From positions 1-64,000 of the IMG/VR virus record IMGVR_UViG_3300033571_014589: a stretch of DNA of 64,000 nucleotides. One strand, 5' to 3'. The position numbers were made by a program, and so were the translations under genes. Each line of letters opens with the position of its first letter. Position 1 is the stretch's first letter. Shown in pieces: positions 1 through 64,000 of the stretch. Below the pieces are notes generated by a model. The model searched no databases. It had not been told where the DNA came from and worked only from the letters and a program-made list of their open reading frames with translations. Origin of the DNA: a virus.

Positions 1-1
1 C

Positions 2-1576
2 GTAAGAAGAGTTTTCTCTAAGTTGTTGGCTAACGACATCGTTTCTGTACAAGCAATGAACTTACCTATCGGTAAATTGTTCTACTTCGTACCTAAAATT
101 CAGGGTTATACTACAGGTCAAGACCCAACTGCTGGTGGAAACCATTATGCACCTTTCGGAGCCCCTAATGGTCCTGCATCACCTGATACAGGTTACGCAT
201 CAACAGATAAAAACTTGTATGACAGATTCTATGAAGGTAATGAAGCGACTTTGGACCCTCCTGGATTGTTTGATTACTCAAAAGGTGCATTCAGTTCTGT
301 TACCGCAAGTGTAACAACAGTTGCATGGTCTTCAGGTTCTTTAGTGGCGTCAGGTTATGGTGCTGGTGAGTACAGAAAAGTATTGTTGGCAATGTCAGGT
401 TTCGCATCTGGCGGAGCTGGTAAACTTATCGGTCCTGACGGTCAAGTAATGGATAACGAATCTTTCTTGGGAGACTTAACTGTTAAGGCGGTAACAACTG
501 CAGGTGGAGCTTTCTCAGGATTAGGTGGAAATGCGTTGTTATTTAGAGTTGTTACTCAGAAATACGGTAAAGGTATCGTTCAATACGGAACATCATCTAC
601 ATTAGCGTTCCCAACTGGAGGTGGAAACGGCGGTGAGTATGATAACCTTTGTGACGCAAATGGTATTATCTATTTGGAAGTTGATGCACAAGTTCCATGT
701 TCTATAGGAGCTGGTTCATTGGATGGTTATTCTGGATTAACTACTACTATTGCAGGTGATTCCGGTATTAATACTGAATTTGTATGTACATACAGAGCGT
801 ATAAAGAAATGGAATTCGAAGACCAAATTGGCGAAGTTTCTTTCGACTTGGAATCAGTAACTGTTTCTGTAACTGAAAGAAAACTAAGAGCACAATGGTC
901 TCCTGAATTGGCTCAGGACGTTGCAGCGTTCCATAACATTGACGCAGAAGCTGAATTGACAGCGTTGTTATCAGAACAGGTAGCAGCTGAAATCGACAGA
1001 GAAATCTTGAGAGACTTGAGAAAAGCGGCAGCTTGGACATTGAGATGGGATTACAACGGTTGGAAAAGAGGCACTGCATCAAATCCATTAACACAATACA
1101 CTCAGAAAGATTGGAACCAAACATTGATTACCGCAATCAACCAAATTTCTGCTCAAATCCACAAATCAACACTTCGTGGTGGTGCTAACTGGATTGTTGT
1201 ATCTTCTGAAATCAGTGCAATCTTTGATGACTTGGAATACTTCCACGTATCAAACGCATCTCCTGAACAGGACCAATACAACATGGGTATCGAAAGAGTT
1301 GGTACATTGGCAGGTAGATATCAAGTGTATAGAGACCCTTACTTCCCACCAAACACAGTATTGATGGGTCACAAAGGTAGTTCTCTATTGGACACTGGAT
1401 ATGTATACGCTCCATATGTTCCTCTACAGTTGACTCCAACAATGTATAACCCATTCAATTTCACACCTATCAAGGGTATAATGACAAGATACGCTAAGAA
1501 GGTAGTAAACAACCGTTTCTACGGTAAAATTACAGTTGATGGTGTTAGAACATTTGATTTGAGAGAATTGAGATAA
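2..1576 (+). CDS. 23: Major capsid protein, T4 gp23-like (5' partial)
   Basis: Shell subunit of a T4-like head. The frame is already open at base 2 and reads VRRVFSKLLANDIVSVQ, the conserved arginine-rich and LANDIVSVQ segment found some way into T4 gp23 homologues, so the true start and the propeptide lie upstream of the window. The TTG at 23 is internal and not a start. The C-terminus (MTRYAKKVVNNRFYGKI) is also typical of the family. 524 residues are visible, close to full length for T4 gp23 (521 before maturation), so the protein is somewhat longer than T4's. A strong terminator follows directly. Codon use has more G and C at third positions than the neighbours (many GGT, GCA, AGA, AAC), as expected for the most highly expressed phage gene. 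Family assignment is secure; the assembly role is family knowledge. Confidence 0.93.
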   Translation, partial: VRRVFSKLLANDIVSVQAMNLPIGKLFYFVPKIQGYTTGQDPTAGGNHYAPFGAPNGPASPDTGYASTDKNLYDRFYEGNEATLDPPGLFDYSKGAFSSVTASVTTVAWSSGSLVASGYGAGEYRKVLLAMSGFASGGAGKLIGPDGQVMDNESFLGDLTVKAVTTAGGAFSGLGGNALLFRVVTQKYGKGIVQYGTSSTLAFPTGGGNGGEYDNLCDANGIIYLEVDAQVPCSIGAGSLDGYSGLTTTIAGDSGINTEFVCTYRAYKEMEFEDQIGEVSFDLESVTVSVTERKLRAQWSPELAQDVAAFHNIDAEAELTALLSEQVAAEIDREILRDLRKAAAWTLRWDYNGWKRGTASNPLTQYTQKDWNQTLITAINQISAQIHKSTLRGGANWIVVSSEISAIFDDLEYFHVSNASPEQDQYNMGIERVGTLAGRYQVYRDPYFPPNTVLMGHKGSSLLDTGYVYAPYVPLQLTPTMYNPFNFTPIKGIMTRYAKKVVNNRFYGKITVDGVRTFDLRELR

Positions 1577-1594
1577 TCTAACTCAACCTAATAT

Positions 1595-1623
1595 AAAAAG
1601 GGACGATTTATTCGTCCCTTTTT
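1595..1623. terminator. Rho-independent terminator, probably bidirectional
   Basis: A perfect 12 bp stem (1595-1606 with 1612-1623) around a 5 base loop, with the core GGGACGA/TCGTCCC, A-tract on the left and T-tract on the right. It sits 18 bases after the gp23 stop and touches the stop codon of the converging endonuclease gene, so it can end transcription from both sides. Confidence 0.9.
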
Positions 1624-3239
1624 TATTTTAAAACCATTTCATATTTTAAATTCCCTGTATCCCATATTTTATCATAACCCAATTCAATCATGATTTGATT
1701 TTCGGTTTTATTTGAATCGTGTCCCATTTTAACTAAAACATCTTTTCTAAAATTAAATCGATAATATCTATGTATATAGTTTTTTGTGTAATAATAATTT
1801 GGTTTTGTTATACCAATAAAATTAAAACCCACTTTACCATAAAAACAATACTCATCAGACGGGGACCAATTTCTGTCGGCATATGTAATAATTCTATTGG
1901 GTTTATGTTCTTTAATAAAATGGTTCAATAATTTGGTGAACCCTCCAATAACATTTAAACTACAATATCTGTATATTTCATAATCCTTTAGTTTTTCATT
2001 TTTATTACCTAATGGTCTTCTCAAATTACCAAAAGTTAACAATGATACTATTTTATCATTGTACTTTAACGCATAAAAAATAGAAGACTTGTCATTCCCT
2101 TGTAGATGATTATCGTCTAAAAATTTTTTCTTTTCAATTTTACTTATTTGTTCAATTGTACATTTCCTTGCGTATATTTTTTCATTTTTTATATTAGTTA
2201 AGTTTTTGAGTCGCTCTTTTATTATTTCTTTTTTGGATTCCCATTCATCGGAAAATATGTGAATAAGTCTAATTTTGTTATCTAAACATTTTATTGTTTT
2301 ATCTATATGATATTTCTTAGTTTTTCCTTGTTTTTCAGAATGCCAATAAAGACCATTAAATTCTATTCCTATATTAAAATCAGGTAAAAAAATGTCTAAT
2401 TCAGTACCATTTAAAATTTTTTTAGTATTTGTTTCATATTTAATACCCAACGTATCTAAAAAAGAACATATTTCAATTTCAGATTTACTTCTATACGTTA
2501 TATTGTTATTCGAATTAATTAAATTTTGATTAAAGATATTGTTTAATTTTGTGGAAATTATATTATCTCCGTACAAAAGTTTGTATTTATCAACTGTTAT
2601 ATCGTGTAATTTTAAATAAGTATTCGATAAAATTTTTAATTTTTCATCACATATATTACAAATTATATAGTTTTCTTTATCATTAAATAATTCATTACGT
2701 TCCTCAAATTGTTTAAAAGTGTTAAAGTAATTAATATATTGTGGGTACTGTTCAATAAAATCGGATACTGATACATGTTCCTTTTCAATATGTTTTGTAA
2801 ACGACCCACTCTTATTTTTTAAATCAGTTGTTTCCCAATTACATATCGGACAAATTAATTGAGGTAATTCAATAACTTCTATTTTATTAAAGAATTCATT
2901 ATGAAAATGAACTCCATGTTCTTTAAAAAACATTCTACGTTTAAAAGAGGACGGGATGTCAACGTCAGGATAACATTCTTTAATGTGGGTAGTTATTGAA
3001 CCACTTTTATTTTCATAATCGTTGAACTTTTTAGAACACTTTTTACATTCTAAAATGTGTGGTGTTATTATAATATTTTTATTGTTCGTGTATTTTACTT
3101 TACCACCGACTTTTTTGATAGGTATATTATTATTTTTTAGTATGGTTTTTAATTTTAATTTACCTATTTTATATTCTTTACATATCTTATCAAGAGATGA
3201 ATCTGCTTCTAAATATTTTTTAATTATTTCATGTTCCAT
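1623..3239 (-). CDS. Vsr/Hef-like homing endonuclease with zinc fingers
   Basis: Free-standing homing endonuclease that probably cuts a related phage lacking this gene and spreads by repair. Residues 1-45 look like a helix-turn-helix. Three zinc-finger-like segments follow (C65-x2-C68 to H85/C89; C130-x2-C133 to H150/H155; C194-x2-C197 with H212). The nuclease core at 250-335 has SEIE, ELDIFLPDFNIGIEFNG and a later HIFSDEW segment, the layout of the EDxHD/Vsr-like fold, with E280, D282 and E293 as likely metal ligands and H300/H311 as further candidates. The C-terminal 350-538 part, with YADRNWS and PNYYY, resembles the acyltransferase-like tail seen in Hef-type phage endonucleases. It faces gp23 on the opposite strand and carries no TATTTAT element, consistent with a late insertion. 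Fold call is good; target site unknown. Confidence 0.78.
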   Translation of the reverse strand: MEHEIIKKYLEADSSLDKICKEYKIGKLKLKTILKNNNIPIKKVGGKVKYTNNKNIIITPHILECKKCSKKFNDYENKSGSITTHIKECYPDVDIPSSFKRRMFFKEHGVHFHNEFFNKIEVIELPQLICPICNWETTDLKNKSGSFTKHIEKEHVSVSDFIEQYPQYINYFNTFKQFEERNELFNDKENYIICNICDEKLKILSNTYLKLHDITVDKYKLLYGDNIISTKLNNIFNQNLINSNNNITYRSKSEIEICSFLDTLGIKYETNTKKILNGTELDIFLPDFNIGIEFNGLYWHSEKQGKTKKYHIDKTIKCLDNKIRLIHIFSDEWESKKEIIKERLKNLTNIKNEKIYARKCTIEQISKIEKKKFLDDNHLQGNDKSSIFYALKYNDKIVSLLTFGNLRRPLGNKNEKLKDYEIYRYCSLNVIGGFTKLLNHFIKEHKPNRIITYADRNWSPSDEYCFYGKVGFNFIGITKPNYYYTKNYIHRYYRFNFRKDVLVKMGHDSNKTENQIMIELGYDKIWDTGNLKYEMVLK

Positions 3240-3280
3240 TATTATAAGTATACGTAATAACGGAATAAAGTCAAACAGTT

Positions 3281-3499
3281 TTAATTTTCGTTTACATCAT
3301 TTTGTGGTAGGTATAGTTTCCTAATTGATTTTGAAATAATTTCAGATTCATTTAATGTAAACACACCTTGTGTATAAGCGTATTTTATACCTTCTTTAAG
3401 AAAGAAAATTGCCTGTTCATGAGTTATAGATGAAATAAGTTTTTCAAACTCTTCATCATTATTAAATTTTAACGTACCAAAAATATTGTAATTATTCAT
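3281..3499 (-). CDS. Small hypothetical protein, 72 aa
   Basis: Unrecognised. The protein is acidic and mostly helical by appearance (FEKLISSITHEQAIFFLKEG), with no membrane segment and no cysteines. It starts with ATG at 3499, only 37 bases from the start of the divergent gene at 3537, so both share a short control region. Its stop is 41 bases from the endonuclease start, so it may have been the gene next to gp23 before the endonuclease arrived. Reality is supported by a clean start, a sensible amino-acid composition and lack of a competing frame. Confidence 0.6.
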   Translation of the reverse strand: MNNYNIFGTLKFNNDEEFEKLISSITHEQAIFFLKEGIKYAYTQGVFTLNESEIISKSIRKLYLPQNDVNEN

Positions 3500-3508
3500 T
3501 TGTGTAGA

Positions 3509-3516
3509 TATTTATA
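3509..3516 (+). promoter_or_regulatory. TATTTATA late-type element, 20 bases before the gene at 3537
   Basis: Exact TATTTATA on the sense strand upstream of the plus gene. It belongs to a set of about eighteen such sites in this window. Confidence 0.5.
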
Positions 3517-3536
3517 TGGTATAAAATAAATAATTA

Positions 3537-4664
3537 ATGTCAAAAGATAAAGATTCTTTTCTTAAAATCATTAAGGAAACAACAAATACTGGTGGTTCAG
3601 GTTCATATAGACCACCAATTAGTCCAGGTTTAAAATTATGGGATAAATCATCATTAGGACCATTTACAGACCCTGTATCTAACTATGTTAGTTCAGAGCT
3701 TCAATATGATAGTTATGACGGTATAATAGATAGTAAAGACATTAAAACAAAGGAACATAAAGCAAGAAAAATTTCACAAGAATTGAAAAGAAAACAACAA
3801 AATCAAGACGATGATGGTTTAGGAGCTGGAAGACTTAGCGGAACAGGAATCGGTGGAGATATATCTGAACAATTAGAAAAAATTCAAAAGATATTAGCCG
3901 AAGATTTAGCCGTATGGTTTGGGACCAAGAAAAAACCTAAAGGTAGTAAACAACCAAAAGGTCCTTGGGTTAATATTTGTAGAAAAGATAAAAATGGTAA
4001 ACACCCTCCTTGTGGGAGGTCCGATACATCAAAAGACGCATATCCAAAATGTAGAGCAGCCGGTGTTGCAGGAAAAATGACAGATTCCCAAAAGAAATCT
4101 GCCTGTGCTCAAAAAAGAAGAGCCGAGAAAAAGGACACACAAACAGGTAAGGGTCAAAAACCTGTATATACATCATATAAACCAAAAAAAGAAAGTATAA
4201 TACCTAAAGAAGTATTATTAGAAAAGTTTAAAGTAGAACCTCACGAATATGAAAAATTATATGAAGATGATAATTTTTTATTGGTAATTCCATTAACTTT
4301 TGAAGCGTCTTGTAAGTATGGCGCAGGAACTAAATGGTGTACAACATCAAAAGATAAAGACGATATGTTTGAGAAACATTTTAAAATGGGTTCACTAGGT
4401 TATCTTATAGTTAAAAATAAAAACTTACAAGATAAATTGCAATCAACAAAATATGGTTTATTTGCTAATAGACCTAATAAGAACTTTTTGGGTGGGAATT
4501 ATCCTGCTCCACAAGGTATAATTGTTTATGACGATAAAAATAATATTATCGATAACAATAAGATAATTAATCTATTTGACCGTGTAGATTTGTATGATAC
4601 TTTAAGAAAGATTATTCGTCAATTTACTTTATATAGTGAAGACAAGTTTAAAAAAATTAACTAA
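3537..4664 (+). CDS. Basic Cys-containing protein with C-terminal WCT-type domain
   Basis: Function unknown. Three parts are visible. Residues 1-130 are a Pro/Gly-rich and then helical region with the opening SFLKIIKETT. Residues 130-215 are very basic (KKKPKGSKQPKG) with PPCGRSDTSKDAYPKCRAAG and MTDSQKKSACAQKRRAEK, a conserved Cys-bearing module I know from many marine phage proteins. Residues 225-375 hold ASCKYGAGTKWCTTS followed by GYLIVKNK and GLFANRPNKNF; this WCT-type domain is also widespread in phages and large viruses without a known role. The basic middle suggests nucleic-acid contact, perhaps inside the head. A TATTTATA element lies 20 bases upstream, suggesting late expression. 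Its stop abuts that of the converging gene at 4665 with no base between them. Confidence 0.7.
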   Translation: MSKDKDSFLKIIKETTNTGGSGSYRPPISPGLKLWDKSSLGPFTDPVSNYVSSELQYDSYDGIIDSKDIKTKEHKARKISQELKRKQQNQDDDGLGAGRLSGTGIGGDISEQLEKIQKILAEDLAVWFGTKKKPKGSKQPKGPWVNICRKDKNGKHPPCGRSDTSKDAYPKCRAAGVAGKMTDSQKKSACAQKRRAEKKDTQTGKGQKPVYTSYKPKKESIIPKEVLLEKFKVEPHEYEKLYEDDNFLLVIPLTFEASCKYGAGTKWCTTSKDKDDMFEKHFKMGSLGYLIVKNKNLQDKLQSTKYGLFANRPNKNFLGGNYPAPQGIIVYDDKNNIIDNNKIINLFDRVDLYDTLRKIIRQFTLYSEDKFKKIN

Positions 4665-6587
4665 TTAACAATATGGTGGTGAACACCTTTTTTTACCATC
4701 CAATCCTTTAATTTTACCTTTACATACTTGTACGGCGAAACCATTTGCATATGCAGAGGGGTAAACGTCAAATTTTGCTTTTGCTGCCGACTTTCCTCTT
4801 GAACATAATTTTGTTCCTGTTTTCTTTTTTCCTTCACTTATTTGAGGTAAAACTTTATCCAATACAGTTTCAGGGTCTTTATATGTATTTAATTTCTTTT
4901 TCATTTCACCAATATCTTTGATTGCCGCCAAATAAGGAACCATAGAATCTTTAACTTTATCACTGAAAGGTAAAACTTTACTAAGTTCGTCCAATACAGA
5001 TTCTAAAGATAATGATGTTAAAATTGGCATCCCAAAAACATTAAAAATTTTAAACCCTGGAATTGCCATTTCACCAGCCGATTGTAACATATCAATAAAA
5101 TCAACCTTTAATTCATCTTCAACTTTATCAAATTCTTCCAATAAATTTTCAATTTCTTCACCACTTTCAAATTTCTTCTTTAAATCATAATATTTTTCCA
5201 TATCATCATTTAATTCAGAATAATTTAAAATTATTGATGCCGCACCGACAGGAACATTTAAACCAGGTATTGAACCTAAAGTTGCTCTTACTTTATCACC
5301 AACTATGTTTGAGAGAATACCTCTCCAATCAAAATCTTCATTTATATTTCTCATATCATCTTTATTTAATTTTATTTCTTTTTCTATTTGAATAGATTTA
5401 TTGTCGTACCAATTACTAAAAAATTCAGAAACGTTGTTGATTTCATCACTTCTGTTAACAGCCATTTGGATTGCGAATGGGGAACTAAATGTATCTCTTC
5501 GGGCTTTCTTAATAGGTCTTTTAATAATACTTTCTACCCATTTTTTTATATAAGGAACATACTTAGGACTTTCCATTAAAAAATATTTAAAAAGAGTATC
5601 AAAAAAAGTAATATTATAATCTAATACACCTGATTTTTGTAATATAAAAATCCATTCATTTTTTTCAGGGATTATCATCCATATTATTTCCGATGACTTA
5701 TCATAATATATTTTTCCTTCAGATGTATAAAATTTAATAAATTCAAGTATTAAATCTCCACTAATTTTTGGTAATTTATCTTCATTTATATTTCCCATAT
5801 CATCTTTATTTAATTTTATTTCTTTACCTAATTTAAGGATATTATTAACATTCACAATTTCGGGAAGAGTTGGCCAAACAATATCTTTAACCTCCTTTTG
5901 AAGGGTTTTTTCAACCCACTTTTTTACATACGGAACAAAATCAGGGTATTCCATCGAAACGTATCTGAAAATACTCTTAAAAACTCTTAAAGAACACCAT
6001 AGATTACCTGAATCATATAACGCAAATACCCATTGATTTTTTTCAGGGTTTATCATATATATTGTGTCGTTGCTATAGTTAGAATATAGTTTTGTATCAG
6101 ATGTAAAATCATCTAATAATTCGAATATAATTTCTTCATCGACTAATCGTGATTCTTCACTTTCATTAATATTTTCTTCTGAATTTAATTCGGTTCCTGA
6201 TTGAAGGATTCTTTCAACCGATAAATTGTTATCTTTAAGATTTTCATAAGTGTATTTAATCCCTTTTTGAAGGGTTCTTTCAACCGCATGGATGCCGCGT
6301 ATTCCGAGAGGTTCGGCGTAGTTAACCTCCTTTTGAAGGATTCTTTCAACCCACTTTTTGATATACGGGTTAAAATCAGGGTATTCCATCGATACGTATT
6401 TAAAAATTTTAACGAAAACTGAATAATAATACAATAAACGACCTGTTTTTGTTAATTCAAATATCCATTTTTTTGTTTTTGGGTTTATCATCCATATGGA
6501 TTCCGTTTCATCATCATAATATAACTTTCCATCAGATGTAAAATCATCTAATAATTCAAATATTAAATCTTCATTGATTTTTTCCAT
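4665..6587 (-). CDS. Large protein with three tandem repeats and a YPSAYAN Cys tail
   Basis: Function unknown. A unit of about 84 residues occurs three times (5-88, 150-233, 276-358), each with a FTSD/YTSE turn, a WMINP-like strand, a central hydrophobic helix and a PYIKKWVE ending. The linkers contain short repeats (ERILQKE, VERTLQKG, VERILQSG) and a second pair, EIKLNKDDMxNINED, at about 256 and 404. Residues 420-580 form a separate part with a hydrophobic stretch (GLNVPVGAASIIL) that could touch membrane. The end (590-640) has LCSRGKSAAKAKFDVYPSAY and closing cysteines, a module shared with many marine phage proteins. It is the last gene of the minus-strand structural run (6596-12.2 kb) and may be a virion or ejected protein. 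Growth by unit duplication is clear from the sequence; the role is not. Confidence 0.72.
   Translation of the reverse strand: MEKINEDLIFELLDDFTSDGKLYYDDETESIWMINPKTKKWIFELTKTGRLLYYYSVFVKIFKYVSMEYPDFNPYIKKWVERILQKEVNYAEPLGIRGIHAVERTLQKGIKYTYENLKDNNLSVERILQSGTELNSEENINESEESRLVDEEIIFELLDDFTSDTKLYSNYSNDTIYMINPEKNQWVFALYDSGNLWCSLRVFKSIFRYVSMEYPDFVPYVKKWVEKTLQKEVKDIVWPTLPEIVNVNNILKLGKEIKLNKDDMGNINEDKLPKISGDLILEFIKFYTSEGKIYYDKSSEIIWMIIPEKNEWIFILQKSGVLDYNITFFDTLFKYFLMESPKYVPYIKKWVESIIKRPIKKARRDTFSSPFAIQMAVNRSDEINNVSEFFSNWYDNKSIQIEKEIKLNKDDMRNINEDFDWRGILSNIVGDKVRATLGSIPGLNVPVGAASIILNYSELNDDMEKYYDLKKKFESGEEIENLLEEFDKVEDELKVDFIDMLQSAGEMAIPGFKIFNVFGMPILTSLSLESVLDELSKVLPFSDKVKDSMVPYLAAIKDIGEMKKKLNTYKDPETVLDKVLPQISEGKKKTGTKLCSRGKSAAKAKFDVYPSAYANGFAVQVCKGKIKGLDGKKRCSPPYC
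5514..6575 (-). repeat. Three imperfect tandem repeats inside the gene at 4665-6587
   Basis: Protein repeat units correspond to about 6575-6324, 6140-5889 and 5762-5514. Short stretches are also conserved at DNA level, for example the TTTTGAAGG-ATTCTTTCAACC type segment near 5893, 6205, 6264 and 6333, and two copies of a 40-odd base stretch near 5336 and 5785 that ends in ATTTAATTTTATTTCTTT. Confidence 0.75.
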
Positions 6588-6595
6588 AATGAACT

Positions 6596-8095
6596 TTACT
6601 TATTATCGACAATTTGAAATTTTAGTTGTCTTTTATAAGTATCAACCTCATCAGAAGTTAATACTTTAATATCAACAAAATATTCATTAGGTACTTTATC
6701 TTTTGTATCAAACACAAAATAATATTCATTGGGTGTTTGATTGATTCTTGTCCAATCCTGAACTATAACTTCAGTAGGTCCTTCTGTTACATAAATTCTA
6801 TAATAACACTTAAACTGAGGTAGTATTACATTTGATGAATATGCTTGTTTTACGGTAACAACAACTTTTCTAATATCAGTGTTTAATATTTTTTCATCTT
6901 GTCTAATTCCACTAAAAGTAAACCCATATTCAACAGGGTCTTTAGCTAAAGTGCTTATTTGATAATATTCATTTGAAGGTCTTAGAATTAAATCATTTTC
7001 AATATTAGATATTGTGACACCGTTTATTGTAATTCCCTTCCAAGTGTCTGTAAATTGACAAGGTGTTGAATATCCTGTTATTGGTGGTATTGTTACCTCA
7101 TATACCCCTTGAGTTCTTAAAATGGTTGTTAATCCTGTAAACCCTGACATTAAATCTCCGTTTGAGTCAGAAATATCAACGGTAGGATTTGAATCAAAAT
7201 TTGTTGGGACACCTTGAATGTATGAGTACAAATAAAGCTTGTTTTCTTTATTTTCAAAAAACGCATTTCTATCGTCCAATATCAAATCATCATATGTTGT
7301 TTCAAGATATGGTTCATAAAATGTTTGTGTGTGTCTTGTAAAAAACCCAACGGAATAATTTTCGGTTAATCCTGAAAGATTTTCTAATGATGGAGAATAA
7401 GCGATTATCCAACCAGTAATACCCGTTGTTGCACCTGTAAGATAATTATTTATCTCATCTGTCATATCAAATTCGATATTTTCATTACCATATTCAAAAT
7501 GTTGCGTATCAACTAAAGTGAGGGCTGAATAATTTATTTGTGTCCCTACACCTGAGTTATTATTAATATAAATTCCTGGTGTCGACCAACCACTCAATGT
7601 AGTTGCTCTAAACCAATTCGAAGGTCTTGATGAATAACTTTGGTCAGAATCTCTATTTGGTTTATACGCTAAACTCGCATTACTTATACTAACATTATCC
7701 GTATCGTAATAATCGTATCCAACACCTTCATCCCAATTTTGTGTTGCTCCCGTTAATCCACTTTTAGGTATTCTATATAAATTTAAATCAAAAGAGGTTG
7801 CTCTTCTTCTACCTTCACTTGTTGTTGCATTCAATAAATCATAATTGAACATTATTGTATTGGTCATCTTTAACTTGTGACTTATTGGACTTCCTGTATA
7901 TACAATACCATTAGAAATCTTTTGTTGAAGTTGTGAAAGGTCAATATTGAAAATAAACCTCGAATACCCTGGAGGTGTTAATGTATTATCTACTCTACCG
8001 AAAAATAATTCAGTTACAGGATTTAATCCTGTGTTTCCCGAACTATTATAAATAATCGTGTTGTTTCTACTGAAATATGACTTATGAATTGACAT
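6596..8095 (-). CDS. Virion structural protein, beta-rich (tail or appendage)
   Basis: 499 residues rich in Ser, Thr, Asn, Tyr and Gly with alternating hydrophobic pattern, no signal peptide and no membrane segment. The first 280 residues resemble the DNRLRE-type beta-sandwich found in extracellular and tail proteins (IIAYSPSLE, VGFFTRHTQTFYEPYLE), followed by two or three Ig-like beta stretches (295-380, 380-499). It is followed by the repeat gene 8 bases on and preceded by the gp5-like gene, and has a TATTTATA element 4 bases before its ATG. Context and composition indicate a late virion component attached to the baseplate or tail; I cannot name a precise homologue. Confidence 0.62.
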   Translation of the reverse strand: MSIHKSYFSRNNTIIYNSSGNTGLNPVTELFFGRVDNTLTPPGYSRFIFNIDLSQLQQKISNGIVYTGSPISHKLKMTNTIMFNYDLLNATTSEGRRRATSFDLNLYRIPKSGLTGATQNWDEGVGYDYYDTDNVSISNASLAYKPNRDSDQSYSSRPSNWFRATTLSGWSTPGIYINNNSGVGTQINYSALTLVDTQHFEYGNENIEFDMTDEINNYLTGATTGITGWIIAYSPSLENLSGLTENYSVGFFTRHTQTFYEPYLETTYDDLILDDRNAFFENKENKLYLYSYIQGVPTNFDSNPTVDISDSNGDLMSGFTGLTTILRTQGVYEVTIPPITGYSTPCQFTDTWKGITINGVTISNIENDLILRPSNEYYQISTLAKDPVEYGFTFSGIRQDEKILNTDIRKVVVTVKQAYSSNVILPQFKCYYRIYVTEGPTEVIVQDWTRINQTPNEYYFVFDTKDKVPNEYFVDIKVLTSDEVDTYKRQLKFQIVDNK

Positions 8096-8099
8096 TATA

Positions 8100-8107
8100 T
8101 ATAAATA
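8100..8107 (-). promoter_or_regulatory. TATTTATA element 4 bases before the ATG at 8095
   Basis: Sense-strand TATTTATA then TATA then ATG. With such a short gap a transcript started from a sigma-type element would be leaderless or nearly so. Confidence 0.55.
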
Positions 8108-9637
8108 TCAATTAATCCTTAACTTTTCATTCAAAATGTTTTGATATCCATTAAAAATTTCAGTCAATATTTGTTGTGAAGTTGTTTGGTCTTTTGCAAC
8201 AGGGTTTGGAGGCATATTATGATATGGGTGAACGTGGTTTAATAAGTATTTAACAATCAATTCTAATAGATTTAAAAGTTTTTCACCTCTTACCATTGAG
8301 TTGGTATTTGGATATATATTATCCCAAATAAAGTCCTGTGGTAGAATATTGTCATTATATTCTTTAACGTCTTGGAAATTTATTGATAAAAGCCCGGGTA
8401 TTTCAGATTCGTGTGATAATAAGAATATAAAATCCGAAGCGGTCATACCTATCGCTGTTGAGGTATTATTTATGTTAGGTCTTAATGTTGTTATTTCACG
8501 AGCCTCTTTTAACGGACCTAAAGTATTTTTTTCTGAAACGAGCCCATAACCTCTGGTTGTATCAGTTTCATTTAAAAAAACATTTCGTATAAACTTATTT
8601 GCATTTAAGTTTTCAACCCCTATTGAATTAATTGATTTATCATAGAGTTGTTTACTAGGCTGAAATACGAATGGGAATTGTTTTAATGTACTACTTACAA
8701 TATTATCTTTCAATCCTATTTTACCGTTGTTAAGATTAATGATGAGTTCTTTAATCCCGTCCGTAATTGTTTTAAAACTTTCGTTTAAATAGTCTTTTCT
8801 AAAAATAGGGCCTATTTTTGAATCATCTGAAACTTCAAAATATTTAGATTCTGTAAATGCTGAGGTATTAATCGAATTAAATGGTGATATACTATAAAGT
8901 TCTATATACCCTGAAAAATTACCATCTTCAGTTCCTAAGCCACCATATACATTATATTCTATTAAATAATTTAAATTTTGATAAACACTTATAGTAGCGG
9001 TACTGGTTTCAACAGTAGAATCAGTTTTCCTATTTTCATAATGTTGAAGCATGGTAAAACTATTTCTTTTATTAAATGTTACCCCTTCATTAGTTCTAAA
9101 TTCTTTATTTACACGTGCAATGAATCCATTTTTTGGTAACATTACATCAGAATTATTTCTACCTAATAAAGATACTGTTGAAGGCACTGGATATAGTCCT
9201 TGATTGTTTGGTTTTGTTGGTATTGATGTTTGAGGGATAATTTTACCTTGAGTAGGTTTATTTCTTTCACCTAATGCTAATCCATTAACCATTGAGTTAA
9301 ATGTATCGTTGTCTAAATTATCGATGCTTGAGAAATTTCCTTGAATGTAAAATCTGTTATTTTCAGGATATTTTTTATCGTAGAAAATAATGTGAACAAA
9401 TTCTTTTTCTTTGGGAACTTGATATAAAAATATTGGAAGTAGAGGATAAACAAGAAATGGGTCTTTTAATGTCCATTTATCATTTATATTGTCTAATTCT
9501 CCTACAGGTAAAGCTCTGTTATATGATTGAACTTGCCAATCTTTTGGAACACATCTAATTCTACCTAAATTTAAGGGGTCATTTACATCAATAACTTCAC
9601 CATAATAAATCGTTCTATTAACATCAAGACCATTCAT
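8108..9637 (-). CDS. Baseplate hub/spike protein with N-terminal OB-fold (gp5-like)
   Basis: 509 residues. The start reads YYGEVIDVNDPLNLGRIRCV, the hallmark of the OB-fold of T4 gp5/gpV-type baseplate proteins (a variant of DPxxxGRIRV), followed by further strands to about residue 110 (FVHIIFYDKKYPENNRFYIQ). The middle contains SVSLLGRNNSDVMLPKNGFI, again typical of this family. The C-terminal part is helical with YLLNHVHPYHNMPPNP. I see no lysozyme domain such as T4 gp5 carries, so this is a spike/hub protein rather than a tail lysozyme. Its ATG overlaps the stop of the small upstream gene by 4 bases. Role: central baseplate hub at the tip of the tail tube. Confidence 0.75.
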   Translation of the reverse strand: MNGLDVNRTIYYGEVIDVNDPLNLGRIRCVPKDWQVQSYNRALPVGELDNINDKWTLKDPFLVYPLLPIFLYQVPKEKEFVHIIFYDKKYPENNRFYIQGNFSSIDNLDNDTFNSMVNGLALGERNKPTQGKIIPQTSIPTKPNNQGLYPVPSTVSLLGRNNSDVMLPKNGFIARVNKEFRTNEGVTFNKRNSFTMLQHYENRKTDSTVETSTATISVYQNLNYLIEYNVYGGLGTEDGNFSGYIELYSISPFNSINTSAFTESKYFEVSDDSKIGPIFRKDYLNESFKTITDGIKELIINLNNGKIGLKDNIVSSTLKQFPFVFQPSKQLYDKSINSIGVENLNANKFIRNVFLNETDTTRGYGLVSEKNTLGPLKEAREITTLRPNINNTSTAIGMTASDFIFLLSHESEIPGLLSINFQDVKEYNDNILPQDFIWDNIYPNTNSMVRGEKLLNLLELIVKYLLNHVHPYHNMPPNPVAKDQTTSQQILTEIFNGYQNILNEKLRIN

Positions 9638-9834
9638 TTTTTAATTCTTTTCTTATATTCTTCCAAAAGTTTATTATAGTCAGATTCTATATTATCTAAA
9701 TCGTAAGTTAAATCAATTATTAATTTTTTTGTTTCATCATGTTTTTCAGATAAAAAATCCAAAGAAGATAAAATTTCATTATTGGATTTATTATTTCTAT
9801 CTTTAACTATTTCTTCGATTATTTTCTTATTCAT
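9634..9834 (-). CDS. Small coiled-coil protein, 66 aa
   Basis: Almost entirely charged helix (EEIVKDRNNKSNNEI, LIIDLTYDLDNIESDYNKL) with a heptad-like spacing of leucine and isoleucine, so probably a coiled coil. It is coupled by a 4 base stop/start overlap to the gp5-like gene and has only one base between it and the preceding 657 aa gene. Likely a baseplate assembly helper or small structural part; no homologue recognised. Confidence 0.6.
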   Translation of the reverse strand: MNKKIIEEIVKDRNNKSNNEILSSLDFLSEKHDETKKLIIDLTYDLDNIESDYNKLLEEYKKRIKK

Positions 9835-9835
9835 A

Positions 9836-11809
9836 TTATTCTAAATTACCAAATAAGTTAATTATTGGTTTTGTACCTGTTGATAACGCTGCAACATCTA
9901 AAGAACTAATACCAACGCTCACTTTGCCGTTTTCTGCAACTTCATCAATGATAGTTTGATAAATACTTCTTTGTACAAGTATTCCTGTATTAGGAGAACC
10001 ATCAGGCATGTCACCAGTATCTACACCATTTTTTTCCAATTCTTCGATGTATCTTGTTAATAATGAAGTTGTTGACATGCCTGGTTTAACAGAAGATAAA
10101 GTATTCCATAGAGGGTTATTACCCCCTGTCGTTAACCTTAATAACCTTTGAGACAATGAAAGTAGTCTTTGAAGTTCGTCAATTACGTTTTGACATCTCC
10201 TGTAGTCTTCAATACCCTGTATAATACTTAAACCAATATTGATGCCATCTAATATTGCTTTTACGTTTTTCTTTTTTTTAATTAAAATCTCATTAAGTTG
10301 TTGATTTACTAAATCATTAACAATTCTCTTATAATTCTTTTTTATTTCTTTCACCAATTCTTCAACAAAAATTGTACTTATTTTTGATACAATATTCATT
10401 AAAAATTTCTTATATATTCTTACAAACCCATCAATCGAATCTGCCGATAATTCATTAGGTTTTAACGCCTTTTGCATTACAATAAATGGGAAGATATGTT
10501 TAGGCGATAAAATAGTATTAACAACCGAAAGAATAACTACCTTTAAAAATTCTTTATTAATTGTTACATCTAAACCCGTTTGTATTTTTGCTTTCCACTC
10601 AGGATTATTAGATAAACTATTAATCATGTTTTCAGCTAAGAAATCAGGGTCATTTGTGATTAAATTTTGGTCATTAAAAGGGTCTAATAAATTAAGAATT
10701 AATGAATTATTTACATTTAATTTAATATTGGCACAATCCGAAAACTCAATAACCCCTTCATTAAAATTTTTTACTTTTTGTTCGATTTCTAAATTGTCAA
10801 TATCATTAAGTAATATTAAATTTGTATCCGCTTGGTCTAATTGGTCTAATTTACCAACACCTGAAACATCAATTTCTTGTTTATTGTCAAAACACATACC
10901 CAAAAGTCTTTGGATTAGTATCTCCCATTTAAATTGTTCTCTAGATTGGTTATCCGCAAATTTCTTATTTATTGATATAACGCCTGTTAAAGCATTAAGA
11001 ACATTAGTATAAACTTCTTTTATATTAACAACATCGATGGTTAAATAGTAGTCACCTAAAAATTCAACAACCTTATTACCGTTAAAACGAGGTTGTAATT
11101 CTACTTTAAAGAAATCCCCATCAACATTATTGTTATCTTTGGTAACATATGTTATATTAAATAAGTTTTGATTTGTCTTGCCTCTGAAAAGAGTGTTATA
11201 TTCATCTAAATAACTAACACCTTTTTTTTGTATTCTATTGTGTAGTTCTCGATTAAAAGAATATGGTGTTACAAACGGATTAAAATCCAAATTTTCATAT
11301 AAATATTGTCCAGGTTTTTCAGTTGGACTATATTGTAACATATTACCGAATATGTCAATTGAGCTGACGGGTATATATAAAATTTCTGATTTAAATTCTT
11401 GTTCTTGTGAACATCCTAAAGAGGAAATAATCTCATCCTGTAATATATTTTGTATACGACCTCTAGTTGTACGTATAGTACGAATAAATAATTGTTTAAT
11501 TTCATTTAAAGTATTACTATCACCATTATTACTTATCGAATTAATTGCTAAATCAATTAAAGAATCTATCTGTGTTTTACCTTGATTTTGAAAGTTTTTT
11601 ACATTGTTCTTGGTCCCTGAAAGAAAAGATTCATATTTTGCCTTATATGACGCTTCTTTATTATCTAAATTATCAGAATATACTGAAACACCACTATTTA
11701 TTCTTTTGCGTAATTCTGATTGCTGAGCATTTATTTTATTTGCTGTTTTAAAGGCAGAATACTTCTTTTGAATATTTTGATATTGTTCACCTTGTGATTG
11801 TTCCGGCAT
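9836..11809 (-). CDS. Large baseplate-region structural protein, unassigned
   Basis: 657 residues, mostly helical with long polar stretches. The N-terminus (1-110) is Gln/Lys/Asn-rich and coiled-coil-like; the middle (180-290) is more beta-like; residues 380-560 carry hydrophobic helices (NTILSPKHIFPFIVMQKAL) and a basic amphipathic segment (EELVKEIKKNYKRIVNDLV). No catalytic motif is seen. It lies between a small helical gene and the gp5-like hub operon, so a baseplate role is the best guess from context. Reading frame, length and operon position make it certainly a gene; the name is not supported. Confidence 0.6.
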   Translation of the reverse strand: MPEQSQGEQYQNIQKKYSAFKTANKINAQQSELRKRINSGVSVYSDNLDNKEASYKAKYESFLSGTKNNVKNFQNQGKTQIDSLIDLAINSISNNGDSNTLNEIKQLFIRTIRTTRGRIQNILQDEIISSLGCSQEQEFKSEILYIPVSSIDIFGNMLQYSPTEKPGQYLYENLDFNPFVTPYSFNRELHNRIQKKGVSYLDEYNTLFRGKTNQNLFNITYVTKDNNNVDGDFFKVELQPRFNGNKVVEFLGDYYLTIDVVNIKEVYTNVLNALTGVISINKKFADNQSREQFKWEILIQRLLGMCFDNKQEIDVSGVGKLDQLDQADTNLILLNDIDNLEIEQKVKNFNEGVIEFSDCANIKLNVNNSLILNLLDPFNDQNLITNDPDFLAENMINSLSNNPEWKAKIQTGLDVTINKEFLKVVILSVVNTILSPKHIFPFIVMQKALKPNELSADSIDGFVRIYKKFLMNIVSKISTIFVEELVKEIKKNYKRIVNDLVNQQLNEILIKKKKNVKAILDGINIGLSIIQGIEDYRRCQNVIDELQRLLSLSQRLLRLTTGGNNPLWNTLSSVKPGMSTTSLLTRYIEELEKNGVDTGDMPDGSPNTGILVQRSIYQTIIDEVAENGKVSVGISSLDVAALSTGTKPIINLFGNLE

Positions 11810-11818
11810 AGTAAATTA

Positions 11819-12196
11819 TTACTTATTTAATTTATACTGACCGTCACCACCAGTTTGTTCTATATCTTTTTTAAGTAGGTCTTGTATTAAGTTATCATCA
11901 ATATCAGAAAAAGAAAAATCTTCAGCAATTTTATTTTGTGATTTTTCCCAAATGTTGGACTGTAATTTAGATAATGTTAATTTCTTTTCTACAGTATCAT
12001 TTATAATTTTCTGTTGTTCTTTAATTATAGGTCCAATTATTGCCATGTCGGAAGAATCCTTCATCATTGACAACATTTTGTTTTGAATTCTTATTGCGGT
12101 TGCTCTTTGTTCAACAAGTTCATTATATATTTCTTGCATTAACGCTAAAACCGACTCTTTATTTAACGATATTTCTTTTTTCTTAGGTCTTGTCAT
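11819..12196 (-). CDS. Helical protein downstream of gp55, unassigned
   Basis: 125 residues, charged and helical, starting with a basic stretch (MTRPKKKEISLNKESVL) and ending with an acidic part (SFSDIDDNLIQDLLKKD). It has a TATTTATA element 3 bases before the ATG and sits 26 bases after the late sigma factor gene. A gp33-like late co-activator would fit the place, and the acidic C-terminal DNLIQDLL could be a clamp-binding peptide, but the sequence alone does not show this. Confidence 0.6.
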   Translation of the reverse strand: MTRPKKKEISLNKESVLALMQEIYNELVEQRATAIRIQNKMLSMMKDSSDMAIIGPIIKEQQKIINDTVEKKLTLSKLQSNIWEKSQNKIAEDFSFSDIDDNLIQDLLKKDIEQTGGDGQYKLNK

Positions 12197-12199
12197 ACC

Positions 12200-12207
12200 T
12201 ATAAATA
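12200..12207 (-). promoter_or_regulatory. TATTTATA element 3 bases before the ATG at 12196
   Basis: Sense-strand TATTTATA, GGT, ATG. It separates this gene and the baseplate genes below it from gp55 and the glycan island above. Confidence 0.55.
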
Positions 12208-12222
12208 TTTGTTATTCGGTTT

Positions 12223-12978
12223 TTACCTATTATCTATCTTTTTAACAAATTCGAAATAAAGTTTTTTAAATTTTTTCATACTTACTCTTATTTCTTTTGT
12301 TGAAAGATTCGTCATCTCCCTCAAAGAGAGCAAAACTATATTCTTGTTAAATTTTTTATTGTCTGTACCAACAAAAATGTTTTCATAGTTTTCAAATAAA
12401 TCAATCAATGATTGACCTAACCTTTGTTCATTTTCATTCAAATTATGGGTAATGATAAAGGTTTTTAGATTATTTCTATAATCTGTAATTATTTTTTCAG
12501 AGTCAACAACCTCTCTATCAATATAGTAGACCATATCAGGTCTATTTTCTAAATCGCTTGAAATGTCTTCGTATGATATTTTTCTATTTGTATCTTTTTG
12601 GTCTTTAATTATTTGACCCATTAGATAATTTTTGCAAATTGTACCAAAATAAGAATAAGCCTTTTTATTTTTATCTGGTATAAATCTGTCTGATTTTGTA
12701 ATTAAGAATGAATGTGTGTCATTTAAAATCTCTTCGAAAGTCATGTCTTTACGAAATAACTTATACCTTCTAATAATTGAGGACACCATTTTTTCAATTG
12801 GTGCCCTCAAAAATTCATTGTAGATAAGATTTCTTTCTTCTATTGTATCCGCTTGTAAAAATAATATTACAGCGTTTTCTTCCCGTTCATCAAAATAATT
12901 TGATGTTGGTTTAGGCTTTCTACCTCTTTTGTTTTCGTTGGTATAATTTGTACCAGAATATGATTCTGCTGCTGGCAT
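12223..12978 (-). CDS. 55: Late sigma factor, T4 gp55-like
   Basis: Directs host RNA polymerase to phage late promoters. 251 residues, longer than T4 gp55 (185), with an extra basic N-terminus (NKRGRKPKPTSNYFDEREE). The sigma region 2-like core lies at about 55-130: SSIIRRYKLF, MTFEEILNDTHSFLI, then NKKAYSYFGTICKNYLMGQI with a following basic IKDQKDTNRK, which matches the gp55 pattern of a Phe/Asp stretch, an AYxxxxxxN helix and a basic end. The C-terminal helices (LSTKEIRVSMKKFKKLYFEF) could be a rudimentary region 4-like part that T4 gp55 lacks. Its ATG shares one base with the stop of the upstream glycosyltransferase (TAATG), so it is co-transcribed with the glycan island. It has no TATTTAT element itself, as expected if it is made before the late phase. 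Confidence 0.78.
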   Translation of the reverse strand: MPAAESYSGTNYTNENKRGRKPKPTSNYFDEREENAVILFLQADTIEERNLIYNEFLRAPIEKMVSSIIRRYKLFRKDMTFEEILNDTHSFLITKSDRFIPDKNKKAYSYFGTICKNYLMGQIIKDQKDTNRKISYEDISSDLENRPDMVYYIDREVVDSEKIITDYRNNLKTFIITHNLNENEQRLGQSLIDLFENYENIFVGTDNKKFNKNIVLLSLREMTNLSTKEIRVSMKKFKKLYFEFVKKIDNR

Positions 12979-13778
12979 TAACCATTGGTTTCTTCATATT
13001 TTATATTTCTATCACTTGTAAAGAAATATTCTTTTTTTGCCGAATCAATCCAAAACTTCGCCTCATTTTCGGTAATTTTGTTTTGCCCAAACTTGTAATT
13101 CCAAAATATTGAGGATTCTCTAAGATTAACATGTTTGTATCCGATTCTTGGAATAGTCATAATTCTTACAGAATTATATGTCATCCTCAACAAGAATTCA
13201 TAGACAAATGTGAGTTTCATTGATTTTTTAAATCCTCCAAAATCTTGAAATTTTGATTTTCTTAAAACCATACCACTAGATTGGAAATTTTGATATTCAT
13301 TTAATAATTCATTGGTTAAAATTCCAATTTCGGGATTAAACGATGCTGCAAAAGTTGCCTCATTTGTATATCCCGCAAATGAACCTTTTTCATCAACATC
13401 AACAACCAAGGGTAAAAAACCATCACATTCAGGGTGTGCGTTGATATAATTCCTAACATTTTTAAACCATATAGATGAATATTCATCGTCAAATTCAAAG
13501 ATTGAAATCCATTCTGAGGATGAGTTTTCAACACCTAAATTAATCTGTGACTGAAAATCAGTGTCACTTGATGTGTTTACAACTTTAATAACATTCAAGT
13601 CACCAAAATCAAATTCGTTTATAAATGTTGTTAATTTTTCATCATCAGTGTGAACTAATACTAATTCATCTACCTTTGATTGTTGTCTTTGTATAGATTC
13701 AATACTTTTTGTAAAGAATTCTGTAAAATCTCTTGAATGAGTTGATGATACAGGTAATATAACTGATATTGTTGACAT
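12978..13778 (-). CDS. Glycosyltransferase family 2-like
   Basis: GT-A fold enzyme moving a sugar from a nucleotide sugar to an unknown acceptor. It starts STISVILPVSSTHSRDFTEF, the first Rossmann strand of GT2, followed by IQRQQSKVDELVLVHTDDE. The expected DxD metal site is IFEFDDEYSS at about residue 94-103, so EFDDE replaces a plain DxD. Ends with a C-terminal helical part (IPRIGYKHVNLRESSIFWNY). 266 residues, normal for a single-domain GT2. The ATG is 5 bases after the stop of the GT-B gene at 13784 and its stop overlaps the start of gp55. Confidence 0.75.
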   Translation of the reverse strand: MSTISVILPVSSTHSRDFTEFFTKSIESIQRQQSKVDELVLVHTDDEKLTTFINEFDFGDLNVIKVVNTSSDTDFQSQINLGVENSSSEWISIFEFDDEYSSIWFKNVRNYINAHPECDGFLPLVVDVDEKGSFAGYTNEATFAASFNPEIGILTNELLNEYQNFQSSGMVLRKSKFQDFGGFKKSMKLTFVYEFLLRMTYNSVRIMTIPRIGYKHVNLRESSIFWNYKFGQNKITENEAKFWIDSAKKEYFFTSDRNIKYEETNG

Positions 13779-13783
13779 AATTA

Positions 13784-14842
13784 TTAATTTTCTTCGTTAA
13801 TTTTATTTAATTGAGTTTCAAATATTTCCAATCTTTTACTGTTAAAATCACTAAATAAGTTGACAGTTTTATTTTCAAAAGATTCAAAATCTGAATATTT
13901 TTCAGCGGTACTTAACCCTGATTCATATAGTTTTTCAGCAATGTTGTCTTCAAGCCAATTTTGAATAAATTCGGCCAAAATATCGACAATAGCATTAGTG
14001 TTATTTGTCCATATTCCATTATCTTCGTTCATCCATTCTGGTTTAATATTTGGTATTTTACCAATGACAGGTGTATTTGTCCTCATAGATTCCAATGGGA
14101 ATGTACCAAATCCTGAAATATCATCAACCCATACAGAAACAAATGAATCTTTTAGTAATTCTGAAAATTCAAGTTGACTAACACCCCTCATATCTCTAAA
14201 AGTAATCCATCTAAATTGAGGATATTTTAGATAAAAAGTTTTAATGATTTTCATTGTGTCCCGTTGGTCTCTAGTATGTACGGACACTATCGGTTTTGCA
14301 GGTATTGTTTTTTTCTGAAATGACTCAGGTATTACAGGTGAAACAACGTCAAAAGAAATATTTTTCATTACTTCTGATATGTATTTCACTTGTTCTTCAG
14401 AAGTTGTGATACATTTTAAGAAACCATATTGTGACCAGCTTGCACCAGGTGGTAGAGTTTCCATCATATAATCATATGATTGACACAATACAATTTTTCC
14501 ACAAGCATATTTTCCTAATTGCTCAATAACGTGACCATACAACTCAGGAACTACCAATATATCTTCAGGTGAAATTTCCAAATTCTGACCTTCAATTGCC
14601 TTATGTGGAATTTCCATGTATTTATCATCCAACCAAGAACCAACTCCTTTATAGTCGTTTTGTTCGTGAATTACTATTACATTTAAACCTCTTTTAAATA
14701 ACACATATGACATCTCATAGATATACCTAATAGATGCTTTCGCATTACCTTTTGTATCCTGTACAAGAAAATAAATTCTATTTTTGTTTTCTTTAAGGAT
14801 GTTAATTGAATTTTGTAGTTTTTCTTTAAAATCAGTATTCAT
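13784..14842 (-). CDS. Glycosyltransferase, GT-B fold (GT4/GT1-like)
   Basis: 352 residues. The N-terminal Rossmann half begins with NRIYFLVQDTKGNAKASIRY, with the Gly-rich loop and helix that bind acceptor. The C-terminal donor half holds VSVHTRDQRDTMKIIKTFY and DDISGFGTFPLESMRTNTPV, the E-bearing donor-binding motif of GT4 enzymes, then a C-terminal helix that folds back. It is one base from the small gene at 14844 and 5 from the GT2 gene after it, so part of the same transcript. Substrates cannot be read from the sequence. Confidence 0.72.
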   Translation of the reverse strand: MNTDFKEKLQNSINILKENKNRIYFLVQDTKGNAKASIRYIYEMSYVLFKRGLNVIVIHEQNDYKGVGSWLDDKYMEIPHKAIEGQNLEISPEDILVVPELYGHVIEQLGKYACGKIVLCQSYDYMMETLPPGASWSQYGFLKCITTSEEQVKYISEVMKNISFDVVSPVIPESFQKKTIPAKPIVSVHTRDQRDTMKIIKTFYLKYPQFRWITFRDMRGVSQLEFSELLKDSFVSVWVDDISGFGTFPLESMRTNTPVIGKIPNIKPEWMNEDNGIWTNNTNAIVDILAEFIQNWLEDNIAEKLYESGLSTAEKYSDFESFENKTVNLFSDFNSKRLEIFETQLNKINEEN

Positions 14843-14843
14843 A

Positions 14844-15113
14844 TTAAAATTTTGTAATTATTTTATTTGCAAATAATGTATTGAACGCAAATTTAAAGGG
14901 TAAACTCATGTCTTTAACAGAATGAGCTCCCAAGGTAGTATCAACGACCTCATTTTCACTCATAATAACATCTATCATTGTTTTTACCAATTCAAATTTA
15001 ACAATACTCATGTTTTGTTCTGAATCTCCACTAACTGTTCCAGGTAGAGAGATTATTTCTTGAACCTTATCAATATCGATAAAGTAATTTTCGTCAAATA
15101 TTTCAATCATCAT
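14844..15113 (-). CDS. Small hypothetical protein, 89 aa
   Basis: Unrecognised, mixed alpha/beta, with no cysteines. I place the start at the ATG at 15113 (MMIEIFDENYF), because a longer frame from 15158 would overlap the end of the upstream HAD gene by 35 bases, while 15113 leaves a 10 base gap. The body (VQEIISLPGTVSGDSEQNM, VVDTTLGAHSVKDMSL) has no motif I know. Tight packing between a HAD protein and a glycosyltransferase suggests a nucleotide or sugar related helper. Confidence 0.58.
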   Translation of the reverse strand: MMIEIFDENYFIDIDKVQEIISLPGTVSGDSEQNMSIVKFELVKTMIDVIMSENEVVDTTLGAHSVKDMSLPFKFAFNTLFANKIITKF

Positions 15114-15123
15114 ATTATTATAA

Positions 15124-15720
15124 TCATAACGATTTATATACCGAAGTAAAATCTTCAATACTTTTTATTGTGAAATCAGCATCAATATTTTCATTATAAC
15201 AAGTTTCAACCTTTATTGAAGTTTTCTTTTCTGGTTTAGATAATAATAAATCAGGATTTGCGGTAACAATAACATCAAATTTACTCCACATCTTTTTAAA
15301 TGTTGTTTTATTGTAAAACAATATTTCATCTGTTTCCAAACCATATTTTGAAAGGAAAAATAAAGTTGCGGGTTTTTGTTTTGCAACTCCTTTAGAGATA
15401 ACACTAATCGTATCTTTCTTTTTTAGAACATTTTTTTGTATTTCACTAAACACATTAAATGTATTTGCAGATACCGCCGGTGCATGTCCGTTTATACTCA
15501 TTGGAAAATCTATGTACATAAAATTTACATAGTCGCCTTCAGTTGGAAACTTAAAAAAGTCAACAAAATAATGTGATGTAATAGGTTCAATAATTTCATA
15601 ATTAAACTTTTCTTCACCTTCTTCATAGACATAATCTTCAATAAAGAATTTTTCATAAACCGCCTTAGTTTTATCCAAGGTGGCTCTTAAAACTTCATCA
15701 ACATCAAAAGCGAACTTCAT
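15124..15720 (-). CDS. HAD-superfamily protein (5'-nucleotidase/phosphatase-like)
   Basis: 198 residues. The N-terminus MKFAFDVDEVLRATLDKTK carries HAD motif I (DxDxV), with D6 the expected nucleophile and D8 the acid/base. TISVISKGVAKQKPATLFFL in the middle corresponds to motif II (Ser) and a motif III Lys, and KFDVIVTANPDLL lies where motif IV Asp would be. Phosphate removal from a nucleotide or sugar phosphate is inferred. The ATG lies inside the end of phoH (17 base overlap), so the two are translationally linked. Similar stand-alone HAD proteins are common in T4-like phages of marine and freshwater origin. Confidence 0.65.
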   Translation of the reverse strand: MKFAFDVDEVLRATLDKTKAVYEKFFIEDYVYEEGEEKFNYEIIEPITSHYFVDFFKFPTEGDYVNFMYIDFPMSINGHAPAVSANTFNVFSEIQKNVLKKKDTISVISKGVAKQKPATLFFLSKYGLETDEILFYNKTTFKKMWSKFDVIVTANPDLLLSKPEKKTSIKVETCYNENIDADFTIKSIEDFTSVYKSL

Positions 15721-16450
15721 CTTCGTATTTCTTTAATATTTTAGTAATTAATGGATTTCTAACAATATCCTGTTCACCAAATTCAAATACACCGATGTCT
15801 TCCATATCTCTGAATTTGGATATTGCATCCCATAATCCTGAGTGTGTTTTGTCTTTGTATCTATCAGTTTGTTCTAAATCCCCTGATATGAAAAATTTAC
15901 TATTAAAACCAATTCTTGTCAATAGAAGTTTCATTTGTTTAGGGGTACTATTTTGAGCTTCTTCAAATATTAAAATGGTGTTATCAATATTCCATCCTCT
16001 AATGTATGCTAACGCTTGAACTTCAATTAAATCGTTTTCAATTAATTTCTCACGATTTTCTTTTCCGATTAGTTTATTCAGAAGATAATAAGATGGACTG
16101 ATATATGGGTCCAATTTTTCTTCTAACGCTCCCGGTAAAGAACCCAATTTTTCTTCAGCTTCAACTGCCGGTCTTACAATCATAATTTTTTCATATGAAT
16201 TAGATGGGTCTTGTAATAAATCAACAGCGGCTTTCATTGCGATATATGACTTACCAACACCCGCAGGACCTGAACAAATGGTTATCTGATTTGATTTTAA
16301 TATATCGTAATATACTCTTTGGTTTTCGGTAAGGAATTTTTCCTTAGTTTGTTTTTTAATAAACTGTGAAATAATTTCTTTTTTTGATTTATATGTAAGT
16401 TGGCCGTCAATAGGTAATACAGTCTTTTTTCTCGTTTGCTTTTTTTCCAT
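15704..16450 (-). CDS. phoH: PhoH-like ATPase
   Basis: P-loop ATPase of the PhoH family, common in T4-like and marine phages; PhoH domains are linked to RNA metabolism and phosphate stress, but the phage role is unsettled. Walker A is CSGPAGVGKSYIAMKA, followed by KIMIVRPAVEAEEKLGSLPG, the conserved RPxxExxxxxGxLPG signature, then TILIFEEAQN (Walker B) and FFISGDLEQTD (sensor). I take the start at the ATG at 16450 (MEKKQTRKKT); an upstream ATG at 16498 would add a hydrophobic 16 residue stretch with no support. 248 residues, usual for phage PhoH. It overlaps the downstream HAD gene by 17 bases. Confidence 0.88.
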   Translation of the reverse strand: MEKKQTRKKTVLPIDGQLTYKSKKEIISQFIKKQTKEKFLTENQRVYYDILKSNQITICSGPAGVGKSYIAMKAAVDLLQDPSNSYEKIMIVRPAVEAEEKLGSLPGALEEKLDPYISPSYYLLNKLIGKENREKLIENDLIEVQALAYIRGWNIDNTILIFEEAQNSTPKQMKLLLTRIGFNSKFFISGDLEQTDRYKDKTHSGLWDAISKFRDMEDIGVFEFGEQDIVRNPLITKILKKYEDEVRF

Positions 16451-16505
16451 ATATTTTTTATAAAAATAATAATTTTTAACTTTAAGTAAAATAATCACTT
16501 ATTTT

Positions 16506-18062
16506 TTAGTTTTTAAAAAAATCATACCAATAATTATATGTCTTTAAATCATTAGGTGTCCCCCAACATATGTAATTTTCGACTTCAAAAACTTTAACTT
16601 TTAATCCTGTCTCAACACATCTATTTATAACATCGTCAACATAAAATTCATTATTAGTCTTTTTATTATCGGACTTATTTAGTAATAATCCATCTAAAAA
16701 ATATTTACTTTTTCTAAAAAACATGGTTCCAACAATTGCATGTGTTTTTAATGGATTATCGTATATAAATTTTTTACACGATACTGATTTTATAAAATTA
16801 TCAGAATCAACTTCTAACCAAGCATAATCATTTGGGTTTTGTTTACTTGATTGATTATTTCTGAATGACCAAACAATAACATCTATATTTATATCGTCTA
16901 ATAATGTTTGTAATTTTTTAGAATCGTAATAAATTCCATTGTCACTTGCGGATATTAAAATAGGTAAATCCGGATTTAAATTATTTTCATTAATACCTAT
17001 TTCACAAGTAATTGCTTGACCTTCGGTTACCCCTGATATTGTTGTTATTTTAACATTATCAAAATAGTTTGGTATTATTTTATCAATTTTATACTTATCA
17101 AAATGTTCTTTTTGACATATAAAAATTTTATTATTTGTTTTTGGTAAACATTTTACAGCTTCAACCACCATAAAAGAATCATTTACTGATAATAGTGGTT
17201 TAGGCGTTTCATAACCATTTATAAAAAATCTACTACCTAAACCCGCCATCGGTAAAATTAGTGTGGTATTTATTGGACAAATTGATGGTTCAAAAATCTG
17301 TTTTACTTTTTTAAAATAGTTTGACCATCCCTTGTAAATTTCTAAATCATATGGTGTTCCCCATTGTAGCATCTTTTCAATTTCAAAAACGCCAACATTA
17401 AGACCGTCTCGTATCATTAAATTATAAACTAAACTAACATAATATTCACCATTTATATTTATGTTAGAATCAATTAATTCTTGGAAATACTTTTTTACGA
17501 GTTTACCTGACTTAAAATAATATGTACCATTTGATGCGAATTCATTCATTCTATTATTAGTAAATGGTTGCTTTTCTCTAATTTCTGTAACTAAATTATT
17601 TTCCACATTACAAAATGCATAATTATCAGAACCTAACATATGAGGGTGAAATCCAATATAACAAGGTATTAAACCATCATAAATTTTTGTTTCACTTATA
17701 AATTTTTTAAAATCCCAAACAGTTCCATAATCACAATAACTTAGAATTATTTCTTTATTTTCATCAATTTCATCAAATATTTTAGACACACTAAAAACGG
17801 GACCTTTTTTTAAATTATCAGGTATTTCTATAATTTTTGAAGTCGGACATATTCTCTTTAAAATTTGAGACATGTCTGTTGTCTCTAAATGAGTTTTATT
17901 ACAAATAAAAATTACATCTGTAATTCCTGGGAATAAGTTTAAAACATGTTCAATAATTGGTTTACCATCGACCTCAATCAGAGGTTTCGGTTCACTATAT
18001 CCACCATCTAAGAATCTTTTACCAATACCTGACATAGGTATTATTAATTGTATGTTTTTCAT
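16506..18062 (-). CDS. Tandem sugar nucleotidyltransferase (two NTP_transferase domains)
   Basis: 518 residues made of two homologous nucleotidyltransferase domains in one chain: 1-255 starting LIIPMSGIGKRFLDGGYSEP and 265-518 starting LILPMAGLGSRFFINGYETP. Each has the GxGxRF nucleotide loop, PKPLxxV Lys and an ILSYCDYG or ILISASDNG metal site, and each ends in the same W-G-T-P motif (QWGTPYDLEIY, CWGTPNDLKTY). Such enzymes couple a sugar phosphate or alditol phosphate to a nucleoside triphosphate to make an activated donor. Two different pockets suggest either two substrates or one regulatory half. ATG at 18062 shares one base with the stop of the GDPD-like gene. It supplies donor for the glycosyltransferases around it. 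Confidence 0.82.
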   Translation of the reverse strand: MKNIQLIIPMSGIGKRFLDGGYSEPKPLIEVDGKPIIEHVLNLFPGITDVIFICNKTHLETTDMSQILKRICPTSKIIEIPDNLKKGPVFSVSKIFDEIDENKEIILSYCDYGTVWDFKKFISETKIYDGLIPCYIGFHPHMLGSDNYAFCNVENNLVTEIREKQPFTNNRMNEFASNGTYYFKSGKLVKKYFQELIDSNININGEYYVSLVYNLMIRDGLNVGVFEIEKMLQWGTPYDLEIYKGWSNYFKKVKQIFEPSICPINTTLILPMAGLGSRFFINGYETPKPLLSVNDSFMVVEAVKCLPKTNNKIFICQKEHFDKYKIDKIIPNYFDNVKITTISGVTEGQAITCEIGINENNLNPDLPILISASDNGIYYDSKKLQTLLDDINIDVIVWSFRNNQSSKQNPNDYAWLEVDSDNFIKSVSCKKFIYDNPLKTHAIVGTMFFRKSKYFLDGLLLNKSDNKKTNNEFYVDDVINRCVETGLKVKVFEVENYICWGTPNDLKTYNYWYDFFKN

Positions 18063-18523
18063 TAATCTTTATTTTTTTCTATTTCAAATATAAAATCTGT
18101 ACAGACACCATAAACATTATTTAATAAATCGGTGTTTATATCGGATAAATTAATCATTGGTATGATATCGTTTTTTGTTAGATTTGATTTTAAGTTATGA
18201 ACCCATAAATGATGAGTACTTGTCAATGTAAAATCGTCACCATTATGACAAAAAAATTTGAAATTACTGTTTATTTTATTCAGATTATTAGCAGATTCTT
18301 TGTTTTTACAATGAAACCAAATATATTCCGCTCGTTTTAACATCCAACTAAGTTCAATTTTATATTGTGGAAAATCATGACCTAGCCAAAATTCACCATT
18401 AATAAATCTAATATCGGCTTCAACTTCATACCCTAATTGAATTGCACAATCAATGTAACTAGGTCTATTTTCTTTTTCAGGTATTGGTCCGTTTACATTA
18501 CCTCTATGGGATATTATTTTCAT
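18062..18523 (-). CDS. Glycerophosphodiester phosphodiesterase-like protein
   Basis: 153 residues, shorter than full GDPD enzymes (about 230-250). It begins MKIISHRGNVNGPIPEKENR with HRGN and the EN pair of the GDPD signature, then YEVEADIRFINGEFWLGHD, which keeps the VExD and GHD residues that bind the metal and phosphodiester. The C-terminal half is reduced. The family cleaves glycerophosphodiesters or transfers such groups; small versions like this sit in capsule loci. 1 and 4 base overlaps with both neighbours point to tight coupling with the nucleotidyltransferase and a HAD phosphatase. Confidence 0.7.
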   Translation of the reverse strand: MKIISHRGNVNGPIPEKENRPSYIDCAIQLGYEVEADIRFINGEFWLGHDFPQYKIELSWMLKRAEYIWFHCKNKESANNLNKINSNFKFFCHNGDDFTLTSTHHLWVHNLKSNLTKNDIIPMINLSDINTDLLNNVYGVCTDFIFEIEKNKD

Positions 18524-18819
18524 ATTTCCTCGATTCTAATTGTTTTATCATCAATAAATAAGTCATAATAGGGTTTATCAACCCTCAATTCATGAAATTT
18601 AACACCCCATTCATTTAATTGTTTATAGGTTAAATCATACCAATCAATTTGTTTTCTACTACCTCTTGCGGTCCAATAAACTATTGTATGTCCTTCATCA
18701 TATAATTGATTTATTTTTTCTATATTCTTATATATCGGTGAGGCGTTTTCATATTTTCGGTCTTTAGATGTTTCACAAATAGTTTCATCTATATCAACGT
18801 AGATTACCTTTAAATTCAT
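18520..18819 (-). CDS. Small HAD-superfamily phosphatase
   Basis: 99 residues. VIYVDIDETICETS is HAD motif I (D8, D10), EGHTIVYWTARGS is motif II with the typical TARG, and FIDDKTIRI matches motif IV. No cap domain. Proteins of this size occur next to NDP-sugar synthesis genes in capsule loci, where they dephosphorylate a sugar or alditol intermediate. It overlaps its upstream and downstream genes by 4 bases each. Confidence 0.72.
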   Translation of the reverse strand: MNLKVIYVDIDETICETSKDRKYENASPIYKNIEKINQLYDEGHTIVYWTARGSRKQIDWYDLTYKQLNEWGVKFHELRVDKPYYDLFIDDKTIRIEEI

Positions 18820-19535
18820 ATTATTTTTATGTTTTCATTTATATCACCAAATAAGTTATTGAACTCTACATAATACCTATCAATTTCTTCTCGATGATTT
18901 TTTTGATTAATACCCATATAATTTAAATAATCTGTTTCATAATTAATACCACCATCTATTGTACAATTTTTGAGATGTCCTATATTATTATTTGTAAATC
19001 TTGATATTGTGTGTATTTTAAATTTTAAATTTGGATATTTTTCTTTTATAATATCTTGTAACTCATATGGTATTGAATTATAACGTACTAGAATAAAGTC
19101 AATAAAATTATCACCATTTAGATAATTTCTGAAACTATTAATTCTTGTATTATATCTTTGTATGAAATTATTAAAATTATTTTCAACAAAATGAAAAGGA
19201 TTGGACCACCGTTCATTTAAATATAAATTACCGTGATATGGGGATTCATGGTTAAATACAAAATTATAATACGTATTATAAATCCATACTTCATCATCTT
19301 TTTGATTGGGAATATGTATCCCCATTTTAGGAGCTGAACGTAATTCCAAATAATTAGGATTACAAAAATATTCAAAATCATCTTTAATACATTCACAAAG
19401 ACCAATGTAATTCGATATCATCATGTCAAATGGACAAGTATTATACCCATCAGATTTATTTTTTCTTAAACCCAATAATAATCCTTCCTGAGCCGCAGAA
19501 CAATTCCAACCTAAACTTATTCCAACTTTATTCAT
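18816..19535 (-). CDS. DUF1796-like protein
   Basis: 239 residues. The opening NKVGISLGWNCSAAQEGLLL with a SLGxNC motif, then YNTCPFDMMIS and FNHESPYHGNLY, match DUF1796, annotated as a putative papain-like cysteine peptidase; C12 with a downstream His would be the pair to test. In the C-terminal part FIDFILVRYNSIPYEL is also typical of the family. Members are usually found inside surface glycan loci, as here, and may act on the acceptor rather than being a true protease. Coupled by 4 base overlaps on both sides. Confidence 0.62.
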   Translation of the reverse strand: MNKVGISLGWNCSAAQEGLLLGLRKNKSDGYNTCPFDMMISNYIGLCECIKDDFEYFCNPNYLELRSAPKMGIHIPNQKDDEVWIYNTYYNFVFNHESPYHGNLYLNERWSNPFHFVENNFNNFIQRYNTRINSFRNYLNGDNFIDFILVRYNSIPYELQDIIKEKYPNLKFKIHTISRFTNNNIGHLKNCTIDGGINYETDYLNYMGINQKNHREEIDRYYVEFNNLFGDINENIKII

Positions 19536-20203
19536 ATTAATGATTTCCTATATTTTTCTTTTTCATCGTTTAATAGACTTTTTATGTCTTTATCAGTGAG
19601 AAAATTTATTCCTGATGTGCTTAAATATATTTCTGCTGATTTTTCACAAATGTCTGATACTATTGAGCATTCTTCAATTGTTGAACCACAGGCAATAATA
19701 CCATGATTTTGTAATAAAATTAATTTTGGAAAAGTATTATTTTCATTAATGAATTGATTTACTTGTTTTTGAATTAATTGAGTTAATTCGTCACCGGGTT
19801 TTGCATAAGGTACAACACATGACTTTTCTCCATTAAAAATTACTTGGTCTGGAAATATACGTTTATTTGCAAATTCCAAAAAATTACTACTTGAAAGGAT
19901 TGAAAGTGTTTTAGTTGGATGAGTATGTGAAATAAAATTTATGTTTCTGTGTTTTAATAAAAAAATATGAAAACCTAACTCCATACTACCTCTTTTTTCT
20001 AAATTATCTATTTGATTTCCGTTGAAGTCGAATTTTACTAAATCATTTGAAGTTAAATTATAGAGACATTTGCCACTCGCTTTAATATAAAAGGTTTCTC
20101 CGTCTTTCCCTGAAATATTACCCTCCATACCAACACAATATTTACTTACCCGTTTAGATAGTTTAAGTAGTTTTATAATTATATTATCTTTAACTGTTTT
20201 CAT
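19532..20203 (-). CDS. Class II aldolase/adducin-like enzyme
   Basis: Zinc-dependent aldolase or epimerase acting on phosphorylated sugars (fuculose-phosphate aldolase family). Visible motifs, from the ATG at 20203: GNISGKDGETFYIKASG (phosphate loop and the conserved KxSG), HTHPT (two zinc His), YAKPGDELTQLI and LLQNHGIIACGS (third zinc His). 223 residues, the usual length. A longer frame from 20278 would add a strongly hydrophobic 25 residue leader, but that stretch lies over the end of the upstream gene, so I choose 20203, leaving a 28 base gap. It would feed or tailor the sugar phosphate used by the nucleotidyltransferase genes nearby. Confidence 0.8.
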   Translation of the reverse strand: MKTVKDNIIIKLLKLSKRVSKYCVGMEGNISGKDGETFYIKASGKCLYNLTSNDLVKFDFNGNQIDNLEKRGSMELGFHIFLLKHRNINFISHTHPTKTLSILSSSNFLEFANKRIFPDQVIFNGEKSCVVPYAKPGDELTQLIQKQVNQFINENNTFPKLILLQNHGIIACGSTIEECSIVSDICEKSAEIYLSTSGINFLTDKDIKSLLNDEKEKYRKSLI

Positions 20204-20231
20204 TTTTATATGAAAAAATAAGAAAAAAAAA

Positions 20232-21686
20232 TTAATCAGTAAAGTTGATATGAAAAATAAAATAAAGTATATAATCATAAAAACTTTTTGTTTTATTATC
20301 CTTTAAAAAGTCGTTATTTTCAAAATTAAGGTCTGTGTATTCATCAAAAATAATACTTGTAAATTTATAATCTTTATTTATAGTATAATTTATGTTTGAT
20401 GTGTTAAAAACATCCATAACCGTTTTTAAGTTTTTACAATCTGACCTAATTAATAACTCTAAACTTAATGATTCTTGATTATATAAATCAGTAAAATCTA
20501 TTGTATTTTTACTAAAAAATCGTACTATGATGTCAGCATTTTCTTTTTGAGGCTTAATATAATCATTAAAATCTTTTTGTCTTTTTTTAATGTTTTCCAA
20601 TACTTTATTAGGACTATACCCTCTTTCTAAAACATCGCGCTTAATCTTCCACTTTTTTTTCAAATTTTCATCAGTATCCATAAAAATTTTCAAGTCGTAA
20701 AGATTGGTATTACCATACAAACTATGTAACCCACATACAATTAGATTATCTGACGGGTTAATTAATTTCTTTTCGGTAAACTTACCACTGTGGTGGTCAT
20801 AATCTACTTGATATATATCATTACCTAATTTTAAATTGAAAATATCTTCTTCCATTTTAGTAATATAATTTGATTTTGGATTTAAATGAGTGGTTTGTTC
20901 CCAATTTTTATTATTCCTTTCCCATTTATGGTATCTATCACACTCCAAAGTAAAAGAATTATTATAACAATTTTTTAATAACCTACTTAATGTTGATTTT
21001 CCAGACCCCGAATCACCACAAATTGCAAAAATATTACACTTAGATAGTAGAAAATTATATTCTATATCCAATTTTTTAAATGATATGTTTGTTTTTTTTA
21101 AATACTCAAATAATGATGTTTCAGATACGGGTAAAAAGAAATTACCATAAAATTTATAAATATCAAAATATTTATCCATAATTTTTGACTTACCAAAGGC
21201 AAATGCGTCACAAAGATAACCATCATTGGAATTTGTAAGTCTGAATTTATCCATTTTAGCATCTGACGGTATATAAATTATATTGTCTTCGACTACAATA
21301 TCAAAAATATTTTTAGTTAATATGTTTAAATCTAATCTATATCTTATTACTAAATCATATTCAGATGATTCAGATTCTCTTATAGTTTTTATTTCATTAA
21401 GTTTGTATAACTTAGCCCAAAGATTAATAACGTTATTAATTTTATTATCACTAACATATGTTTGATTGTTTTCAACAATTGTTGTTATTGGATTAAGAAT
21501 GTCTACTATTTTTTTTATATCAGAATCTTCTATTTGATTTAAATATTTATCATCGGTATTTTCACTTTTTGTGATATGTAAATAAACATCAACAGTTTTA
21601 AATTTTTTTACAATTTCATTTACTATGAATTCAATACTTTTTTCGTAGTTCCTTAAATATCCAGCAATTAATAATGCAACTCTCAT
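20232..21686 (-). CDS. Glycosyltransferase-like domain fused to uridine-kinase-like P-loop domain
   Basis: 484 residues in two parts. Residues 1-215 (RVALLIAGYLRNYEKSIEFI, then DLVIRYRLDLNI with a DxR/DxN site) resemble small GT-A-like sugar transferases of capsule loci. Residues 216-380 are a uridine kinase/phosphoribulokinase-type domain: Walker A NIFAICGDSGSGKSTLSRLL, then LECDRYHKWER (substrate Asp-Arg-Tyr-His), YQVDYDHHSGKF, NLIVCGLHSLYG, MDTDE, and a lid with KIKRDVLERGYSP. The PRK/UDK arrangement of motifs is complete. The C-terminal 90 residues are unassigned. Such a kinase-transferase fusion could phosphorylate a sugar, nucleoside or alditol used by the island. It follows the GT at 21690 by 3 bases. 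Confidence 0.72.
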   Translation of the reverse strand: MRVALLIAGYLRNYEKSIEFIVNEIVKKFKTVDVYLHITKSENTDDKYLNQIEDSDIKKIVDILNPITTIVENNQTYVSDNKINNVINLWAKLYKLNEIKTIRESESSEYDLVIRYRLDLNILTKNIFDIVVEDNIIYIPSDAKMDKFRLTNSNDGYLCDAFAFGKSKIMDKYFDIYKFYGNFFLPVSETSLFEYLKKTNISFKKLDIEYNFLLSKCNIFAICGDSGSGKSTLSRLLKNCYNNSFTLECDRYHKWERNNKNWEQTTHLNPKSNYITKMEEDIFNLKLGNDIYQVDYDHHSGKFTEKKLINPSDNLIVCGLHSLYGNTNLYDLKIFMDTDENLKKKWKIKRDVLERGYSPNKVLENIKKRQKDFNDYIKPQKENADIIVRFFSKNTIDFTDLYNQESLSLELLIRSDCKNLKTVMDVFNTSNINYTINKDYKFTSIIFDEYTDLNFENNDFLKDNKTKSFYDYILYFIFHINFTD

Positions 21687-21689
21687 AAA

Positions 21690-22577
21690 TTAAATTCCTT
21701 CGAATACATTTTGATTTTTACTTATCATATCATTTAATATATTTATAAGTTTTGAATTATTAAATATTTTATTGTAAAAATAATCATAATTGTTAATAAC
21801 ATCAAGAGTTTTAGTCGGTATTTCGTTGTAATCTGCCCAAATTATGAACTCGTTATATGGTATCTTTTCTTTTAACGGAACATCTTCGCTAACAATAATA
21901 ACTCCATTACTTAATGCTGGTAAAACCCGCAGTTCTTCAAAAGTATGATGATGGTCTGTCTGATGTATATTAACCATAATTTTTGTTTTACTATATAAAT
22001 CTAATAAACACTCATTTGAAAAACAATTAGTAATTGTTGTGTTATTAACACCTAACTCATTTATTTGTGATAAAATATTCTTACGCCTAATGTTAGAACT
22101 CGTATCAAATAATGTTATTACTTTAGATTTTTCACCATTAAATTTAGGGTCATATATTGTTGGTGATATATAAAGTACTTTTGATAGAAAGTTTTGAAAC
22201 TTACCACATGATTTTATATTTTCAATATTAGGTAAACTATATTCTATGATATAATCTAATGAATTAAGATAGTTAAATTTATCAATTCGTACTAAATAAT
22301 AACTATCTTTATTTTTTATGTTGCCGTAAATTTTATCGTTTACGGACCGACCACCTTCTTTTACGAGAGTATGTTCACATTGTATGTCAATTTTTAATGT
22401 TTTGTTATTATTTTTAAAATCAAAAAAGTAATCACCAAAAATAATATTAAAACTTTCATCACATTCTGATAACCAATTTTTTAATAATTTAACAATATAG
22501 TTATAATATTCCCTAGTATGAATAACTTGGTTATCGGTGTAGAGTAAAAAACTTTTATTAATTTTCTCAATTATCAT
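21690..22577 (-). CDS. Glycosyltransferase, GT-B-like
   Basis: 295 residues. The C-terminal donor half has VITLFDTSSNIRRKNILSQI, then HHTFEELRVLPALSNGVIIV, the E-bearing stretch with the small-to-hydrophobic pattern of GT4/GT1 donors, and FIIWADYNEIPTKTLDVI. The N-terminal half is shorter than in typical GT-B enzymes and not well conserved. Start ATG at 22577 overlaps the upstream stop by 4 bases (ATGA). Confidence 0.62.
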   Translation of the reverse strand: MIIEKINKSFLLYTDNQVIHTREYYNYIVKLLKNWLSECDESFNIIFGDYFFDFKNNNKTLKIDIQCEHTLVKEGGRSVNDKIYGNIKNKDSYYLVRIDKFNYLNSLDYIIEYSLPNIENIKSCGKFQNFLSKVLYISPTIYDPKFNGEKSKVITLFDTSSNIRRKNILSQINELGVNNTTITNCFSNECLLDLYSKTKIMVNIHQTDHHHTFEELRVLPALSNGVIIVSEDVPLKEKIPYNEFIIWADYNEIPTKTLDVINNYDYFYNKIFNNSKLINILNDMISKNQNVFEGI

Positions 22578-23365
22578 CTATCTACAGTTCGTTCCGTTTT
22601 TTGCTGTGCTCTTTTAACAAAGAAAGTTTTAATATTATCATCAAAAGGATTTACTGAATGACAATCATATTTTGGGTCTGGATTAGGGTTATTATTCCAC
22701 ATATAACCTAAGTATCTTATATCGCCATCAATATCATAATTCTTATGGTCATTCAATTCCCATATAATTCTAGCTAAATATCTTTCCGCTGCGCAACTTT
22801 GAGTTCTATTTGTTATCACAATCTGTTTAAAATAATCATAAGTCCTTTCAACGTTTAATGATGATATTATAAAACTACAACACCAACAAAAAGTACATTT
22901 ATCTAAATTATCTAATAGCCCCAATTTTAATAAAATTTCATTGGATATGTCTTGTAACATGCCGTCTTGAAAGTATGAATTAATTGTACAAGCTTTAATG
23001 TTTTCATTATAGAGAGTGTTAAAATCCAATTTATTTTTTAAAATAAATGTATCTTGTGTTAATACAATGTAAGAATATTCATTTATTAATGAATTATCTA
23101 TTAAAAATTTCAAACCGATTTGATAAGCCCCAATTTCAAATTTACATTCTATATCATTTTCTAATAACACGACATTTTTATATTTTCTTAAATTTGCAAA
23201 TATATCCTCTTTATACGTTGAATTATTATCTACGAAAATAATAAGTGCGTCTTCGTAGAATTTTTGTATAGTCTGCACATAATATTCACTATATGAATCA
23301 TATCCTCTATAGTATTTATGAGCGATTATAAAAACTGGTTTGTTGATATTTTTAATTATTTCCAT
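22574..23365 (-). CDS. Glycosyltransferase-like (GT-A)
   Basis: 263 residues. KPVFIIAHKYYRGYDSYSEY, ALIIFVDNNSTYKEDIFANL and YIVLTQDTFILKN give the strand-turn-strand layout and a TQDT near the place of the DxD motif. A cysteine-rich stretch KCTFCWCCSFIISS is unusual for this family. Its last residues run through the start of the next gene (4 base overlap), and its own start overlaps the upstream stop by 10 bases. Substrate unknown. Confidence 0.58.
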   Translation of the reverse strand: MEIIKNINKPVFIIAHKYYRGYDSYSEYYVQTIQKFYEDALIIFVDNNSTYKEDIFANLRKYKNVVLLENDIECKFEIGAYQIGLKFLIDNSLINEYSYIVLTQDTFILKNKLDFNTLYNENIKACTINSYFQDGMLQDISNEILLKLGLLDNLDKCTFCWCCSFIISSLNVERTYDYFKQIVITNRTQSCAAERYLARIIWELNDHKNYDIDGDIRYLGYMWNNNPNPDPKYDCHSVNPFDDNIKTFFVKRAQQKTERTVDR

Positions 23366-24165
23366 TTACTTGAATTTTTTAAATTATATTTATTTACTAT
23401 TTTTTCGTATTCATATTTTATATCATCACACGAACCAATAGGTAACGTTTCAATGTTTAAATATTTTTGACTGTGTGTTATGTGAATGTACCTAAATGGT
23501 TCCAAACAAATAAAATAACCACATTTAAATTTATTTTTTGAAAAAAGTTTAAAGATATTAAAGTTAACTGCATATTTCTGTGTATCAGGGTGTTCGATTG
23601 TTCTATAATCTCTGAAACCAAATTTTTCCATAATATCGATTAACGTCTCTTTCTTCCAAATCGATGGATTAACATTATATGGGTATCCTTTATTTTCAGT
23701 ATCTATATTTGATGATTTTATGTAATATAAATCATTATCATTTATTTCGTGACTCTTAATACTATCAAAATCGTAGGCTAATTGAAAATCAACTCTGTCG
23801 TAATTATTTTCACGTAAAAAGTTAAACATACTTTTAATTTTTTCTTTATCAATATAAAATACAATATCATTATCATGTATGAAAATAAAATAATCATACG
23901 GAACGTCTTTAATTGTATTTAGTAATCTATATCCATACGGTAACGAATCATCGTAAAAAATAACTTTTTCAAAATTATTATAAATACCACTAAGGTCATC
24001 GTCATTTTTATTTATGATTAAAATCATCTCCCCACAATCTTTCAAATAATCAATTTGTATTTTTAATACTTCTAAGAAAGAAGAATGACTATAAATAACA
24101 ATCTTTAAATTATTATCAAGCGGTTTATCAGACAATTCAAATTTTTTTATATCAAATGTTATCAT
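23356..24165 (-). CDS. Glycosyltransferase-like, paralogue of the gene at 25087
   Basis: 269 residues. IVIYSHSSFLEVLKIQIDYL, FYDDSLPYGYRLLNTI, FIFIHDNDIVFYIDKEKI (DND as candidate DxD) and YNVNPSIWKKETLIDIMEKF are the recognisable parts. The same segments in the same order occur in the 254 aa protein at 25087, with the identical core NVNPSIWKKETLI, so the two arose by duplication and now flank the exostosin-like gene. Likely transfers different but related sugars. Overlaps both neighbours by 4-10 bases. Confidence 0.6.
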   Translation of the reverse strand: MITFDIKKFELSDKPLDNNLKIVIYSHSSFLEVLKIQIDYLKDCGEMILIINKNDDDLSGIYNNFEKVIFYDDSLPYGYRLLNTIKDVPYDYFIFIHDNDIVFYIDKEKIKSMFNFLRENNYDRVDFQLAYDFDSIKSHEINDNDLYYIKSSNIDTENKGYPYNVNPSIWKKETLIDIMEKFGFRDYRTIEHPDTQKYAVNFNIFKLFSKNKFKCGYFICLEPFRYIHITHSQKYLNIETLPIGSCDDIKYEYEKIVNKYNLKNSSKWK

Positions 24166-25085
24166 TTTTGGTAAGTAGTGTTACGGATTTTATCAACCCA
24201 ATATTTTAGGGTAATTCGTTCATAGTTAAATTCTTTATTTTTAAAGTCATCAATTGTCTTGTTCAATAACTCTTGAGTAATTTCGCTCCAATCATTTACT
24301 ATTAGTACAGGTAAATCTTTATATAAAGTATCTAATTGGGACTTCTTTACAATCACAATTGTTCCTAACATTAATGCTTCCCATGTTCTGTGACAATCCA
24401 TACCGTGGCCCATTGGCGAAACTGTAAACGCATAATCCGCATTTTTTTTCCAAGTAGATTCTCTATCTACTAATGATGGTTCATAATAAATTAAATCTTT
24501 GGGTATTTTATTAATTGCGTCTTGCCTTGGGTTACCAAATTCTGAATAGGTAACAAAATGAAAATTAGAATAACATTTAGGTAGTCTTTGATAAAATTCT
24601 CCCGCATTTTTTCTAATGTTGGTTAACATATTTTCCTGTTCTTTTGGTGTCATTGCTTGATTGCTCCATCCGCAAAACTCACCAAACGTTAAAGAATGAA
24701 AATTTACACCAATTGGAATTAATGAAAATTTATTATGATAGTTTTCATTACAATTCACAGAATACCAATGAATTATTCTATCATCGTTAATTAGATTATT
24801 AAAAGTGTGTAAATCTATTAAATCGTCAGGCATTGTTTCATCCCCATCACCAGTAATTAAAATAAATTTATAATTCAAGTAAGGAAATACTTGATGTATA
24901 AATTGTCTAAAAAAAGCAAATTTAATATAAATACAATCACCATCTTTACCTTTTAGTAGTTTATTGAAGTCATGAGTAATTTTATATGGTTCTTTGTGAT
25001 ACGTTATTATATTATTTTCGTCTAAAGATAATAACATTCCGACACTGGATATGTATTCACATTCTTTTAATTGTTCTAAGCTCAT
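24162..25085 (-). CDS. Exostosin-like glycosyltransferase (GT47-like)
   Basis: 307 residues. The signature is in the C-terminal part: DYAFTVSPMGHGMDCHRTWE followed by ALMLGTIVIVKKSQLDTLY, the SPxGxGxDCHRxWEALxxG motif of exostosin-type GT-B enzymes. The N-terminal half (YKFILITGDGDETMPDDLID) has the matching acceptor-side strand. Overlaps the downstream gene by 4 bases and lies one base after the paralogue at 25087. Confidence 0.75.
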   Translation of the reverse strand: MSLEQLKECEYISSVGMLLSLDENNIITYHKEPYKITHDFNKLLKGKDGDCIYIKFAFFRQFIHQVFPYLNYKFILITGDGDETMPDDLIDLHTFNNLINDDRIIHWYSVNCNENYHNKFSLIPIGVNFHSLTFGEFCGWSNQAMTPKEQENMLTNIRKNAGEFYQRLPKCYSNFHFVTYSEFGNPRQDAINKIPKDLIYYEPSLVDRESTWKKNADYAFTVSPMGHGMDCHRTWEALMLGTIVIVKKSQLDTLYKDLPVLIVNDWSEITQELLNKTIDDFKNKEFNYERITLKYWVDKIRNTTYQK

Positions 25086-25086
25086 A

Positions 25087-25851
25087 TTATTTGTACCATT
25101 TATTTGAATTTATTAAATTATATTTTTTTACTATTTTCATATATTCATTACTTATATCGGCATAGGATTGGTTATAAACAGTAACAAAATTTACGTTTAA
25201 AGGTAAAAGTTTACCATTATGACTAATGTGTAGAAATTTATATTGTTGAATACAGTTAAAATATCCGCATCGTAAAAAATCATTAGTATTAATTTTAAAA
25301 ATTTTATATTTTTTACAAAAAGACTGGACAGCATAATCTTCAATTGTTCTATAATTTCTATCTTTGAATTTGTCCATAATTTCAATCAAAGTTTCTTTTT
25401 TCCAAATCGATGGGTTCACATTATATATATAATCTTTTTCATTTGTTTCCCTAACTAATTTAATATTATCAGAATAGTTAATAATATCTTTATCTATAAT
25501 GTTATCGGTATATTTCAAATCGATTCTATCAAAATTTTTATCTATCATAAACTCTAATATTTGCTCTAAAAATTCTAAATTTACATCTAACAATATATCT
25601 ATATCGTGAGAAAATAAAAAATAGTCAAACTTATAAAGTTTTAAACATTCTAAAAGTCTTTCAGCATATGGTAAACCATCATCGTAAAAAATTATTTCAT
25701 CGTAAAATTTATATATGTCATTTAAATTTTGATTGTTATTATTAATGAATAAAACTTTATTGACAAAATCTTTTTCTTTAATAAAATCTGTTTGTATTTT
25801 TAATATATCATGGTATGATGAATGTGTGTAAATAATGATAGGTACTTTCAT
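25087..25851 (-). CDS. Glycosyltransferase-like, paralogue of the gene at 23356
   Basis: 254 residues. VPIIIYTHSSYHDILKIQTD, FYDDGLPYAERLLECL, FLFSHDIDILLDVNLEF (DID at the presumed metal site) and YNVNPSIWKKETLIEIMDKF parallel the 269 aa protein at 23356. The ATG overlaps the stop of the DUF563-like gene by 4 bases. Confidence 0.6.
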   Translation of the reverse strand: MKVPIIIYTHSSYHDILKIQTDFIKEKDFVNKVLFINNNNQNLNDIYKFYDEIIFYDDGLPYAERLLECLKLYKFDYFLFSHDIDILLDVNLEFLEQILEFMIDKNFDRIDLKYTDNIIDKDIINYSDNIKLVRETNEKDYIYNVNPSIWKKETLIEIMDKFKDRNYRTIEDYAVQSFCKKYKIFKINTNDFLRCGYFNCIQQYKFLHISHNGKLLPLNVNFVTVYNQSYADISNEYMKIVKKYNLINSNKWYK

Positions 25852-27062
25852 AAGGGTTTAATTTTTTTTTCAAATTTTTTTATGTTTAAAATCCAAGGGG
25901 AATTTAAACCATTGTCTAATTTTTTACAATGTTTAGCATTTTCCGTTTTAACTTCAAATTTAGATTCTTTATTCCATCCTGATACAAAATCACTGGAATA
26001 TATTATTTTTAATTGATTATTGTTAATTTCAATAATTTCACCGATAACATCCCCGCATTTTACTCTCATATTAGATTTAAATTTAGTTTTTTCGTAGTGT
26101 TTGGTTTCTTCAAAGAAAGTTGTGATAACATTACTAAAACAGTATGTAAATCTTTTATTTATTTTTAAAAATTCTGGAGAATTAATAGAAATTAAATTAG
26201 TTTCTTTTTTACTAAAAAGAACATTACATAATCCTCCACCAATTGCACCTATAACATTTTCGGCTTTTGAAAACATAAGTATTTTTTCTTTAGTTGTTAA
26301 AAGTTCTGTAAATACTTCAGTATACCCTTTATTTTCTAAAAAGGAAACTAATTCGTCCTCATTTATTAGCTTTCTTCTATCAGTATAATTAGTACCTATA
26401 TTTAAATAGTTACCATGTTTATGGCTCCTTCTAGAAACATATATGTTTTTAGGTCTATCAATATTATCATCAACAACACTTTCTACTATTCTACTATAAA
26501 AATGATATATTTCTTTTCTTGGGGGTAAATTAGAATCAATACCATGTGTGTAAGAATCAGAGATATATATTTCAGAGTATTGAGTGTTTGGTTTAATTAA
26601 AACAATATCTTCTTTTGTTATTCCTAATATTTCTAAAAATTCACAAACAAAAGGATAAAAATGATTTTTATCCTTATTTGGATAATTCATTAATAACTTC
26701 AGGTTAGGTATGTTATTTTTTAATTGAAAAAATGAAATTAAATATGGTAGTGTATCATAAATGAAATGGAAGTAATTATCAGTATTATATACAAAAAAAA
26801 ATACAGGATTTGTATATACTTCATCCTGTTTAATAATTTCCGTATTTATTTTGAAATAATCATTTATTTTTTGTAAAGACATTATTTTTTCGTTTATGGG
26901 ATTAATGTGACCATTACTCTCCGAATAGAATCTAATATTTGGATAAAATAAATTATATCCAGCGGATGTCAAATTTTCAAATCTAAAGATTGAAATCTCT
27001 CTATTATTTTCATCCTTTTCAAAAATAGTTTTATATTTAGTAAACGTATCGTATTTTTTCAT
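25848..27062 (-). CDS. GT61/DUF563-like glycosyltransferase
   Basis: 404 residues. Key parts: YFHFIYDTLPYLISFF (the NxxHFxxDxLP-type motif), KNIYVSRRSHKHG (R-R basic loop after the strand), INEDELVSFLENKGYTEV, and the C-terminal ENVIGAIGGGLCNVLFSKKE, which is the GxxGGGLxNxLF signature of DUF563/GT61. The last 70 residues form an SH3-like barrel (MRVKCGDVIGEIIEINNNQL), an unusual extra part. Coupled by 4 base overlaps to both neighbours. Confidence 0.75.
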   Translation of the reverse strand: MKKYDTFTKYKTIFEKDENNREISIFRFENLTSAGYNLFYPNIRFYSESNGHINPINEKIMSLQKINDYFKINTEIIKQDEVYTNPVFFFVYNTDNYFHFIYDTLPYLISFFQLKNNIPNLKLLMNYPNKDKNHFYPFVCEFLEILGITKEDIVLIKPNTQYSEIYISDSYTHGIDSNLPPRKEIYHFYSRIVESVVDDNIDRPKNIYVSRRSHKHGNYLNIGTNYTDRRKLINEDELVSFLENKGYTEVFTELLTTKEKILMFSKAENVIGAIGGGLCNVLFSKKETNLISINSPEFLKINKRFTYCFSNVITTFFEETKHYEKTKFKSNMRVKCGDVIGEIIEINNNQLKIIYSSDFVSGWNKESKFEVKTENAKHCKKLDNGLNSPWILNIKKFEKKIKPL

Positions 27063-27799
27063 AAATTTAATTTATTTTTTTCAAAAAAAGATTCGTATGG
27101 ATAGCAATTAACATCTTCAATTATTTGTTCCATATAGTTATCAAATATACCTCTATAATTACTATTATTATCTAATACATATTTTTGATTATATATAAAA
27201 TCTCTATTAAATAATGAATATTTTCCAATACCTGATTTAATATGGTCATGTCTTAAATCTGAAATTATATTAGTTATTCCTTCCAAATATAAATCATTAA
27301 TTTTATATCCTTTTTTTAAACATCTAAATATAATATCACCATCTTCTTCACCAAAACCTAAAAGTCTTTCATCAAAATAACCGATTGAATCTAAAAAACT
27401 TTTGGATATTAAAAAATGAGAAAATGAATTATTAATTCTTGTTATACCTGAAAAATTAACATTTTCAATGTAGTTTGAAATTTTCAAAAAAAAGTCATTA
27501 GAGTTAATATCTAAATCATCATTTAACATTAGTATATTATTTTCATTTGAATGGACTGCGATTGTATTCCACATTTTTGACAACCCTCTTGTTTCTGTGA
27601 AAAAAATAGGATAAATATTAAGATTGGTCATACATAAATTAAGTATTTTTAATCTATACTCTTCAGAAAAATTACCTGATTCTTCACCGTTTATACATAG
27701 AAATATCCTATTACTATTAAATTTTCTAATTTTTCTTACTAAATTTTCTAAAAGACTAAACCTTTTAGAAAAAGTTGTTATACCTATAGCATATTTCAT
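27059..27799 (-). CDS. Glycosyltransferase family 2-like
   Basis: 246 residues. YAIGITTFSKRFSLLENLVR is the first GT2 strand and helix, NRIFLCINGEESG the second; NILMLNDDLDINSNDF carries the DDLD metal site, and DERLLGFGEEDGDIIFRCLK matches the acceptor ED motif, with the ED acting as base. Good single-domain GT2. Its ATG shares one base with the stop of the gene at 27799. Confidence 0.75.
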   Translation of the reverse strand: MKYAIGITTFSKRFSLLENLVRKIRKFNSNRIFLCINGEESGNFSEEYRLKILNLCMTNLNIYPIFFTETRGLSKMWNTIAVHSNENNILMLNDDLDINSNDFFLKISNYIENVNFSGITRINNSFSHFLISKSFLDSIGYFDERLLGFGEEDGDIIFRCLKKGYKINDLYLEGITNIISDLRHDHIKSGIGKYSLFNRDFIYNQKYVLDNNSNYRGIFDNYMEQIIEDVNCYPYESFFEKNKLNL

Positions 27800-28623
27800 T
27801 ATAAATACTCCTCCCCAAATGTTACAAGATTTTTATTGTAGTGTTTTTTAATAAACTCAACATAACCCTTTTTTTCCGCTAAAGAATCAAAAAATGACAA
27901 ATCTATATTAATACCATTAATTAAGCTGTCATTCATTTTTTGAGGACTGAAATTTAGATTATTTACAACACTATCATATCTTTGATTTATTGTTTGTATA
28001 CTATGATTATAATTTACCAATTCATAGTGTTTATACCATAATTGTTTTAAAGCGTAAAATTTACGATTACAAGATTGTAAATGTATTATACCAATATCCT
28101 TGGTTTGTAGTTTTGGTAAATTTACGGTTGGGGTTCGCGGAGTGTGGTATTTCCAAGCTGAAATATCCATATTTGAAATTTTTGACGTAGGTAAAACAAA
28201 AGAACGATAATTATTTGTATATGCGTTATCGGTTCTATAATACTCTAAAGAGTTTACACAATTATACCAATAAAGCCAAACATCTGAAGACTGAAATAAG
28301 TTTAAATACATATTAAAGTCTTTGATAAAATTACTTGTCATCAATTCATCAGAGTCTAATGATACTATATAATCAACCTTATGTTTTTTTGATATATCTA
28401 TCATTCTTTGTCTTTGGAACCCTTCATTAAATTTATTTAATTTATCATTAATTATTATTATTTTTTCATTATCTAAATGATTCTTAATTACTTGAATTGT
28501 GGAATCCGTTGAATTATCATCATAAAATATGAAAAGGTCTATCGGGTAATTCTTCCAAATGGGTAAAACATTATCTAATAATATTTCTTCATTTTTTACC
28601 ATACAATTTATTGCGGTTTTCAT
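27799..28623 (-). CDS. Glycosyltransferase family 2/92-like
   Basis: 274 residues. AINCMVKNEEILLDNVLPIW with FIFYDDNSTDSTIQVIKNHL and DYIVSLDSDELMTSNFI (DSDE metal site) is the classical GT2 layout for the NEE-type subgroup. KLQTKDIGIIHLQSCNRKFY near the C-terminus contributes the HL segment common in this subgroup. Overlaps the next gene by one base and is separated from the previous one by three. Confidence 0.76.
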   Translation of the reverse strand: MKTAINCMVKNEEILLDNVLPIWKNYPIDLFIFYDDNSTDSTIQVIKNHLDNEKIIIINDKLNKFNEGFQRQRMIDISKKHKVDYIVSLDSDELMTSNFIKDFNMYLNLFQSSDVWLYWYNCVNSLEYYRTDNAYTNNYRSFVLPTSKISNMDISAWKYHTPRTPTVNLPKLQTKDIGIIHLQSCNRKFYALKQLWYKHYELVNYNHSIQTINQRYDSVVNNLNFSPQKMNDSLINGINIDLSFFDSLAEKKGYVEFIKKHYNKNLVTFGEEYL

Positions 28624-28626
28624 TTT

Positions 28627-29292
28627 TTATTCTATATTAAAATTTATTTTTTTCCTTTCATTGTAAAGGCTCATATCATAATTAACATTTTGATAATTTA
28701 TTTTGTGTATTTCATCATGGTTATCAAAACCCCAATCAGGATGTTCATGTTTTATAATAGTCATTGGAAAATACGTTTGTTTCCTTAAAATGTCACCAAC
28801 CACCATAAACTCATTATCACACCAAGTTGATTTATATTCAGGATAATATATATATCCGAATCTTTGATAATATTTTTTACCTAAAATACACAATGTATTT
28901 AATTCATTACCTTTAAACCCATCATTAAAAAATAAAATACCATCAGTATCAGGATAAGTTTTTTTCATTAAAGAATTAATTACTTTATCAAATCCCTTCA
29001 CTTGTGGTATCATGTCATCGGAAGCCAATAAAATTATATCCCATTCTTCATTAACATCAATATCCCTATTAATTGCATCAACTTTAGACGTACTTGTACC
29101 AACTGTAATTTTGGTGTTCTTAAAAGACCTTAAATAAGACAATGTTTCACTATTATTCATTGTTACATCATCTTCATCTATTGTTATTGAAAATTCAGTA
29201 TTATCTTCAATAATAAAATCTTGATACTTTTTAAAAGTAGATAAAAATTTTTCTTTCCTTCCTCTTGTTGGAAACTTAATTAGTAATTTCAT
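28627..29292 (-). CDS. Glycosyltransferase GT-A-like
   Basis: 221 residues. LLIKFPTRGRKEKFLSTFKK is the N-terminal P-x-R-x-R-type strand used by GT2-like phage enzymes; EWDIILLASDDMIPQVKGFD gives the SDDM metal site; TWCDNEFMVVGDILRK and IKHEHPDWGFDNHDEIHKIN supply the acceptor acids and His. Its start overlaps the end of the fusion gene at 29276 by 17 bases. Confidence 0.72.
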   Translation of the reverse strand: MKLLIKFPTRGRKEKFLSTFKKYQDFIIEDNTEFSITIDEDDVTMNNSETLSYLRSFKNTKITVGTSTSKVDAINRDIDVNEEWDIILLASDDMIPQVKGFDKVINSLMKKTYPDTDGILFFNDGFKGNELNTLCILGKKYYQRFGYIYYPEYKSTWCDNEFMVVGDILRKQTYFPMTIIKHEHPDWGFDNHDEIHKINYQNVNYDMSLYNERKKINFNIE

Positions 29293-30916
29293 TTATTACT
29301 GATAAATAATTATTTATGATTTTATCGGTTACATCAACTGAATAAAATTTATTAATGTCTTCGGGTGAATCAACTAAAGTTTTATTTAAAATATTCCCAA
29401 CATTATCAACATCGTAAATCCAAGATTTTTTTCCACACATCCAACTTTCAATTGTTGTTCTACCTAACAATATTCCCGCAGTTTCTTTTGCTTCGGAGAT
29501 ATAATTTTCAGTGTTCCAAGTAGGTGGAAATAATTTAACATGTGAATTACTTTTTAATTTATCAAGATAATTAGATTTGTTTTCACCAACTAACCAAAGT
29601 TCCATAGCATTTTCACGAGAATAATTAACCAAATCCATTATTGTTTGTTCTCTTAAATAATCTATTGTACCAACAAAAAGAATGTAATTTTTGCTTGGTT
29701 TACCCATTGGTTTAAATCTAGTTTCATCAACAGGATTGTATATTACTTCAACATTTTCTGGTTCTATATTATATGATGAACAAATAAATTCTTTAATTTC
29801 GGGTCTAATTGCTATATATTTTCTAATTGTTTCGTGTACTACGGGTTTCTCCAAATCAATAACTTCAGAATGAATTGTTGCAATTTTATCTTCTTTAGGA
29901 TATAATTGTAGAATCAAATTTGTAACAGGTTCGTGTTGAACATGTATAATATCAAAATTTGGTTCGGAAATTTTGTATAACATTCCCTCTTTGGATTGTT
30001 CGGTTCCGTTTGGTGTTTGCATAGTCCATTTACCATCACCTCTTTTATATCCAGGAGGTTCTTGGAAGGAAAATACTTTTATCCCTTTCTTTTTTACCAT
30101 ATCAGTTAATGGACCTCCAATTTCTGATAGAACATTTACATTATGACCCAATTTAACCAAATTTTTCGCCAGTTCGTATATATAAACTTCTGAACCTGTA
30201 AAGGTTTTAAAGTTTAAACAAGATAACAATATGTTTAATTTATCTTCTTTGGTTTTTTTAATTTTAATAGGTAAGTTTTCTTTATTCTTTTCTGAAAACG
30301 AAATTCTATTTTTATCCCATTCTTCATTAACCATTCCTATTGATTTATGTGTAATTCTAACATCGTATATAACACCAATTTTAACATCCGCCAAATAGTT
30401 TCTAAAACAAAAATCAACATCATAAAAATGAAACCCATTAACTTCTAAATTAAAAGTTTCTTTAATTCTTGTCTTACTTAATGCGATAAAAAGACCGTCA
30501 ACCAAAACGGTTTGTTGGATATCTTTACCTAAACTATTTGAATATTTTGATTCCCACTTTTTTCCTTCATGTTCGTGGTTAACAATTCCGAACATTTTTC
30601 TTCTGTCTTCCCACCACATTCCTGATTTTGGGAGATATGTTGAACCTGCAACACCCAAAATTCCATAATCACTTTTTTTGAAATGGTCCAATATTTTATT
30701 ACCCCAACCATTTTTCTCAAAATAAATATCATCGTGACATAACACGACAATATCATTTTCAGATTCATTTAAAATTTGGTTATAAACTTCAGTTAGAGAA
30801 TACTCTCCATTATTAACCTTTTCAATAATCTGAACTTTTGGATGTCCACAAGATTTTTTTAAATATTCTTGTAGAAGTGGATTATGAAATCTTGTACTAT
30901 ATCCTATTGTAATCAT
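29276..30916 (-). CDS. Two-domain glycosyltransferase (GT2-like plus GT4-like)
   Basis: 546 residues. Residues 1-215 are GT2-like: ITIGYSTRFHNPLLQEYLKK, NDIVVLCHDDIYFEKNGWG (HDD metal site), FHFYDVDFCFRNYLADVKIG (D-x-D-FCFR acceptor motif). Residues 225-546 are GT-B: LNILLSCLNFKTFTGSEVYI, a Gly-rich acceptor loop, EVIYNPVDETRFKPM, NYILFVGTIDYLREQTIMDL, and AKETAGILLGRTTIESWMCG with the donor Glu. A fused pair may add two sugars in order. ATG shares one base with the dUTPase stop. Confidence 0.8.
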   Translation of the reverse strand: MITIGYSTRFHNPLLQEYLKKSCGHPKVQIIEKVNNGEYSLTEVYNQILNESENDIVVLCHDDIYFEKNGWGNKILDHFKKSDYGILGVAGSTYLPKSGMWWEDRRKMFGIVNHEHEGKKWESKYSNSLGKDIQQTVLVDGLFIALSKTRIKETFNLEVNGFHFYDVDFCFRNYLADVKIGVIYDVRITHKSIGMVNEEWDKNRISFSEKNKENLPIKIKKTKEDKLNILLSCLNFKTFTGSEVYIYELAKNLVKLGHNVNVLSEIGGPLTDMVKKKGIKVFSFQEPPGYKRGDGKWTMQTPNGTEQSKEGMLYKISEPNFDIIHVQHEPVTNLILQLYPKEDKIATIHSEVIDLEKPVVHETIRKYIAIRPEIKEFICSSYNIEPENVEVIYNPVDETRFKPMGKPSKNYILFVGTIDYLREQTIMDLVNYSRENAMELWLVGENKSNYLDKLKSNSHVKLFPPTWNTENYISEAKETAGILLGRTTIESWMCGKKSWIYDVDNVGNILNKTLVDSPEDINKFYSVDVTDKIINNYLSVINEITN

Positions 30917-31512
30917 TATATTCCTGTTGAACCGAAACCTTTATCTTTTCTATCTCTTTCTTCAATTTCCACAACTTCATGTAGATTAACCATTTTTCCA
31001 TTATAAACAGGACAAAGAACCCCTTGTGCAATTTTCATACCTTTTTTAATGGTATATGGTTTATTGTTTGTGTTAAACACAATAACCATAATCTCACCTG
31101 TATAACCCTCATCAACGGTTCCCGGTGTATTTAAAACCGTTAATCCTTCCTTCAATGCCAGACCACTTTTTGGTCTTACTTGCATTTCACTTCCTTTTGG
31201 AAGTTCAAATTTCAATCCTGTTTTAACTAACGCTCTCCCAAATTCAGGTATGATAACTTCCTCGATTGAATGAAAGTCAAACCCTGAATCTGTTTCATAA
31301 TTATATTTCGGAGTAACAGCATCAGGATGAATTTTAATATATTTTAATTCATGTTTATATCTGAAAAGTTCATCCGTTTGTTTATTCAAAAGTTCCTCAT
31401 CAATACCCATTTGTTTCATCATTTCTTTCATTGATGAAAAATCAATATCATCAGTTTTTAAGTTTTTTAACTGTTTACTCATTTTCATTATATTTTTTAT
31501 ATCATTGAACAT
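30916..31512 (-). CDS. dut: dUTP diphosphatase
   Basis: Hydrolyses dUTP to dUMP and pyrophosphate, keeping uracil out of phage DNA and supplying dUMP for thymidylate. All five motifs are present from residue 55 on: KYNYETDSGFDFHSIEEVII (motif 1), QVRPKSGLAL (motif 2), LNTPGTVDEGYTGEIMVIV (motif 3), KKGMKIAQGVL (motif 4) and RDRKDKGFGSTG (motif 5). An extra 54 residue helical N-terminus (MKMSKQLKNLKTDDIDFSSM) is not part of the usual trimeric dUTPase. The start overlaps the end of the exonuclease gene by 11 bases. Confidence 0.92.
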   Translation of the reverse strand: MFNDIKNIMKMSKQLKNLKTDDIDFSSMKEMMKQMGIDEELLNKQTDELFRYKHELKYIKIHPDAVTPKYNYETDSGFDFHSIEEVIIPEFGRALVKTGLKFELPKGSEMQVRPKSGLALKEGLTVLNTPGTVDEGYTGEIMVIVFNTNNKPYTIKKGMKIAQGVLCPVYNGKMVNLHEVVEIEERDRKDKGFGSTGI

Positions 31513-32212
31513 ATTCTAAAGTATCAAATTTGTTTATTAAATCTACCAAAACCCTAACATCTTGTTGACAGTATTCAGATATCTTATCCAAAATTCCCGC
31601 TTCCCAATAAGAAGAATGTACAATATTACCTGTTACTTCTCCTCCTTTTGAACTTTCACATCCCATTGCAACAGATATAAGTTCAAGTTGTGCGATAGAA
31701 AATTGGTTAATACCATTCCAAAATTCTTTTGTATCCAAAGCTTTAACCTCCCAAGGTTTTGTTTCAGAAGTTGGTAATATTCTTGCTGGTTGAAATCCGT
31801 TGATTACCATTCTTTTAAATAACATTGGAATGTCAAATCCTTTAATATTGTGTCCACACAATACGAAATCTAATTTTTGTATCTTATTTAGAAGTTTGAT
31901 AACATTTCTCAACAATTCCTTTTCATCGTCCATTGCATATGTTTGAGTTTGCATTTCACCTTTTTGATTAATAAAAGCAAAACTAGCCACAACAATTTTT
32001 GCAAATTCAGGAATCAATCCTGACCTTGAGATATAAACCTCTTCGGGTGTTTTTGACGAATCTTCAGGAAATCTTTTATGAAACCAATCTTGGTATTTCA
32101 TAAAAACATTATACATTTCTGGTTTATTTTTTTCAAGTTCAGATAATGTTGGAAATTCTCCAACGGTTTCTAAATCAAAAAATAGGAGTTTGGTTTTTGG
32201 ATATGGTAGCAT
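31502..32212 (-). CDS. DnaQ-like 3'-5' exonuclease (PolB-associated type)
   Basis: 236 residues. KLLFFDLETVGEFPTL holds ExoI (D13, E15), LCGHNIKGFDIPMLF is ExoII (HN-x-x-x-FD) and EYCQQDVRVLVDLI is ExoIII (YxxxD). The family (DNA_pol_B_exo2-like) digests 3' ends of DNA or RNA and is often stand-alone in phages. It may proofread or process ends along with the polymerase at 39606, which keeps its own ExoI and ExoII. It shares one base with the glycosyltransferase stop and 11 bases with dut. Confidence 0.82.
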   Translation of the reverse strand: MLPYPKTKLLFFDLETVGEFPTLSELEKNKPEMYNVFMKYQDWFHKRFPEDSSKTPEEVYISRSGLIPEFAKIVVASFAFINQKGEMQTQTYAMDDEKELLRNVIKLLNKIQKLDFVLCGHNIKGFDIPMLFKRMVINGFQPARILPTSETKPWEVKALDTKEFWNGINQFSIAQLELISVAMGCESSKGGEVTGNIVHSSYWEAGILDKISEYCQQDVRVLVDLINKFDTLEYVQ

Positions 32213-33342
32213 TATTTTAGTGTTTTATATAATTCAGCTCTATGTTTTGTTACAATATTTAAATCGTATTTGTCTTTTACAGTTTCGTATAATCTTTGAC
32301 CTAAGTCGTATGCCATATTTGGGTTTTGAATAAGTTTCTTCATTGCCTTTGCCCAATCAGAATGATTCCTTTTCTCATCAACCAAAATAGCATTACCATT
32401 AATAAAATTACCATTTTCTAAGCAATGTTTCAAGTCCAAAGTATAAGGACCCAAATTCGATGCAATAATTGCCTTTTTATAAAACCCCGCTTCAATCACT
32501 TTCAGTTGTGATTTTACTCTGTTAAAAATGTGGTTTACAATAGGAGCCAATGAAACATCAAACTTTGCATAGTTTTTAGCATATCCATTAATTGGTTCGG
32601 TCCATACCCTATTATAGAATTCTTCACCGTTCCAAGATTCCTGTCTATACTTCAATAAATAATTTTTATATTCAGGTGAAGTGAATTCATAATTTTTGGT
32701 AAAAATTTCTTCGTATCTCGCCCAAACCGTTTCTTCGGGTCTAATAGGTCTTTGTTTTTCTTCACCTGTTTGTGCATTAATTTCAGTCATTGTTCCTCTA
32801 ACATCAAAACCACATAAGAAAAATTGCGACTTATTTCTTAAATCATTACCAAGTACATCTGTACATCCTTTTAAAAGGTTTAAGTCATGCAAATGTGATG
32901 AACCACCAAGCCAACCAAATCTCATTTTATCAGATGGTTCGGTTTTTGCATTAAATTGTGGTTCTTTCGGGTTAATTGCGTTAGGTAATACAAAAACATT
33001 TTTATTGTATTTTTTAATTTCATCAGCAAAAATCGGTGTTGTGGTTGTTACATATTTTGCAACTTTAAGATTTGCGATAATTTTTTCGTGGATTTTATGT
33101 TGAACAACCAAATGGTGAACAGGGTGTTCTTTGGTTGGCAACCAATAATCATCCAAATCCATAACCGTTATAATTCCTAAACTATTTAAAATCTGAATCA
33201 TTGTATTTGATTTTTCATAATCAGGATTCAAACTTCTATGGAAGCAGACCATATCATATTTTGTCCAAAATGATATGTCATCCATATTTGGATTATAATC
33301 AATATCTACATGGAAATCATCAGGATATTGATTTTGTAGCAT
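32212..33342 (-). CDS. Glycosyltransferase GT-B-like, N-terminus cut off by an in-frame stop
   Basis: 376 residues from the ATG at 33342. VCFHRSLNPDYEKSNTMIQI, GIITVMDLDDYWLPTKEHPV, RFGWLGGSSHLHDLNLLKG and NRVKSQLKVIEAGFYKKAII are typical of GT4-like enzymes in T4-like phages. The first Rossmann strand is missing here but is encoded upstream in the same frame: codons 33459-33376 read MTQKNDSPLNGRQKIRILVL and then ASDRTGVG, after which TAA (33373-33375) stops, and GKFRSLDPHI leads into the ATG used here. The whole would be a normal 415 codon GT. So the gene is either inactivated, read through, or re-started at 33342. Confidence 0.7.
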   Translation of the reverse strand: MLQNQYPDDFHVDIDYNPNMDDISFWTKYDMVCFHRSLNPDYEKSNTMIQILNSLGIITVMDLDDYWLPTKEHPVHHLVVQHKIHEKIIANLKVAKYVTTTTPIFADEIKKYNKNVFVLPNAINPKEPQFNAKTEPSDKMRFGWLGGSSHLHDLNLLKGCTDVLGNDLRNKSQFFLCGFDVRGTMTEINAQTGEEKQRPIRPEETVWARYEEIFTKNYEFTSPEYKNYLLKYRQESWNGEEFYNRVWTEPINGYAKNYAKFDVSLAPIVNHIFNRVKSQLKVIEAGFYKKAIIASNLGPYTLDLKHCLENGNFINGNAILVDEKRNHSDWAKAMKKLIQNPNMAYDLGQRLYETVKDKYDLNIVTKHRAELYKTLK

Positions 33343-33459
33343 TATGTGGGGGTCTAAAGAACGAAATTTTCCTTAACCTACCCCTGTACGGTCAGATGCG
33401 AGAACAAGTATTCGAATCTTTTGACGACCATTCAGGGGCGAATCATTTTTTTGTGTCAT
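33343..33459 (-). pseudogene. 5' part of the glycosyltransferase, ended by an in-frame TAA
   Basis: In frame with the gene at 32212. From ATG 33459 it encodes 28 residues ending ILVLASDRTGVG, the first strand and glycine loop of a GT-B fold, then TAA at 33373-33375, then GKFRSLDPHI up to the ATG at 33342. Its base composition is less AT-rich than its surroundings. The minus-strand leader before ATG 33459 is A/T-rich (TTTAATAAAAATG). Confidence 0.65.
33381..33438. other. Imperfect hairpin in the GC-rich glycosyltransferase leader segment
   Basis: CCCCTG (33381-33386) pairs with CAGGGG (33433-33438), GGTC (33390-33393) with GACC (33426-33429), and AGAT (33394-33397) with ATCT (33416-33419), separated by small internal loops. 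It lies just 5' of the in-frame stop on the transcript side. Could be coding-only coincidence. Confidence 0.35.
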
Positions 33460-33564
33460 TTTTATTAAAAAAATATAATTTATGAAATTTGATTTTAAAT
33501 CAAATTACCGTAAAAATATAATATCTAAGATTATTTAAGTCAATCTGTTTTTTCTATTATTAAT

Positions 33565-33589
33565 ATATTTATCTAAAATGAAAGAACTA
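33565..33589 (+). repeat. 25 bp direct repeat, copy 1 (element plus start of the LRR gene)
   Basis: Contains the TATTTATC element, a 4 base spacer, the ATG and codons for MKEL. A second copy with one mismatch lies at 34047-34071. Confidence 0.8.
33566..33573 (+). promoter_or_regulatory. TATTTATC element 4 bases before the ATG at 33578
   Basis: Member of the TATTTAT set, on the sense strand of the LRR gene. Confidence 0.5.
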
Positions 33590-34060
33590 ATCAGAAAAAT
33601 ATTAAAAGAAGAAACCGAAGAAGTTCTTGAACTTCCATCAATCAAATATTTTCTTAATGATTGGAAATGGGTTATTAAATTTGTTAAAAGTGAAGGAAAT
33701 CCATTATTTTCAATTCAAGAAAGTCTTATTTTAAGACACAATAGTCTAAAAACTCTTGGAAGATTATATTCAGTTGAAGGTAATTTGGACTTATATGGAT
33801 GTAAAAACCTAACATCTCTTGGAAAACTATCACATGTTGGGGAATGGTTGGATTTAAGAGGAACAAATATAACATCTCTTGGAAATTTAACACATGTCGG
33901 TGGAGGTTTGGATTTATATGAATGTAAAAGCTTAACATCTCTTGGAAGACTACAACATGTTGGTGGTCTTTTGGATTTAAGAGATACACCAATGGCTAAT
34001 GAATATTCCGAAGAAGAAATACGAAAAATGGTTAATGTTGAAGGAAATATTTATCTATAA
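33578..34060 (+). CDS. Small leucine-rich-repeat-like protein
   Basis: 160 residues. A helical N-terminus MKELIRKILKEETEEVLELP is followed by four or five copies of a roughly 20 residue unit of the type GNLDLYGCKNLTSLGKLSHV (about residues 58-140), forming a short solenoid. Such LRR genes are common and variable in large marine phages; function is unknown, binding of a protein partner is the usual guess. The N-terminal helix resembles that of several other proteins in this window. Flanked by a 25 bp direct repeat, so it may be a cassette that can be gained or lost. Confidence 0.68.
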   Translation: MKELIRKILKEETEEVLELPSIKYFLNDWKWVIKFVKSEGNPLFSIQESLILRHNSLKTLGRLYSVEGNLDLYGCKNLTSLGKLSHVGEWLDLRGTNITSLGNLTHVGGGLDLYECKSLTSLGRLQHVGGLLDLRDTPMANEYSEEEIRKMVNVEGNIYL

Positions 34061-34071
34061 TGAAAGAACTA
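34047..34071 (+). repeat. 25 bp direct repeat, copy 2 (over the end of the LRR gene)
   Basis: 24 of 25 bases match the copy at 33565-33589. Here the same bases encode the last residues and TAA stop of the LRR gene and then an orphan ATG-AAA-GAA-CTA start that leads only into a short frame of about 22 codons over the end of the opposite gene. Confidence 0.8.
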
Positions 34072-34653
34072 TTGTACTTTCTTTATTTTTGTCACCTTAC
34101 CTTCGAAAATATGCTTTCCTACCTTTAATTGAAGGGTTTCGTTAGATTTTGATTCACCCTCAACAACTAATCCTGCTTTAGATAGTTCTTCTTTAATTGT
34201 ATCTCTAACAGTGTCTCTAATAAGATTTCTTATTGAATTTAAGTCTATACTTTCAGTTATATTCTTTTGTGTTTGAGTATTAGGTTGTTTCTTTTCAACC
34301 CCCATTAATTTCTGAGCCCCCTCAATAACTTCTTCTGATAGAAAACTAGTATTTAAACCTGGTACTGTTGGTTTTTCAATAGGGTTTTCAATCATTAATT
34401 TTTTTATTTCATCAGGTAATTTTGAATTTAAAATTCTATCTTGTGTAATTGGAACATTTTCATTTCTTACAACCGTTGAAGATTGTTCACCCAAAAATTC
34501 TTGGGGTATGTTATATGTTGCGGGTAAAGGATTATATGATTCTACTTGTGGTACGGTATTAGTCATAGGTAAAGAATTCGCAGACCTAGGTAGTTCATTA
34601 TGTTTATCCATTATTTTTTTCGAAATTGCTAATTTTGACATTAAATCATCCAT
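34069..34653 (-). CDS. Hypothetical protein, 194 aa
   Basis: Unrecognised. The N-terminal 100 residues are low in secondary structure and rich in Pro, Asn and Ser (NSLPMTNTVPQVESYNPLPA), followed by helices (SIDLNSIRNLIRDTVRDTIK) and a final beta-like LKVGKHIFEGKVTKIKKV. The pattern of disordered head plus oligomerising helices fits a scaffold, core or linker protein. TATAAATA, the T4 orientation, lies on the sense strand 9 bases before its ATG (34663-34670), inside the previous gene's end. Confidence 0.55.
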   Translation of the reverse strand: MDDLMSKLAISKKIMDKHNELPRSANSLPMTNTVPQVESYNPLPATYNIPQEFLGEQSSTVVRNENVPITQDRILNSKLPDEIKKLMIENPIEKPTVPGLNTSFLSEEVIEGAQKLMGVEKKQPNTQTQKNITESIDLNSIRNLIRDTVRDTIKEELSKAGLVVEGESKSNETLQLKVGKHIFEGKVTKIKKVQ

Positions 34654-34665
34654 ATTATTAATTAT

Positions 34666-35046
34666 TTATAATTTTGCATTTATGTAAACAACAGACATTA
34701 ATTTATCTCCTGTTGTATTATAATTTGACGGTAATTCATTAAATTTTTCACCTGTTCTCTGAAACGTAAAAGTTTTATCTATTCTAAATAATCTCCAACC
34801 CGGTAAAACTTTTTTACCGATTGCAACACTATGTGACGCTCCTTCAGGTTCATATGCCCTTAAAACTAAATTTCCTTTTAATGAACGTCCCAAACAAACA
34901 GGATAAACAGTTCTATATCCTTTACCACCTGGTTCGTCACCATCGTATGTTATAATAATAACATCACGATTTTTGATTGCCCTTTGCAAATCATTAAATG
35001 ATACGGCTTCAGTAATAAAACTTTTTATAGTTTCAAGTAACTTCAT
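34666..35046 (-). CDS. WYL-domain-like protein
   Basis: 126 residues. After a helical start (MKLLETIKSFITEAVSFNDL) the core VIITYDGDEPGGKGYRTVYP, NLVLRAYEPEGASHS and PGWRLFRIDKTFTF follow the WYL fold (beta-rich ligand-binding domain, with Y..YP, LR.Y and WR.FR..), but without the DNA-binding region of typical WYL transcription factors. WYL domains bind ligands such as single-stranded DNA or nucleotides. Its ATG shares one base with the next stop. Confidence 0.62.
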   Translation of the reverse strand: MKLLETIKSFITEAVSFNDLQRAIKNRDVIIITYDGDEPGGKGYRTVYPVCLGRSLKGNLVLRAYEPEGASHSVAIGKKVLPGWRLFRIDKTFTFQRTGEKFNELPSNYNTTGDKLMSVVYINAKL

Positions 35047-35348
35047 TATCCAGGAATTTGATATGGGTTTTTTCTGTTGTATTTATTTATTTTGATGTTT
35101 TCTTTTCTGTCTATAATGTCATCTTTTGTTCCTGCATTTTCATTACCTACATCAAGAAAAATACCAGTTCCTCTACCTAAAGAATCACCATCGGCAATAG
35201 CATCTTTATTTGTGGTTCCATAAAGATTATCGACATTATAATCGTTTCTTGCAAATAATTTTTGTCTTTGTTGTTCGGCATAAAAACTCATTTGGTTTTT
35301 ATCTGCTTCTGGTTGAGAAAAATCTAATTTATCATTTTGTGTACTCAT
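35046..35348 (-). CDS. Hypothetical protein, 100 aa
   Basis: Polar, Asn/Asp-rich (RNDYNVDNLYGTTNKDAIAD) and basic at the C-terminus (KINKYNRKNPYQIPG), probably lacking a stable fold on its own. Fits a small virion or scaffold component. Overlaps its neighbours by 1 and 4 bases. Confidence 0.5.
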   Translation of the reverse strand: MSTQNDKLDFSQPEADKNQMSFYAEQQRQKLFARNDYNVDNLYGTTNKDAIADGDSLGRGTGIFLDVGNENAGTKDDIIDRKENIKINKYNRKNPYQIPG

Positions 35349-35812
35349 AGTATTAATTTTTTAAACCAATTATTTATTTGTTCGATTTCTTCAGAAATAC
35401 CTGAAATTCTTTGACTTATTTTCTTATGTGAATGTGATGGTCTAAAATCAGTTCTTAAATCATCATTCTTAGTATGTGTTGATATAAATTGATTATCCAT
35501 AGCAGCATCGCTTTTTATTTGTTTTGGTAATCTTTTTCCTTCTCTTGAACTTTTAAGTTGATGTTCAACCCATCCTTTGAATGTTCCACCACCTAAGATA
35601 TGATATTCAGGACTTGATGTATTTCCGTTACTATCGAACCAGTTTTTTATTCTTTTTAATTGTTGATATGTTGCATAACCTGTTTCGGACAACTCTTTAG
35701 CTCTTTTAACATTCTCGACACTTTGGTTGGAGTATTTAGAAATTGAATTTCTTAAAATTTCCAAAATGTGTGGAGGAATATGATAATGGTGTCCGTATAG
35801 GTCCTTATTCAC
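35345..35812 (-). CDS. Hypothetical protein, 155 aa
   Basis: Opens with MNKDLYGHHYHIPPHILEIL, then helices (VENVKRAKELSETGYATYQQ, LKRIKNWFDSNG) and a Gly-rich turn. The segments TYQQLKRIKNWFD and WVEHQLKSSRE are typical of small phage proteins found next to capsid and prohead genes, but I cannot name it. Overlaps the upstream gene by 8 bases. Confidence 0.55.
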   Translation of the reverse strand: MNKDLYGHHYHIPPHILEILRNSISKYSNQSVENVKRAKELSETGYATYQQLKRIKNWFDSNGNTSSPEYHILGGGTFKGWVEHQLKSSREGKRLPKQIKSDAAMDNQFISTHTKNDDLRTDFRPSHSHKKISQRISGISEEIEQINNWFKKLIL

Positions 35813-36509
35813 TTTTCAACATTTTTATTAATTCGTTTATGGTTATGCTTTCAGTTTCCGCTTGTTTTTTCAAAAACTTAATATTCTTTTTTAAAATTTT
35901 AGATACAGATGTTTCTTTTTTTGTAATATCCCCATCTTTCTTTGATTTTTTAACCAATATATCTTCAGTTACCTCATTTTCTTTTTCAAACAGTCTTTGC
36001 ATTTTTTTCTTACCTGGAATTTTTCCCATTTCTTTGGCTCTTTCCTCGGCATTAGATTCAATTTCTTTTTTTTCTGATTTAGATTTAGTATCTTCAATAC
36101 CTAATAATTCAGATAAATAATCGACAGTTTCATCATAGGTCATAAAATCTGTTTCTTCTTCCCTACCAAAAACTTTACTCATATCTTCTTCATAAAAATG
36201 TCTTCTATACCCCATTCTAAAAATATCATAAACATTTCTTGCCATTGATATGGTTTGGTCTGTGGTTTTCTTTGGTGTAACATGTGGGTCTAATATCGGA
36301 ATTTTTGAACTTAAAAAAGTTCCGTCTCTATCAACCAATTCATCTATTTCACCTTCAGATTTTTCAGATTTTCTTTTTATAACATCCAAATAACTTTTAT
36401 GGTTTCTACACGGCATGTATCTATCATTATACATTTTATGTGTTCCAATACAACCAAGTTCTTTGGCTTTTTGGACTGCTTCTTCCTTAGTTTTATATTC
36501 GTGTATCAT
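35805..36509 (-). CDS. Hypothetical virion-type protein, 234 aa
   Basis: The N-terminal part has EEAVQKAKELGCIGTHKMYN with YMPCRNHKSY, a short Cys/His module found in many phage structural and internal proteins, followed by a disordered charged stretch and long helices in the C-terminal half (SVSKILKKNIKFLKKQAE). TATTTATA lies 18 bases before its ATG in a divergent region shared with the gene at 36561, so late expression is likely. Confidence 0.58.
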   Translation of the reverse strand: MIHEYKTKEEAVQKAKELGCIGTHKMYNDRYMPCRNHKSYLDVIKRKSEKSEGEIDELVDRDGTFLSSKIPILDPHVTPKKTTDQTISMARNVYDIFRMGYRRHFYEEDMSKVFGREEETDFMTYDETVDYLSELLGIEDTKSKSEKKEIESNAEERAKEMGKIPGKKKMQRLFEKENEVTEDILVKKSKKDGDITKKETSVSKILKKNIKFLKKQAETESITINELIKMLKSE

Positions 36510-36527
36510 TTATAGAATTTATTTTAT

Positions 36528-36535
36528 TATAAATA
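36528..36535 (-). promoter_or_regulatory. TATTTATA element for the gene at 36509
   Basis: On the minus strand, 18 bases before the ATG. A plus-facing element follows 12 bases further on. Confidence 0.5.
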
Positions 36536-36547
36536 CAATAATGTTTG

Positions 36548-36558
36548 TATTTATTTAT
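36548..36558 (+). promoter_or_regulatory. Two overlapping TATTTAT elements before the ATG at 36561
   Basis: TATTTATTTATG: copies at 36548-36554 and 36552-36558, leaving 6 or 2 bases to the start codon. Confidence 0.5.
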
Positions 36559-36560
36559 GA

Positions 36561-39101
36561 ATGGCAACACAGAATATCAATAACTTTTATTTTAGAAGAT
36601 TCGATGCATTTACAGACGACAGTGAATATACTGATTTCTTTCTAGTTGCAGACGAAAAACAATACGATGAAGAAGTAATTTTTTCTAATCAATTAATTGC
36701 ATATGAAAACGGACAAAGATTACCAATCAACATAGAATTGTTCAATACTGGTTCATCACAAAATATTTTATTATCATATGGTGAATATAATACAGGAAAC
36801 ACATTAGTTTCTTTAAACAATTACAATGATAATACATTAAATGATACTTGTTATAGTGCATTTACAGGTATTTGTGATGTAGGTTTAACAGCTATTGATA
36901 ATGGACTTGTTACGGATATGACAGGAAATACTTTGTATTATTCTATGGGTATCCGAGATGATTACAAGTTTGACCCATTACATTACGATAGAAGATTTAA
37001 AATGAGACCTGTAACAGGATACACACAAAGTCCTAATACAAGATTTTCAGGTATTTCGTCCCAAATATTGTATAATATTGTGACAAAAACAGGCTCAACA
37101 ATTGGTCAATATTATGACTTATATGGTGGATACCTACAAGGGTTTTATCAATTATATGGGTATGATTATAAGGTTTTACCTGAAAGAACAAATAAGGGTT
37201 GGACGGTTGAAATGTTACTAAAACCTAGAGTAACCGATGAATTTACACCTGGTGAAAATCAAACTTATTTAAATAACATATATCCTGATAACGCTGGTAC
37301 TTTCTTTTTCATGGGTACAAGAGCGGAAAATAAATTTTGGCATTACGCTTCAGGTACAAATTCAGGGAATACAGGATATACAAGAGTAACAGAAAGTTTA
37401 TCAAACGGATGTATCGAAACTTGTTCTTGTAGTAATACAGCGGTAACAAATTCAAATTGTTATACAACATATCCACTTTCGGCAATTACAATACAAAAAA
37501 ATTGTTCAACGGACACCGTAATACAAACAGAAAAAAATACACAATTAGACACATATTCAAATGCACTTTCATTTAGATTAGAAGGTGACCCAACCAATCC
37601 AAAATTATGTGTAAAATACCTTTTATGGACGGGTAATTGCGAAACAACAGGAAGTTGTACAAATACCGGAGTAACTTATGAAACAGGTTATACAATTACT
37701 GAAATTTGTTCAACTGACGGAATTTATGATGTTTGTAGAACAGGAAATACTGGTATTGACAATTGGGTAATGATTAATGTCGTATTCAGTAGATATCAAA
37801 CATTAGAAGATTGTGATTTAATTAATTTAGGTGGTTTAGGTGGGATGAGAGAATTAGTTTACACGGCATCCGCAGTTGATAATACGGTGTCGTTAATTAA
37901 ACCCCCTAGTACACATCCTGATAACACATACCCCGAAAAAGTTGAAATAATTAGTTTGCAACAAAAGTGGTTAGAAGAAAGAAACTATAGATTGGGTGAT
38001 TTAATTTTTTATGTAAACGGAAAACGTTTTATGAAAATTGAAAACTTTGAAGAAATTATTCCAAGAGAATTGGATGAAGTTAAAGAAAAACAAGTAGGAG
38101 TTCCGTTTAATATTTCTTGGGGTGGTGGTAGTTTCGGTCTAAGAGAATCATTAACATTTAGTGGTTGTTCAGGAGCAACAGGACCATATATTCAAGACCC
38201 TGAAGTAATGTCTGAAAATACTTTAAGTGGTACTAGTCTATCAGGTCTATCAACTCCAATATTAATAGAACAAAATTTTGGTGGTACATTTATGGGTGCA
38301 ATATCAGAATTTAGAATGTATATTGAACCTTTAGTTTCATCACAAATACAACATAACTACAGAATACTAAAAGATAAATACCAATTCTTTGATGTTGATT
38401 GTCCAACTTGTCCGACACCAACTCCGACACCAACACCTTCTGTTACCCCTAATCTATCACCAACTCCGACACCATCGGTTACTCCAACGGCAACAATTAC
38501 ACCGACACCAACACCGACACCAAGCGAATTGCCGAAGTTGGCTTATCTATTCATAGAACCACAAACAGGTTCAACATTAATTGGTCAATACTTATACGAC
38601 TTGGATAATACAAGATTGTTCTTTGGATTTACAAACGCATCAATGCCTGATACAACAGATGCGACACAATTCAATGTGGATATGAACCAATATGTTTCTT
38701 ATTCTGGTTGGTCAAATGGAGTATTCCCCGCAGTTCAAAGTGAAACTGTACCACAAACATCAGGAGGTGTTGATAGTTTTGGAAACGCAATACAAGCATA
38801 CAACTTCAAAACACACGAAGTTTCTGCTCATACGATTAATAGTCCTGCGTGGTTTACTTGGATTATTGCAACAGGTTTCACAAACGGATTACAACAATTG
38901 CAGATTGATTATAATGTCAATGGAAATCCGAATGTATTTACAACAGTATTTACCGAATCAACAATTAGAAGTCAAACATTTACTTATACAGGTTCAACAA
39001 TACCTCCTGGAACATATAGAGTTTACACCACATTTAGTGACTTTGCATTCTATATCACAGATAATGATAATATATACTTTAAAGGTAATGTTTGTGGGTA
39101 A
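36561..39101 (+). CDS. Tail adhesin-like protein: lectin-like domain, TP-rich linker, C-terminal domain
   Basis: 846 residues, likely host- or glycan-contact protein. Residues 1-200 are an N-terminal attachment part (NFYFRRFDAFTDDSEYTDFF). Residues 210-610 look like a concanavalin A/LamG-type jelly roll: WTVEMLLKPRVTDEF, FFFMGTRAENKFWHYA, LSFRLEGDPTNPKLCVKYLL, NYRLGDLIFYVNGKRFMKIE, FNISWGGGSFGLRES and GGTFMGAISEFRMYIEPL. A Cys-rich insert (SNGCIETCSCSNTAVTNSNC) lies near 290. Residues 617-656 are a Thr-Pro repeat (PTPTPTPSVTP) acting as a stiff linker. The last 190 residues are a beta-rich domain. The assignment rests on these domains and the structural context. Confidence 0.7.
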   Translation: MATQNINNFYFRRFDAFTDDSEYTDFFLVADEKQYDEEVIFSNQLIAYENGQRLPINIELFNTGSSQNILLSYGEYNTGNTLVSLNNYNDNTLNDTCYSAFTGICDVGLTAIDNGLVTDMTGNTLYYSMGIRDDYKFDPLHYDRRFKMRPVTGYTQSPNTRFSGISSQILYNIVTKTGSTIGQYYDLYGGYLQGFYQLYGYDYKVLPERTNKGWTVEMLLKPRVTDEFTPGENQTYLNNIYPDNAGTFFFMGTRAENKFWHYASGTNSGNTGYTRVTESLSNGCIETCSCSNTAVTNSNCYTTYPLSAITIQKNCSTDTVIQTEKNTQLDTYSNALSFRLEGDPTNPKLCVKYLLWTGNCETTGSCTNTGVTYETGYTITEICSTDGIYDVCRTGNTGIDNWVMINVVFSRYQTLEDCDLINLGGLGGMRELVYTASAVDNTVSLIKPPSTHPDNTYPEKVEIISLQQKWLEERNYRLGDLIFYVNGKRFMKIENFEEIIPRELDEVKEKQVGVPFNISWGGGSFGLRESLTFSGCSGATGPYIQDPEVMSENTLSGTSLSGLSTPILIEQNFGGTFMGAISEFRMYIEPLVSSQIQHNYRILKDKYQFFDVDCPTCPTPTPTPTPSVTPNLSPTPTPSVTPTATITPTPTPTPSELPKLAYLFIEPQTGSTLIGQYLYDLDNTRLFFGFTNASMPDTTDATQFNVDMNQYVSYSGWSNGVFPAVQSETVPQTSGGVDSFGNAIQAYNFKTHEVSAHTINSPAWFTWIIATGFTNGLQQLQIDYNVNGNPNVFTTVFTESTIRSQTFTYTGSTIPPGTYRVYTTFSDFAFYITDNDNIYFKGNVCG
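38411..38527 (+). repeat. Thr-Pro-coding simple repeat in the adhesin gene
   Basis: Repeating ACACC, CCGAC and similar triplets coding for TP/SP units; a likely site of length change between relatives. Confidence 0.8.
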
Positions 39102-39119
39102 AATAAATAAATTAAATAG

Positions 39120-39127
39120 TATTTATA
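39120..39127 (+). promoter_or_regulatory. TATTTATA element 4 bases before the ATG at 39132
   Basis: TATTTATA then TATA then ATG. Confidence 0.55.
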
Positions 39128-39131
39128 TATA

Positions 39132-39512
39132 ATGGAATTTTTTATAAAAAAAGGCGCAACACTCCCAATTCTTAAAATGCAAATTGTTAAGGATGGTAGG
39201 AACGATTTCCGTAATTTCATGGAAGATTTGGAAAATGCAATTATTACATTTTCAATGAGGAATGAAGGTGATGGTACATTAAAAATAGCTTCAAAACCAG
39301 CATATATTGTTCAAAAATTAATGGATAATCCTGATGCTCCTGTTGAATATTATATATATTATCAGTTTACCTCTAGTGATACAAAGAAATCAGGAAGGTT
39401 TTTAGGTGAATTTAGTGTAACCACTGCACAAGGGGAACTCATTGTTCCAATTAGAGAAAATCTTTATATTAATGTAACCGATTCATTTATTAAAACACAA
39501 TATTGTTGTTGA
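39132..39512 (+). CDS. Small beta-rich virion-type protein, 126 aa
   Basis: EFFIKKGATLPILKMQIVKD and IITFSMRNEGDGTLKIASKP followed by YYIYYQFTSSDTKKSGRFLG and ELIVPIRENLYINVTDSFI resemble the N-terminal baseplate-anchoring domain found on receptor-binding proteins (BppU type), here as a stand-alone protein. It stands directly after the adhesin gene, so it may anchor it. Ends in two adjacent cysteines. Own TATTTATA element. Confidence 0.58.
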   Translation: MEFFIKKGATLPILKMQIVKDGRNDFRNFMEDLENAIITFSMRNEGDGTLKIASKPAYIVQKLMDNPDAPVEYYIYYQFTSSDTKKSGRFLGEFSVTTAQGELIVPIRENLYINVTDSFIKTQYCC

Positions 39513-39571
39513 TTTTATAATGTCTTAATATTATCATTTTCTTGAAATGAGGAAGGTAAATGTTATAATTC

Positions 39572-39628
39572 ATGACAGCTAATACACCACTCGGAAAGGA
39601 AAAATATGATTACACAAGAAGACATTAA
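39572..39628 (+). CDS. Possible 18-codon leader frame overlapping the polymerase start
   Basis: ATG at 39572 opens MTANTPLGKEKYDYTRRH and stops at 39628, overlapping the first 23 bases of the polymerase gene in another frame. The polymerase start falls inside it and is preceded by GGAAAGGAAAAAT. Could be a coupling peptide or chance; there is no direct support. Confidence 0.25.
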   Translation: MTANTPLGKEKYDYTRRH

Positions 39629-42335
39629 AAAATTTTTAGAGGGGTCAGACCCTGAAGAATTCATTACATCAATTGAATTCGATTATCAAACAGATTACAT
39701 TTACAAAATTAAAGAAGTACCAGGAAAAGGTAAAATCCTTCAGAAGGATAGTTTTATTGCTTTTGCTTGGGTCGGAGATTTAAGAGGTTTGAACTTTTAT
39801 AAAGGTTCAAAAGAACTACAAAAAAGTTCCATGTCGAAATATGGAATTGTAATTGAACAATTAAAAACAATGGGGGATGAAAGATTGGAAAAAGGTTTAA
39901 CCTATATGGTTAAGTCTTTAAAGGGTTATAGACCGTTGATTCAATTTTTTAGAGATGGAGGTTTGGACCCTTGGGGTGAAAATTTAAGGGATAAAATAAT
40001 GATATTACCTCCCGTTGAACAATATTTGGTTCAAAAAGAAAAAAGATTATTTAAAGGATTTGCCGATTATGATGAAGTTACTCGATTAGTATTTGACTTG
40101 GAAACAACTTCTCTTGAACCTAAAGATGGTAGAATTTTCATGATTGGTTTAAAAACAAACAAGGGTTATCATAAGGTAATTGAATGTTTGGAAGAAGAAC
40201 AAGAAAAGGATGCCATCATTGAGTTTTTTAATATTATAAATCAAATAAAACCATCTATCATTGGGGGACATAATTCATTTAACTTCGACTGGCATTGGAT
40301 ATTTGAAAGATGTAAGATTTTGGGTTTGGACATTAAAAAAATATGTCATTCGATGAACCCTGAAAGAACAATTACACAATCAAAACAACTTCTGAAGTTA
40401 GCAAATGAGGTTGAAGATTATATGCAAACTTCAATATGGGGTTATAATATTATTGACATCTTACATTCAGTAAGAAGGGCTCAAGCAATTAATTCAAACA
40501 TTAAAGCTGCGGGTTTGAAATATATTACTAAATACTTAAACGCCGAGGCACAAGACCGTGTATATATTGAACATACTGAAATCGGTTCACTATATAAAAA
40601 GAAAGAAGAATATTGGTTAAATATTACAAACGGAAAATATCGAAAAGTTGGATTAGACTCAAAAATTGATAGTGTATGTGAAAGAAGAAACGACATATAC
40701 ATTAAAACAACAGGTGATAATATTGTTGAAAGATATCTTGATGATGACTTGGAGGAAACTCTATTAGTGGATAAGGAATTTAATCAAGCTTCATTCTTAC
40801 TTGCATCAATGATTCCAACAACGTATGAAAGGGTTTCCACAATGGGAACAGCGACATTATGGCGAATGTTGATGGTTGCCTGGTCATATAAATATGGTTT
40901 AGCAATTCCGCAAAAACAAACTAAAACCGAATTTGTTGGAGGTCTTTCAAGACTGTTAAAAGTTGGATATTCAAAAAACGTTTTGAAGTTAGACTTTAGT
41001 TCACTTTATCCATCAATTCAATTGGTTCATGATGTGTTCCCAAAATGTGACGTAACAGGAGCGATGAAGGCAATGTTGACTTATTTTAGGGATACTAGGA
41101 TTAAGTATAAAAATTTGGCTTCAGAATATAAGACAAAAGATAAAGTTTTGTCACAAACTTACGACAGAAAACAATTACCTATTAAAATTTTTATTAACTC
41201 ACTATTCGGAGCGTTATCCGCCCCTCAAGTATTTCATTGGGGGGATATGTACATGGGTGAACAAATTACGACTACGGGAAGGCAATACCTTAGACAGATG
41301 TTGTATTTCTTTATGAAAAGAGGTTATACCCCATTGGTTTGTGATACGGACGGTATGAACTTTTCACTACCCGAAAATGGTGTTGATGATAGAAGATATG
41401 TTGGTAAAGGAAACAATTGGTTGGTGGAAAAAGGTAAAATTTATGAAGGGTACGAAGCCGATGTTGCAGAGTATAATGATATGTTTATGAAAGGAGCAAT
41501 GGGTCTTGATTGTGATGGAACTTGGAAGTCTTGTATCAACATTGCCAGAAAAAATTACGCAACAATGGAAAATAACGGTAAAATCAAATTAACAGGAAAC
41601 ACAATCAAATCAAAAAAACTACCGTTATATATTGAAGAATTTTTGGATAAGGGTGTTAAAATGTTACTTGATGGGGACGGTAGTGGGTTTGTAGAATATT
41701 ATTATGAATATCTACAAAAAATCACAGATATGAAAATTCCTCTTAAATCAATTGCATCAAGGGCTAAAGTTAAAATGTCTTTAGCCGATTATAAAGTAAG
41801 ATGTACTCAAAAGACAAAAGCCGGTAGTCTGATGTCGAAAATGGCACACTTAGAATTAGCTATTAGAGACGGATTAAACGTTAATTTGGGTGACGTAATT
41901 TATTATGTAAACAACGGTACAAGAGCATCACATGGGGATGTTCAAAAGAAAAACGATTCAGTTGTGATTAATTGTTATAGATTAGACAATGAAGAACTTG
42001 AAAAAAATCCTGATATGCTTGGGGAATATAATGTTCCGAGGGCGGTAACAACATTTAATAAAAGAATTGCTCCATTAATGGTTGTTTTTAAAGATGACGT
42101 TAGGGATTCATTATTGATTGATAATCCTGAAAAACGTGAATTTTTTACTAAAGAACAGTGTGAATTGATAAATGGTTATCCTTTGGAGGATGGTGACCAA
42201 GATGAAATCTCTGATTTGTTGAGTTTATCTGAAAGTGAAAATATATATTGGGAAAAGAGAAGTTTGAACCCTAATTATATCTATGAATTGGCCGAAGAAG
42301 GATGGGAACAACATGTCGATTTAAATAAGAATTAA
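39606..42335 (+). CDS. 43: DNA polymerase, family B (T4 gp43-like)
   Basis: Replicative polymerase with proofreading. 909 residues, like T4 gp43 (898). Exonuclease: ExoI VFDLETTSLE (D164, E166), ExoII GGHNSFNFDW (222-228); ExoIII near 280-300 is unclear. Polymerase: motif A LKLDFSSLYPSI with D463, motif B KIFINSLFGA (527-536), motif C CDTDGM (580-583), in which the usual DTDS is DTDG. The thumb follows to the C-terminus. The start has a Shine-Dalgarno-like GGAAAGGAAAAAT before ATG, unlike most genes here, and no TATTTAT element, so this is likely an early/middle gene placed among late ones. Strong assignment. Confidence 0.93.
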   Translation: MITQEDIKKFLEGSDPEEFITSIEFDYQTDYIYKIKEVPGKGKILQKDSFIAFAWVGDLRGLNFYKGSKELQKSSMSKYGIVIEQLKTMGDERLEKGLTYMVKSLKGYRPLIQFFRDGGLDPWGENLRDKIMILPPVEQYLVQKEKRLFKGFADYDEVTRLVFDLETTSLEPKDGRIFMIGLKTNKGYHKVIECLEEEQEKDAIIEFFNIINQIKPSIIGGHNSFNFDWHWIFERCKILGLDIKKICHSMNPERTITQSKQLLKLANEVEDYMQTSIWGYNIIDILHSVRRAQAINSNIKAAGLKYITKYLNAEAQDRVYIEHTEIGSLYKKKEEYWLNITNGKYRKVGLDSKIDSVCERRNDIYIKTTGDNIVERYLDDDLEETLLVDKEFNQASFLLASMIPTTYERVSTMGTATLWRMLMVAWSYKYGLAIPQKQTKTEFVGGLSRLLKVGYSKNVLKLDFSSLYPSIQLVHDVFPKCDVTGAMKAMLTYFRDTRIKYKNLASEYKTKDKVLSQTYDRKQLPIKIFINSLFGALSAPQVFHWGDMYMGEQITTTGRQYLRQMLYFFMKRGYTPLVCDTDGMNFSLPENGVDDRRYVGKGNNWLVEKGKIYEGYEADVAEYNDMFMKGAMGLDCDGTWKSCINIARKNYATMENNGKIKLTGNTIKSKKLPLYIEEFLDKGVKMLLDGDGSGFVEYYYEYLQKITDMKIPLKSIASRAKVKMSLADYKVRCTQKTKAGSLMSKMAHLELAIRDGLNVNLGDVIYYVNNGTRASHGDVQKKNDSVVINCYRLDNEELEKNPDMLGEYNVPRAVTTFNKRIAPLMVVFKDDVRDSLLIDNPEKREFFTKEQCELINGYPLEDGDQDEISDLLSLSESENIYWEKRSLNPNYIYELAEEGWEQHVDLNKN

Positions 42336-42362
42336 AATACTTTTTTTATTGATATTTAATTC
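42329..42362. terminator. Weak AT-only hairpin between converging genes
   Basis: GAATTAAA (42329-42336) can pair with TTTAATTC (42355-42362) across a T-rich loop, over the junction between the end of the polymerase and the end of the gene at 42346. A/T only, so low confidence. Confidence 0.3.
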
Positions 42363-42681
42363 CATCACTAGATAAAATAAACCAATAACCTCCAATGAAA
42401 TAAAATTCGACACTTGAACCTGAATTTAATTCAATGTCATCATATTTGTCATCGAATTTATTTCTATCAGGTTTTATAATTGTTTTTGTTAAAGATTTAA
42501 TATAAACGTGGTCGGTTGTTGAACTATCCAAAGTGATTTCACAATCGTCCACGTTTTTAACAATTATTATGTGTTCACCTTTTGTTACATAGGTTTTTTC
42601 CGACAAAATTATGCCTTCAGAGGATTCGACCTCAATTCCATTTATAATTCTTTTTGAGGGTATATTCTTTAATATTGGCAT
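42346..42681 (-). CDS. Small beta-rich protein, 111 aa, possible virion decoration part
   Basis: PILKNIPSKRIINGIEVESS with GEHIIIVKNVDDCEITLD and VEFYFIGGYWFILSSDGIKY: strand-rich, hydrophilic, no motif known to me. Its ATG shares one base with the neck protein stop, so co-transcribed with it. Confidence 0.5.
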   Translation of the reverse strand: MPILKNIPSKRIINGIEVESSEGIILSEKTYVTKGEHIIIVKNVDDCEITLDSSTTDHVYIKSLTKTIIKPDRNKFDDKYDDIELNSGSSVEFYFIGGYWFILSSDGIKYQ

Positions 42682-43808
42682 TAAATTACGTAGAAATTTC
42701 CAGGGAAAGCTCTAAACTTCAATTGTTTGTTAAGGTTTTCAGCTATTAAAGCTTCTCTTTCCATAACCTTGTCAGGTCTTAATCTCGTTAATTGACCTTC
42801 AGCGCCAATTAGTTCTTCAAGTAGTTTCGCTCTTTCATCTTTCGCCTCAGTAGCCAAAGAAGTATAATCAAGAGTTAATTCTGAATCGGGTGTTTTTAAG
42901 TTTCCACTATACTTTCCCCAAACACGAGAAAGAGTTTCTTTACAATATGCGGTGAACCATCTTCTAACCCATTGTTGTGCAGGAACATTTAATTCAGACC
43001 AAGAAAGTTCTTCTAATGGCACATCTGAAGGTAATTTAACGATGTCAGGGTTTTTTGCTAAACAATCATTTCTATCGCCATCTGTGGTGTCATAATACCA
43101 ATACCAACATCTGTATCTGTTAAATGAAATATTTGAGAAGTCGAATCTACCACCAGGTACGTTATAAAGATGTACAATTTTCTTTCCATCAGGTGCTGCG
43201 GTGATTCTATATGTTAAATCACCAATGATAATTCTTTGTTTGATATTTCTATCTGCCATTCTTAAAAGAACGTCAAATGCTGGCATCATAAAATAACTAC
43301 CACCCACACCAAATTGTGCATATCCTGCGGGTCCACCAAGACCAGTACCTCCGAAACCATATAATCCACCCATGAACGGGTCAAAGAAAGTATCATTTAA
43401 TTCCGCTCTTTGAAACCAAAGAAGTTCGTTAATTTCTCTCCCTGCAGGAATTTCATATAGTTGTTGATTTGGAACCAAATCAAAATAATCTTTTTTCAAG
43501 ACCCAAGGACCACCAGCTTGTAAACCAACAATTTTTGAATACGCATAAGTATATTGGGTTTCCCAATCTAAACTACGAGTAATAAGTGCGTTTGCAACTG
43601 AACGTTCATCCAAATTAAGACCGTTTAATGAAGTCCATTGTGAATCTATCAACCAATTAAGAACATATTGGGTATAATCACCAATAGCAAGTTCCATTAA
43701 CGAATCCATTTGTTCGTCTTCCAATTCAACACCTCTAACGGGTGCTCCAAGAAGATTTCTTATTCTTCTATAAAGTCTGCTTCTTTCGGGTTCTTGTATA
43801 ATAGCCAT
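42681..43808 (-). CDS. Neck protein, T4 gp13-like
   Basis: 375 residues; T4 gp13 has 309. The N-terminal region RIRNLLGAPVRGVELEDEQM matches the LGAPVxxIxLxDEQ signature at the start of gp13 homologues, and QRAELNDTFFDPFMGGLYGF and YNVPGGRFDFSNISFN follow. A Gly-rich stretch (FMGGLYGFGGTGLGGPAGYA) is an added flexible loop. C-terminal helices (VRRWFTAYCKETLSRVWGKY) are typical. gp13 closes the head after packaging and joins it to the tail. I start it at ATG 43808, with TATTTATT 4 bases before it; a longer frame begins with TTG at 43814. Confidence 0.72.
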   Translation of the reverse strand: MAIIQEPERSRLYRRIRNLLGAPVRGVELEDEQMDSLMELAIGDYTQYVLNWLIDSQWTSLNGLNLDERSVANALITRSLDWETQYTYAYSKIVGLQAGGPWVLKKDYFDLVPNQQLYEIPAGREINELLWFQRAELNDTFFDPFMGGLYGFGGTGLGGPAGYAQFGVGGSYFMMPAFDVLLRMADRNIKQRIIIGDLTYRITAAPDGKKIVHLYNVPGGRFDFSNISFNRYRCWYWYYDTTDGDRNDCLAKNPDIVKLPSDVPLEELSWSELNVPAQQWVRRWFTAYCKETLSRVWGKYSGNLKTPDSELTLDYTSLATEAKDERAKLLEELIGAEGQLTRLRPDKVMEREALIAENLNKQLKFRAFPGNFYVI

Positions 43809-43812
43809 TAAC

Positions 43813-43820
43813 AATAAATA
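43813..43820 (-). promoter_or_regulatory. TATTTATT element 4 bases before the ATG at 43808
   Basis: Sense-strand TATTTATT, GTTA, ATG. Confidence 0.5.
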
Positions 43821-43829
43821 TCATAGATA

Positions 43830-45383
43830 TTAAATTTGGCTACTTTTTTCGAACACGTAATTTCCGTCAATTATTTTTGTTGAATTGTTTTTGAAAACAA
43901 TAGTTGTATCGCCATTATTGAACGCAATATAATCTGTTGTATATTTTTTAGGATTACTAACACCATATATAACAACTTCGTTATATGAAAACTTCCTGAT
44001 AGATGAAAAAGGTTTTATTTGTATGGTCTTTTCAACACCATTTTCAATAACAATTGCATCAACCCCTGAAATCATATCTTGTTCACTACCCAAACCACCA
44101 ATTTTTTTTACTTCATCGGTGTTAAATATTTTTTTAAGTTGAATTATTGTGTTATCTTCTCTAATATCACCCAACCTATTTGTTTGTTTTAGTTTTTCAA
44201 AAATTTCTTGAAAGGTTTTTGAAGTTTCAAGATTGAATATTCTATTTTTTAATAACTCCAAATAGTTACAAAATCTTTCAACTTCTTTTATTTGTTGTTG
44301 CTTATCTGATGGTGAAAATGAAATTTTTTCCTTATTTACGGATTTTAAATAAACATTTAAGTCGTTCATTAATATACAGAACGCACTATAGTTTGTGTTA
44401 AGTTTATTTATAACTGACCGTCCTTTTGATTCAAAATCATATATACCTGACATTGAATTGGTTTCATATTCTCCCTTTTCTTTCCAATATTCAGGAAAAA
44501 CATCTTTCAAAATACTGTTTATGGTATGCATAAACTTATATTTTACTTCAGGGTTAGTTGAAAACAATTTATTTATTTCTTTTGTTTGTGTTGAGTTACA
44601 TCCCATACTTTCTCTTGATTCACTTATAATTTGTTTGTAAGACTTTGATTCTTTTATTTCTTTTTCGGTTTTTGACAAATATAACGAATTTACGAATTCC
44701 CAGTTTATTGCGGAAAAGAAATTTTTAACATATTCATCTCTTTTGTTTTGGTATTTTAAATAATATGCATGTTCCCACAAATCTAAACCTAAAATAGGAA
44801 AACCACCGTCTTCAACAATGTTCATTAAAGGATTATCCTGATTTGGTGTTATAACAATTTTTAATTTACCACTTTTTGATATTATTAACCAACACCAACC
44901 TGAACCAAAATTTGATGATGCTTTTTCTATAAAACTTTTCTTAAATTCGTTATAAGAACCAAAATCTTTTTTTATTCTTTCCAAGACCTCACCCTTAATG
45001 GTTTGTTTTGTTGGTGATAACATTTTCCAAAAAAGAGCGTGATTAAACGCACCACCAGCATTATTCCTAACAATTTTATTAAATCTTGAAATACTTCTTA
45101 TGATTTCTTCAAGGTCCATATCAGACCTTTTAATATTTTCAATTGCTTTGTTTAACTTTTCAACGTATCCCTTATAATGTCTATTATAGTGAATATTCAT
45201 TGTCTTAGGGTCAACAAATCTTAATAATGATGAATATGAATATGGTAACTTTTCGATACCAATTTTTTTCATTTCATTTAGAATTTCTTTTTGTTGGGTG
45301 TGTAATTCCTCTGAAAGATTTTCTTTACCTTCCAAAATTGTTTGAATTTCTTCAATTTCCAAATCTAACTTTTTAAGTTCCAT
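43830..45383 (-). CDS. Superoxide dismutase (Mn/Fe type) fused to nuclease-like C-terminal domain
   Basis: 517 residues from the ATG at 45383 (a longer frame to 45452 lacks an upstream element and overlaps the helicase). Residues 42-240 are an Fe/Mn superoxide dismutase. The four metal ligands are all visible: H65 in MNIHYNRHYKGYVEKLN, H115 in RNNAGGAFNHALFWKML, D201 and H205 in LGLDLWEHAYYLKYQNKR. ITPNQDNPLM carries Gln182, the MnSOD-type glutamine. A coiled-coil-like N-terminal 40 residues precede it. Residues 255-517 are a second domain, with EQDMISGVDAIVIENG followed by KTIQIKPFSS, the E/D-x-D-x12-QxK pattern of PD-(D/E)XK nucleases (E434, D442, Q455, K457). No SOD relative I know has this C-terminus. 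TATTTATA 3 bases before the ATG suggests late synthesis. Confidence 0.83.
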   Translation of the reverse strand: MELKKLDLEIEEIQTILEGKENLSEELHTQQKEILNEMKKIGIEKLPYSYSSLLRFVDPKTMNIHYNRHYKGYVEKLNKAIENIKRSDMDLEEIIRSISRFNKIVRNNAGGAFNHALFWKMLSPTKQTIKGEVLERIKKDFGSYNEFKKSFIEKASSNFGSGWCWLIISKSGKLKIVITPNQDNPLMNIVEDGGFPILGLDLWEHAYYLKYQNKRDEYVKNFFSAINWEFVNSLYLSKTEKEIKESKSYKQIISESRESMGCNSTQTKEINKLFSTNPEVKYKFMHTINSILKDVFPEYWKEKGEYETNSMSGIYDFESKGRSVINKLNTNYSAFCILMNDLNVYLKSVNKEKISFSPSDKQQQIKEVERFCNYLELLKNRIFNLETSKTFQEIFEKLKQTNRLGDIREDNTIIQLKKIFNTDEVKKIGGLGSEQDMISGVDAIVIENGVEKTIQIKPFSSIRKFSYNEVVIYGVSNPKKYTTDYIAFNNGDTTIVFKNNSTKIIDGNYVFEKSSQI

Positions 45384-45386
45384 TAC

Positions 45387-45394
45387 TATAAATA
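45387..45394 (-). promoter_or_regulatory. TATTTATA element 3 bases before the ATG at 45383
   Basis: Sense-strand TATTTATA, GTA, ATG for the SOD-nuclease gene; it lies in the gap after the helicase stop (45412), so the two genes are probably expressed separately. Confidence 0.55.
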
Positions 45395-45411
45395 ATTGAA
45401 TTATTGAAAAG

Positions 45412-48315
45412 TTATCTTTTTTGATTAATTCTATCCATAATTTCTCCAACAATTTCAGCTCTATCTAAGTTATCACCCATAACAGTTGCAATGTTTTGTT
45501 TTTTGGTATTAACAATATCATATATTATCCCTTCAATCGCGTTCTCGAAAATTGGATAGTATACGGATACTGAATTTTTTTGACCATAACGATAAGCTCT
45601 ATCTTCCGCCTGAGCCATATCACCAGGAACAAAAGAAAGGTCATTCATTATTACCGCTTCCCCAGCAGTTAATGTTATTCCAACTCCTGCGGCTTTCATA
45701 TTACCAATAAAGATTTTTATCTTATCATCTGTTTGAAACCTATCTACCGCTTCTTGTCTTTGTTTTGGTGAACAAGAACCATTCAAATAAACAGAATTTT
45801 TTGAATAATGATTATGAAGAGATTCTAATGTTTCTGTAAAATTGGTGAAAACAATAACTTTTTTATCCTGTTCGATAATATTATCAATTAATTCTATCGT
45901 TGAATTGATTTTTTCTTTTGCAATTACTTGTCTTACTTTTGTAAGTTTTGTGAACTGAACGGTTAGTGATGAACTTTCATCGGGGTTTTTATCATACCAA
46001 TCATAATATTCTCCCATTAAACTTTCATATTCTTTAGATTTTAATCTTAGGTAAACTGGTGTTATTATTTTTTCAGGAAGGTCCAAGATATCCGTTTTTA
46101 ATCTTCGTAATACTTGTCTTGACGTTCTATCTCTTAATTCCTCAAGGTTAGATGCTCCAGTGACATTCCATATTTTTCTATTACCAACTTTAAACTGATA
46201 ACCATCACAATACCTTTTTACATATGCCATCCAATTTGATGCTACGGGTGATTCCACCAAATTTAAAAGATTATAATAGTTAATTGGTCTTGATGTCATT
46301 GGAGTTCCTGTTAATAACCAAAGTCTATCAACATCTTTCACAAAACTATTAATTAATTTGGTTCTCTTTGCCAAACTATTCTGTACATAGTGAGCCTCAT
46401 CAATAATTATTAAATCAAAATTACTTTTTAATATTAAGGATTCTTGATTTTTTTCCGTACTGTGGAAGTTTTTAACTATGTCGTAATTCATAATTACAAA
46501 ATCCGCATCTTCATATTTTTTACCTTCACAAATATATACTGACCTATCACTATAGTTTTGAATTTCCCTTTGCCAATTAATCTTTAAAGATGCGGGACAT
46601 ATAATTAAAATTTTCTTTGCTCCTGTTTCTAATGCCGCAACAATTGTTGAAGTTGTATTATGAGTTACAATACAATGTTCTGTAACGTATAACTTATCAG
46701 GAGAGTCAACTGAAATACAAACCGCATCCCCTCTACCTTCGAGTTGTATATCTTTAATATACCTTCCAACTTTGTATTTATTAGGGGAGTTATATAATTT
46801 ACACTTTCGTTCAAGTTTGAATGGGTTCATACCACTAGGTAATTTTATATTAACCCTATAGGATTTTTTACCCTTTTTTTTAACTCCATTATGAGTATAA
46901 TTTGTTATTCTATCTTTTTTTCTAGCAATCCCCCCTAAACTATGAACAATTTCAATTACGTCATCACATAGTTTTTCAGATGTTGTGCTAAATTCAGTTC
47001 CTCTGAACTCACCATTTTTACTAACATAACAAGTCCCATCAGTATCCATTAAACCTTTTAAAAGTTCTAATCTATCATTAATTGAAGAATATTTATACGC
47101 ATCAGGAATAAATTTATTATATGAACCACAACCCATTAAATTTAATTTTTTCAAAATTTGTATTACTGGATTAGTAAGTCCTGCTTCTTTTATAATTTTA
47201 TACCCATATTTTGAATTTACTTTTTCAATTATCCGTGAATTTTCAGGTAAAACTTGTTTTATATAATTAATAATTTCATAATCTTTAGTTGTAAAAGAAA
47301 TACTTTTTTGAGTTATACCACCATCTCCTAAGATTAACCCCAACAAGTAAGGATTTAACTCTAATTCACGTGACACAAACTCAATCGGTTTAACCATTGG
47401 TATTTGCCATTTGTTATTACCACCTTTATTTTTAAAATAAGTTTTAAATTTATATTTTCTATTATTGTTATTTTTTTCACCTAATACTTCTAAGGCTAAC
47501 TCTTTATCTAGCATATCGCCTACGGATAATACAATCTCTTTTTTTCTACGAGAGTTATTAGTGTTAATCCCAAAACTGTTTGACATGACCGAAAATAAAT
47601 GTTCTTTACAGACTAAAATAGAAACCCCATCATTGAATGATACTCTGTATAAATCTTTAACCCCTTGTGGGTAAACACCTAAAACTTTACACTTTTTACC
47701 ATTACTACCAATAACTTCATCACCAATTTTTAAATCACCAATTTTTTTTCTACCGTATGGGGTAAATACCATATTTTCAACAAACTCGGCTTTTCCAGCA
47801 CCCATATCGTCTGCCAAAATAAATCTTTTGGTTCTTACTAAACGATTAACCGCTTCTATTTGATGTTTTAATGGAGGTCTATGGGAATACTTTGAAAAAT
47901 CAATTTCTTTGTAATACTCTTCAGGGTTTTTAATAATCGCAACTTTTGGAATCCAAATATCCGTCAAAGGTTCACTTTCAAAAAATTTACCCCATATATG
48001 ATAAGATTTTTCTTTTTCAACCAATAATTTTTCAACCCAAATTTTGTTAGGAGGATTGGTATATAATTTTTCATTTGCAATTTTTTCTGAAAAATATGAA
48101 TCCAATTCAACCCACTTCTTTGCAATTTTTGGTGTTATATTATGAAAGTTTATTATATACTCTGATTGACTTCTTGTTATTTCTTTACTCTTATTAGGTC
48201 CGAAAAGTGATTTTAATCTTAATATATAGTTATTTGCACCATTATAACTCTCTAAAATTTTAAGAGCTTTTTTTTCAAAAACATTTATAGACGACGATTC
48301 GATGTTGTCTGACAT
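45412..48315 (-). CDS. SNF2-family helicase, interrupted by an intein in the P-loop
   Basis: 967 residues, of which 176-553 form an intein, leaving 589 residues after splicing. The helicase is SNF2-like: RPPLKHQIEAVNRLV, Walker A FILADDMGAGK before the intein and TTSTIVAALE after it (DDMGxGKTT), LIIIDEAHYVQN (motif II), DRLWLLTGTPMTSRPINYYN (motif III), ILIICPASLKINW (Ia), and the C-terminal half with VIVFTNFTETLESLHN, KAAGVGITLTAGEAVIMND and QAEDRAYRYGQ (motifs V and VI). It is of the short, RecA-only type. Role is likely DNA strand annealing or remodelling at forks, as with T4 UvsW. It has a TATTTATT element 17 bases before the ATG. Confidence 0.88.
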   Translation of the reverse strand: MSDNIESSSINVFEKKALKILESYNGANNYILRLKSLFGPNKSKEITRSQSEYIINFHNITPKIAKKWVELDSYFSEKIANEKLYTNPPNKIWVEKLLVEKEKSYHIWGKFFESEPLTDIWIPKVAIIKNPEEYYKEIDFSKYSHRPPLKHQIEAVNRLVRTKRFILADDMGAGKAEFVENMVFTPYGRKKIGDLKIGDEVIGSNGKKCKVLGVYPQGVKDLYRVSFNDGVSILVCKEHLFSVMSNSFGINTNNSRRKKEIVLSVGDMLDKELALEVLGEKNNNNRKYKFKTYFKNKGGNNKWQIPMVKPIEFVSRELELNPYLLGLILGDGGITQKSISFTTKDYEIINYIKQVLPENSRIIEKVNSKYGYKIIKEAGLTNPVIQILKKLNLMGCGSYNKFIPDAYKYSSINDRLELLKGLMDTDGTCYVSKNGEFRGTEFSTTSEKLCDDVIEIVHSLGGIARKKDRITNYTHNGVKKKGKKSYRVNIKLPSGMNPFKLERKCKLYNSPNKYKVGRYIKDIQLEGRGDAVCISVDSPDKLYVTEHCIVTHNTTSTIVAALETGAKKILIICPASLKINWQREIQNYSDRSVYICEGKKYEDADFVIMNYDIVKNFHSTEKNQESLILKSNFDLIIIDEAHYVQNSLAKRTKLINSFVKDVDRLWLLTGTPMTSRPINYYNLLNLVESPVASNWMAYVKRYCDGYQFKVGNRKIWNVTGASNLEELRDRTSRQVLRRLKTDILDLPEKIITPVYLRLKSKEYESLMGEYYDWYDKNPDESSSLTVQFTKLTKVRQVIAKEKINSTIELIDNIIEQDKKVIVFTNFTETLESLHNHYSKNSVYLNGSCSPKQRQEAVDRFQTDDKIKIFIGNMKAAGVGITLTAGEAVIMNDLSFVPGDMAQAEDRAYRYGQKNSVSVYYPIFENAIEGIIYDIVNTKKQNIATVMGDNLDRAEIVGEIMDRINQKR
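46657..47790 (-). mobile_element. Intein with LAGLIDADG homing endonuclease (378 aa), class-3-like
   Basis: Sits between the Lys and Thr of the helicase Walker A motif. It begins with Ala (AEFVENMVFTPYGRKKIGDL), not Cys or Ser, and ends THN before extein Thr (CIVTHN/TTSTIV). Block F is GDAVCISVDSP, giving a Cys at position F4, and Thr precedes the penultimate His-Asn pair, both features of class 3 inteins, in which F4 Cys is the nucleophile. The Trp of the class 3 triplet would be two residues after block B His, where I read Phe (CKEHLFSV). Two LAGLIDADG helices, LLGLILGDGG (324-333) and LLKGLMDTDG (418-427), mark a homing endonuclease. Junctions are inferred from alignment with uninterrupted SNF2 P-loops. 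Confidence 0.9.
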
Positions 48316-48332
48316 AAATCAATATTAAAAAT

Positions 48333-48340
48333 AATAAATA
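48333..48340 (-). promoter_or_regulatory. TATTTATT element for the helicase, 17 bases before ATG 48315
   Basis: Divergent pair with the plus-facing element at 48347-48354. Confidence 0.4.
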
Positions 48341-48346
48341 ATAAAG

Positions 48347-48354
48347 TATTTATC
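48347..48354 (+). promoter_or_regulatory. TATTTATC element 4 bases before the ATG at 48359
   Basis: Start of the plus-strand tail operon: TATTTATC, AATA, ATG. Confidence 0.55.
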
Positions 48355-48358
48355 AATA

Positions 48359-48871
48359 ATGGCAAATAAAGTTCCAATTACAAGAATATCAAAATTTTTT
48401 GGTGAAAAAGATTTTCAACTCAATTTATCAATGGGTGAAGAATGGTTATTGGGTGATATGAATTTTACAGTTGTTTTATATCGTGTTGATAGGTCTAAAA
48501 CAAATCAGGATGATGTTTATGGGGAAGCACTCACAAACTCAATAAGTTTTTTACCCCCTGTTGAGGTTAAAGGTTATCTTAAAATAGAAGCCCCCACACA
48601 ACCTGAATTTGGTTCTTCAAGATTAACACAAACCGAACCAGGGAATATGACATTTAGTGTTTATCTACATCATTTAGAGGAGTTAGGTATTCAAATACAA
48701 TATGGTGATTATATCGGGTATGCGGAAACAGAAAGTAGAATGAGGTATTATACTGTTGCGGATGATTCAAGGATTATTTCAGATAATAAACACACTTATG
48801 GTGGTTACAAACCTTTTTATAGAACATTTATTTGTACACCTGTTAGTGAAGATGAATTTAAAGGTATATAA
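48359..48871 (+). CDS. Neck protein, gp14-like (tentative)
   Basis: 170 residues. DDVYGEALTNSISFLPPVEV, VKGYLKIEAPTQPEFGSSRL and MTFSVYLHHLEELGIQIQYG match the central pattern of T4-like neck proteins (gp14) but the chain is shorter than T4 gp14 (256). Followed with a one base overlap by the gp15-like gene, as expected from T4 order 13-14-15-18-19. The gp13-like gene is on the other strand at 42681, so the T4 order is split. Confidence 0.55.
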   Translation: MANKVPITRISKFFGEKDFQLNLSMGEEWLLGDMNFTVVLYRVDRSKTNQDDVYGEALTNSISFLPPVEVKGYLKIEAPTQPEFGSSRLTQTEPGNMTFSVYLHHLEELGIQIQYGDYIGYAETESRMRYYTVADDSRIISDNKHTYGGYKPFYRTFICTPVSEDEFKGI

Positions 48872-49911
48872 TGGCACTTCCGAAAAAAATAGTTAAAAAT
48901 ATTTCTTTAACACCAAAAAAAATATTGGGTGAAAGAAGAGAAGAATTATTAGAAATGATTCAAAAAGATGGTACTTTTCTACCGAAAGGAATTTATCATG
49001 CCGATTTGGATAGGGGAATGTTGGATTTTGTTAAAAATGATTTAGGGATATCGGTTGACGGAAAAAAAATAAATACAGTTGATGTTATCATCACAACACA
49101 AAATTGGGCTCAATTTACACAAACTTGGAATTTTCAAGATTTGGATACCAATATTTCACCCCCATTTATTGCAACCGTAAGAAAACCTGAAACACCATAT
49201 GGTACAAATCAAGGAACTACCTTTAAAATACCCGGTAGACCAACTTTTCAATATGCGTTGGTTCCAACGTTTGACGGTGTAAGAAATGGTTATGATGTTT
49301 ATAAAATACCTCAACCGACACCTGTTGATATTACTTATGAAATTAAAATTTTCACAAACAGGATGAGAGAACTAAACAAGTTCAATAAAAAAGTATTGGA
49401 AGCGTTTGGCTCAAAACAATTCTATAAAAATATTAATGGTAGGTATATTCCAATTTTATTGGATACAATAACAGATGCATCAGTTAATGACTTAAATAAA
49501 AGAAGATATTATATACAATCATATTCAATGAAAATGTTAGGTGTTTTATTAGATGAAGAACAATTTGAAAGAACTCCCGCAGTTTCAAGAGTCCTTCAAA
49601 TTATGGACGTTGGTGTAAAAACCAAACAAAGAAAAGCTGAAGCACCAAACCCTAATGAAAATACTGTTGATGGTCTTTATCAATTTATTAGCGGTAACAC
49701 ACAATTAACCGATACTTTGTATTATAATTTTGATTATTATTTCATTAAATCAGATAATGTTAATTCATATAATGTCTATATTAATAACAATTTTATAGGA
49801 CAAGATGTAAGTTATTTTCAAGTAAATACAAATGATGTGTTAAGGGTTGAAATATCATTTGATGATGTGACAAAAAATGGTTCTATTTTATTTGAGAAAA
49901 AACTAGTCTAA
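48871..49911 (+). CDS. 15: Tail sheath terminator/stabiliser, T4 gp15-like
   Basis: 346 residues (T4 gp15 272). VDVIITTQNWAQFTQTWNFQ and FKIPGRPTFQYALVPTFDGV are followed by TPVDITYEIKIFTNRMRELN, then FGSKQFYKNINGRYIPILLD and NDLNKRRYYIQSYSMKMLGV, which line up with the T4 gp15 segments SPIKMIYELSIFTRYEDDMF and LSRRRIEWSLTFEVNGW. Gp15 forms the ring at the top of the sheath that joins tail to neck. The extra C-terminal 70 residues are a small beta domain. Confidence 0.7.
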   Translation: MALPKKIVKNISLTPKKILGERREELLEMIQKDGTFLPKGIYHADLDRGMLDFVKNDLGISVDGKKINTVDVIITTQNWAQFTQTWNFQDLDTNISPPFIATVRKPETPYGTNQGTTFKIPGRPTFQYALVPTFDGVRNGYDVYKIPQPTPVDITYEIKIFTNRMRELNKFNKKVLEAFGSKQFYKNINGRYIPILLDTITDASVNDLNKRRYYIQSYSMKMLGVLLDEEQFERTPAVSRVLQIMDVGVKTKQRKAEAPNPNENTVDGLYQFISGNTQLTDTLYYNFDYYFIKSDNVNSYNVYINNNFIGQDVSYFQVNTNDVLRVEISFDDVTKNGSILFEKKLV

Positions 49912-50073
49912 AGGTTCTCCGTATATGTCTTTTTTTTCCTGACAATTATTTTTAATTAAACTCTCCAAAAACCCATAAATTTTATAACCTTTTTTGTTAC
50001 AATATTCTTTTAAGAGTTTATGTGACTCTACGGATATTTTGATGTTTTTTATTTTCTTGGGTGTTTTTTCCAT
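49903..50073 (-). CDS. Small ribbon-helix-helix-type DNA-binding protein, 56 aa
   Basis: Short gene opposite the tail operon. MEKTPKKIKNIKISVESHKL and then LKEYCNKKGYKIYGFLESLI follow the ribbon-helix-helix pattern: a strand IKISVE, helix A from HKLLKEYCNKK and helix B from YGFLESLIKNN, with basic residues before the strand. Such proteins repress their own or neighbouring promoters as dimers. It ends 8 bases inside the end of the gp15 gene on the opposite strand. A minus-facing TATTTATA lies 37 bases before its ATG. Target unknown; divergent sheath promoter is the obvious candidate. Confidence 0.68.
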   Translation of the reverse strand: MEKTPKKIKNIKISVESHKLLKEYCNKKGYKIYGFLESLIKNNCQEKKDIYGEPLD

Positions 50074-50110
50074 AAAGGTAGAAAAAAGGCAGAATTTAAT
50101 CTTACTGAAT

Positions 50111-50118
50111 TATAAATA
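50111..50118 (-). promoter_or_regulatory. TATTTATA element on the minus strand before the RHH gene
   Basis: 37 bases before ATG 50073. A plus-facing copy lies at 50155. Confidence 0.35.
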
Positions 50119-50154
50119 TAATGAATAATACAAGTTTTTTGCTAAAGTTAACAA

Positions 50155-50162
50155 TATTTATG
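50155..50162 (+). promoter_or_regulatory. TATTTATG element before the sheath gene
   Basis: Spacer of 30 bases to ATG 50193, A-rich leader ending AAAAAATA. Confidence 0.45.
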
Positions 50163-50192
50163 TAAAAATAAATTTTACAAAAACAAAAAATA

Positions 50193-53100
50193 ATGGCAAC
50201 AAGCAATAAAGTTTTCGTTTCACCTGGAGTATATACTTCAGAACGTGATTTATCTTTTGTGGCACAAAGTGTGGGTGTTACAACATTAGGTATCGTAGGA
50301 GAAACTTTGAAAGGTCCAGCATTTGAACCAATCTTTATCACAAGTTTCGATGAATTTCAAGCGGTTTTCGGAGGTACACTTCCTGAAAAATTCGTAAACA
50401 CACAAATCCCTAAATATGAAGCGGCATACATTGCAAAATCATATTTACAACAATCAAATCAACTTTTTGTTACAAGAGTTTTAGGTTTGTCAGGTTATGA
50501 CGCAGGACCTTCTTGGTCAATCACGTCTGTGGCAAACGTAAATGGTTCTACAGTAATTCAAAACGCAACACCTTCAAGTGTTGTCGTTACATTCACAGGT
50601 AGTACAGGTTCAACTTCAGTATCTTTTGGTTCATTTGCGTCAACTGTATTTGCAAATGATGTAAATACAACACAATCATTAACTGATGGAACCACAACAA
50701 CTATTAAAAATCAGTTGGATAGTTTTGTAAATTCAGTAATGAATACAAACTCAACAAGTGCAACAACAGCGTATGTATTTGGAACATTAGGTGACACTGT
50801 TTATAATACCTTGACAGGTGCTGGTTATACAGGTCTTACAAATGTTTATAACGTACCATCTTTAAAAAATTCATTAACATCATATTCAAGTAGGGATAAC
50901 GATGCTTGGTATTACTCACAATTTAATATTAGTTCAGGTAATAACTATAGTGGTTATTCATTTAGTGTTGCGGTAACATCACTATCAGGAACCGCATTTG
51001 GAACCGCAGGACAATTTTCAGGTTCTGTAACAATTTCCGCATCAACATTACTTGGAACTGCTTATACCGATTGGAATAATGTTGTGTTAGCAACTCTTCG
51101 TTCAAGAGGTATCGCACCATATGATAATTCAACAAATCCTGATTATCAGGTAACAGGAACTACAGATGTTATTATTGATTTAAGTGGAGTATATTCAGGT
51201 ACAAGTAAAACACCTTTTGGTTCATTTGCAATTTCGGGTGTAACATACGAAGGTAATACATTTAATTTCAAAACATCCCTTGATTCAACAGACCCAAATT
51301 ATATTTCAAAAGTATTTGGTTTATCTAATTTCGGAAAAGATAGAAATGATGTTCCATTGTTTGTTGAAGAAAGTTTCAGCAATATGTTGACCTATGGTTA
51401 TCAAATGGGTTACGTTAAGTCTATTGGTAGTACATTAAAAGGATTACCATCAGCACAAGACGATAACGGAACAAACACATCAATAGGTTGGTATTTGGAA
51501 CAATATCAAACACCTGAAACACCTTACTTAGTTTCTGAATTAAGAGGTAACACAGTTTATGATTTGTTTAAATTTATATCAATTTCTGATGGTAACGCAG
51601 CAAATGCTGAAATTAAAATTTCAATATTAAACATTTCATTTACAAATGGAACATTTGATGTTGGTGTTCGTGATTTTAATGATACAGACCAAAATCCTGT
51701 ATTCATTGAAAAGTTCACAAATTGTTCAATGAACCCAAGTAATAATAACTTTATCGGTGTGAAGATTGGAACAAGTGATGGTGAATACGTACAACGTTCA
51801 AAATTCATAATGGTTGAATTAAACCCTGAAGCTCCGATAGATGCACTTCCTTGTGGTTTTAGAGGTTATCCTTTAAGAACATATAACGGTGTTACATCAG
51901 CATTTCCAATCTACAAAACACAATATGAAACAGCAGGTGATAATACTTTTTATCCTCCTTTTGGTTCACAACAGGTAAGTTCAGGTGATAAAGTTAACAG
52001 AACTTATTTGGGTATTTCAAATACTGTTGGTATTGACCAAGAATATTTCAACTATAAAGGAAAACAAAACCCTACAAATATTGCAACGGCAACAAGTTCA
52101 AATCCTTGGAATTTTATATCAAAAGGATATCACTTAGATTCAGGAGCAACAGTTGTAACAATTCCTTCAACTTATTCTACTTCAGGTACATCAGCATTTG
52201 AAGTTGGTGATGCGTCCTTTAGTTCAGAACCAACAGATTCAACAAGTCCATACTACAGATTAAACGCAAGGAAATTCACTTTGGTTCCTGCGGGTGGTTT
52301 TGATGGCTGGGATATTTACAGAGAATACAGAACAAATGGTGATAATTTCATCATTGGAGGTTCAGGATTCTTGAAAGGTTTTGCACCAACATCACAATTC
52401 CCTACCGCAACTGGTTGGGGAGCGTTTAAGAAGATTACTGTTGACGGTAATTCAAATGATTGGGCTAACACCGATTATTATGCATACTTAAAAGGTCAGA
52501 AGACTTTCGCAAATCCTGAAGCGGTTAACATTAATATTTTTGTTACTCCGGGTATTGATTTTGTTAATAACTCAAACCTTGTTGAAGACGCAATTGATAT
52601 GATTGAAAATGATAGAGCGGATTCACTTTATATTACAACTTGTCCTGATTATAATATGTTTGTATCAAATACAACATCATCAGAAAACTTGATTTACCCT
52701 CAAGAAGCGGTTGATAATTTGGAAACAACAGGAATCGACTCTAACTACACCGCAACTTATTATCCTTGGGTATTGACAAGAGACACTGTAAATAATACAC
52801 AGATTTATCTTCCTCCAACCGCTGAAGTTTGTAGAAACTTGGCGTTGACCGATAACATCGCGTTCCCTTGGTTCGCATCTGCGGGTTACACAAGAGGTAT
52901 TGTAAATGCGGTTAAAGCAAGAAAGAAACTAACACAAGAAGACAGAGATACCCTTTATCAAGGTCATATTAATCCAATTGCGACATTCTCTGATGTTGGA
53001 ACAGTAATTTGGGGTAATAAAACAACACAAATTGCTGAATCCGCTCTTGACAGAATCAACGTAAGAAGATTGTTATTACAAGCTCGTAAGTTGATTTCAG

Positions 53101-53360
53101 CAGTCGCAGTTAGATTGTTGTTTGAACAAAATGACGACAAGGTAAGACAAGACTTCTTGGATTCTGTGAACCCAATCTTGGATTCAATTAGAAGAGACAG
53201 AGGTTTAATTGACTTCAGAGTTGTAGTAACAAATACACCTGAAGATTTAGATAGAAACCAAATGACTGGTAAGATTTATCTAAAACCAACCAAAGCTCTT
53301 GAATTCATTGATATTGAGTTCTTAATTACACCATCAGGTGCATCATTTGAGAATATCTAA
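50193..53360 (+). CDS. 18: Tail sheath protein, T4 gp18-like
   Basis: Contractile sheath subunit. 1055 residues, against 659 in T4 gp18, so with large inserts. N-terminus VFVSPGVYTSERDLSFVAQS with TTLGIVGETLKGPAFEPIFI and SFDEFQAVFGGTLPEKF is the conserved sheath start. The C-terminal domain is clear: VNINIFVTPGIDFVNNSNLV, YYPWVLTRDTVNNTQIYLPP, NIAFPWFASAGYTRGIVNAV, INVRRLLLQARKLISAVAVR and YLKPTKALEFIDIEFLITPS. The middle (110-560) is a Ser/Thr-rich variable region, likely exposed on the tail surface. Followed by a hairpin. Confidence 0.93.
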   Translation: MATSNKVFVSPGVYTSERDLSFVAQSVGVTTLGIVGETLKGPAFEPIFITSFDEFQAVFGGTLPEKFVNTQIPKYEAAYIAKSYLQQSNQLFVTRVLGLSGYDAGPSWSITSVANVNGSTVIQNATPSSVVVTFTGSTGSTSVSFGSFASTVFANDVNTTQSLTDGTTTTIKNQLDSFVNSVMNTNSTSATTAYVFGTLGDTVYNTLTGAGYTGLTNVYNVPSLKNSLTSYSSRDNDAWYYSQFNISSGNNYSGYSFSVAVTSLSGTAFGTAGQFSGSVTISASTLLGTAYTDWNNVVLATLRSRGIAPYDNSTNPDYQVTGTTDVIIDLSGVYSGTSKTPFGSFAISGVTYEGNTFNFKTSLDSTDPNYISKVFGLSNFGKDRNDVPLFVEESFSNMLTYGYQMGYVKSIGSTLKGLPSAQDDNGTNTSIGWYLEQYQTPETPYLVSELRGNTVYDLFKFISISDGNAANAEIKISILNISFTNGTFDVGVRDFNDTDQNPVFIEKFTNCSMNPSNNNFIGVKIGTSDGEYVQRSKFIMVELNPEAPIDALPCGFRGYPLRTYNGVTSAFPIYKTQYETAGDNTFYPPFGSQQVSSGDKVNRTYLGISNTVGIDQEYFNYKGKQNPTNIATATSSNPWNFISKGYHLDSGATVVTIPSTYSTSGTSAFEVGDASFSSEPTDSTSPYYRLNARKFTLVPAGGFDGWDIYREYRTNGDNFIIGGSGFLKGFAPTSQFPTATGWGAFKKITVDGNSNDWANTDYYAYLKGQKTFANPEAVNINIFVTPGIDFVNNSNLVEDAIDMIENDRADSLYITTCPDYNMFVSNTTSSENLIYPQEAVDNLETTGIDSNYTATYYPWVLTRDTVNNTQIYLPPTAEVCRNLALTDNIAFPWFASAGYTRGIVNAVKARKKLTQEDRDTLYQGHINPIATFSDVGTVIWGNKTTQIAESALDRINVRRLLLQARKLISAVAVRLLFEQNDDKVRQDFLDSVNPILDSIRRDRGLIDFRVVVTNTPEDLDRNQMTGKIYLKPTKALEFIDIEFLITPSGASFENI

Positions 53361-53370
53361 TAAACATTAT

Positions 53371-53402
53371 TATGGGGTGGGGAAAAAATAACCCACCCCA
53401 TA
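53371..53402 (+). terminator. Hairpin after the sheath gene
   Basis: TATGGGGTGGG (53371-53381) pairs with CCCACCCCATA (53392-53402) around a 10 base A-rich loop, with no long T run, only an A/T-rich continuation that contains the next TATTTATA element. Likely terminator or processing site separating the abundant sheath message. Confidence 0.65.
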
Positions 53403-53410
53403 TATTTATA
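53403..53410 (+). promoter_or_regulatory. TATTTATA element just after the hairpin
   Basis: 14 bases before ATG 53425. Confidence 0.5.
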
Positions 53411-53424
53411 ATTAAAATACAACT

Positions 53425-53568
53425 ATGAAATTCACAAAAAAAGTATTGTTTGAAAATATGGAAGTTAAGACCAATGGTTTAAAAACTTATTCTGAAAAAC
53501 CTCAGTCTATAATTGTTAGTGAATCACAATTAGAAAGAGTAATTCAAAAAATTTTAAATAAAAAATGA
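53425..53568 (+). CDS. Small 47 aa protein coupled to the HAD-like gene
   Basis: MKFTKKVLFENMEVKTNGLK ending SESQLERVIQKILNKK. It ends ATGA with the start of the HAD-like gene (4 base overlap). Its C-terminal helix (SQLERVIQKIL) resembles the N-terminal helices of other proteins in this window. Confidence 0.6.
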   Translation: MKFTKKVLFENMEVKTNGLKTYSEKPQSIIVSESQLERVIQKILNKK

Positions 53569-54416
53569 ATTATAAAAAACTAATTAGACGTACCCTACAT
53601 AAATTGTCTGAAGGATTTGACCCTAGTGGTCTTCCTGACCATAAATACTATGCTTTTGATTGGGATGATAACGTAATGAACATGCCAACAAAAATCATAG
53701 TATTAGATGAAGATGGTAATGAAGTTGGTATTTCTACTGATGATTTTACCGAACATAGACATCAGATAGGTAAAGAACCTTTTGTATATAATGGTAAAAC
53801 TATTATATCATACGCCGAAAGACCATTTAGAAATTTCAGAGATGAAGGAGAAGCTCAATTCTTGGAAGATATCATGTCAGCAGGATTCGGACCTTCTTGG
53901 AACGACTTTGTTGAATGTATAAATGGGGGTTCAATTTTTGCAATTATTACAGCACGTGGACACAACCCTGAAATCCTTAAAGAAGCGGTATATAAACTCA
54001 TTAAAAACAATATTGGTGGGTTAGATGAGGAAAAGGTTGTTGAGTCGTTAAAAATGTATCATGAGTTAACTGATAAAGAAATTAAAGATGATGATACAAT
54101 GATTAGAGAATATTTGGACATGTGTAGGTTTCATCCTGTTTCATTTGGTACAGGTGCGGAAGCAAATCCTGAAGAAGGAAAAGTTAATGCATTAAGAGAA
54201 TTTATAGGTTATGTAAAACAAGTTTCAAGAGAAATTGGTGGAAGAACCTTATTTAAAAATGACGTTACAAATAATTTTATCATCCCTAAAATTGGTTTTT
54301 CAGATGATGATGAAAAAAATATTGAAAAAATTAAAGATTTCTTAAATAAAGAATTTGGCCTAGAAGCTCCAGTACAGACATATTTAACTAAATCAAATAT
54401 TAAAAGAAAATATTAA
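53565..54416 (+). CDS. HAD-like phosphatase-type protein
   Basis: 283 residues. HKYYAFDWDDNVMNMPTKII has HAD motif I (DWDDN), FAIITARGHNPEILKEAVYK has motif II (TARG) and the acidic KIGFSDDDEKNIEKI near 250 could supply motif IV, although a motif III Lys is not obvious. Proteins with FDWDDN and TARG of this size are common in marine T4-like phages next to tail genes. Unlike the other HAD proteins here it has a helical N-terminus (MNYKKLIRRTLHKLSEG) and lies in the late operon, so it may be virion-associated. Confidence 0.65.
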   Translation: MNYKKLIRRTLHKLSEGFDPSGLPDHKYYAFDWDDNVMNMPTKIIVLDEDGNEVGISTDDFTEHRHQIGKEPFVYNGKTIISYAERPFRNFRDEGEAQFLEDIMSAGFGPSWNDFVECINGGSIFAIITARGHNPEILKEAVYKLIKNNIGGLDEEKVVESLKMYHELTDKEIKDDDTMIREYLDMCRFHPVSFGTGAEANPEEGKVNALREFIGYVKQVSREIGGRTLFKNDVTNNFIIPKIGFSDDDEKNIEKIKDFLNKEFGLEAPVQTYLTKSNIKRKY

Positions 54417-54473
54417 TAATAATTAAAACCAGATTACCTAGGCAATTATATATGAAAAAAACTAAATAGTAAA

Positions 54474-54481
54474 TATTTATA
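54474..54481 (+). promoter_or_regulatory. TATTTATA element before the tube gene
   Basis: Spacer of 40 bases to ATG 54522, with an A-rich leader. Confidence 0.45.
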
Positions 54482-54521
54482 TAGAAAATAAACTAAAGAA
54501 AACAAAATAATGAAATAAAAT

Positions 54522-55010
54522 ATGGCAGACTTATTAATGAAAATGCCCGACCCATACGAACCGAAACAGAAACATAGGTTTATAATGACATTTCCATCCT
54601 CTTTGGGTATTAATTCTTGGTATGTAGAATCAACAAAGAGACCAAAAGTAACAATTAACAAAGCTGATATACCATTTTTGAATACAAAAACTTATGTTGC
54701 AACAAATTTTGAATGGGACACAATTGGAGTTACATTTAGGGACCCAATTGGACCATCAGCGGCACAGGCGTTAATGGAGTGGGTCAGATTACATGCTGAA
54801 TCAGTTACAGGGAGAATGGGTTACTCATCAGGGTATAAAAAGGACATTACACTTGAAATGCTTGACCCAACAGGAGTTGCGGTGGAAAAATGGATATTAC
54901 AAGGTTGTTTCCTAACTGATGTAGATTTCAAAGAATTATCATATGGTGAAGGTGGAATACAAACAATTTCTTGTACGTTGCGTCCAGACCGTTGTATATT
55001 GGTTTATTGA
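54522..55010 (+). CDS. 19: Tail tube protein, T4 gp19-like
   Basis: 162 residues, matching T4 gp19 (163). HRFIMTFPSSLGINSWYVES with PKVTINKADIPFLNTKTYVA, WDTIGVTFRDPIGPSAAQAL and MLDPTGVAVEKWILQGCFLT, FKELSYGEGGIQTISCTLRP follow the gp19 beta-barrel pattern. It forms the inner tube. Followed by a strong terminator. The ATG at 54522 is preferred to one at 54510, which leads straight into a stop. Confidence 0.93.
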   Translation: MADLLMKMPDPYEPKQKHRFIMTFPSSLGINSWYVESTKRPKVTINKADIPFLNTKTYVATNFEWDTIGVTFRDPIGPSAAQALMEWVRLHAESVTGRMGYSSGYKKDITLEMLDPTGVAVEKWILQGCFLTDVDFKELSYGEGGIQTISCTLRPDRCILVY

Positions 55011-55040
55011 AAATTTAAGTACCCTTTACAACCGAATTTT

Positions 55041-55076
55041 AAATCCATATATTTATTTATATGGATTTTATTTTTT
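55041..55076 (+). terminator. Rho-independent terminator after the tube gene
   Basis: AAATCCATATA (55041-55051) pairs with TATATGGATTT (55058-55068), 6 base loop, followed by TATTTTTTT. 11 bp stem. The right arm and loop contain TATTTATA (55054-55061). Confidence 0.85.
55054..55061 (+). promoter_or_regulatory. TATTTATA element inside the tube terminator
   Basis: 40 bases before ATG 55102. It may be a chance part of the stem or a promoter placed in the hairpin. Confidence 0.3.
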
Positions 55077-55101
55077 TCCATAAAAGTAACTAAATAATAT
55101 T

Positions 55102-55863
55102 ATGAACAACGAAATACAATACGGTCAAGTTAATTTTAATTTACCACATGATGTAGTACCATTACCATCTCAAGGTATATTTTACAAAAATAAAAAGAAA
55201 TCGATTAAAGTAGGTTATTTAACCGCTCAAGATGAAAATTTATTGATGTCAAATAATTTACAAGGAGCTGAATTAATGACACAATTAATTAGAACAAAGA
55301 TTTATGAACCTGAAATTAAGATTGAAGATTTATTACCAGGTGATATTGAAGCGGTTTTAATATTTCTAAGAAACACTGCTTTTGGTACAAATTATAATAT
55401 TTCGGCATTGGACCCACAAACGGGAAAAAGATTTGATGCGGGTGTTGATTTAGGTGAAATGAACATTAAGAATGTTAGTGAAAAACCTGATGAAAATGGA
55501 TTTTTTACAGTTAAATTACCAACATCAAAAGATATACTTCAGGTTAAATTATTAACATACGGGGAAGATACCGCAATTGAAAATGAAATGAAGATGTATC
55601 CAAACAGTATGGTTAAACCAATTATTACAAGAAAATTGGAACAACAAATTGTATCAGTTAATGGGTCAAGTGATAGAGGTTCAATATCTTTATATGTAAC
55701 AAATATGCCAATTGCTGATTCAAAATATGTAAGAAAATTTTTAAATGAGGTTGAACCACGTTTGGACTTAAACAAAAAAATTCAAACCCCGTCAGGAGAA
55801 CTAATTGATATTAATATCAATTTTGGGGTTGAGTTTTTTCGGCCTTTCTTCTCAGTACAGTAA
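55102..55863 (+). CDS. Baseplate hub protein, gp26-like, ends at a likely +1 frameshift site
   Basis: 253 residues. VPLPSQGIFYKNKKKSIKVG and LTAQDENLLMSNNLQGAELM are typical of the T4 gp26-like baseplate family (PSxGxxY...G.v.lr.lT..DE..L.n), followed by LLPGDIEAVLIFLRNTAFGT. It stops right after the conserved FF (GVEFFRPFFSVQ). At 55834-55842 the message reads TTT TTT CGG; a +1 slip from TTT onto TTC would bypass CGG and continue as FFGLSSQYSKVLLDEIYFL in the frame of the next entry. The family position, between tube and tape measure, is where a tail chaperone with frameshift is expected. Both products probably form. Confidence 0.72.
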   Translation: MNNEIQYGQVNFNLPHDVVPLPSQGIFYKNKKKSIKVGYLTAQDENLLMSNNLQGAELMTQLIRTKIYEPEIKIEDLLPGDIEAVLIFLRNTAFGTNYNISALDPQTGKRFDAGVDLGEMNIKNVSEKPDENGFFTVKLPTSKDILQVKLLTYGEDTAIENEMKMYPNSMVKPIITRKLEQQIVSVNGSSDRGSISLYVTNMPIADSKYVRKFLNEVEPRLDLNKKIQTPSGELIDININFGVEFFRPFFSVQ

Positions 55864-56008
55864 AGTCCTATTGGATGAAATTTATTTTTTGATTAAGGAC
55901 GGATTTACATATTCCGACATCATGGTCATGCCAACGTATCAAAGAAAATACTTTTTAGGTAAAATTATGCAACGTATCGATTCAATTGACGATGATAATA
56001 AAAAATAA
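55805..56008 (+). CDS. Chaperone-like C-terminal frame, likely reached by +1 frameshift
   Basis: Open frame with no ATG before its conserved part; its first start-like codon is TTG at 55805 and the first ATG comes only at MVMPTYQRK, after the core. From the presumed slip it reads GLSSQYSKVLLDEIYFLIKD then GFTYSDIMVMPTYQRKYFLG, the pattern of tail assembly chaperone tails of T4-like phages (LLDEIYxL...GFTYxDxMxMPxYxRxYFLG). Relative frame is +1 to the gp26-like gene, overlap 59 bases. I read it as the C-terminal extension made on a minority of ribosomes, needed for tape measure assembly. Confidence 0.62.
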   Translation: MILISILGLSFFGLSSQYSKVLLDEIYFLIKDGFTYSDIMVMPTYQRKYFLGKIMQRIDSIDDDNKK

Positions 56009-56016
56009 ATAATAGG

Positions 56017-56028
56017 TATTTATTTATA
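56017..56028 (+). promoter_or_regulatory. Overlapping TATTTAT elements before the tape measure gene
   Basis: TATTTATTTATATG: copies at 56017-56024 and 56021-56028, the second touching the start codon at 56028. Confidence 0.5.
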
Positions 56029-57656
56029 TGTTAGATTTAAATAATATAGACAATGCACAACAGTTAGAAGGCATTTACTCTAAGATAAATAGAAGTGTAT
56101 TATCTGTTAGGGATACTCTGACCGAAACAGATAATATATTAAAAGTATTATTAGGTTCCGCAGGACAAGTAGTTGATAAAGTATCTGTTTTTGATTCTAA
56201 AGTAATTTCAACATCTAGAAGTTTGGGACAAGGTGTTTCCTATGCTAAGGATTTAGAACAAAATTTTGCAAATGTTGCGGAAAGAATAATTAAAATCGGT
56301 GGAAATGCGGACGATGTTGTTGACATATTTAAAACAATGTCAACCGAAATGGGTAGAACGGTTTCATTCACTGAAGAGGCTCTATTCAATATGGCTTTGT
56401 TAAAACAAGTTGGTGTAAGTGATGATTCAATAAAAAGTTTTAATAAATTGTATGATACAATTGGTGGAACTTTTGATGAAGCCGCGACACAACAAATGAT
56501 GTTAGTCAATCAAGCTAAAAGCTATGGATTAAATGTTGGACAATTTATGACTGCGGTATCAGGTCAATTAACAAAAATTAACCAATATGGGTTTCCAAAT
56601 GGTGTTAAAGATTTGGGTGAAATGGTAAGTCGTTCCAAGTTATTAGGAATGAATATGGAAACGGCAATGGGTTTTGCAGATAAGATAATGGACAGTCCTG
56701 AAACGGCAATGGATATTGCCGCACAATTACAAACACTTGGAGGTTCATTTTCATCACTTGCCGACCCTATGGAATTATTATATCTAGCTCAGAATGATTT
56801 AGCGGGGTTAAATGATAAGATAATTAATGCCACTCGTGGATTGGCAACATTTAATAAAGAAACAGGTCAATTTGAAATCAGTGTTAGTGAACGTATGAGA
56901 ATTAAACAAGTTGCAACACAATTTGGTACGGACGCTAATACAATTATTGAAACCTCTTTGAAATTGGCTAAACAAGAACAAATTTTACAAAATCTTAATT
57001 TACAACCAAATTTTAAAGGATTAAGCGAAGAAGATAAAGTTTTAATATCATCATATTCACAATTATCTAAGGAGGGTGGAGTTAAGTTAGAAGGTAAGAC
57101 TATTAGTGAATTTAATAGTGGTCAAATAAATGATTTAATTAATCGATTAAGAGGAACCGAGAAAGAACAATTGTTAACTGATAAAAACGCAATGGATGAA
57201 AATGCTAAACGTATATATGAAAATTCATCAGCGTTAGAAAGAACAACAATACAACAAAATTTATTTAGTAATGCATTATCTTTAGCTGCCTTGCAGTCAG
57301 GTAACTTTCGAGAAAGTTTAAATAGTCTTTCTAATGTATTTGCATCAATTATTGGGGCTGGAGGTAATTTGAAAAGTACTTTTGGAGATAAAGCTATGAG
57401 TATGTTAGATGAAGGCGCCACAAAATTTAAATTAGCTGCAGATGGATTAGGAGAATTAATAAATCAGACTAAAAATCAATCTTCTAATACTCCTAAAGAA
57501 ACAAAAGTAGATTTAATAACTACCACTCCGATAAAAATAACATTAGAAAACACATTAAATTTAGAAAAAGTTATTAAAGATTCTATTAGAAGTGTTATAA
57601 TTGAAACGTTAAAAACTAAAAATGTTGAAATTGTGGAAAATGGTTATTCACGATAA
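56028..57656 (+). CDS. Tape measure-like tail protein
   Basis: 542 residues with long amphipathic helices and scarce Pro/Cys. The stretch NAQQLEGIYSKINRSVLSVR and following DVVDIFKTMSTEMGRTVSFT resemble phage tape measure domains, as does YGLNVGQFMTAVSGQLTKIN with YGFPNGVKDLGEMVSRSKLL. The Ala/Gly/Ser-rich turns (QTLGGSFSSLADPMELLYL) fit. Position after tube and chaperone is canonical. 542 residues, about the size of T4 gp29, imply a moderate tail length. It would be chaperoned by the frame-shifted product upstream. Confidence 0.75.
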   Translation: MLDLNNIDNAQQLEGIYSKINRSVLSVRDTLTETDNILKVLLGSAGQVVDKVSVFDSKVISTSRSLGQGVSYAKDLEQNFANVAERIIKIGGNADDVVDIFKTMSTEMGRTVSFTEEALFNMALLKQVGVSDDSIKSFNKLYDTIGGTFDEAATQQMMLVNQAKSYGLNVGQFMTAVSGQLTKINQYGFPNGVKDLGEMVSRSKLLGMNMETAMGFADKIMDSPETAMDIAAQLQTLGGSFSSLADPMELLYLAQNDLAGLNDKIINATRGLATFNKETGQFEISVSERMRIKQVATQFGTDANTIIETSLKLAKQEQILQNLNLQPNFKGLSEEDKVLISSYSQLSKEGGVKLEGKTISEFNSGQINDLINRLRGTEKEQLLTDKNAMDENAKRIYENSSALERTTIQQNLFSNALSLAALQSGNFRESLNSLSNVFASIIGAGGNLKSTFGDKAMSMLDEGATKFKLAADGLGELINQTKNQSSNTPKETKVDLITTTPIKITLENTLNLEKVIKDSIRSVIIETLKTKNVEIVENGYSR

Positions 57657-57683
57657 ATAATATTAAAAAAAATCATTTTAATC

Positions 57684-57691
57684 TATTTATA
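57684..57691 (+). promoter_or_regulatory. TATTTATA element before the gene at 57707
   Basis: Spacer 15 bases, with an A-rich leader ending AAAAAA before ATG. Confidence 0.45.
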
Positions 57692-57706
57692 ATAAAATAG
57701 AAAAAA

Positions 57707-60700
57707 ATGGCATCAGGTCCTTTATCATTTTCCACAACCGAAAGTCTTAGAAAAAAACTATTATCTAAGAATTTGGAACCATATTTTGTAAATGGTTCAA
57801 CATCACCAAAATCAAACGCACAAGATGTTGGAACCAAAGAAACCGAATGGATTGAACTTCCATTGGTAAATCAACAAGATTTAGATAAATCTGGTGAAAT
57901 TCCGCAAATTAAACTTAACGTATTAAATCAATATGGACCTGATAATGGAAGAGGTCCAAGTGCGGTATTTAAAAATCAAGGAACAAAATCAAATCAAGGT
58001 GAATTTATTTATCAAACAGATAATACCAATAAGTTTAAAGAATCAGAACAAGAACAAAAAGAACTTTTGGTTTTAAATAGGTTCGCACCTCAAAATGGAT
58101 GGTCGGATGCTGCATCAGAGTTAGAATCAAAAATTATTCAACCACAAATAAGAGATGAATATGTATCCGATAGTTTAAAGCCGAACTTATATAGACCATC
58201 AAAATATACATCAGCACAAATATATCTACAAGATAATCCTACTGGTTCAGATGGAACATTAAGTCAAGACTCAATTTTGGCTCAATTGGGGGCGAAAAAA
58301 TTAAAACAATTGTTCTTAGATTCGGTTGCGTTTGAGATAAGACAACAAACAACGGGAAGAGCAAACGCAATTATTGCCGCACAAGACCCATATCTTGCAT
58401 CCAAAATAATAACAGGTAGAGCACCACTAATTGAACCAAATTGGAGTGTAACAGTTCCTGATTCTGCTTTAGGTAAAACTGTTAATTTTGCAGCGAGAGT
58501 CACAGGTGCGTATTCACCATTTTCATATATACCAGGTGATTATTTTTCCTTTGTTCAACCAACAAGTTTATTGAATCAAACAATTAATAGAGTTGCCGGA
58601 TTTTTTGGTTCACCAAATATTCTTCCAACAAGAAAGACCGCATCGGATATTTTCTTAGCATACACGGGACAAGGAACAAGAAAACTTTTATTTGGTAGTT
58701 TGGGTTTAAATAAATTTGCACCTGACTATCGTGCCAATTTCATTAACCAACTTGGTCTATCAGCACCGAAAGGAAATTATTATGTTGGAAGTAGAACTTC
58801 AGAACCATTGGATATCGTATCACCATCAGGTCAAATTCCTGTTAATGAATATGGTAAAGAAGTTGAAACAAATGTATATGGTCCTAGTGTTTTAGGAAAA
58901 CTATATGAAAATGATTTGGAGTTTAAATTTGGATTAAATCAAACTTCAACAATAGATGGCGGCGGGTTACAAGGTGGTTTTACTTGGGTTTCACCAAAGT
59001 ATAAAGGGAATGCTGGTTTTAATGTTGGTAAAGGTGGGGACCCAAAAGGACAAGACCCAAACTATCAACCAATTGCCGCACAATACACAAACTCTGAATC
59101 AACTCAATATAGTTTTAAACAAGGTTCAATACTTGACGATACTCAAAGATTAATTAATTCACAACCAAATGGGGGTAAAAGATTACAACACGTAGGTAAC
59201 GCAATTGACCAAGTGTCAAAAGTGTTTAATGATGGTTATAAGGAAATAACAAAAGGTTCAAGGGTTATAAAATATGTTGACCAAAACGGAACTTTTGTTG
59301 GAACAGAATATGGGAGAGTATTTGCAAAAGACATACCATATTATGAAAATACAAAACTTCAGAAAACAGAAGGAAATATAAGAAAAAATGCGAACTCAAT
59401 TTTAGATAAAACATACAATTTAAATATTTTTCCAACAACAGGTCCTGATTCAACAACAATTTCAGATGGACGAGTTAAAAAATATATGTTGTCTATTGAA
59501 AATCTTGCTTGGAGAACTTCAAGAAGACCTGGTTTAACATATGCTGATTTGCCTGAAAGTGAAAAAGGACCAAATGGTGGAAGGGTTATGTGGTTTCCAC
59601 CATATGATTTATCTTTTTCTGATGACTCAACAGTTGATTGGAATTCAAATACATTCTTAGGAAGACCTGAAGCTATATATACATACAAAGGAACAAGTAG
59701 AGGAGGTTCATTAAATTTTAAAATTGTCGTGGACCACCCTTCAATAATGAATCTAATTGTAAACAATGTATTATCAAACACGAATTCAAGTCAAGTTGCA
59801 GACCAAGTATTGGATTCATTTTTTGCTGGTTTAACTAAGTTTGATATATATGAATTGGCGAAAAAATATCAGAATTTTTCACCAACAGAATTACAAAAAA
59901 TACAAGATACAATTAACCAATCTTCAAATCCTGAAAAAATAAAAGATAGTTTAACTGCTAATCTTAATAAAGGTGGAACAGGCGCTGGAGGGTCAATGAC
60001 ATCAAATGCGTCTATAGGTCTTCAAGATTATAAACCACAATTGTCGGCGTACATTAATAGTGAATTCTTTTTCAACTATAATCAATCGGGTGGTAATTCA
60101 TATTCAGATGCGTTAAATCAATATGAAAGTGATAATAATTTTAAGATAATTAATAATGTCCAAAGTACCGAAATAAAAAATTCATATTCAAGATTGGAAA
60201 ATCTAAGTAATCAAATAAAGAGTACGTTAGATACAAACCCTAATGTTACAATAAAAATTTTATTAAAATCTAATAGTTCTTATAATGAAGCAACGACAGT
60301 CAAGAAAGATAGACTAACTTGTATCGAAGAGAGTATTATTAAAATTGTTGGGAAAAACACTAGACTAACTTTTGAAAACAAACAAGGTAATGATAGTGAT
60401 AAACTACCAACTATTAATTATCCATGTAATAGTGCAACAACTAATAATTATGCTGTTGGACCTGTCGGATGTAGAAGAGTAATAATTGATAATATAATTG
60501 AAACCCCATTACCAAATCAAAATAATCCTAATGGTAGTACAACCCAAAGTCCTTCAACTGTTGTTGGAAATATTGCGTCACAATTCAGATTAAATAATTC
60601 ATTAAATAACATTGCAACAAATGATTCCAGTAATTTAACAGAATCCGTTTCAAAAGCGGTATTAAGAAAGTTATTAAATGAATCAAATTATTTTCAATTT

Positions 60701-62365
60701 ATTAAAGAAAATAACCCATATATTTATGACTCATTAAAGGAAAAACTTAAATTTTTTCATCCGTCGTTCCATTCTATTACACCTGAAGGGCTGAACTCAA
60801 GATTAACATTTTTAATGCAATGTACAAGACCTGGCGATACAATACCAACAAAACAGGCTGATGGTACATTTTTAGATAAAGATGCTAGAAACACATCCTT
60901 TGGGGCTCCACCAATATGTGTAATTAGAATTGGTGATTTCTATCATACTAAAGCGGTAATAAATAATGTTAAATTTAGTTATGAAGACAAGACCCTTGAT
61001 TTGAATCCTGAAGGTATCGGGGTTCAGCCAATGATAGTCGGTGTTTCAATAAGCTTTAATTTTATCGGAGGTCAGAGTCTTAAAGGACCAATCGATGAAT
61101 TACAAAACGCACTTTCTTTTAATTTCTTTGCAAATACTGAAATGTATGATGAAAGGGCGACTGTATTGACAGAATCTGCATATGATAAACAATTTATTGA
61201 AAACACACAACCTGAAGGAACAACAATTCAAAATACAAATACTGATTTATCAAATGAAGCTGGTGAATTTATTGGTAGGCTAAATGGTGATTTAAGTCCA
61301 AGTGGTTTAACAGGAAATAATGATTATAAAAATGTTATAGATAGTTTAATTGGTAGTTATGAACAATTATATAATGGAATCTATGATAAATTAGAACAGA
61401 TAAATACTGATTATAATTGGTCTGTTCTTCAGATATATACCTCTGAAAGAATATATAAAGAAGGGGTGTTAAAAACACCTACAGTAAAATCTAAAAATAT
61501 TTTTGGTTTATCAAAAAATTATAAACAAAAAATAAATGACATCTTTACAGAATTATATTTAGATATACAAGAAGAAAATCTTAGTATCTTTAATAAATTA
61601 CCTGAAAATATAACAAAGATTAAAACTTTAAAAAAACAATTAACAAATTTAGTTTTAGAAAAACAAAAAACATTTTTTGATGGGTTAGAAACAATAACAA
61701 AACAATTGTCACAATCTCAAATAGAATATGTAAGATTAATTGATAAATTAAATTTTTTATCTAATAATGCCGATGGAGTTATGGATAAAAAAGGTAACAT
61801 TAATTTATATAACACATTGTCTTCAGCAACGATTAACAATTTACTTATTAATTCCGATTCAATAACTGATGCTTCTTCAGTCATGATAAATCAATTAATA
61901 TCGAATCAAATTATTGAAGACCTAATTGATTATAACATTCTTGGACTTTCAGGTGTAAACACATTTGATAAATTTTCAAATTCATTATCAGATAAAAGAT
62001 TCTACACAATATTTGGATATGACTTATTGAATAATTATAACGAATTGGAAACAAAAATAATTGGAGAATTAACTCAAAGTCCGTGGAGAAAAAATATATC
62101 GGATAATTTGAATACTTATTATGGTAAAAAAAATACGGGTTACATTAATGAGCAAGGGATTAAAAAATTCAAGGATTTCAAAAAAACTAATCCTAAATTT
62201 TCATCATTATTACCGAGTAACTGGAATGAAATAGTAAAAACTAATAGACCAAATAGTTTGCAATTACAAACACCAATCAACTCTACAATCAAAACCCAAT
62301 TTGAAGAATTATATTCAGGAGTAAATTCTCAAGGAGATAAATTTAATGGTAAATTTACATTTTAA
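57707..62365 (+). CDS. Very large baseplate/tube-cap protein, 1552 aa
   Basis: Structural baseplate component, role inferred. Helical and disordered segments alternate with beta-rich parts. A clear tube-like segment lies at about 1085-1145: PPICVIRIGDFYHTKAVINN, KTLDLNPEGIGVQPMIVGVS and SLKGPIDELQNALSFNFFAN, which resembles the baseplate-tube cap family (gp48/gp54-like). Another, at about 590-690 (MWFPPYDLSFSDDSTVDWNS, FLGRPEAIYTYKGTSRGGSL), matches baseplate proteins with GRPExxYxYxGTxRxxxLxF. The end (1220-1552) is long coiled-coil-like helix. Coupled by one base overlap to the gp53-like gene. Confidence 0.68.
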   Translation: MASGPLSFSTTESLRKKLLSKNLEPYFVNGSTSPKSNAQDVGTKETEWIELPLVNQQDLDKSGEIPQIKLNVLNQYGPDNGRGPSAVFKNQGTKSNQGEFIYQTDNTNKFKESEQEQKELLVLNRFAPQNGWSDAASELESKIIQPQIRDEYVSDSLKPNLYRPSKYTSAQIYLQDNPTGSDGTLSQDSILAQLGAKKLKQLFLDSVAFEIRQQTTGRANAIIAAQDPYLASKIITGRAPLIEPNWSVTVPDSALGKTVNFAARVTGAYSPFSYIPGDYFSFVQPTSLLNQTINRVAGFFGSPNILPTRKTASDIFLAYTGQGTRKLLFGSLGLNKFAPDYRANFINQLGLSAPKGNYYVGSRTSEPLDIVSPSGQIPVNEYGKEVETNVYGPSVLGKLYENDLEFKFGLNQTSTIDGGGLQGGFTWVSPKYKGNAGFNVGKGGDPKGQDPNYQPIAAQYTNSESTQYSFKQGSILDDTQRLINSQPNGGKRLQHVGNAIDQVSKVFNDGYKEITKGSRVIKYVDQNGTFVGTEYGRVFAKDIPYYENTKLQKTEGNIRKNANSILDKTYNLNIFPTTGPDSTTISDGRVKKYMLSIENLAWRTSRRPGLTYADLPESEKGPNGGRVMWFPPYDLSFSDDSTVDWNSNTFLGRPEAIYTYKGTSRGGSLNFKIVVDHPSIMNLIVNNVLSNTNSSQVADQVLDSFFAGLTKFDIYELAKKYQNFSPTELQKIQDTINQSSNPEKIKDSLTANLNKGGTGAGGSMTSNASIGLQDYKPQLSAYINSEFFFNYNQSGGNSYSDALNQYESDNNFKIINNVQSTEIKNSYSRLENLSNQIKSTLDTNPNVTIKILLKSNSSYNEATTVKKDRLTCIEESIIKIVGKNTRLTFENKQGNDSDKLPTINYPCNSATTNNYAVGPVGCRRVIIDNIIETPLPNQNNPNGSTTQSPSTVVGNIASQFRLNNSLNNIATNDSSNLTESVSKAVLRKLLNESNYFQFIKENNPYIYDSLKEKLKFFHPSFHSITPEGLNSRLTFLMQCTRPGDTIPTKQADGTFLDKDARNTSFGAPPICVIRIGDFYHTKAVINNVKFSYEDKTLDLNPEGIGVQPMIVGVSISFNFIGGQSLKGPIDELQNALSFNFFANTEMYDERATVLTESAYDKQFIENTQPEGTTIQNTNTDLSNEAGEFIGRLNGDLSPSGLTGNNDYKNVIDSLIGSYEQLYNGIYDKLEQINTDYNWSVLQIYTSERIYKEGVLKTPTVKSKNIFGLSKNYKQKINDIFTELYLDIQEENLSIFNKLPENITKIKTLKKQLTNLVLEKQKTFFDGLETITKQLSQSQIEYVRLIDKLNFLSNNADGVMDKKGNINLYNTLSSATINNLLINSDSITDASSVMINQLISNQIIEDLIDYNILGLSGVNTFDKFSNSLSDKRFYTIFGYDLLNNYNELETKIIGELTQSPWRKNISDNLNTYYGKKNTGYINEQGIKKFKDFKKTNPKFSSLLPSNWNEIVKTNRPNSLQLQTPINSTIKTQFEELYSGVNSQGDKFNGKFTF

Positions 62366-62682
62366 TGGAATATTTTAACAGATACAATCAATTTTTAATA
62401 GACGGAGAACAGACAGTTGTTCCATATGTTACTTTACCACGAAAGTCTACAGATATTAAATATATCTACAGAGCGGGTACAAGTAGATTAGATAAAATAA
62501 GTCAACAATATTATAACTCACCATATTTTGGTTGGTTAATTATGGTTGCAAATCCTGAATTTGGAGGATTAGAATGGAATATACCTGATAATTCCGTAAT
62601 TGTAATACCTTACCCTTTAAATGCATCAATTCAGGATTATAATAATGCAATAAAAACTAGATTCTATTATTATGGCAGATAA
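62365..62682 (+). CDS. 53: Baseplate wedge protein gp53-like (LysM-like)
   Basis: 105 residues. YVTLPRKSTDIKYIYRAGTS, RLDKISQQYYNSPYFGWLIM and NPEFGGLEWNIPDNSVIVIP are the signature of T4 gp53-type baseplate wedge proteins, which carry a LysM-like fold (T4 gp53 196 aa, so this is a short version). It connects wedge and hub. Its start overlaps the previous stop by one base, and the next ATG lies inside its end. Confidence 0.8.
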   Translation: MEYFNRYNQFLIDGEQTVVPYVTLPRKSTDIKYIYRAGTSRLDKISQQYYNSPYFGWLIMVANPEFGGLEWNIPDNSVIVIPYPLNASIQDYNNAIKTRFYYYGR

Positions 62683-64000
62683 CTTTGGTGGAGGTGAAAA
62701 TATATTTTATATTGATGATGCAAACATCGTTTTAATTGACCCAAATGCAATTATTGATTCAGATGGTCGAAAAAAAGATAGAGTAATAAAACAAGAAAAT
62801 CTTGTTATGTATGCAAACTTGGAAGTCGAATCGGTTCCAAGAACAAAATTATCAGTAGGTCAAAGTGTTGATAGTGGTATAAGTAATTATACGATTGCGT
62901 CAATTAATTTTCTGAAACCACAAGGTAAAAACGTTTTTGATACAAGTTACACAGACCAACTAACCGCAGGAAGAAATTTACAAGGTACTGTAAACCAACT
63001 ATCGTTTGATAAAAATGATAATCCGCAACAATTAAATTATGTTGATACACAGTTATTAGGTATAAAATCAATAAATGTTGATATTAAAAACAATGGAGTT
63101 CCAACCGTAAGTATGACATTAGTTGACATACAAGGAAGGGCATTGTTTGAAACAGGTGGAAACTCCCCCTATTCTGTATTTTTATATTATCCATATCCAT
63201 TATTTAGGCTAACCCTAAAGGGCTATTATGGTAAGGCAATTCAATATGAATTAATGTTAAGAAGTTTTAACGCTTCATTTGAACAATCAACAGGTAACTA
63301 TAACATTGATTTACAATTCATTGCAAGAACTAGCGCGATTTTAGATGATATAAGACTTGGTTATTTATTTGCGTTACCAAATATGTACCCAAGATATGAA
63401 GTACCTGTAATAAATAGTGATACAACATCACAACAGGCAACCGCAAGTCAACAACAAATTGGTGTAAATGTCGCACAACAATCAACAATTGTTAGAACAT
63501 CAAGAGGGTATAACAAAATAAAAGAAGTATTTGAAGAATATAAAAAGGACGGATTAATAGATAGTTCAGTTCCTATTATGACTTTAAATGAAATGCAGAT
63601 TAATTTATCAAAATACACACAATTTTTAAATGATGAGTTTGAAAAATTACCATTTGAAGATTTAGTCGCTCTTCAAAAGTATAAGGAAACTGTTGATACG
63701 TTTTCAACGGAGATTGAAAAATGGAGAACCACATATACCGACAATGGTAACATTTTGGTTTTGACAGATAAAACTAAGATGTATCAACTTAAAAATTTAA
63801 CGATAAATGACGAAAGTAGTAATACTACAAAATCAAATACCGCAAATGCGGAATTAGAAAAAATATTAAATAATAATAAAGGTATTTTAGAAACCATTCC
63901 AAGATGGAGTAAAGAAATTGCAATACCTGATAATTTTTTTAAGATAACTAATTTTCAGAAAAAATTTACAGAAGGTGAGATAGATTACATACAAACTTTT
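62672..64000 (+). CDS. Large baseplate protein, 3' partial (runs out of the window)
   Basis: Starts ATG at 62672, overlapping the gp53-like gene by 11 bases, and is open to the last base (443 codons). MADNFGGGENIFYIDDANIV, VMYANLEVESVPRTKLSVGQ and VSMTLVDIQGRALFETGGNS, then YYPYPLFRLTLKGYYGKAIQ with YELMLRSFNASFEQSTGNYN, match the large baseplate family with the PLFxLTLKGYYGKxxxYxLxL motif found beside gp53-like genes in large phages. Helical and charged parts follow from residue 260. The C-terminus is unseen. Confidence 0.7.
   Translation, partial: MADNFGGGENIFYIDDANIVLIDPNAIIDSDGRKKDRVIKQENLVMYANLEVESVPRTKLSVGQSVDSGISNYTIASINFLKPQGKNVFDTSYTDQLTAGRNLQGTVNQLSFDKNDNPQQLNYVDTQLLGIKSINVDIKNNGVPTVSMTLVDIQGRALFETGGNSPYSVFLYYPYPLFRLTLKGYYGKAIQYELMLRSFNASFEQSTGNYNIDLQFIARTSAILDDIRLGYLFALPNMYPRYEVPVINSDTTSQQATASQQQIGVNVAQQSTIVRTSRGYNKIKEVFEEYKKDGLIDSSVPIMTLNEMQINLSKYTQFLNDEFEKLPFEDLVALQKYKETVDTFSTEIEKWRTTYTDNGNILVLTDKTKMYQLKNLTINDESSNTTKSNTANAELEKILNNNKGILETIPRWSKEIAIPDNFFKITNFQKKFTEGEIDYIQTF

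Follow-up and report, generated by a model that had tools for sequence, protein, structure and literature searches.

In phage T4, the internal head proteins carry short N-terminal propeptides, the capsid targeting sequences, which are removed by the prohead protease gp21, and many of these proteins are ejected into the host; gp21 cleaves after the motif L/I-X-E (PMC9026906, extracts). The polyvalent proteins described by Iyer et al. in 2017 combine several effector domains in one polypeptide and are thought to be delivered with the phage DNA and processed (PMC5512222, extracts); the word "superoxide" does not occur in the extracts of that paper. Phage superoxide dismutases (SODs) are already known as free proteins, and jumbo phages, MIJ3 and Callisto for example, also have SODs annotated sodB. 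In the titles and abstract openings of the literature on phage SOD, no report of a SOD fused to a nuclease was found.

The window analysed here, a 64,000-nucleotide stretch of an IMG/VR virus record, encodes such a fusion. In an open reading frame of 517 residues, an Fe/Mn superoxide dismutase (residues 44-236) is followed by a C-terminal unit whose last part is a PD-(D/E)XK-type domain. The features of the locus are listed below.

45412-48315, minus strand: SNF2/UvsW-like helicase with an intein, immediately upstream (Pfam, PHROG).
45387-45394, minus strand: late-type element TATTTATA, 3 bases before the ATG (observed in the fusion loci against shuffles).
43830-45383, minus strand: the whole SOD-nuclease fusion frame, 517 aa without an internal stop (105 distinct full-length fusions).
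45255-45383, minus strand: leader, residues 1-43, a variable helix with L-N-E37|M (E37 in 87 of 105).
44676-45254, minus strand: Fe/Mn-type superoxide dismutase domain, residues 44-236 (Pfam, NCBIfam, PDB sequences, fold).
44598-44675, minus strand: inter-domain linker, residues 237-262 (model, conservation).
44646-44657, minus strand: prohead-protease-like site 1, I-K-E245|S, residues 243-246 ([LIV]-x-E in 105 of 105).
44616-44627, minus strand: prohead-protease-like site 2, I-S-E255|S, residues 253-256 ([IL]-x-E in 105 of 105).
44184-44597, minus strand: mainly helical conserved region, residues 263-400, GRSVINKLNTNYS..FC (conservation, model).
43833-44183, minus strand: PD-(D/E)XK-like domain, residues 401-517, with E409, D442, Q455 and K457 (conservation, model, fold matches).
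42681-43814, minus strand: neck or head-tail adaptor protein (gp13-like), immediately downstream (PHROG 211).

The possibility was considered that the fusion is the product of a frameshift or of an assembly join between two genes, which the first-pass annotation had named as fatal to its proposal of a SOD and a nuclease-like domain in one gene. An IMG/VR scan identified at least 598 viral stretches coding for relatives, and the 80 relatives kept from among them were all single unbroken reading frames across both halves. A second scan was queried with the C-terminal alignment. At the 77 loci examined, both halves lay in one frame in 74 (one of which, L108, has a break inside the SOD), the C-terminal unit stood alone in two, and the frame was broken between the halves in one, L099. 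Four scans were pooled and partial or broken proteins were removed by length and coverage filters, giving 105 distinct full-length fusions, the window's own counted, and 28 distinct SOD-less proteins. The 80 unbroken kept relatives and the 105 distinct fusions rule out a frameshift or assembly join; the two-gene arrangement looked for in relatives was not encountered, and the search for the same fusion in other phages, which had been proposed at the outset, confirmed the single gene.

The phage group carrying the fusion consists of uncultivated large phages and is widespread. A search of 50,697 phage records with the window protein gave 28 matches at E 1e-5, each confined to the SOD part. A UniProt entry from an uncultured Caudovirales phage, A0A6J5L953 (501 aa, named superoxide dismutase), matches the C-terminal model in a structure search, and members of the fusion family are therefore already deposited under the SOD name.

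The SOD domain is covered by two Pfam families, PF00081 at residues 43-123 (E 1.8e-20, 73.6 bits, cut-off 27) and PF02777 at residues 130-233 (E 8.2e-39, 132.2 bits, cut-off 20.9). Among PDB sequences, the domain is closest to 5n56 (5.6e-61, residues 43-236), by title a Staphylococcus aureus SOD. The whole-protein model is moderate (pLDDT 74.6, pTM 0.48), and its SOD part matches solved SOD structures. The metal ligands H65, H115, D201 and H205 are kept in all 105 fusions, as are the Mn-type Gln182, the gate residues H69 and Y73, and W203, E204, H205 and Y208 of the WEHAYYL stretch. SOD activity had been called plausible, and this complete set of ligands and second-sphere residues agrees with the predicted activity; H65, H115, Q182, D201, H205 and, in the other half, D442 all lie where they had first been placed. 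Bacteroidota account for 71 of the 80 best cellular relatives of the SOD. In a quick tree, with long-branch warnings beside the phage clade, the 49 fusion SODs tested formed one clade apart from the 80 bacterial SODs (SH-aLRT 100). The SOD was probably acquired once by the phage group.

Sequence searches assigned the C-terminal half to no family: no Pfam model scored above cut-off, the best PHROG match had an E of 0.08, and comparison of the unit with known structures by sequence profile gave no link (best PDB E 0.21). A model of the unit built from 31 sequences had a mean pLDDT of 91.3. When it was compared with the PDB by Foldseek, each of the first 27 matches was either a Holliday junction resolvase, Hjc or another, or the homing endonuclease I-Ssp6803I, the best with an E of 4.4e-3. 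A second structural alignment (VIA) returned Hjc, SPARDA subunits, I-Ssp6803I and DpnI; its first 17 matches are all PD-(D/E)XK nucleases by title, and the aligned part corresponds to about residues 142-262 of the model. The Z scores reached 7.8; values below 8 count as middling, and the fold is therefore assigned from the agreement among the matches taken together with four invariant residues. These residues, E409, D442, Q455 and K457, are kept in 105 of 105 fusions, and the same columns are invariant in an alignment of 31 sequences (A3) that includes eight standalone forms. The D-x12-QxK pattern reported by the first-pass annotation was located as D442-x12-Q455-x-K457, and its assignment of a PD-(D/E)XK-like half is borne out by the predicted fold together with the four residues; where a missing nuclease fold had been set beforehand as counter-evidence, structure prediction shows a nuclease-like fold instead. 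The C-terminal half has, in the model, a PD-(D/E)XK-type nuclease-like fold, and nuclease activity is predicted. Because the SOD and nuclease residues are invariant in all 105 fusions, both halves are under selection.

No cellular homologue of the C-terminal unit was confirmed among 101 pattern matches from 84,980 prokaryote species (one genome each). The only homologues in phage records are in LR756501 and LR756503, from a 735-kb uncultured phage (25% identity, E 8e-7), and the LR756501 homologue also has GE...GGVD...LQCK. This distant, SOD-less homologue of the nuclease unit lies at 5743-6615 of locus L249 (LR756501). In addition, the C-terminal fold is present (E 3.5e-18, 24% identity) in the 1113-aa protein of BFVD entry A0A8D9CCA0, from an uncultured marine phage, which suggests, from predicted structure, a further fusion partner of that fold. 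The unit represents a sequence family that is matched by no Pfam or PHROG model and is frequent in uncultivated phage contigs.

The linker between the halves is strongly variable save for K242, E245, E255, S259 and C262. Residues 240-255 have a pLDDT under 50, and a low-confidence helix is drawn through the linker at 228-253 of the whole-protein model. In 101 of 105 fusions, a G, S or T comes after E255. At the position after E245, 17 of the 105 have E and 7 have V or I, which makes E255 the better candidate site. Across the whole protein, [LIV]xE[GAST] is present in more than half of the sequences at only two columns, 245 (0.77) and 255 (0.96). When the next residue is disregarded, further positions with conserved [LIV]xE are 37 (0.78, in a variable leader of 37-43 residues), 204 (0.89, in the SOD core), 294 (0.51) and 367 (0.95). 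Since L/I-X-E is short and the motif is conserved at 204 and 367 too, conservation alone does not prove a cut site. Both linker sites fit the gp21 motif and the linker looks cleavable, making them candidate cut sites.

A protease that could act on such sites belongs to the same phages. The gp21 family (PF03420) was detected in 11 of 19 records tested, among them the longer record of the window phage (G011), where the homologue lies at 32759-33478. A major capsid gene was present in 11 of 18 records searched (G000 was outside that search), and these are the same 11. The eight PF03420-negative records are perhaps fragments, and seven of them also lack a capsid gene. In 11 of 11 capsid proteins, some of them near-identical in sequence, the N-terminal region ends in LINE|A, which is read as the gp21-type site of the capsid protein. 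The suggested link of the fusion to the virion thus gains support, at the level of sequence, from the prohead-protease-like sites and the gp21 homologue.

Leader-like tags were also observed. In record G001, a series of small proteins bears N-terminal tags of the type MKKxIRLTESDLxxIVKR. In the mechanically listed reading frames of this record, [LI]xE[GAS] occurs at 29 sites within residues 1-15, or 6.8 per 1000 against 1.8 past residue 100, an N-terminal excess of 3.8 times; G011 has no such excess (2.2 against 2.1). Tags ending in [LI]xE, for example MKKIIRLTESDLTRIVKR, occur on otherwise different small proteins at L329-L345 (G001), and the same tag type is found in the window at 3537-4664, 33578-34060, 34666-35046 and 53565-54416. 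They are candidate capsid-targeting leaders of the phage group. RLTESDL had no match in the literature searched.

The late-type element that the first-pass annotation had placed 3 bases upstream of the gene is a recurrent feature of the family. Of the 105 fusion loci, 79 have TATTTATA or TATAAATA in the 60 bases before the start, as compared with 5.3 when the upstream sequences were letter-shuffled. In G011, TATTTATA precedes 24 of 171 gene starts (4.1 when shuffled), including those of the protease gene and of a scaffold-like gene before the capsid gene, as well as genes without an assigned role; in G001 it precedes 49 of 315 (6.0 when shuffled). We infer that TATTTATA is a late promoter element of the phage group.

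The genomic position of the family is nearly constant. The adjacent gene had been called neck protein gp13, and its match to PHROG 211, "head-tail adaptor Ad2", at 6.7e-10 agrees with this; a neck gene is directly downstream in 130 of 131 distinct loci, fused and SOD-less together. The helicase is directly upstream in 123 of 126 distinct loci, likewise of both kinds. L184 differs from nearly all other loci, with about 1.1 kb between the nuclease and neck genes and the helicase about 0.8 kb off. In the window, an intein with a LAGLIDADG-type homing endonuclease splits the ATP-binding motif of the helicase (GAGK/T); the L155 homologue is without intein. A reading frame of 998 aa in the likely portal position at 8976-11972 of L320 (27976-30972 of G011) has, judging by its sequence, a hint-like stretch, GDTKIATPDGFITIKELAD, and possibly contains a second intein. 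Directly after the capsid gene (1623-3239 of the window, minus strand), a 538-aa frame with zinc-finger-like repeats looks, from its sequence, like a free-standing homing endonuclease. Between structural genes (16506-30916, minus strand) lie about sixteen genes in a block, many of which look from their translations like glycosyltransferases or sugar-nucleotide enzymes.

The gene starts show no Shine-Dalgarno-like enrichment of G and favour A at -3, a pattern described for Bacteroidota (PMC6847099, extracts). Considering this pattern and the predominance of Bacteroidota among the SOD relatives, the host of the phage group is most likely a member of that phylum.

The nuclease unit also stands alone, in the same genomic place as the fusions, in the 28 distinct SOD-less proteins, of which 19 have a long leader and 9 a short one. 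Relocation of the SOD to another site was rejected, since no SOD was found elsewhere in any of the nine records that hold a SOD-less form (four of 272-318 kb, the others shorter and perhaps fragments). On the C-terminal tree, the presence and absence of SOD needs two changes, and a single clade of SOD-less forms was rejected (p-AU 0.0103). Two of these proteins, L207 and L208, retain the stub INEMKKIEIEKL, which leads into the SOD in the fusions, and then continue directly with the linker site. For these two, a clean in-frame loss of the SOD is well supported by sequence, and for these only, because the root of the family is unsure, its sole outgroup having a very long branch. The other SOD-less clade (20 tree rows) may possibly have lacked a SOD ancestrally.

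The long-leader and short-leader forms differ in their upstream sequences and in the protease-like site. [LIV]xE[GAST] is kept in all 19 long-leader forms, and each of them has TATTTATA, exact or with a single mismatch, in the 40 bases upstream. Over the SOD-less loci as a whole, the exact late element is present in only 4 of 28 (1.1 when shuffled); with one mismatch it is present in 24 of 28, which is weak because shuffles over 60 bases already give 10.8 of 28. The motif TTTG-N-TAnnTTTG, the housekeeping promoter consensus of Bacteroidota (PMC6847099, extracts), precedes 7 of the 9 short-leader forms, none of the 19 long-leader forms and none of the 105 fusions; the shuffled expectation is 0.05 among the 28 SOD-less and 0.2 among the 105 fused. 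Only 2 of the 9 short-leader forms keep [LIV]xE[GAST], and in L199 and L235, both short-leader, L-x-E is retained and followed by K. The protease-like site appears to be eroding in the short-leader forms. An independent-pair test of the association between promoter and site on the tree, with 3-4 independent changes, was not significant. Such a pattern of promoter and site would be expected of a nuclease required from the outset of infection that can be supplied either by the virion or by being made early. What had been noted at first pass is extended here by the SOD-less relatives, the conserved sites in the linker and the switch of promoter.

On balance we lean slightly towards a late capsid-cargo precursor that is cut into SOD and nuclease during head maturation and ejected with the DNA. 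In this reading, a large phage related to T4, probably one infecting Bacteroidota, expresses the gene late, and the product is a precursor composed of a leader, an Mn/Fe-SOD, a cleavable linker and a PD-(D/E)XK nuclease unit. The precursor would enter the prohead core, where the gp21-like protease would cut after E255 and/or E245, and possibly after E37, freeing the SOD and the nuclease within the maturing head. Both would be ejected with the genome into the next cell, the nuclease acting immediately, on host DNA, competing DNA or branched DNA, while the SOD clears superoxide during entry and takeover. We infer the packaging, the cleavage, the ejection, both catalytic activities and their targets. 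The reading draws on the two conserved linker sites, the protease and capsid site in the same records, the low-confidence modelling of the linker, the late-type element, the differences between long-leader and short-leader forms, and the invariance of the SOD and nuclease residues. Several observations tell against it: the leader is longer than the T4 propeptides, [LIV]xE is conserved at 204 and 367 as well, E245 is not always followed by a small residue, the linker is drawn as a low-confidence helix, G011 has no N-terminal excess of the motif, the exact late element is scarce among SOD-less loci, L199 and L235 keep L-x-E before K, and the association of promoter and site is not significant on the tree.

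A fuller version is offered more tentatively, as a possibility that falls short of an even chance. It describes a two-warhead cargo in which the single precursor ensures 1:1 loading of SOD and nuclease into the head and the capsid protease separates them, and in which lineages that had lost the SOD and part of the leader went over from virion delivery of the nuclease to its immediate synthesis from a host-type promoter. If so, an antioxidant enzyme and a DNase would both be injected at the start of each infection, and the switch to a host promoter would mean that the job of the nuclease falls in the first minutes of infection. It would follow that phage heads can deliver an antioxidant enzyme, making oxidative stress at entry directly testable, and that a head-protease linker in a single precursor is a natural route to equal loading of two enzymes. 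The SOD-less variants with a host-type promoter would allow delivery of one effector in the virion to be compared, in naturally occurring phages, with its early synthesis.

The alternative that survives best, though we consider it unlikely, is an Hjc-like resolvase that serves late recombination and packaging together with its neighbour, the UvsW-like helicase, the SOD being a fused passenger and nothing being packaged or cut. The predicted fold is nearest to archaeal Hjc, the near-constant helicase neighbour and the late-type element are as this explanation would have them, and REase-fold resolvases have been proposed in jumbo phages (Iyer et al. 2021, PMC7824862, extracts). A resolvase would otherwise be without an assigned gene, since in nine records RuvC was found in none and endonuclease VII in none above cut-off (one weaker match in G001, E 1.6e-4). 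However, a resolvase leaves three things unexplained: that both [LIV]xE sites of the linker are invariant, that the SOD is intact in every one of the 105 fusions, and that the short-leader forms have a host-type promoter.

An uncut, two-domain late enzyme, whose SOD guards the cell or the progeny DNA from superoxide while its nuclease degrades host DNA for nucleotides, is improbable. The conserved residues for both predicted activities and the unbroken frames of all 80 relatives kept from the at least 598 stretches accord with it, but the protease-like sites in the linker do not, and the SOD has been lost at least once with the nuclease retained (L207/L208, with the relic INEMKKIEIEKL), so the halves need not act together. 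That the SOD is an inert dimerisation scaffold for the nuclease is very improbable: Fe/Mn SODs are dimers or tetramers and the W203, E204, H205 and Y208 of WEHAYYL never vary, but a mere scaffold would not need invariant ligands, H69, Y73 and Gln182, and SOD-less forms exist. The earlier suggestion of the SOD as a permanent carrier of the nuclease likewise loses its footing, because 28 distinct proteins have the nuclease unit without SOD and the linker looks cleavable.

Compared with the Fe/Mn SOD family, the phage domain has the same fold, the four ligands, the Mn-type Gln and the gate residues, and differs in being fused to a nuclease unit. The C-terminal unit shares its predicted fold and the E-D-QxK residues with the PD-(D/E)XK domains of the Hjc, I-Ssp6803I and DpnI type, but has no significant Pfam, PHROGs or PDB sequence match and adds a helical region of about 140 residues and a partner domain. 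The polyvalent proteins resemble the fusion in carrying multiple effector domains in one polypeptide, whereas no peptidase domain was found in the SOD-nuclease protein by Pfam search. The internal head proteins of T4 (IPI-III, Alt) owe their delivery to capsid targeting sequences and are cleaved by gp21. As described, they are like the fusion in the late-type element, the gp21-family protease and an [LI]xE-type site before the cargo domain, and the phages of this group have T4-type head genes with a comparable capsid site. The T4 propeptides are 10-19 residues long, whereas the leader of the fusion is longer, at 37-43 residues, and the fusion precursor, unlike the T4 internal proteins, consists of two enzymatic domains with sites between them.
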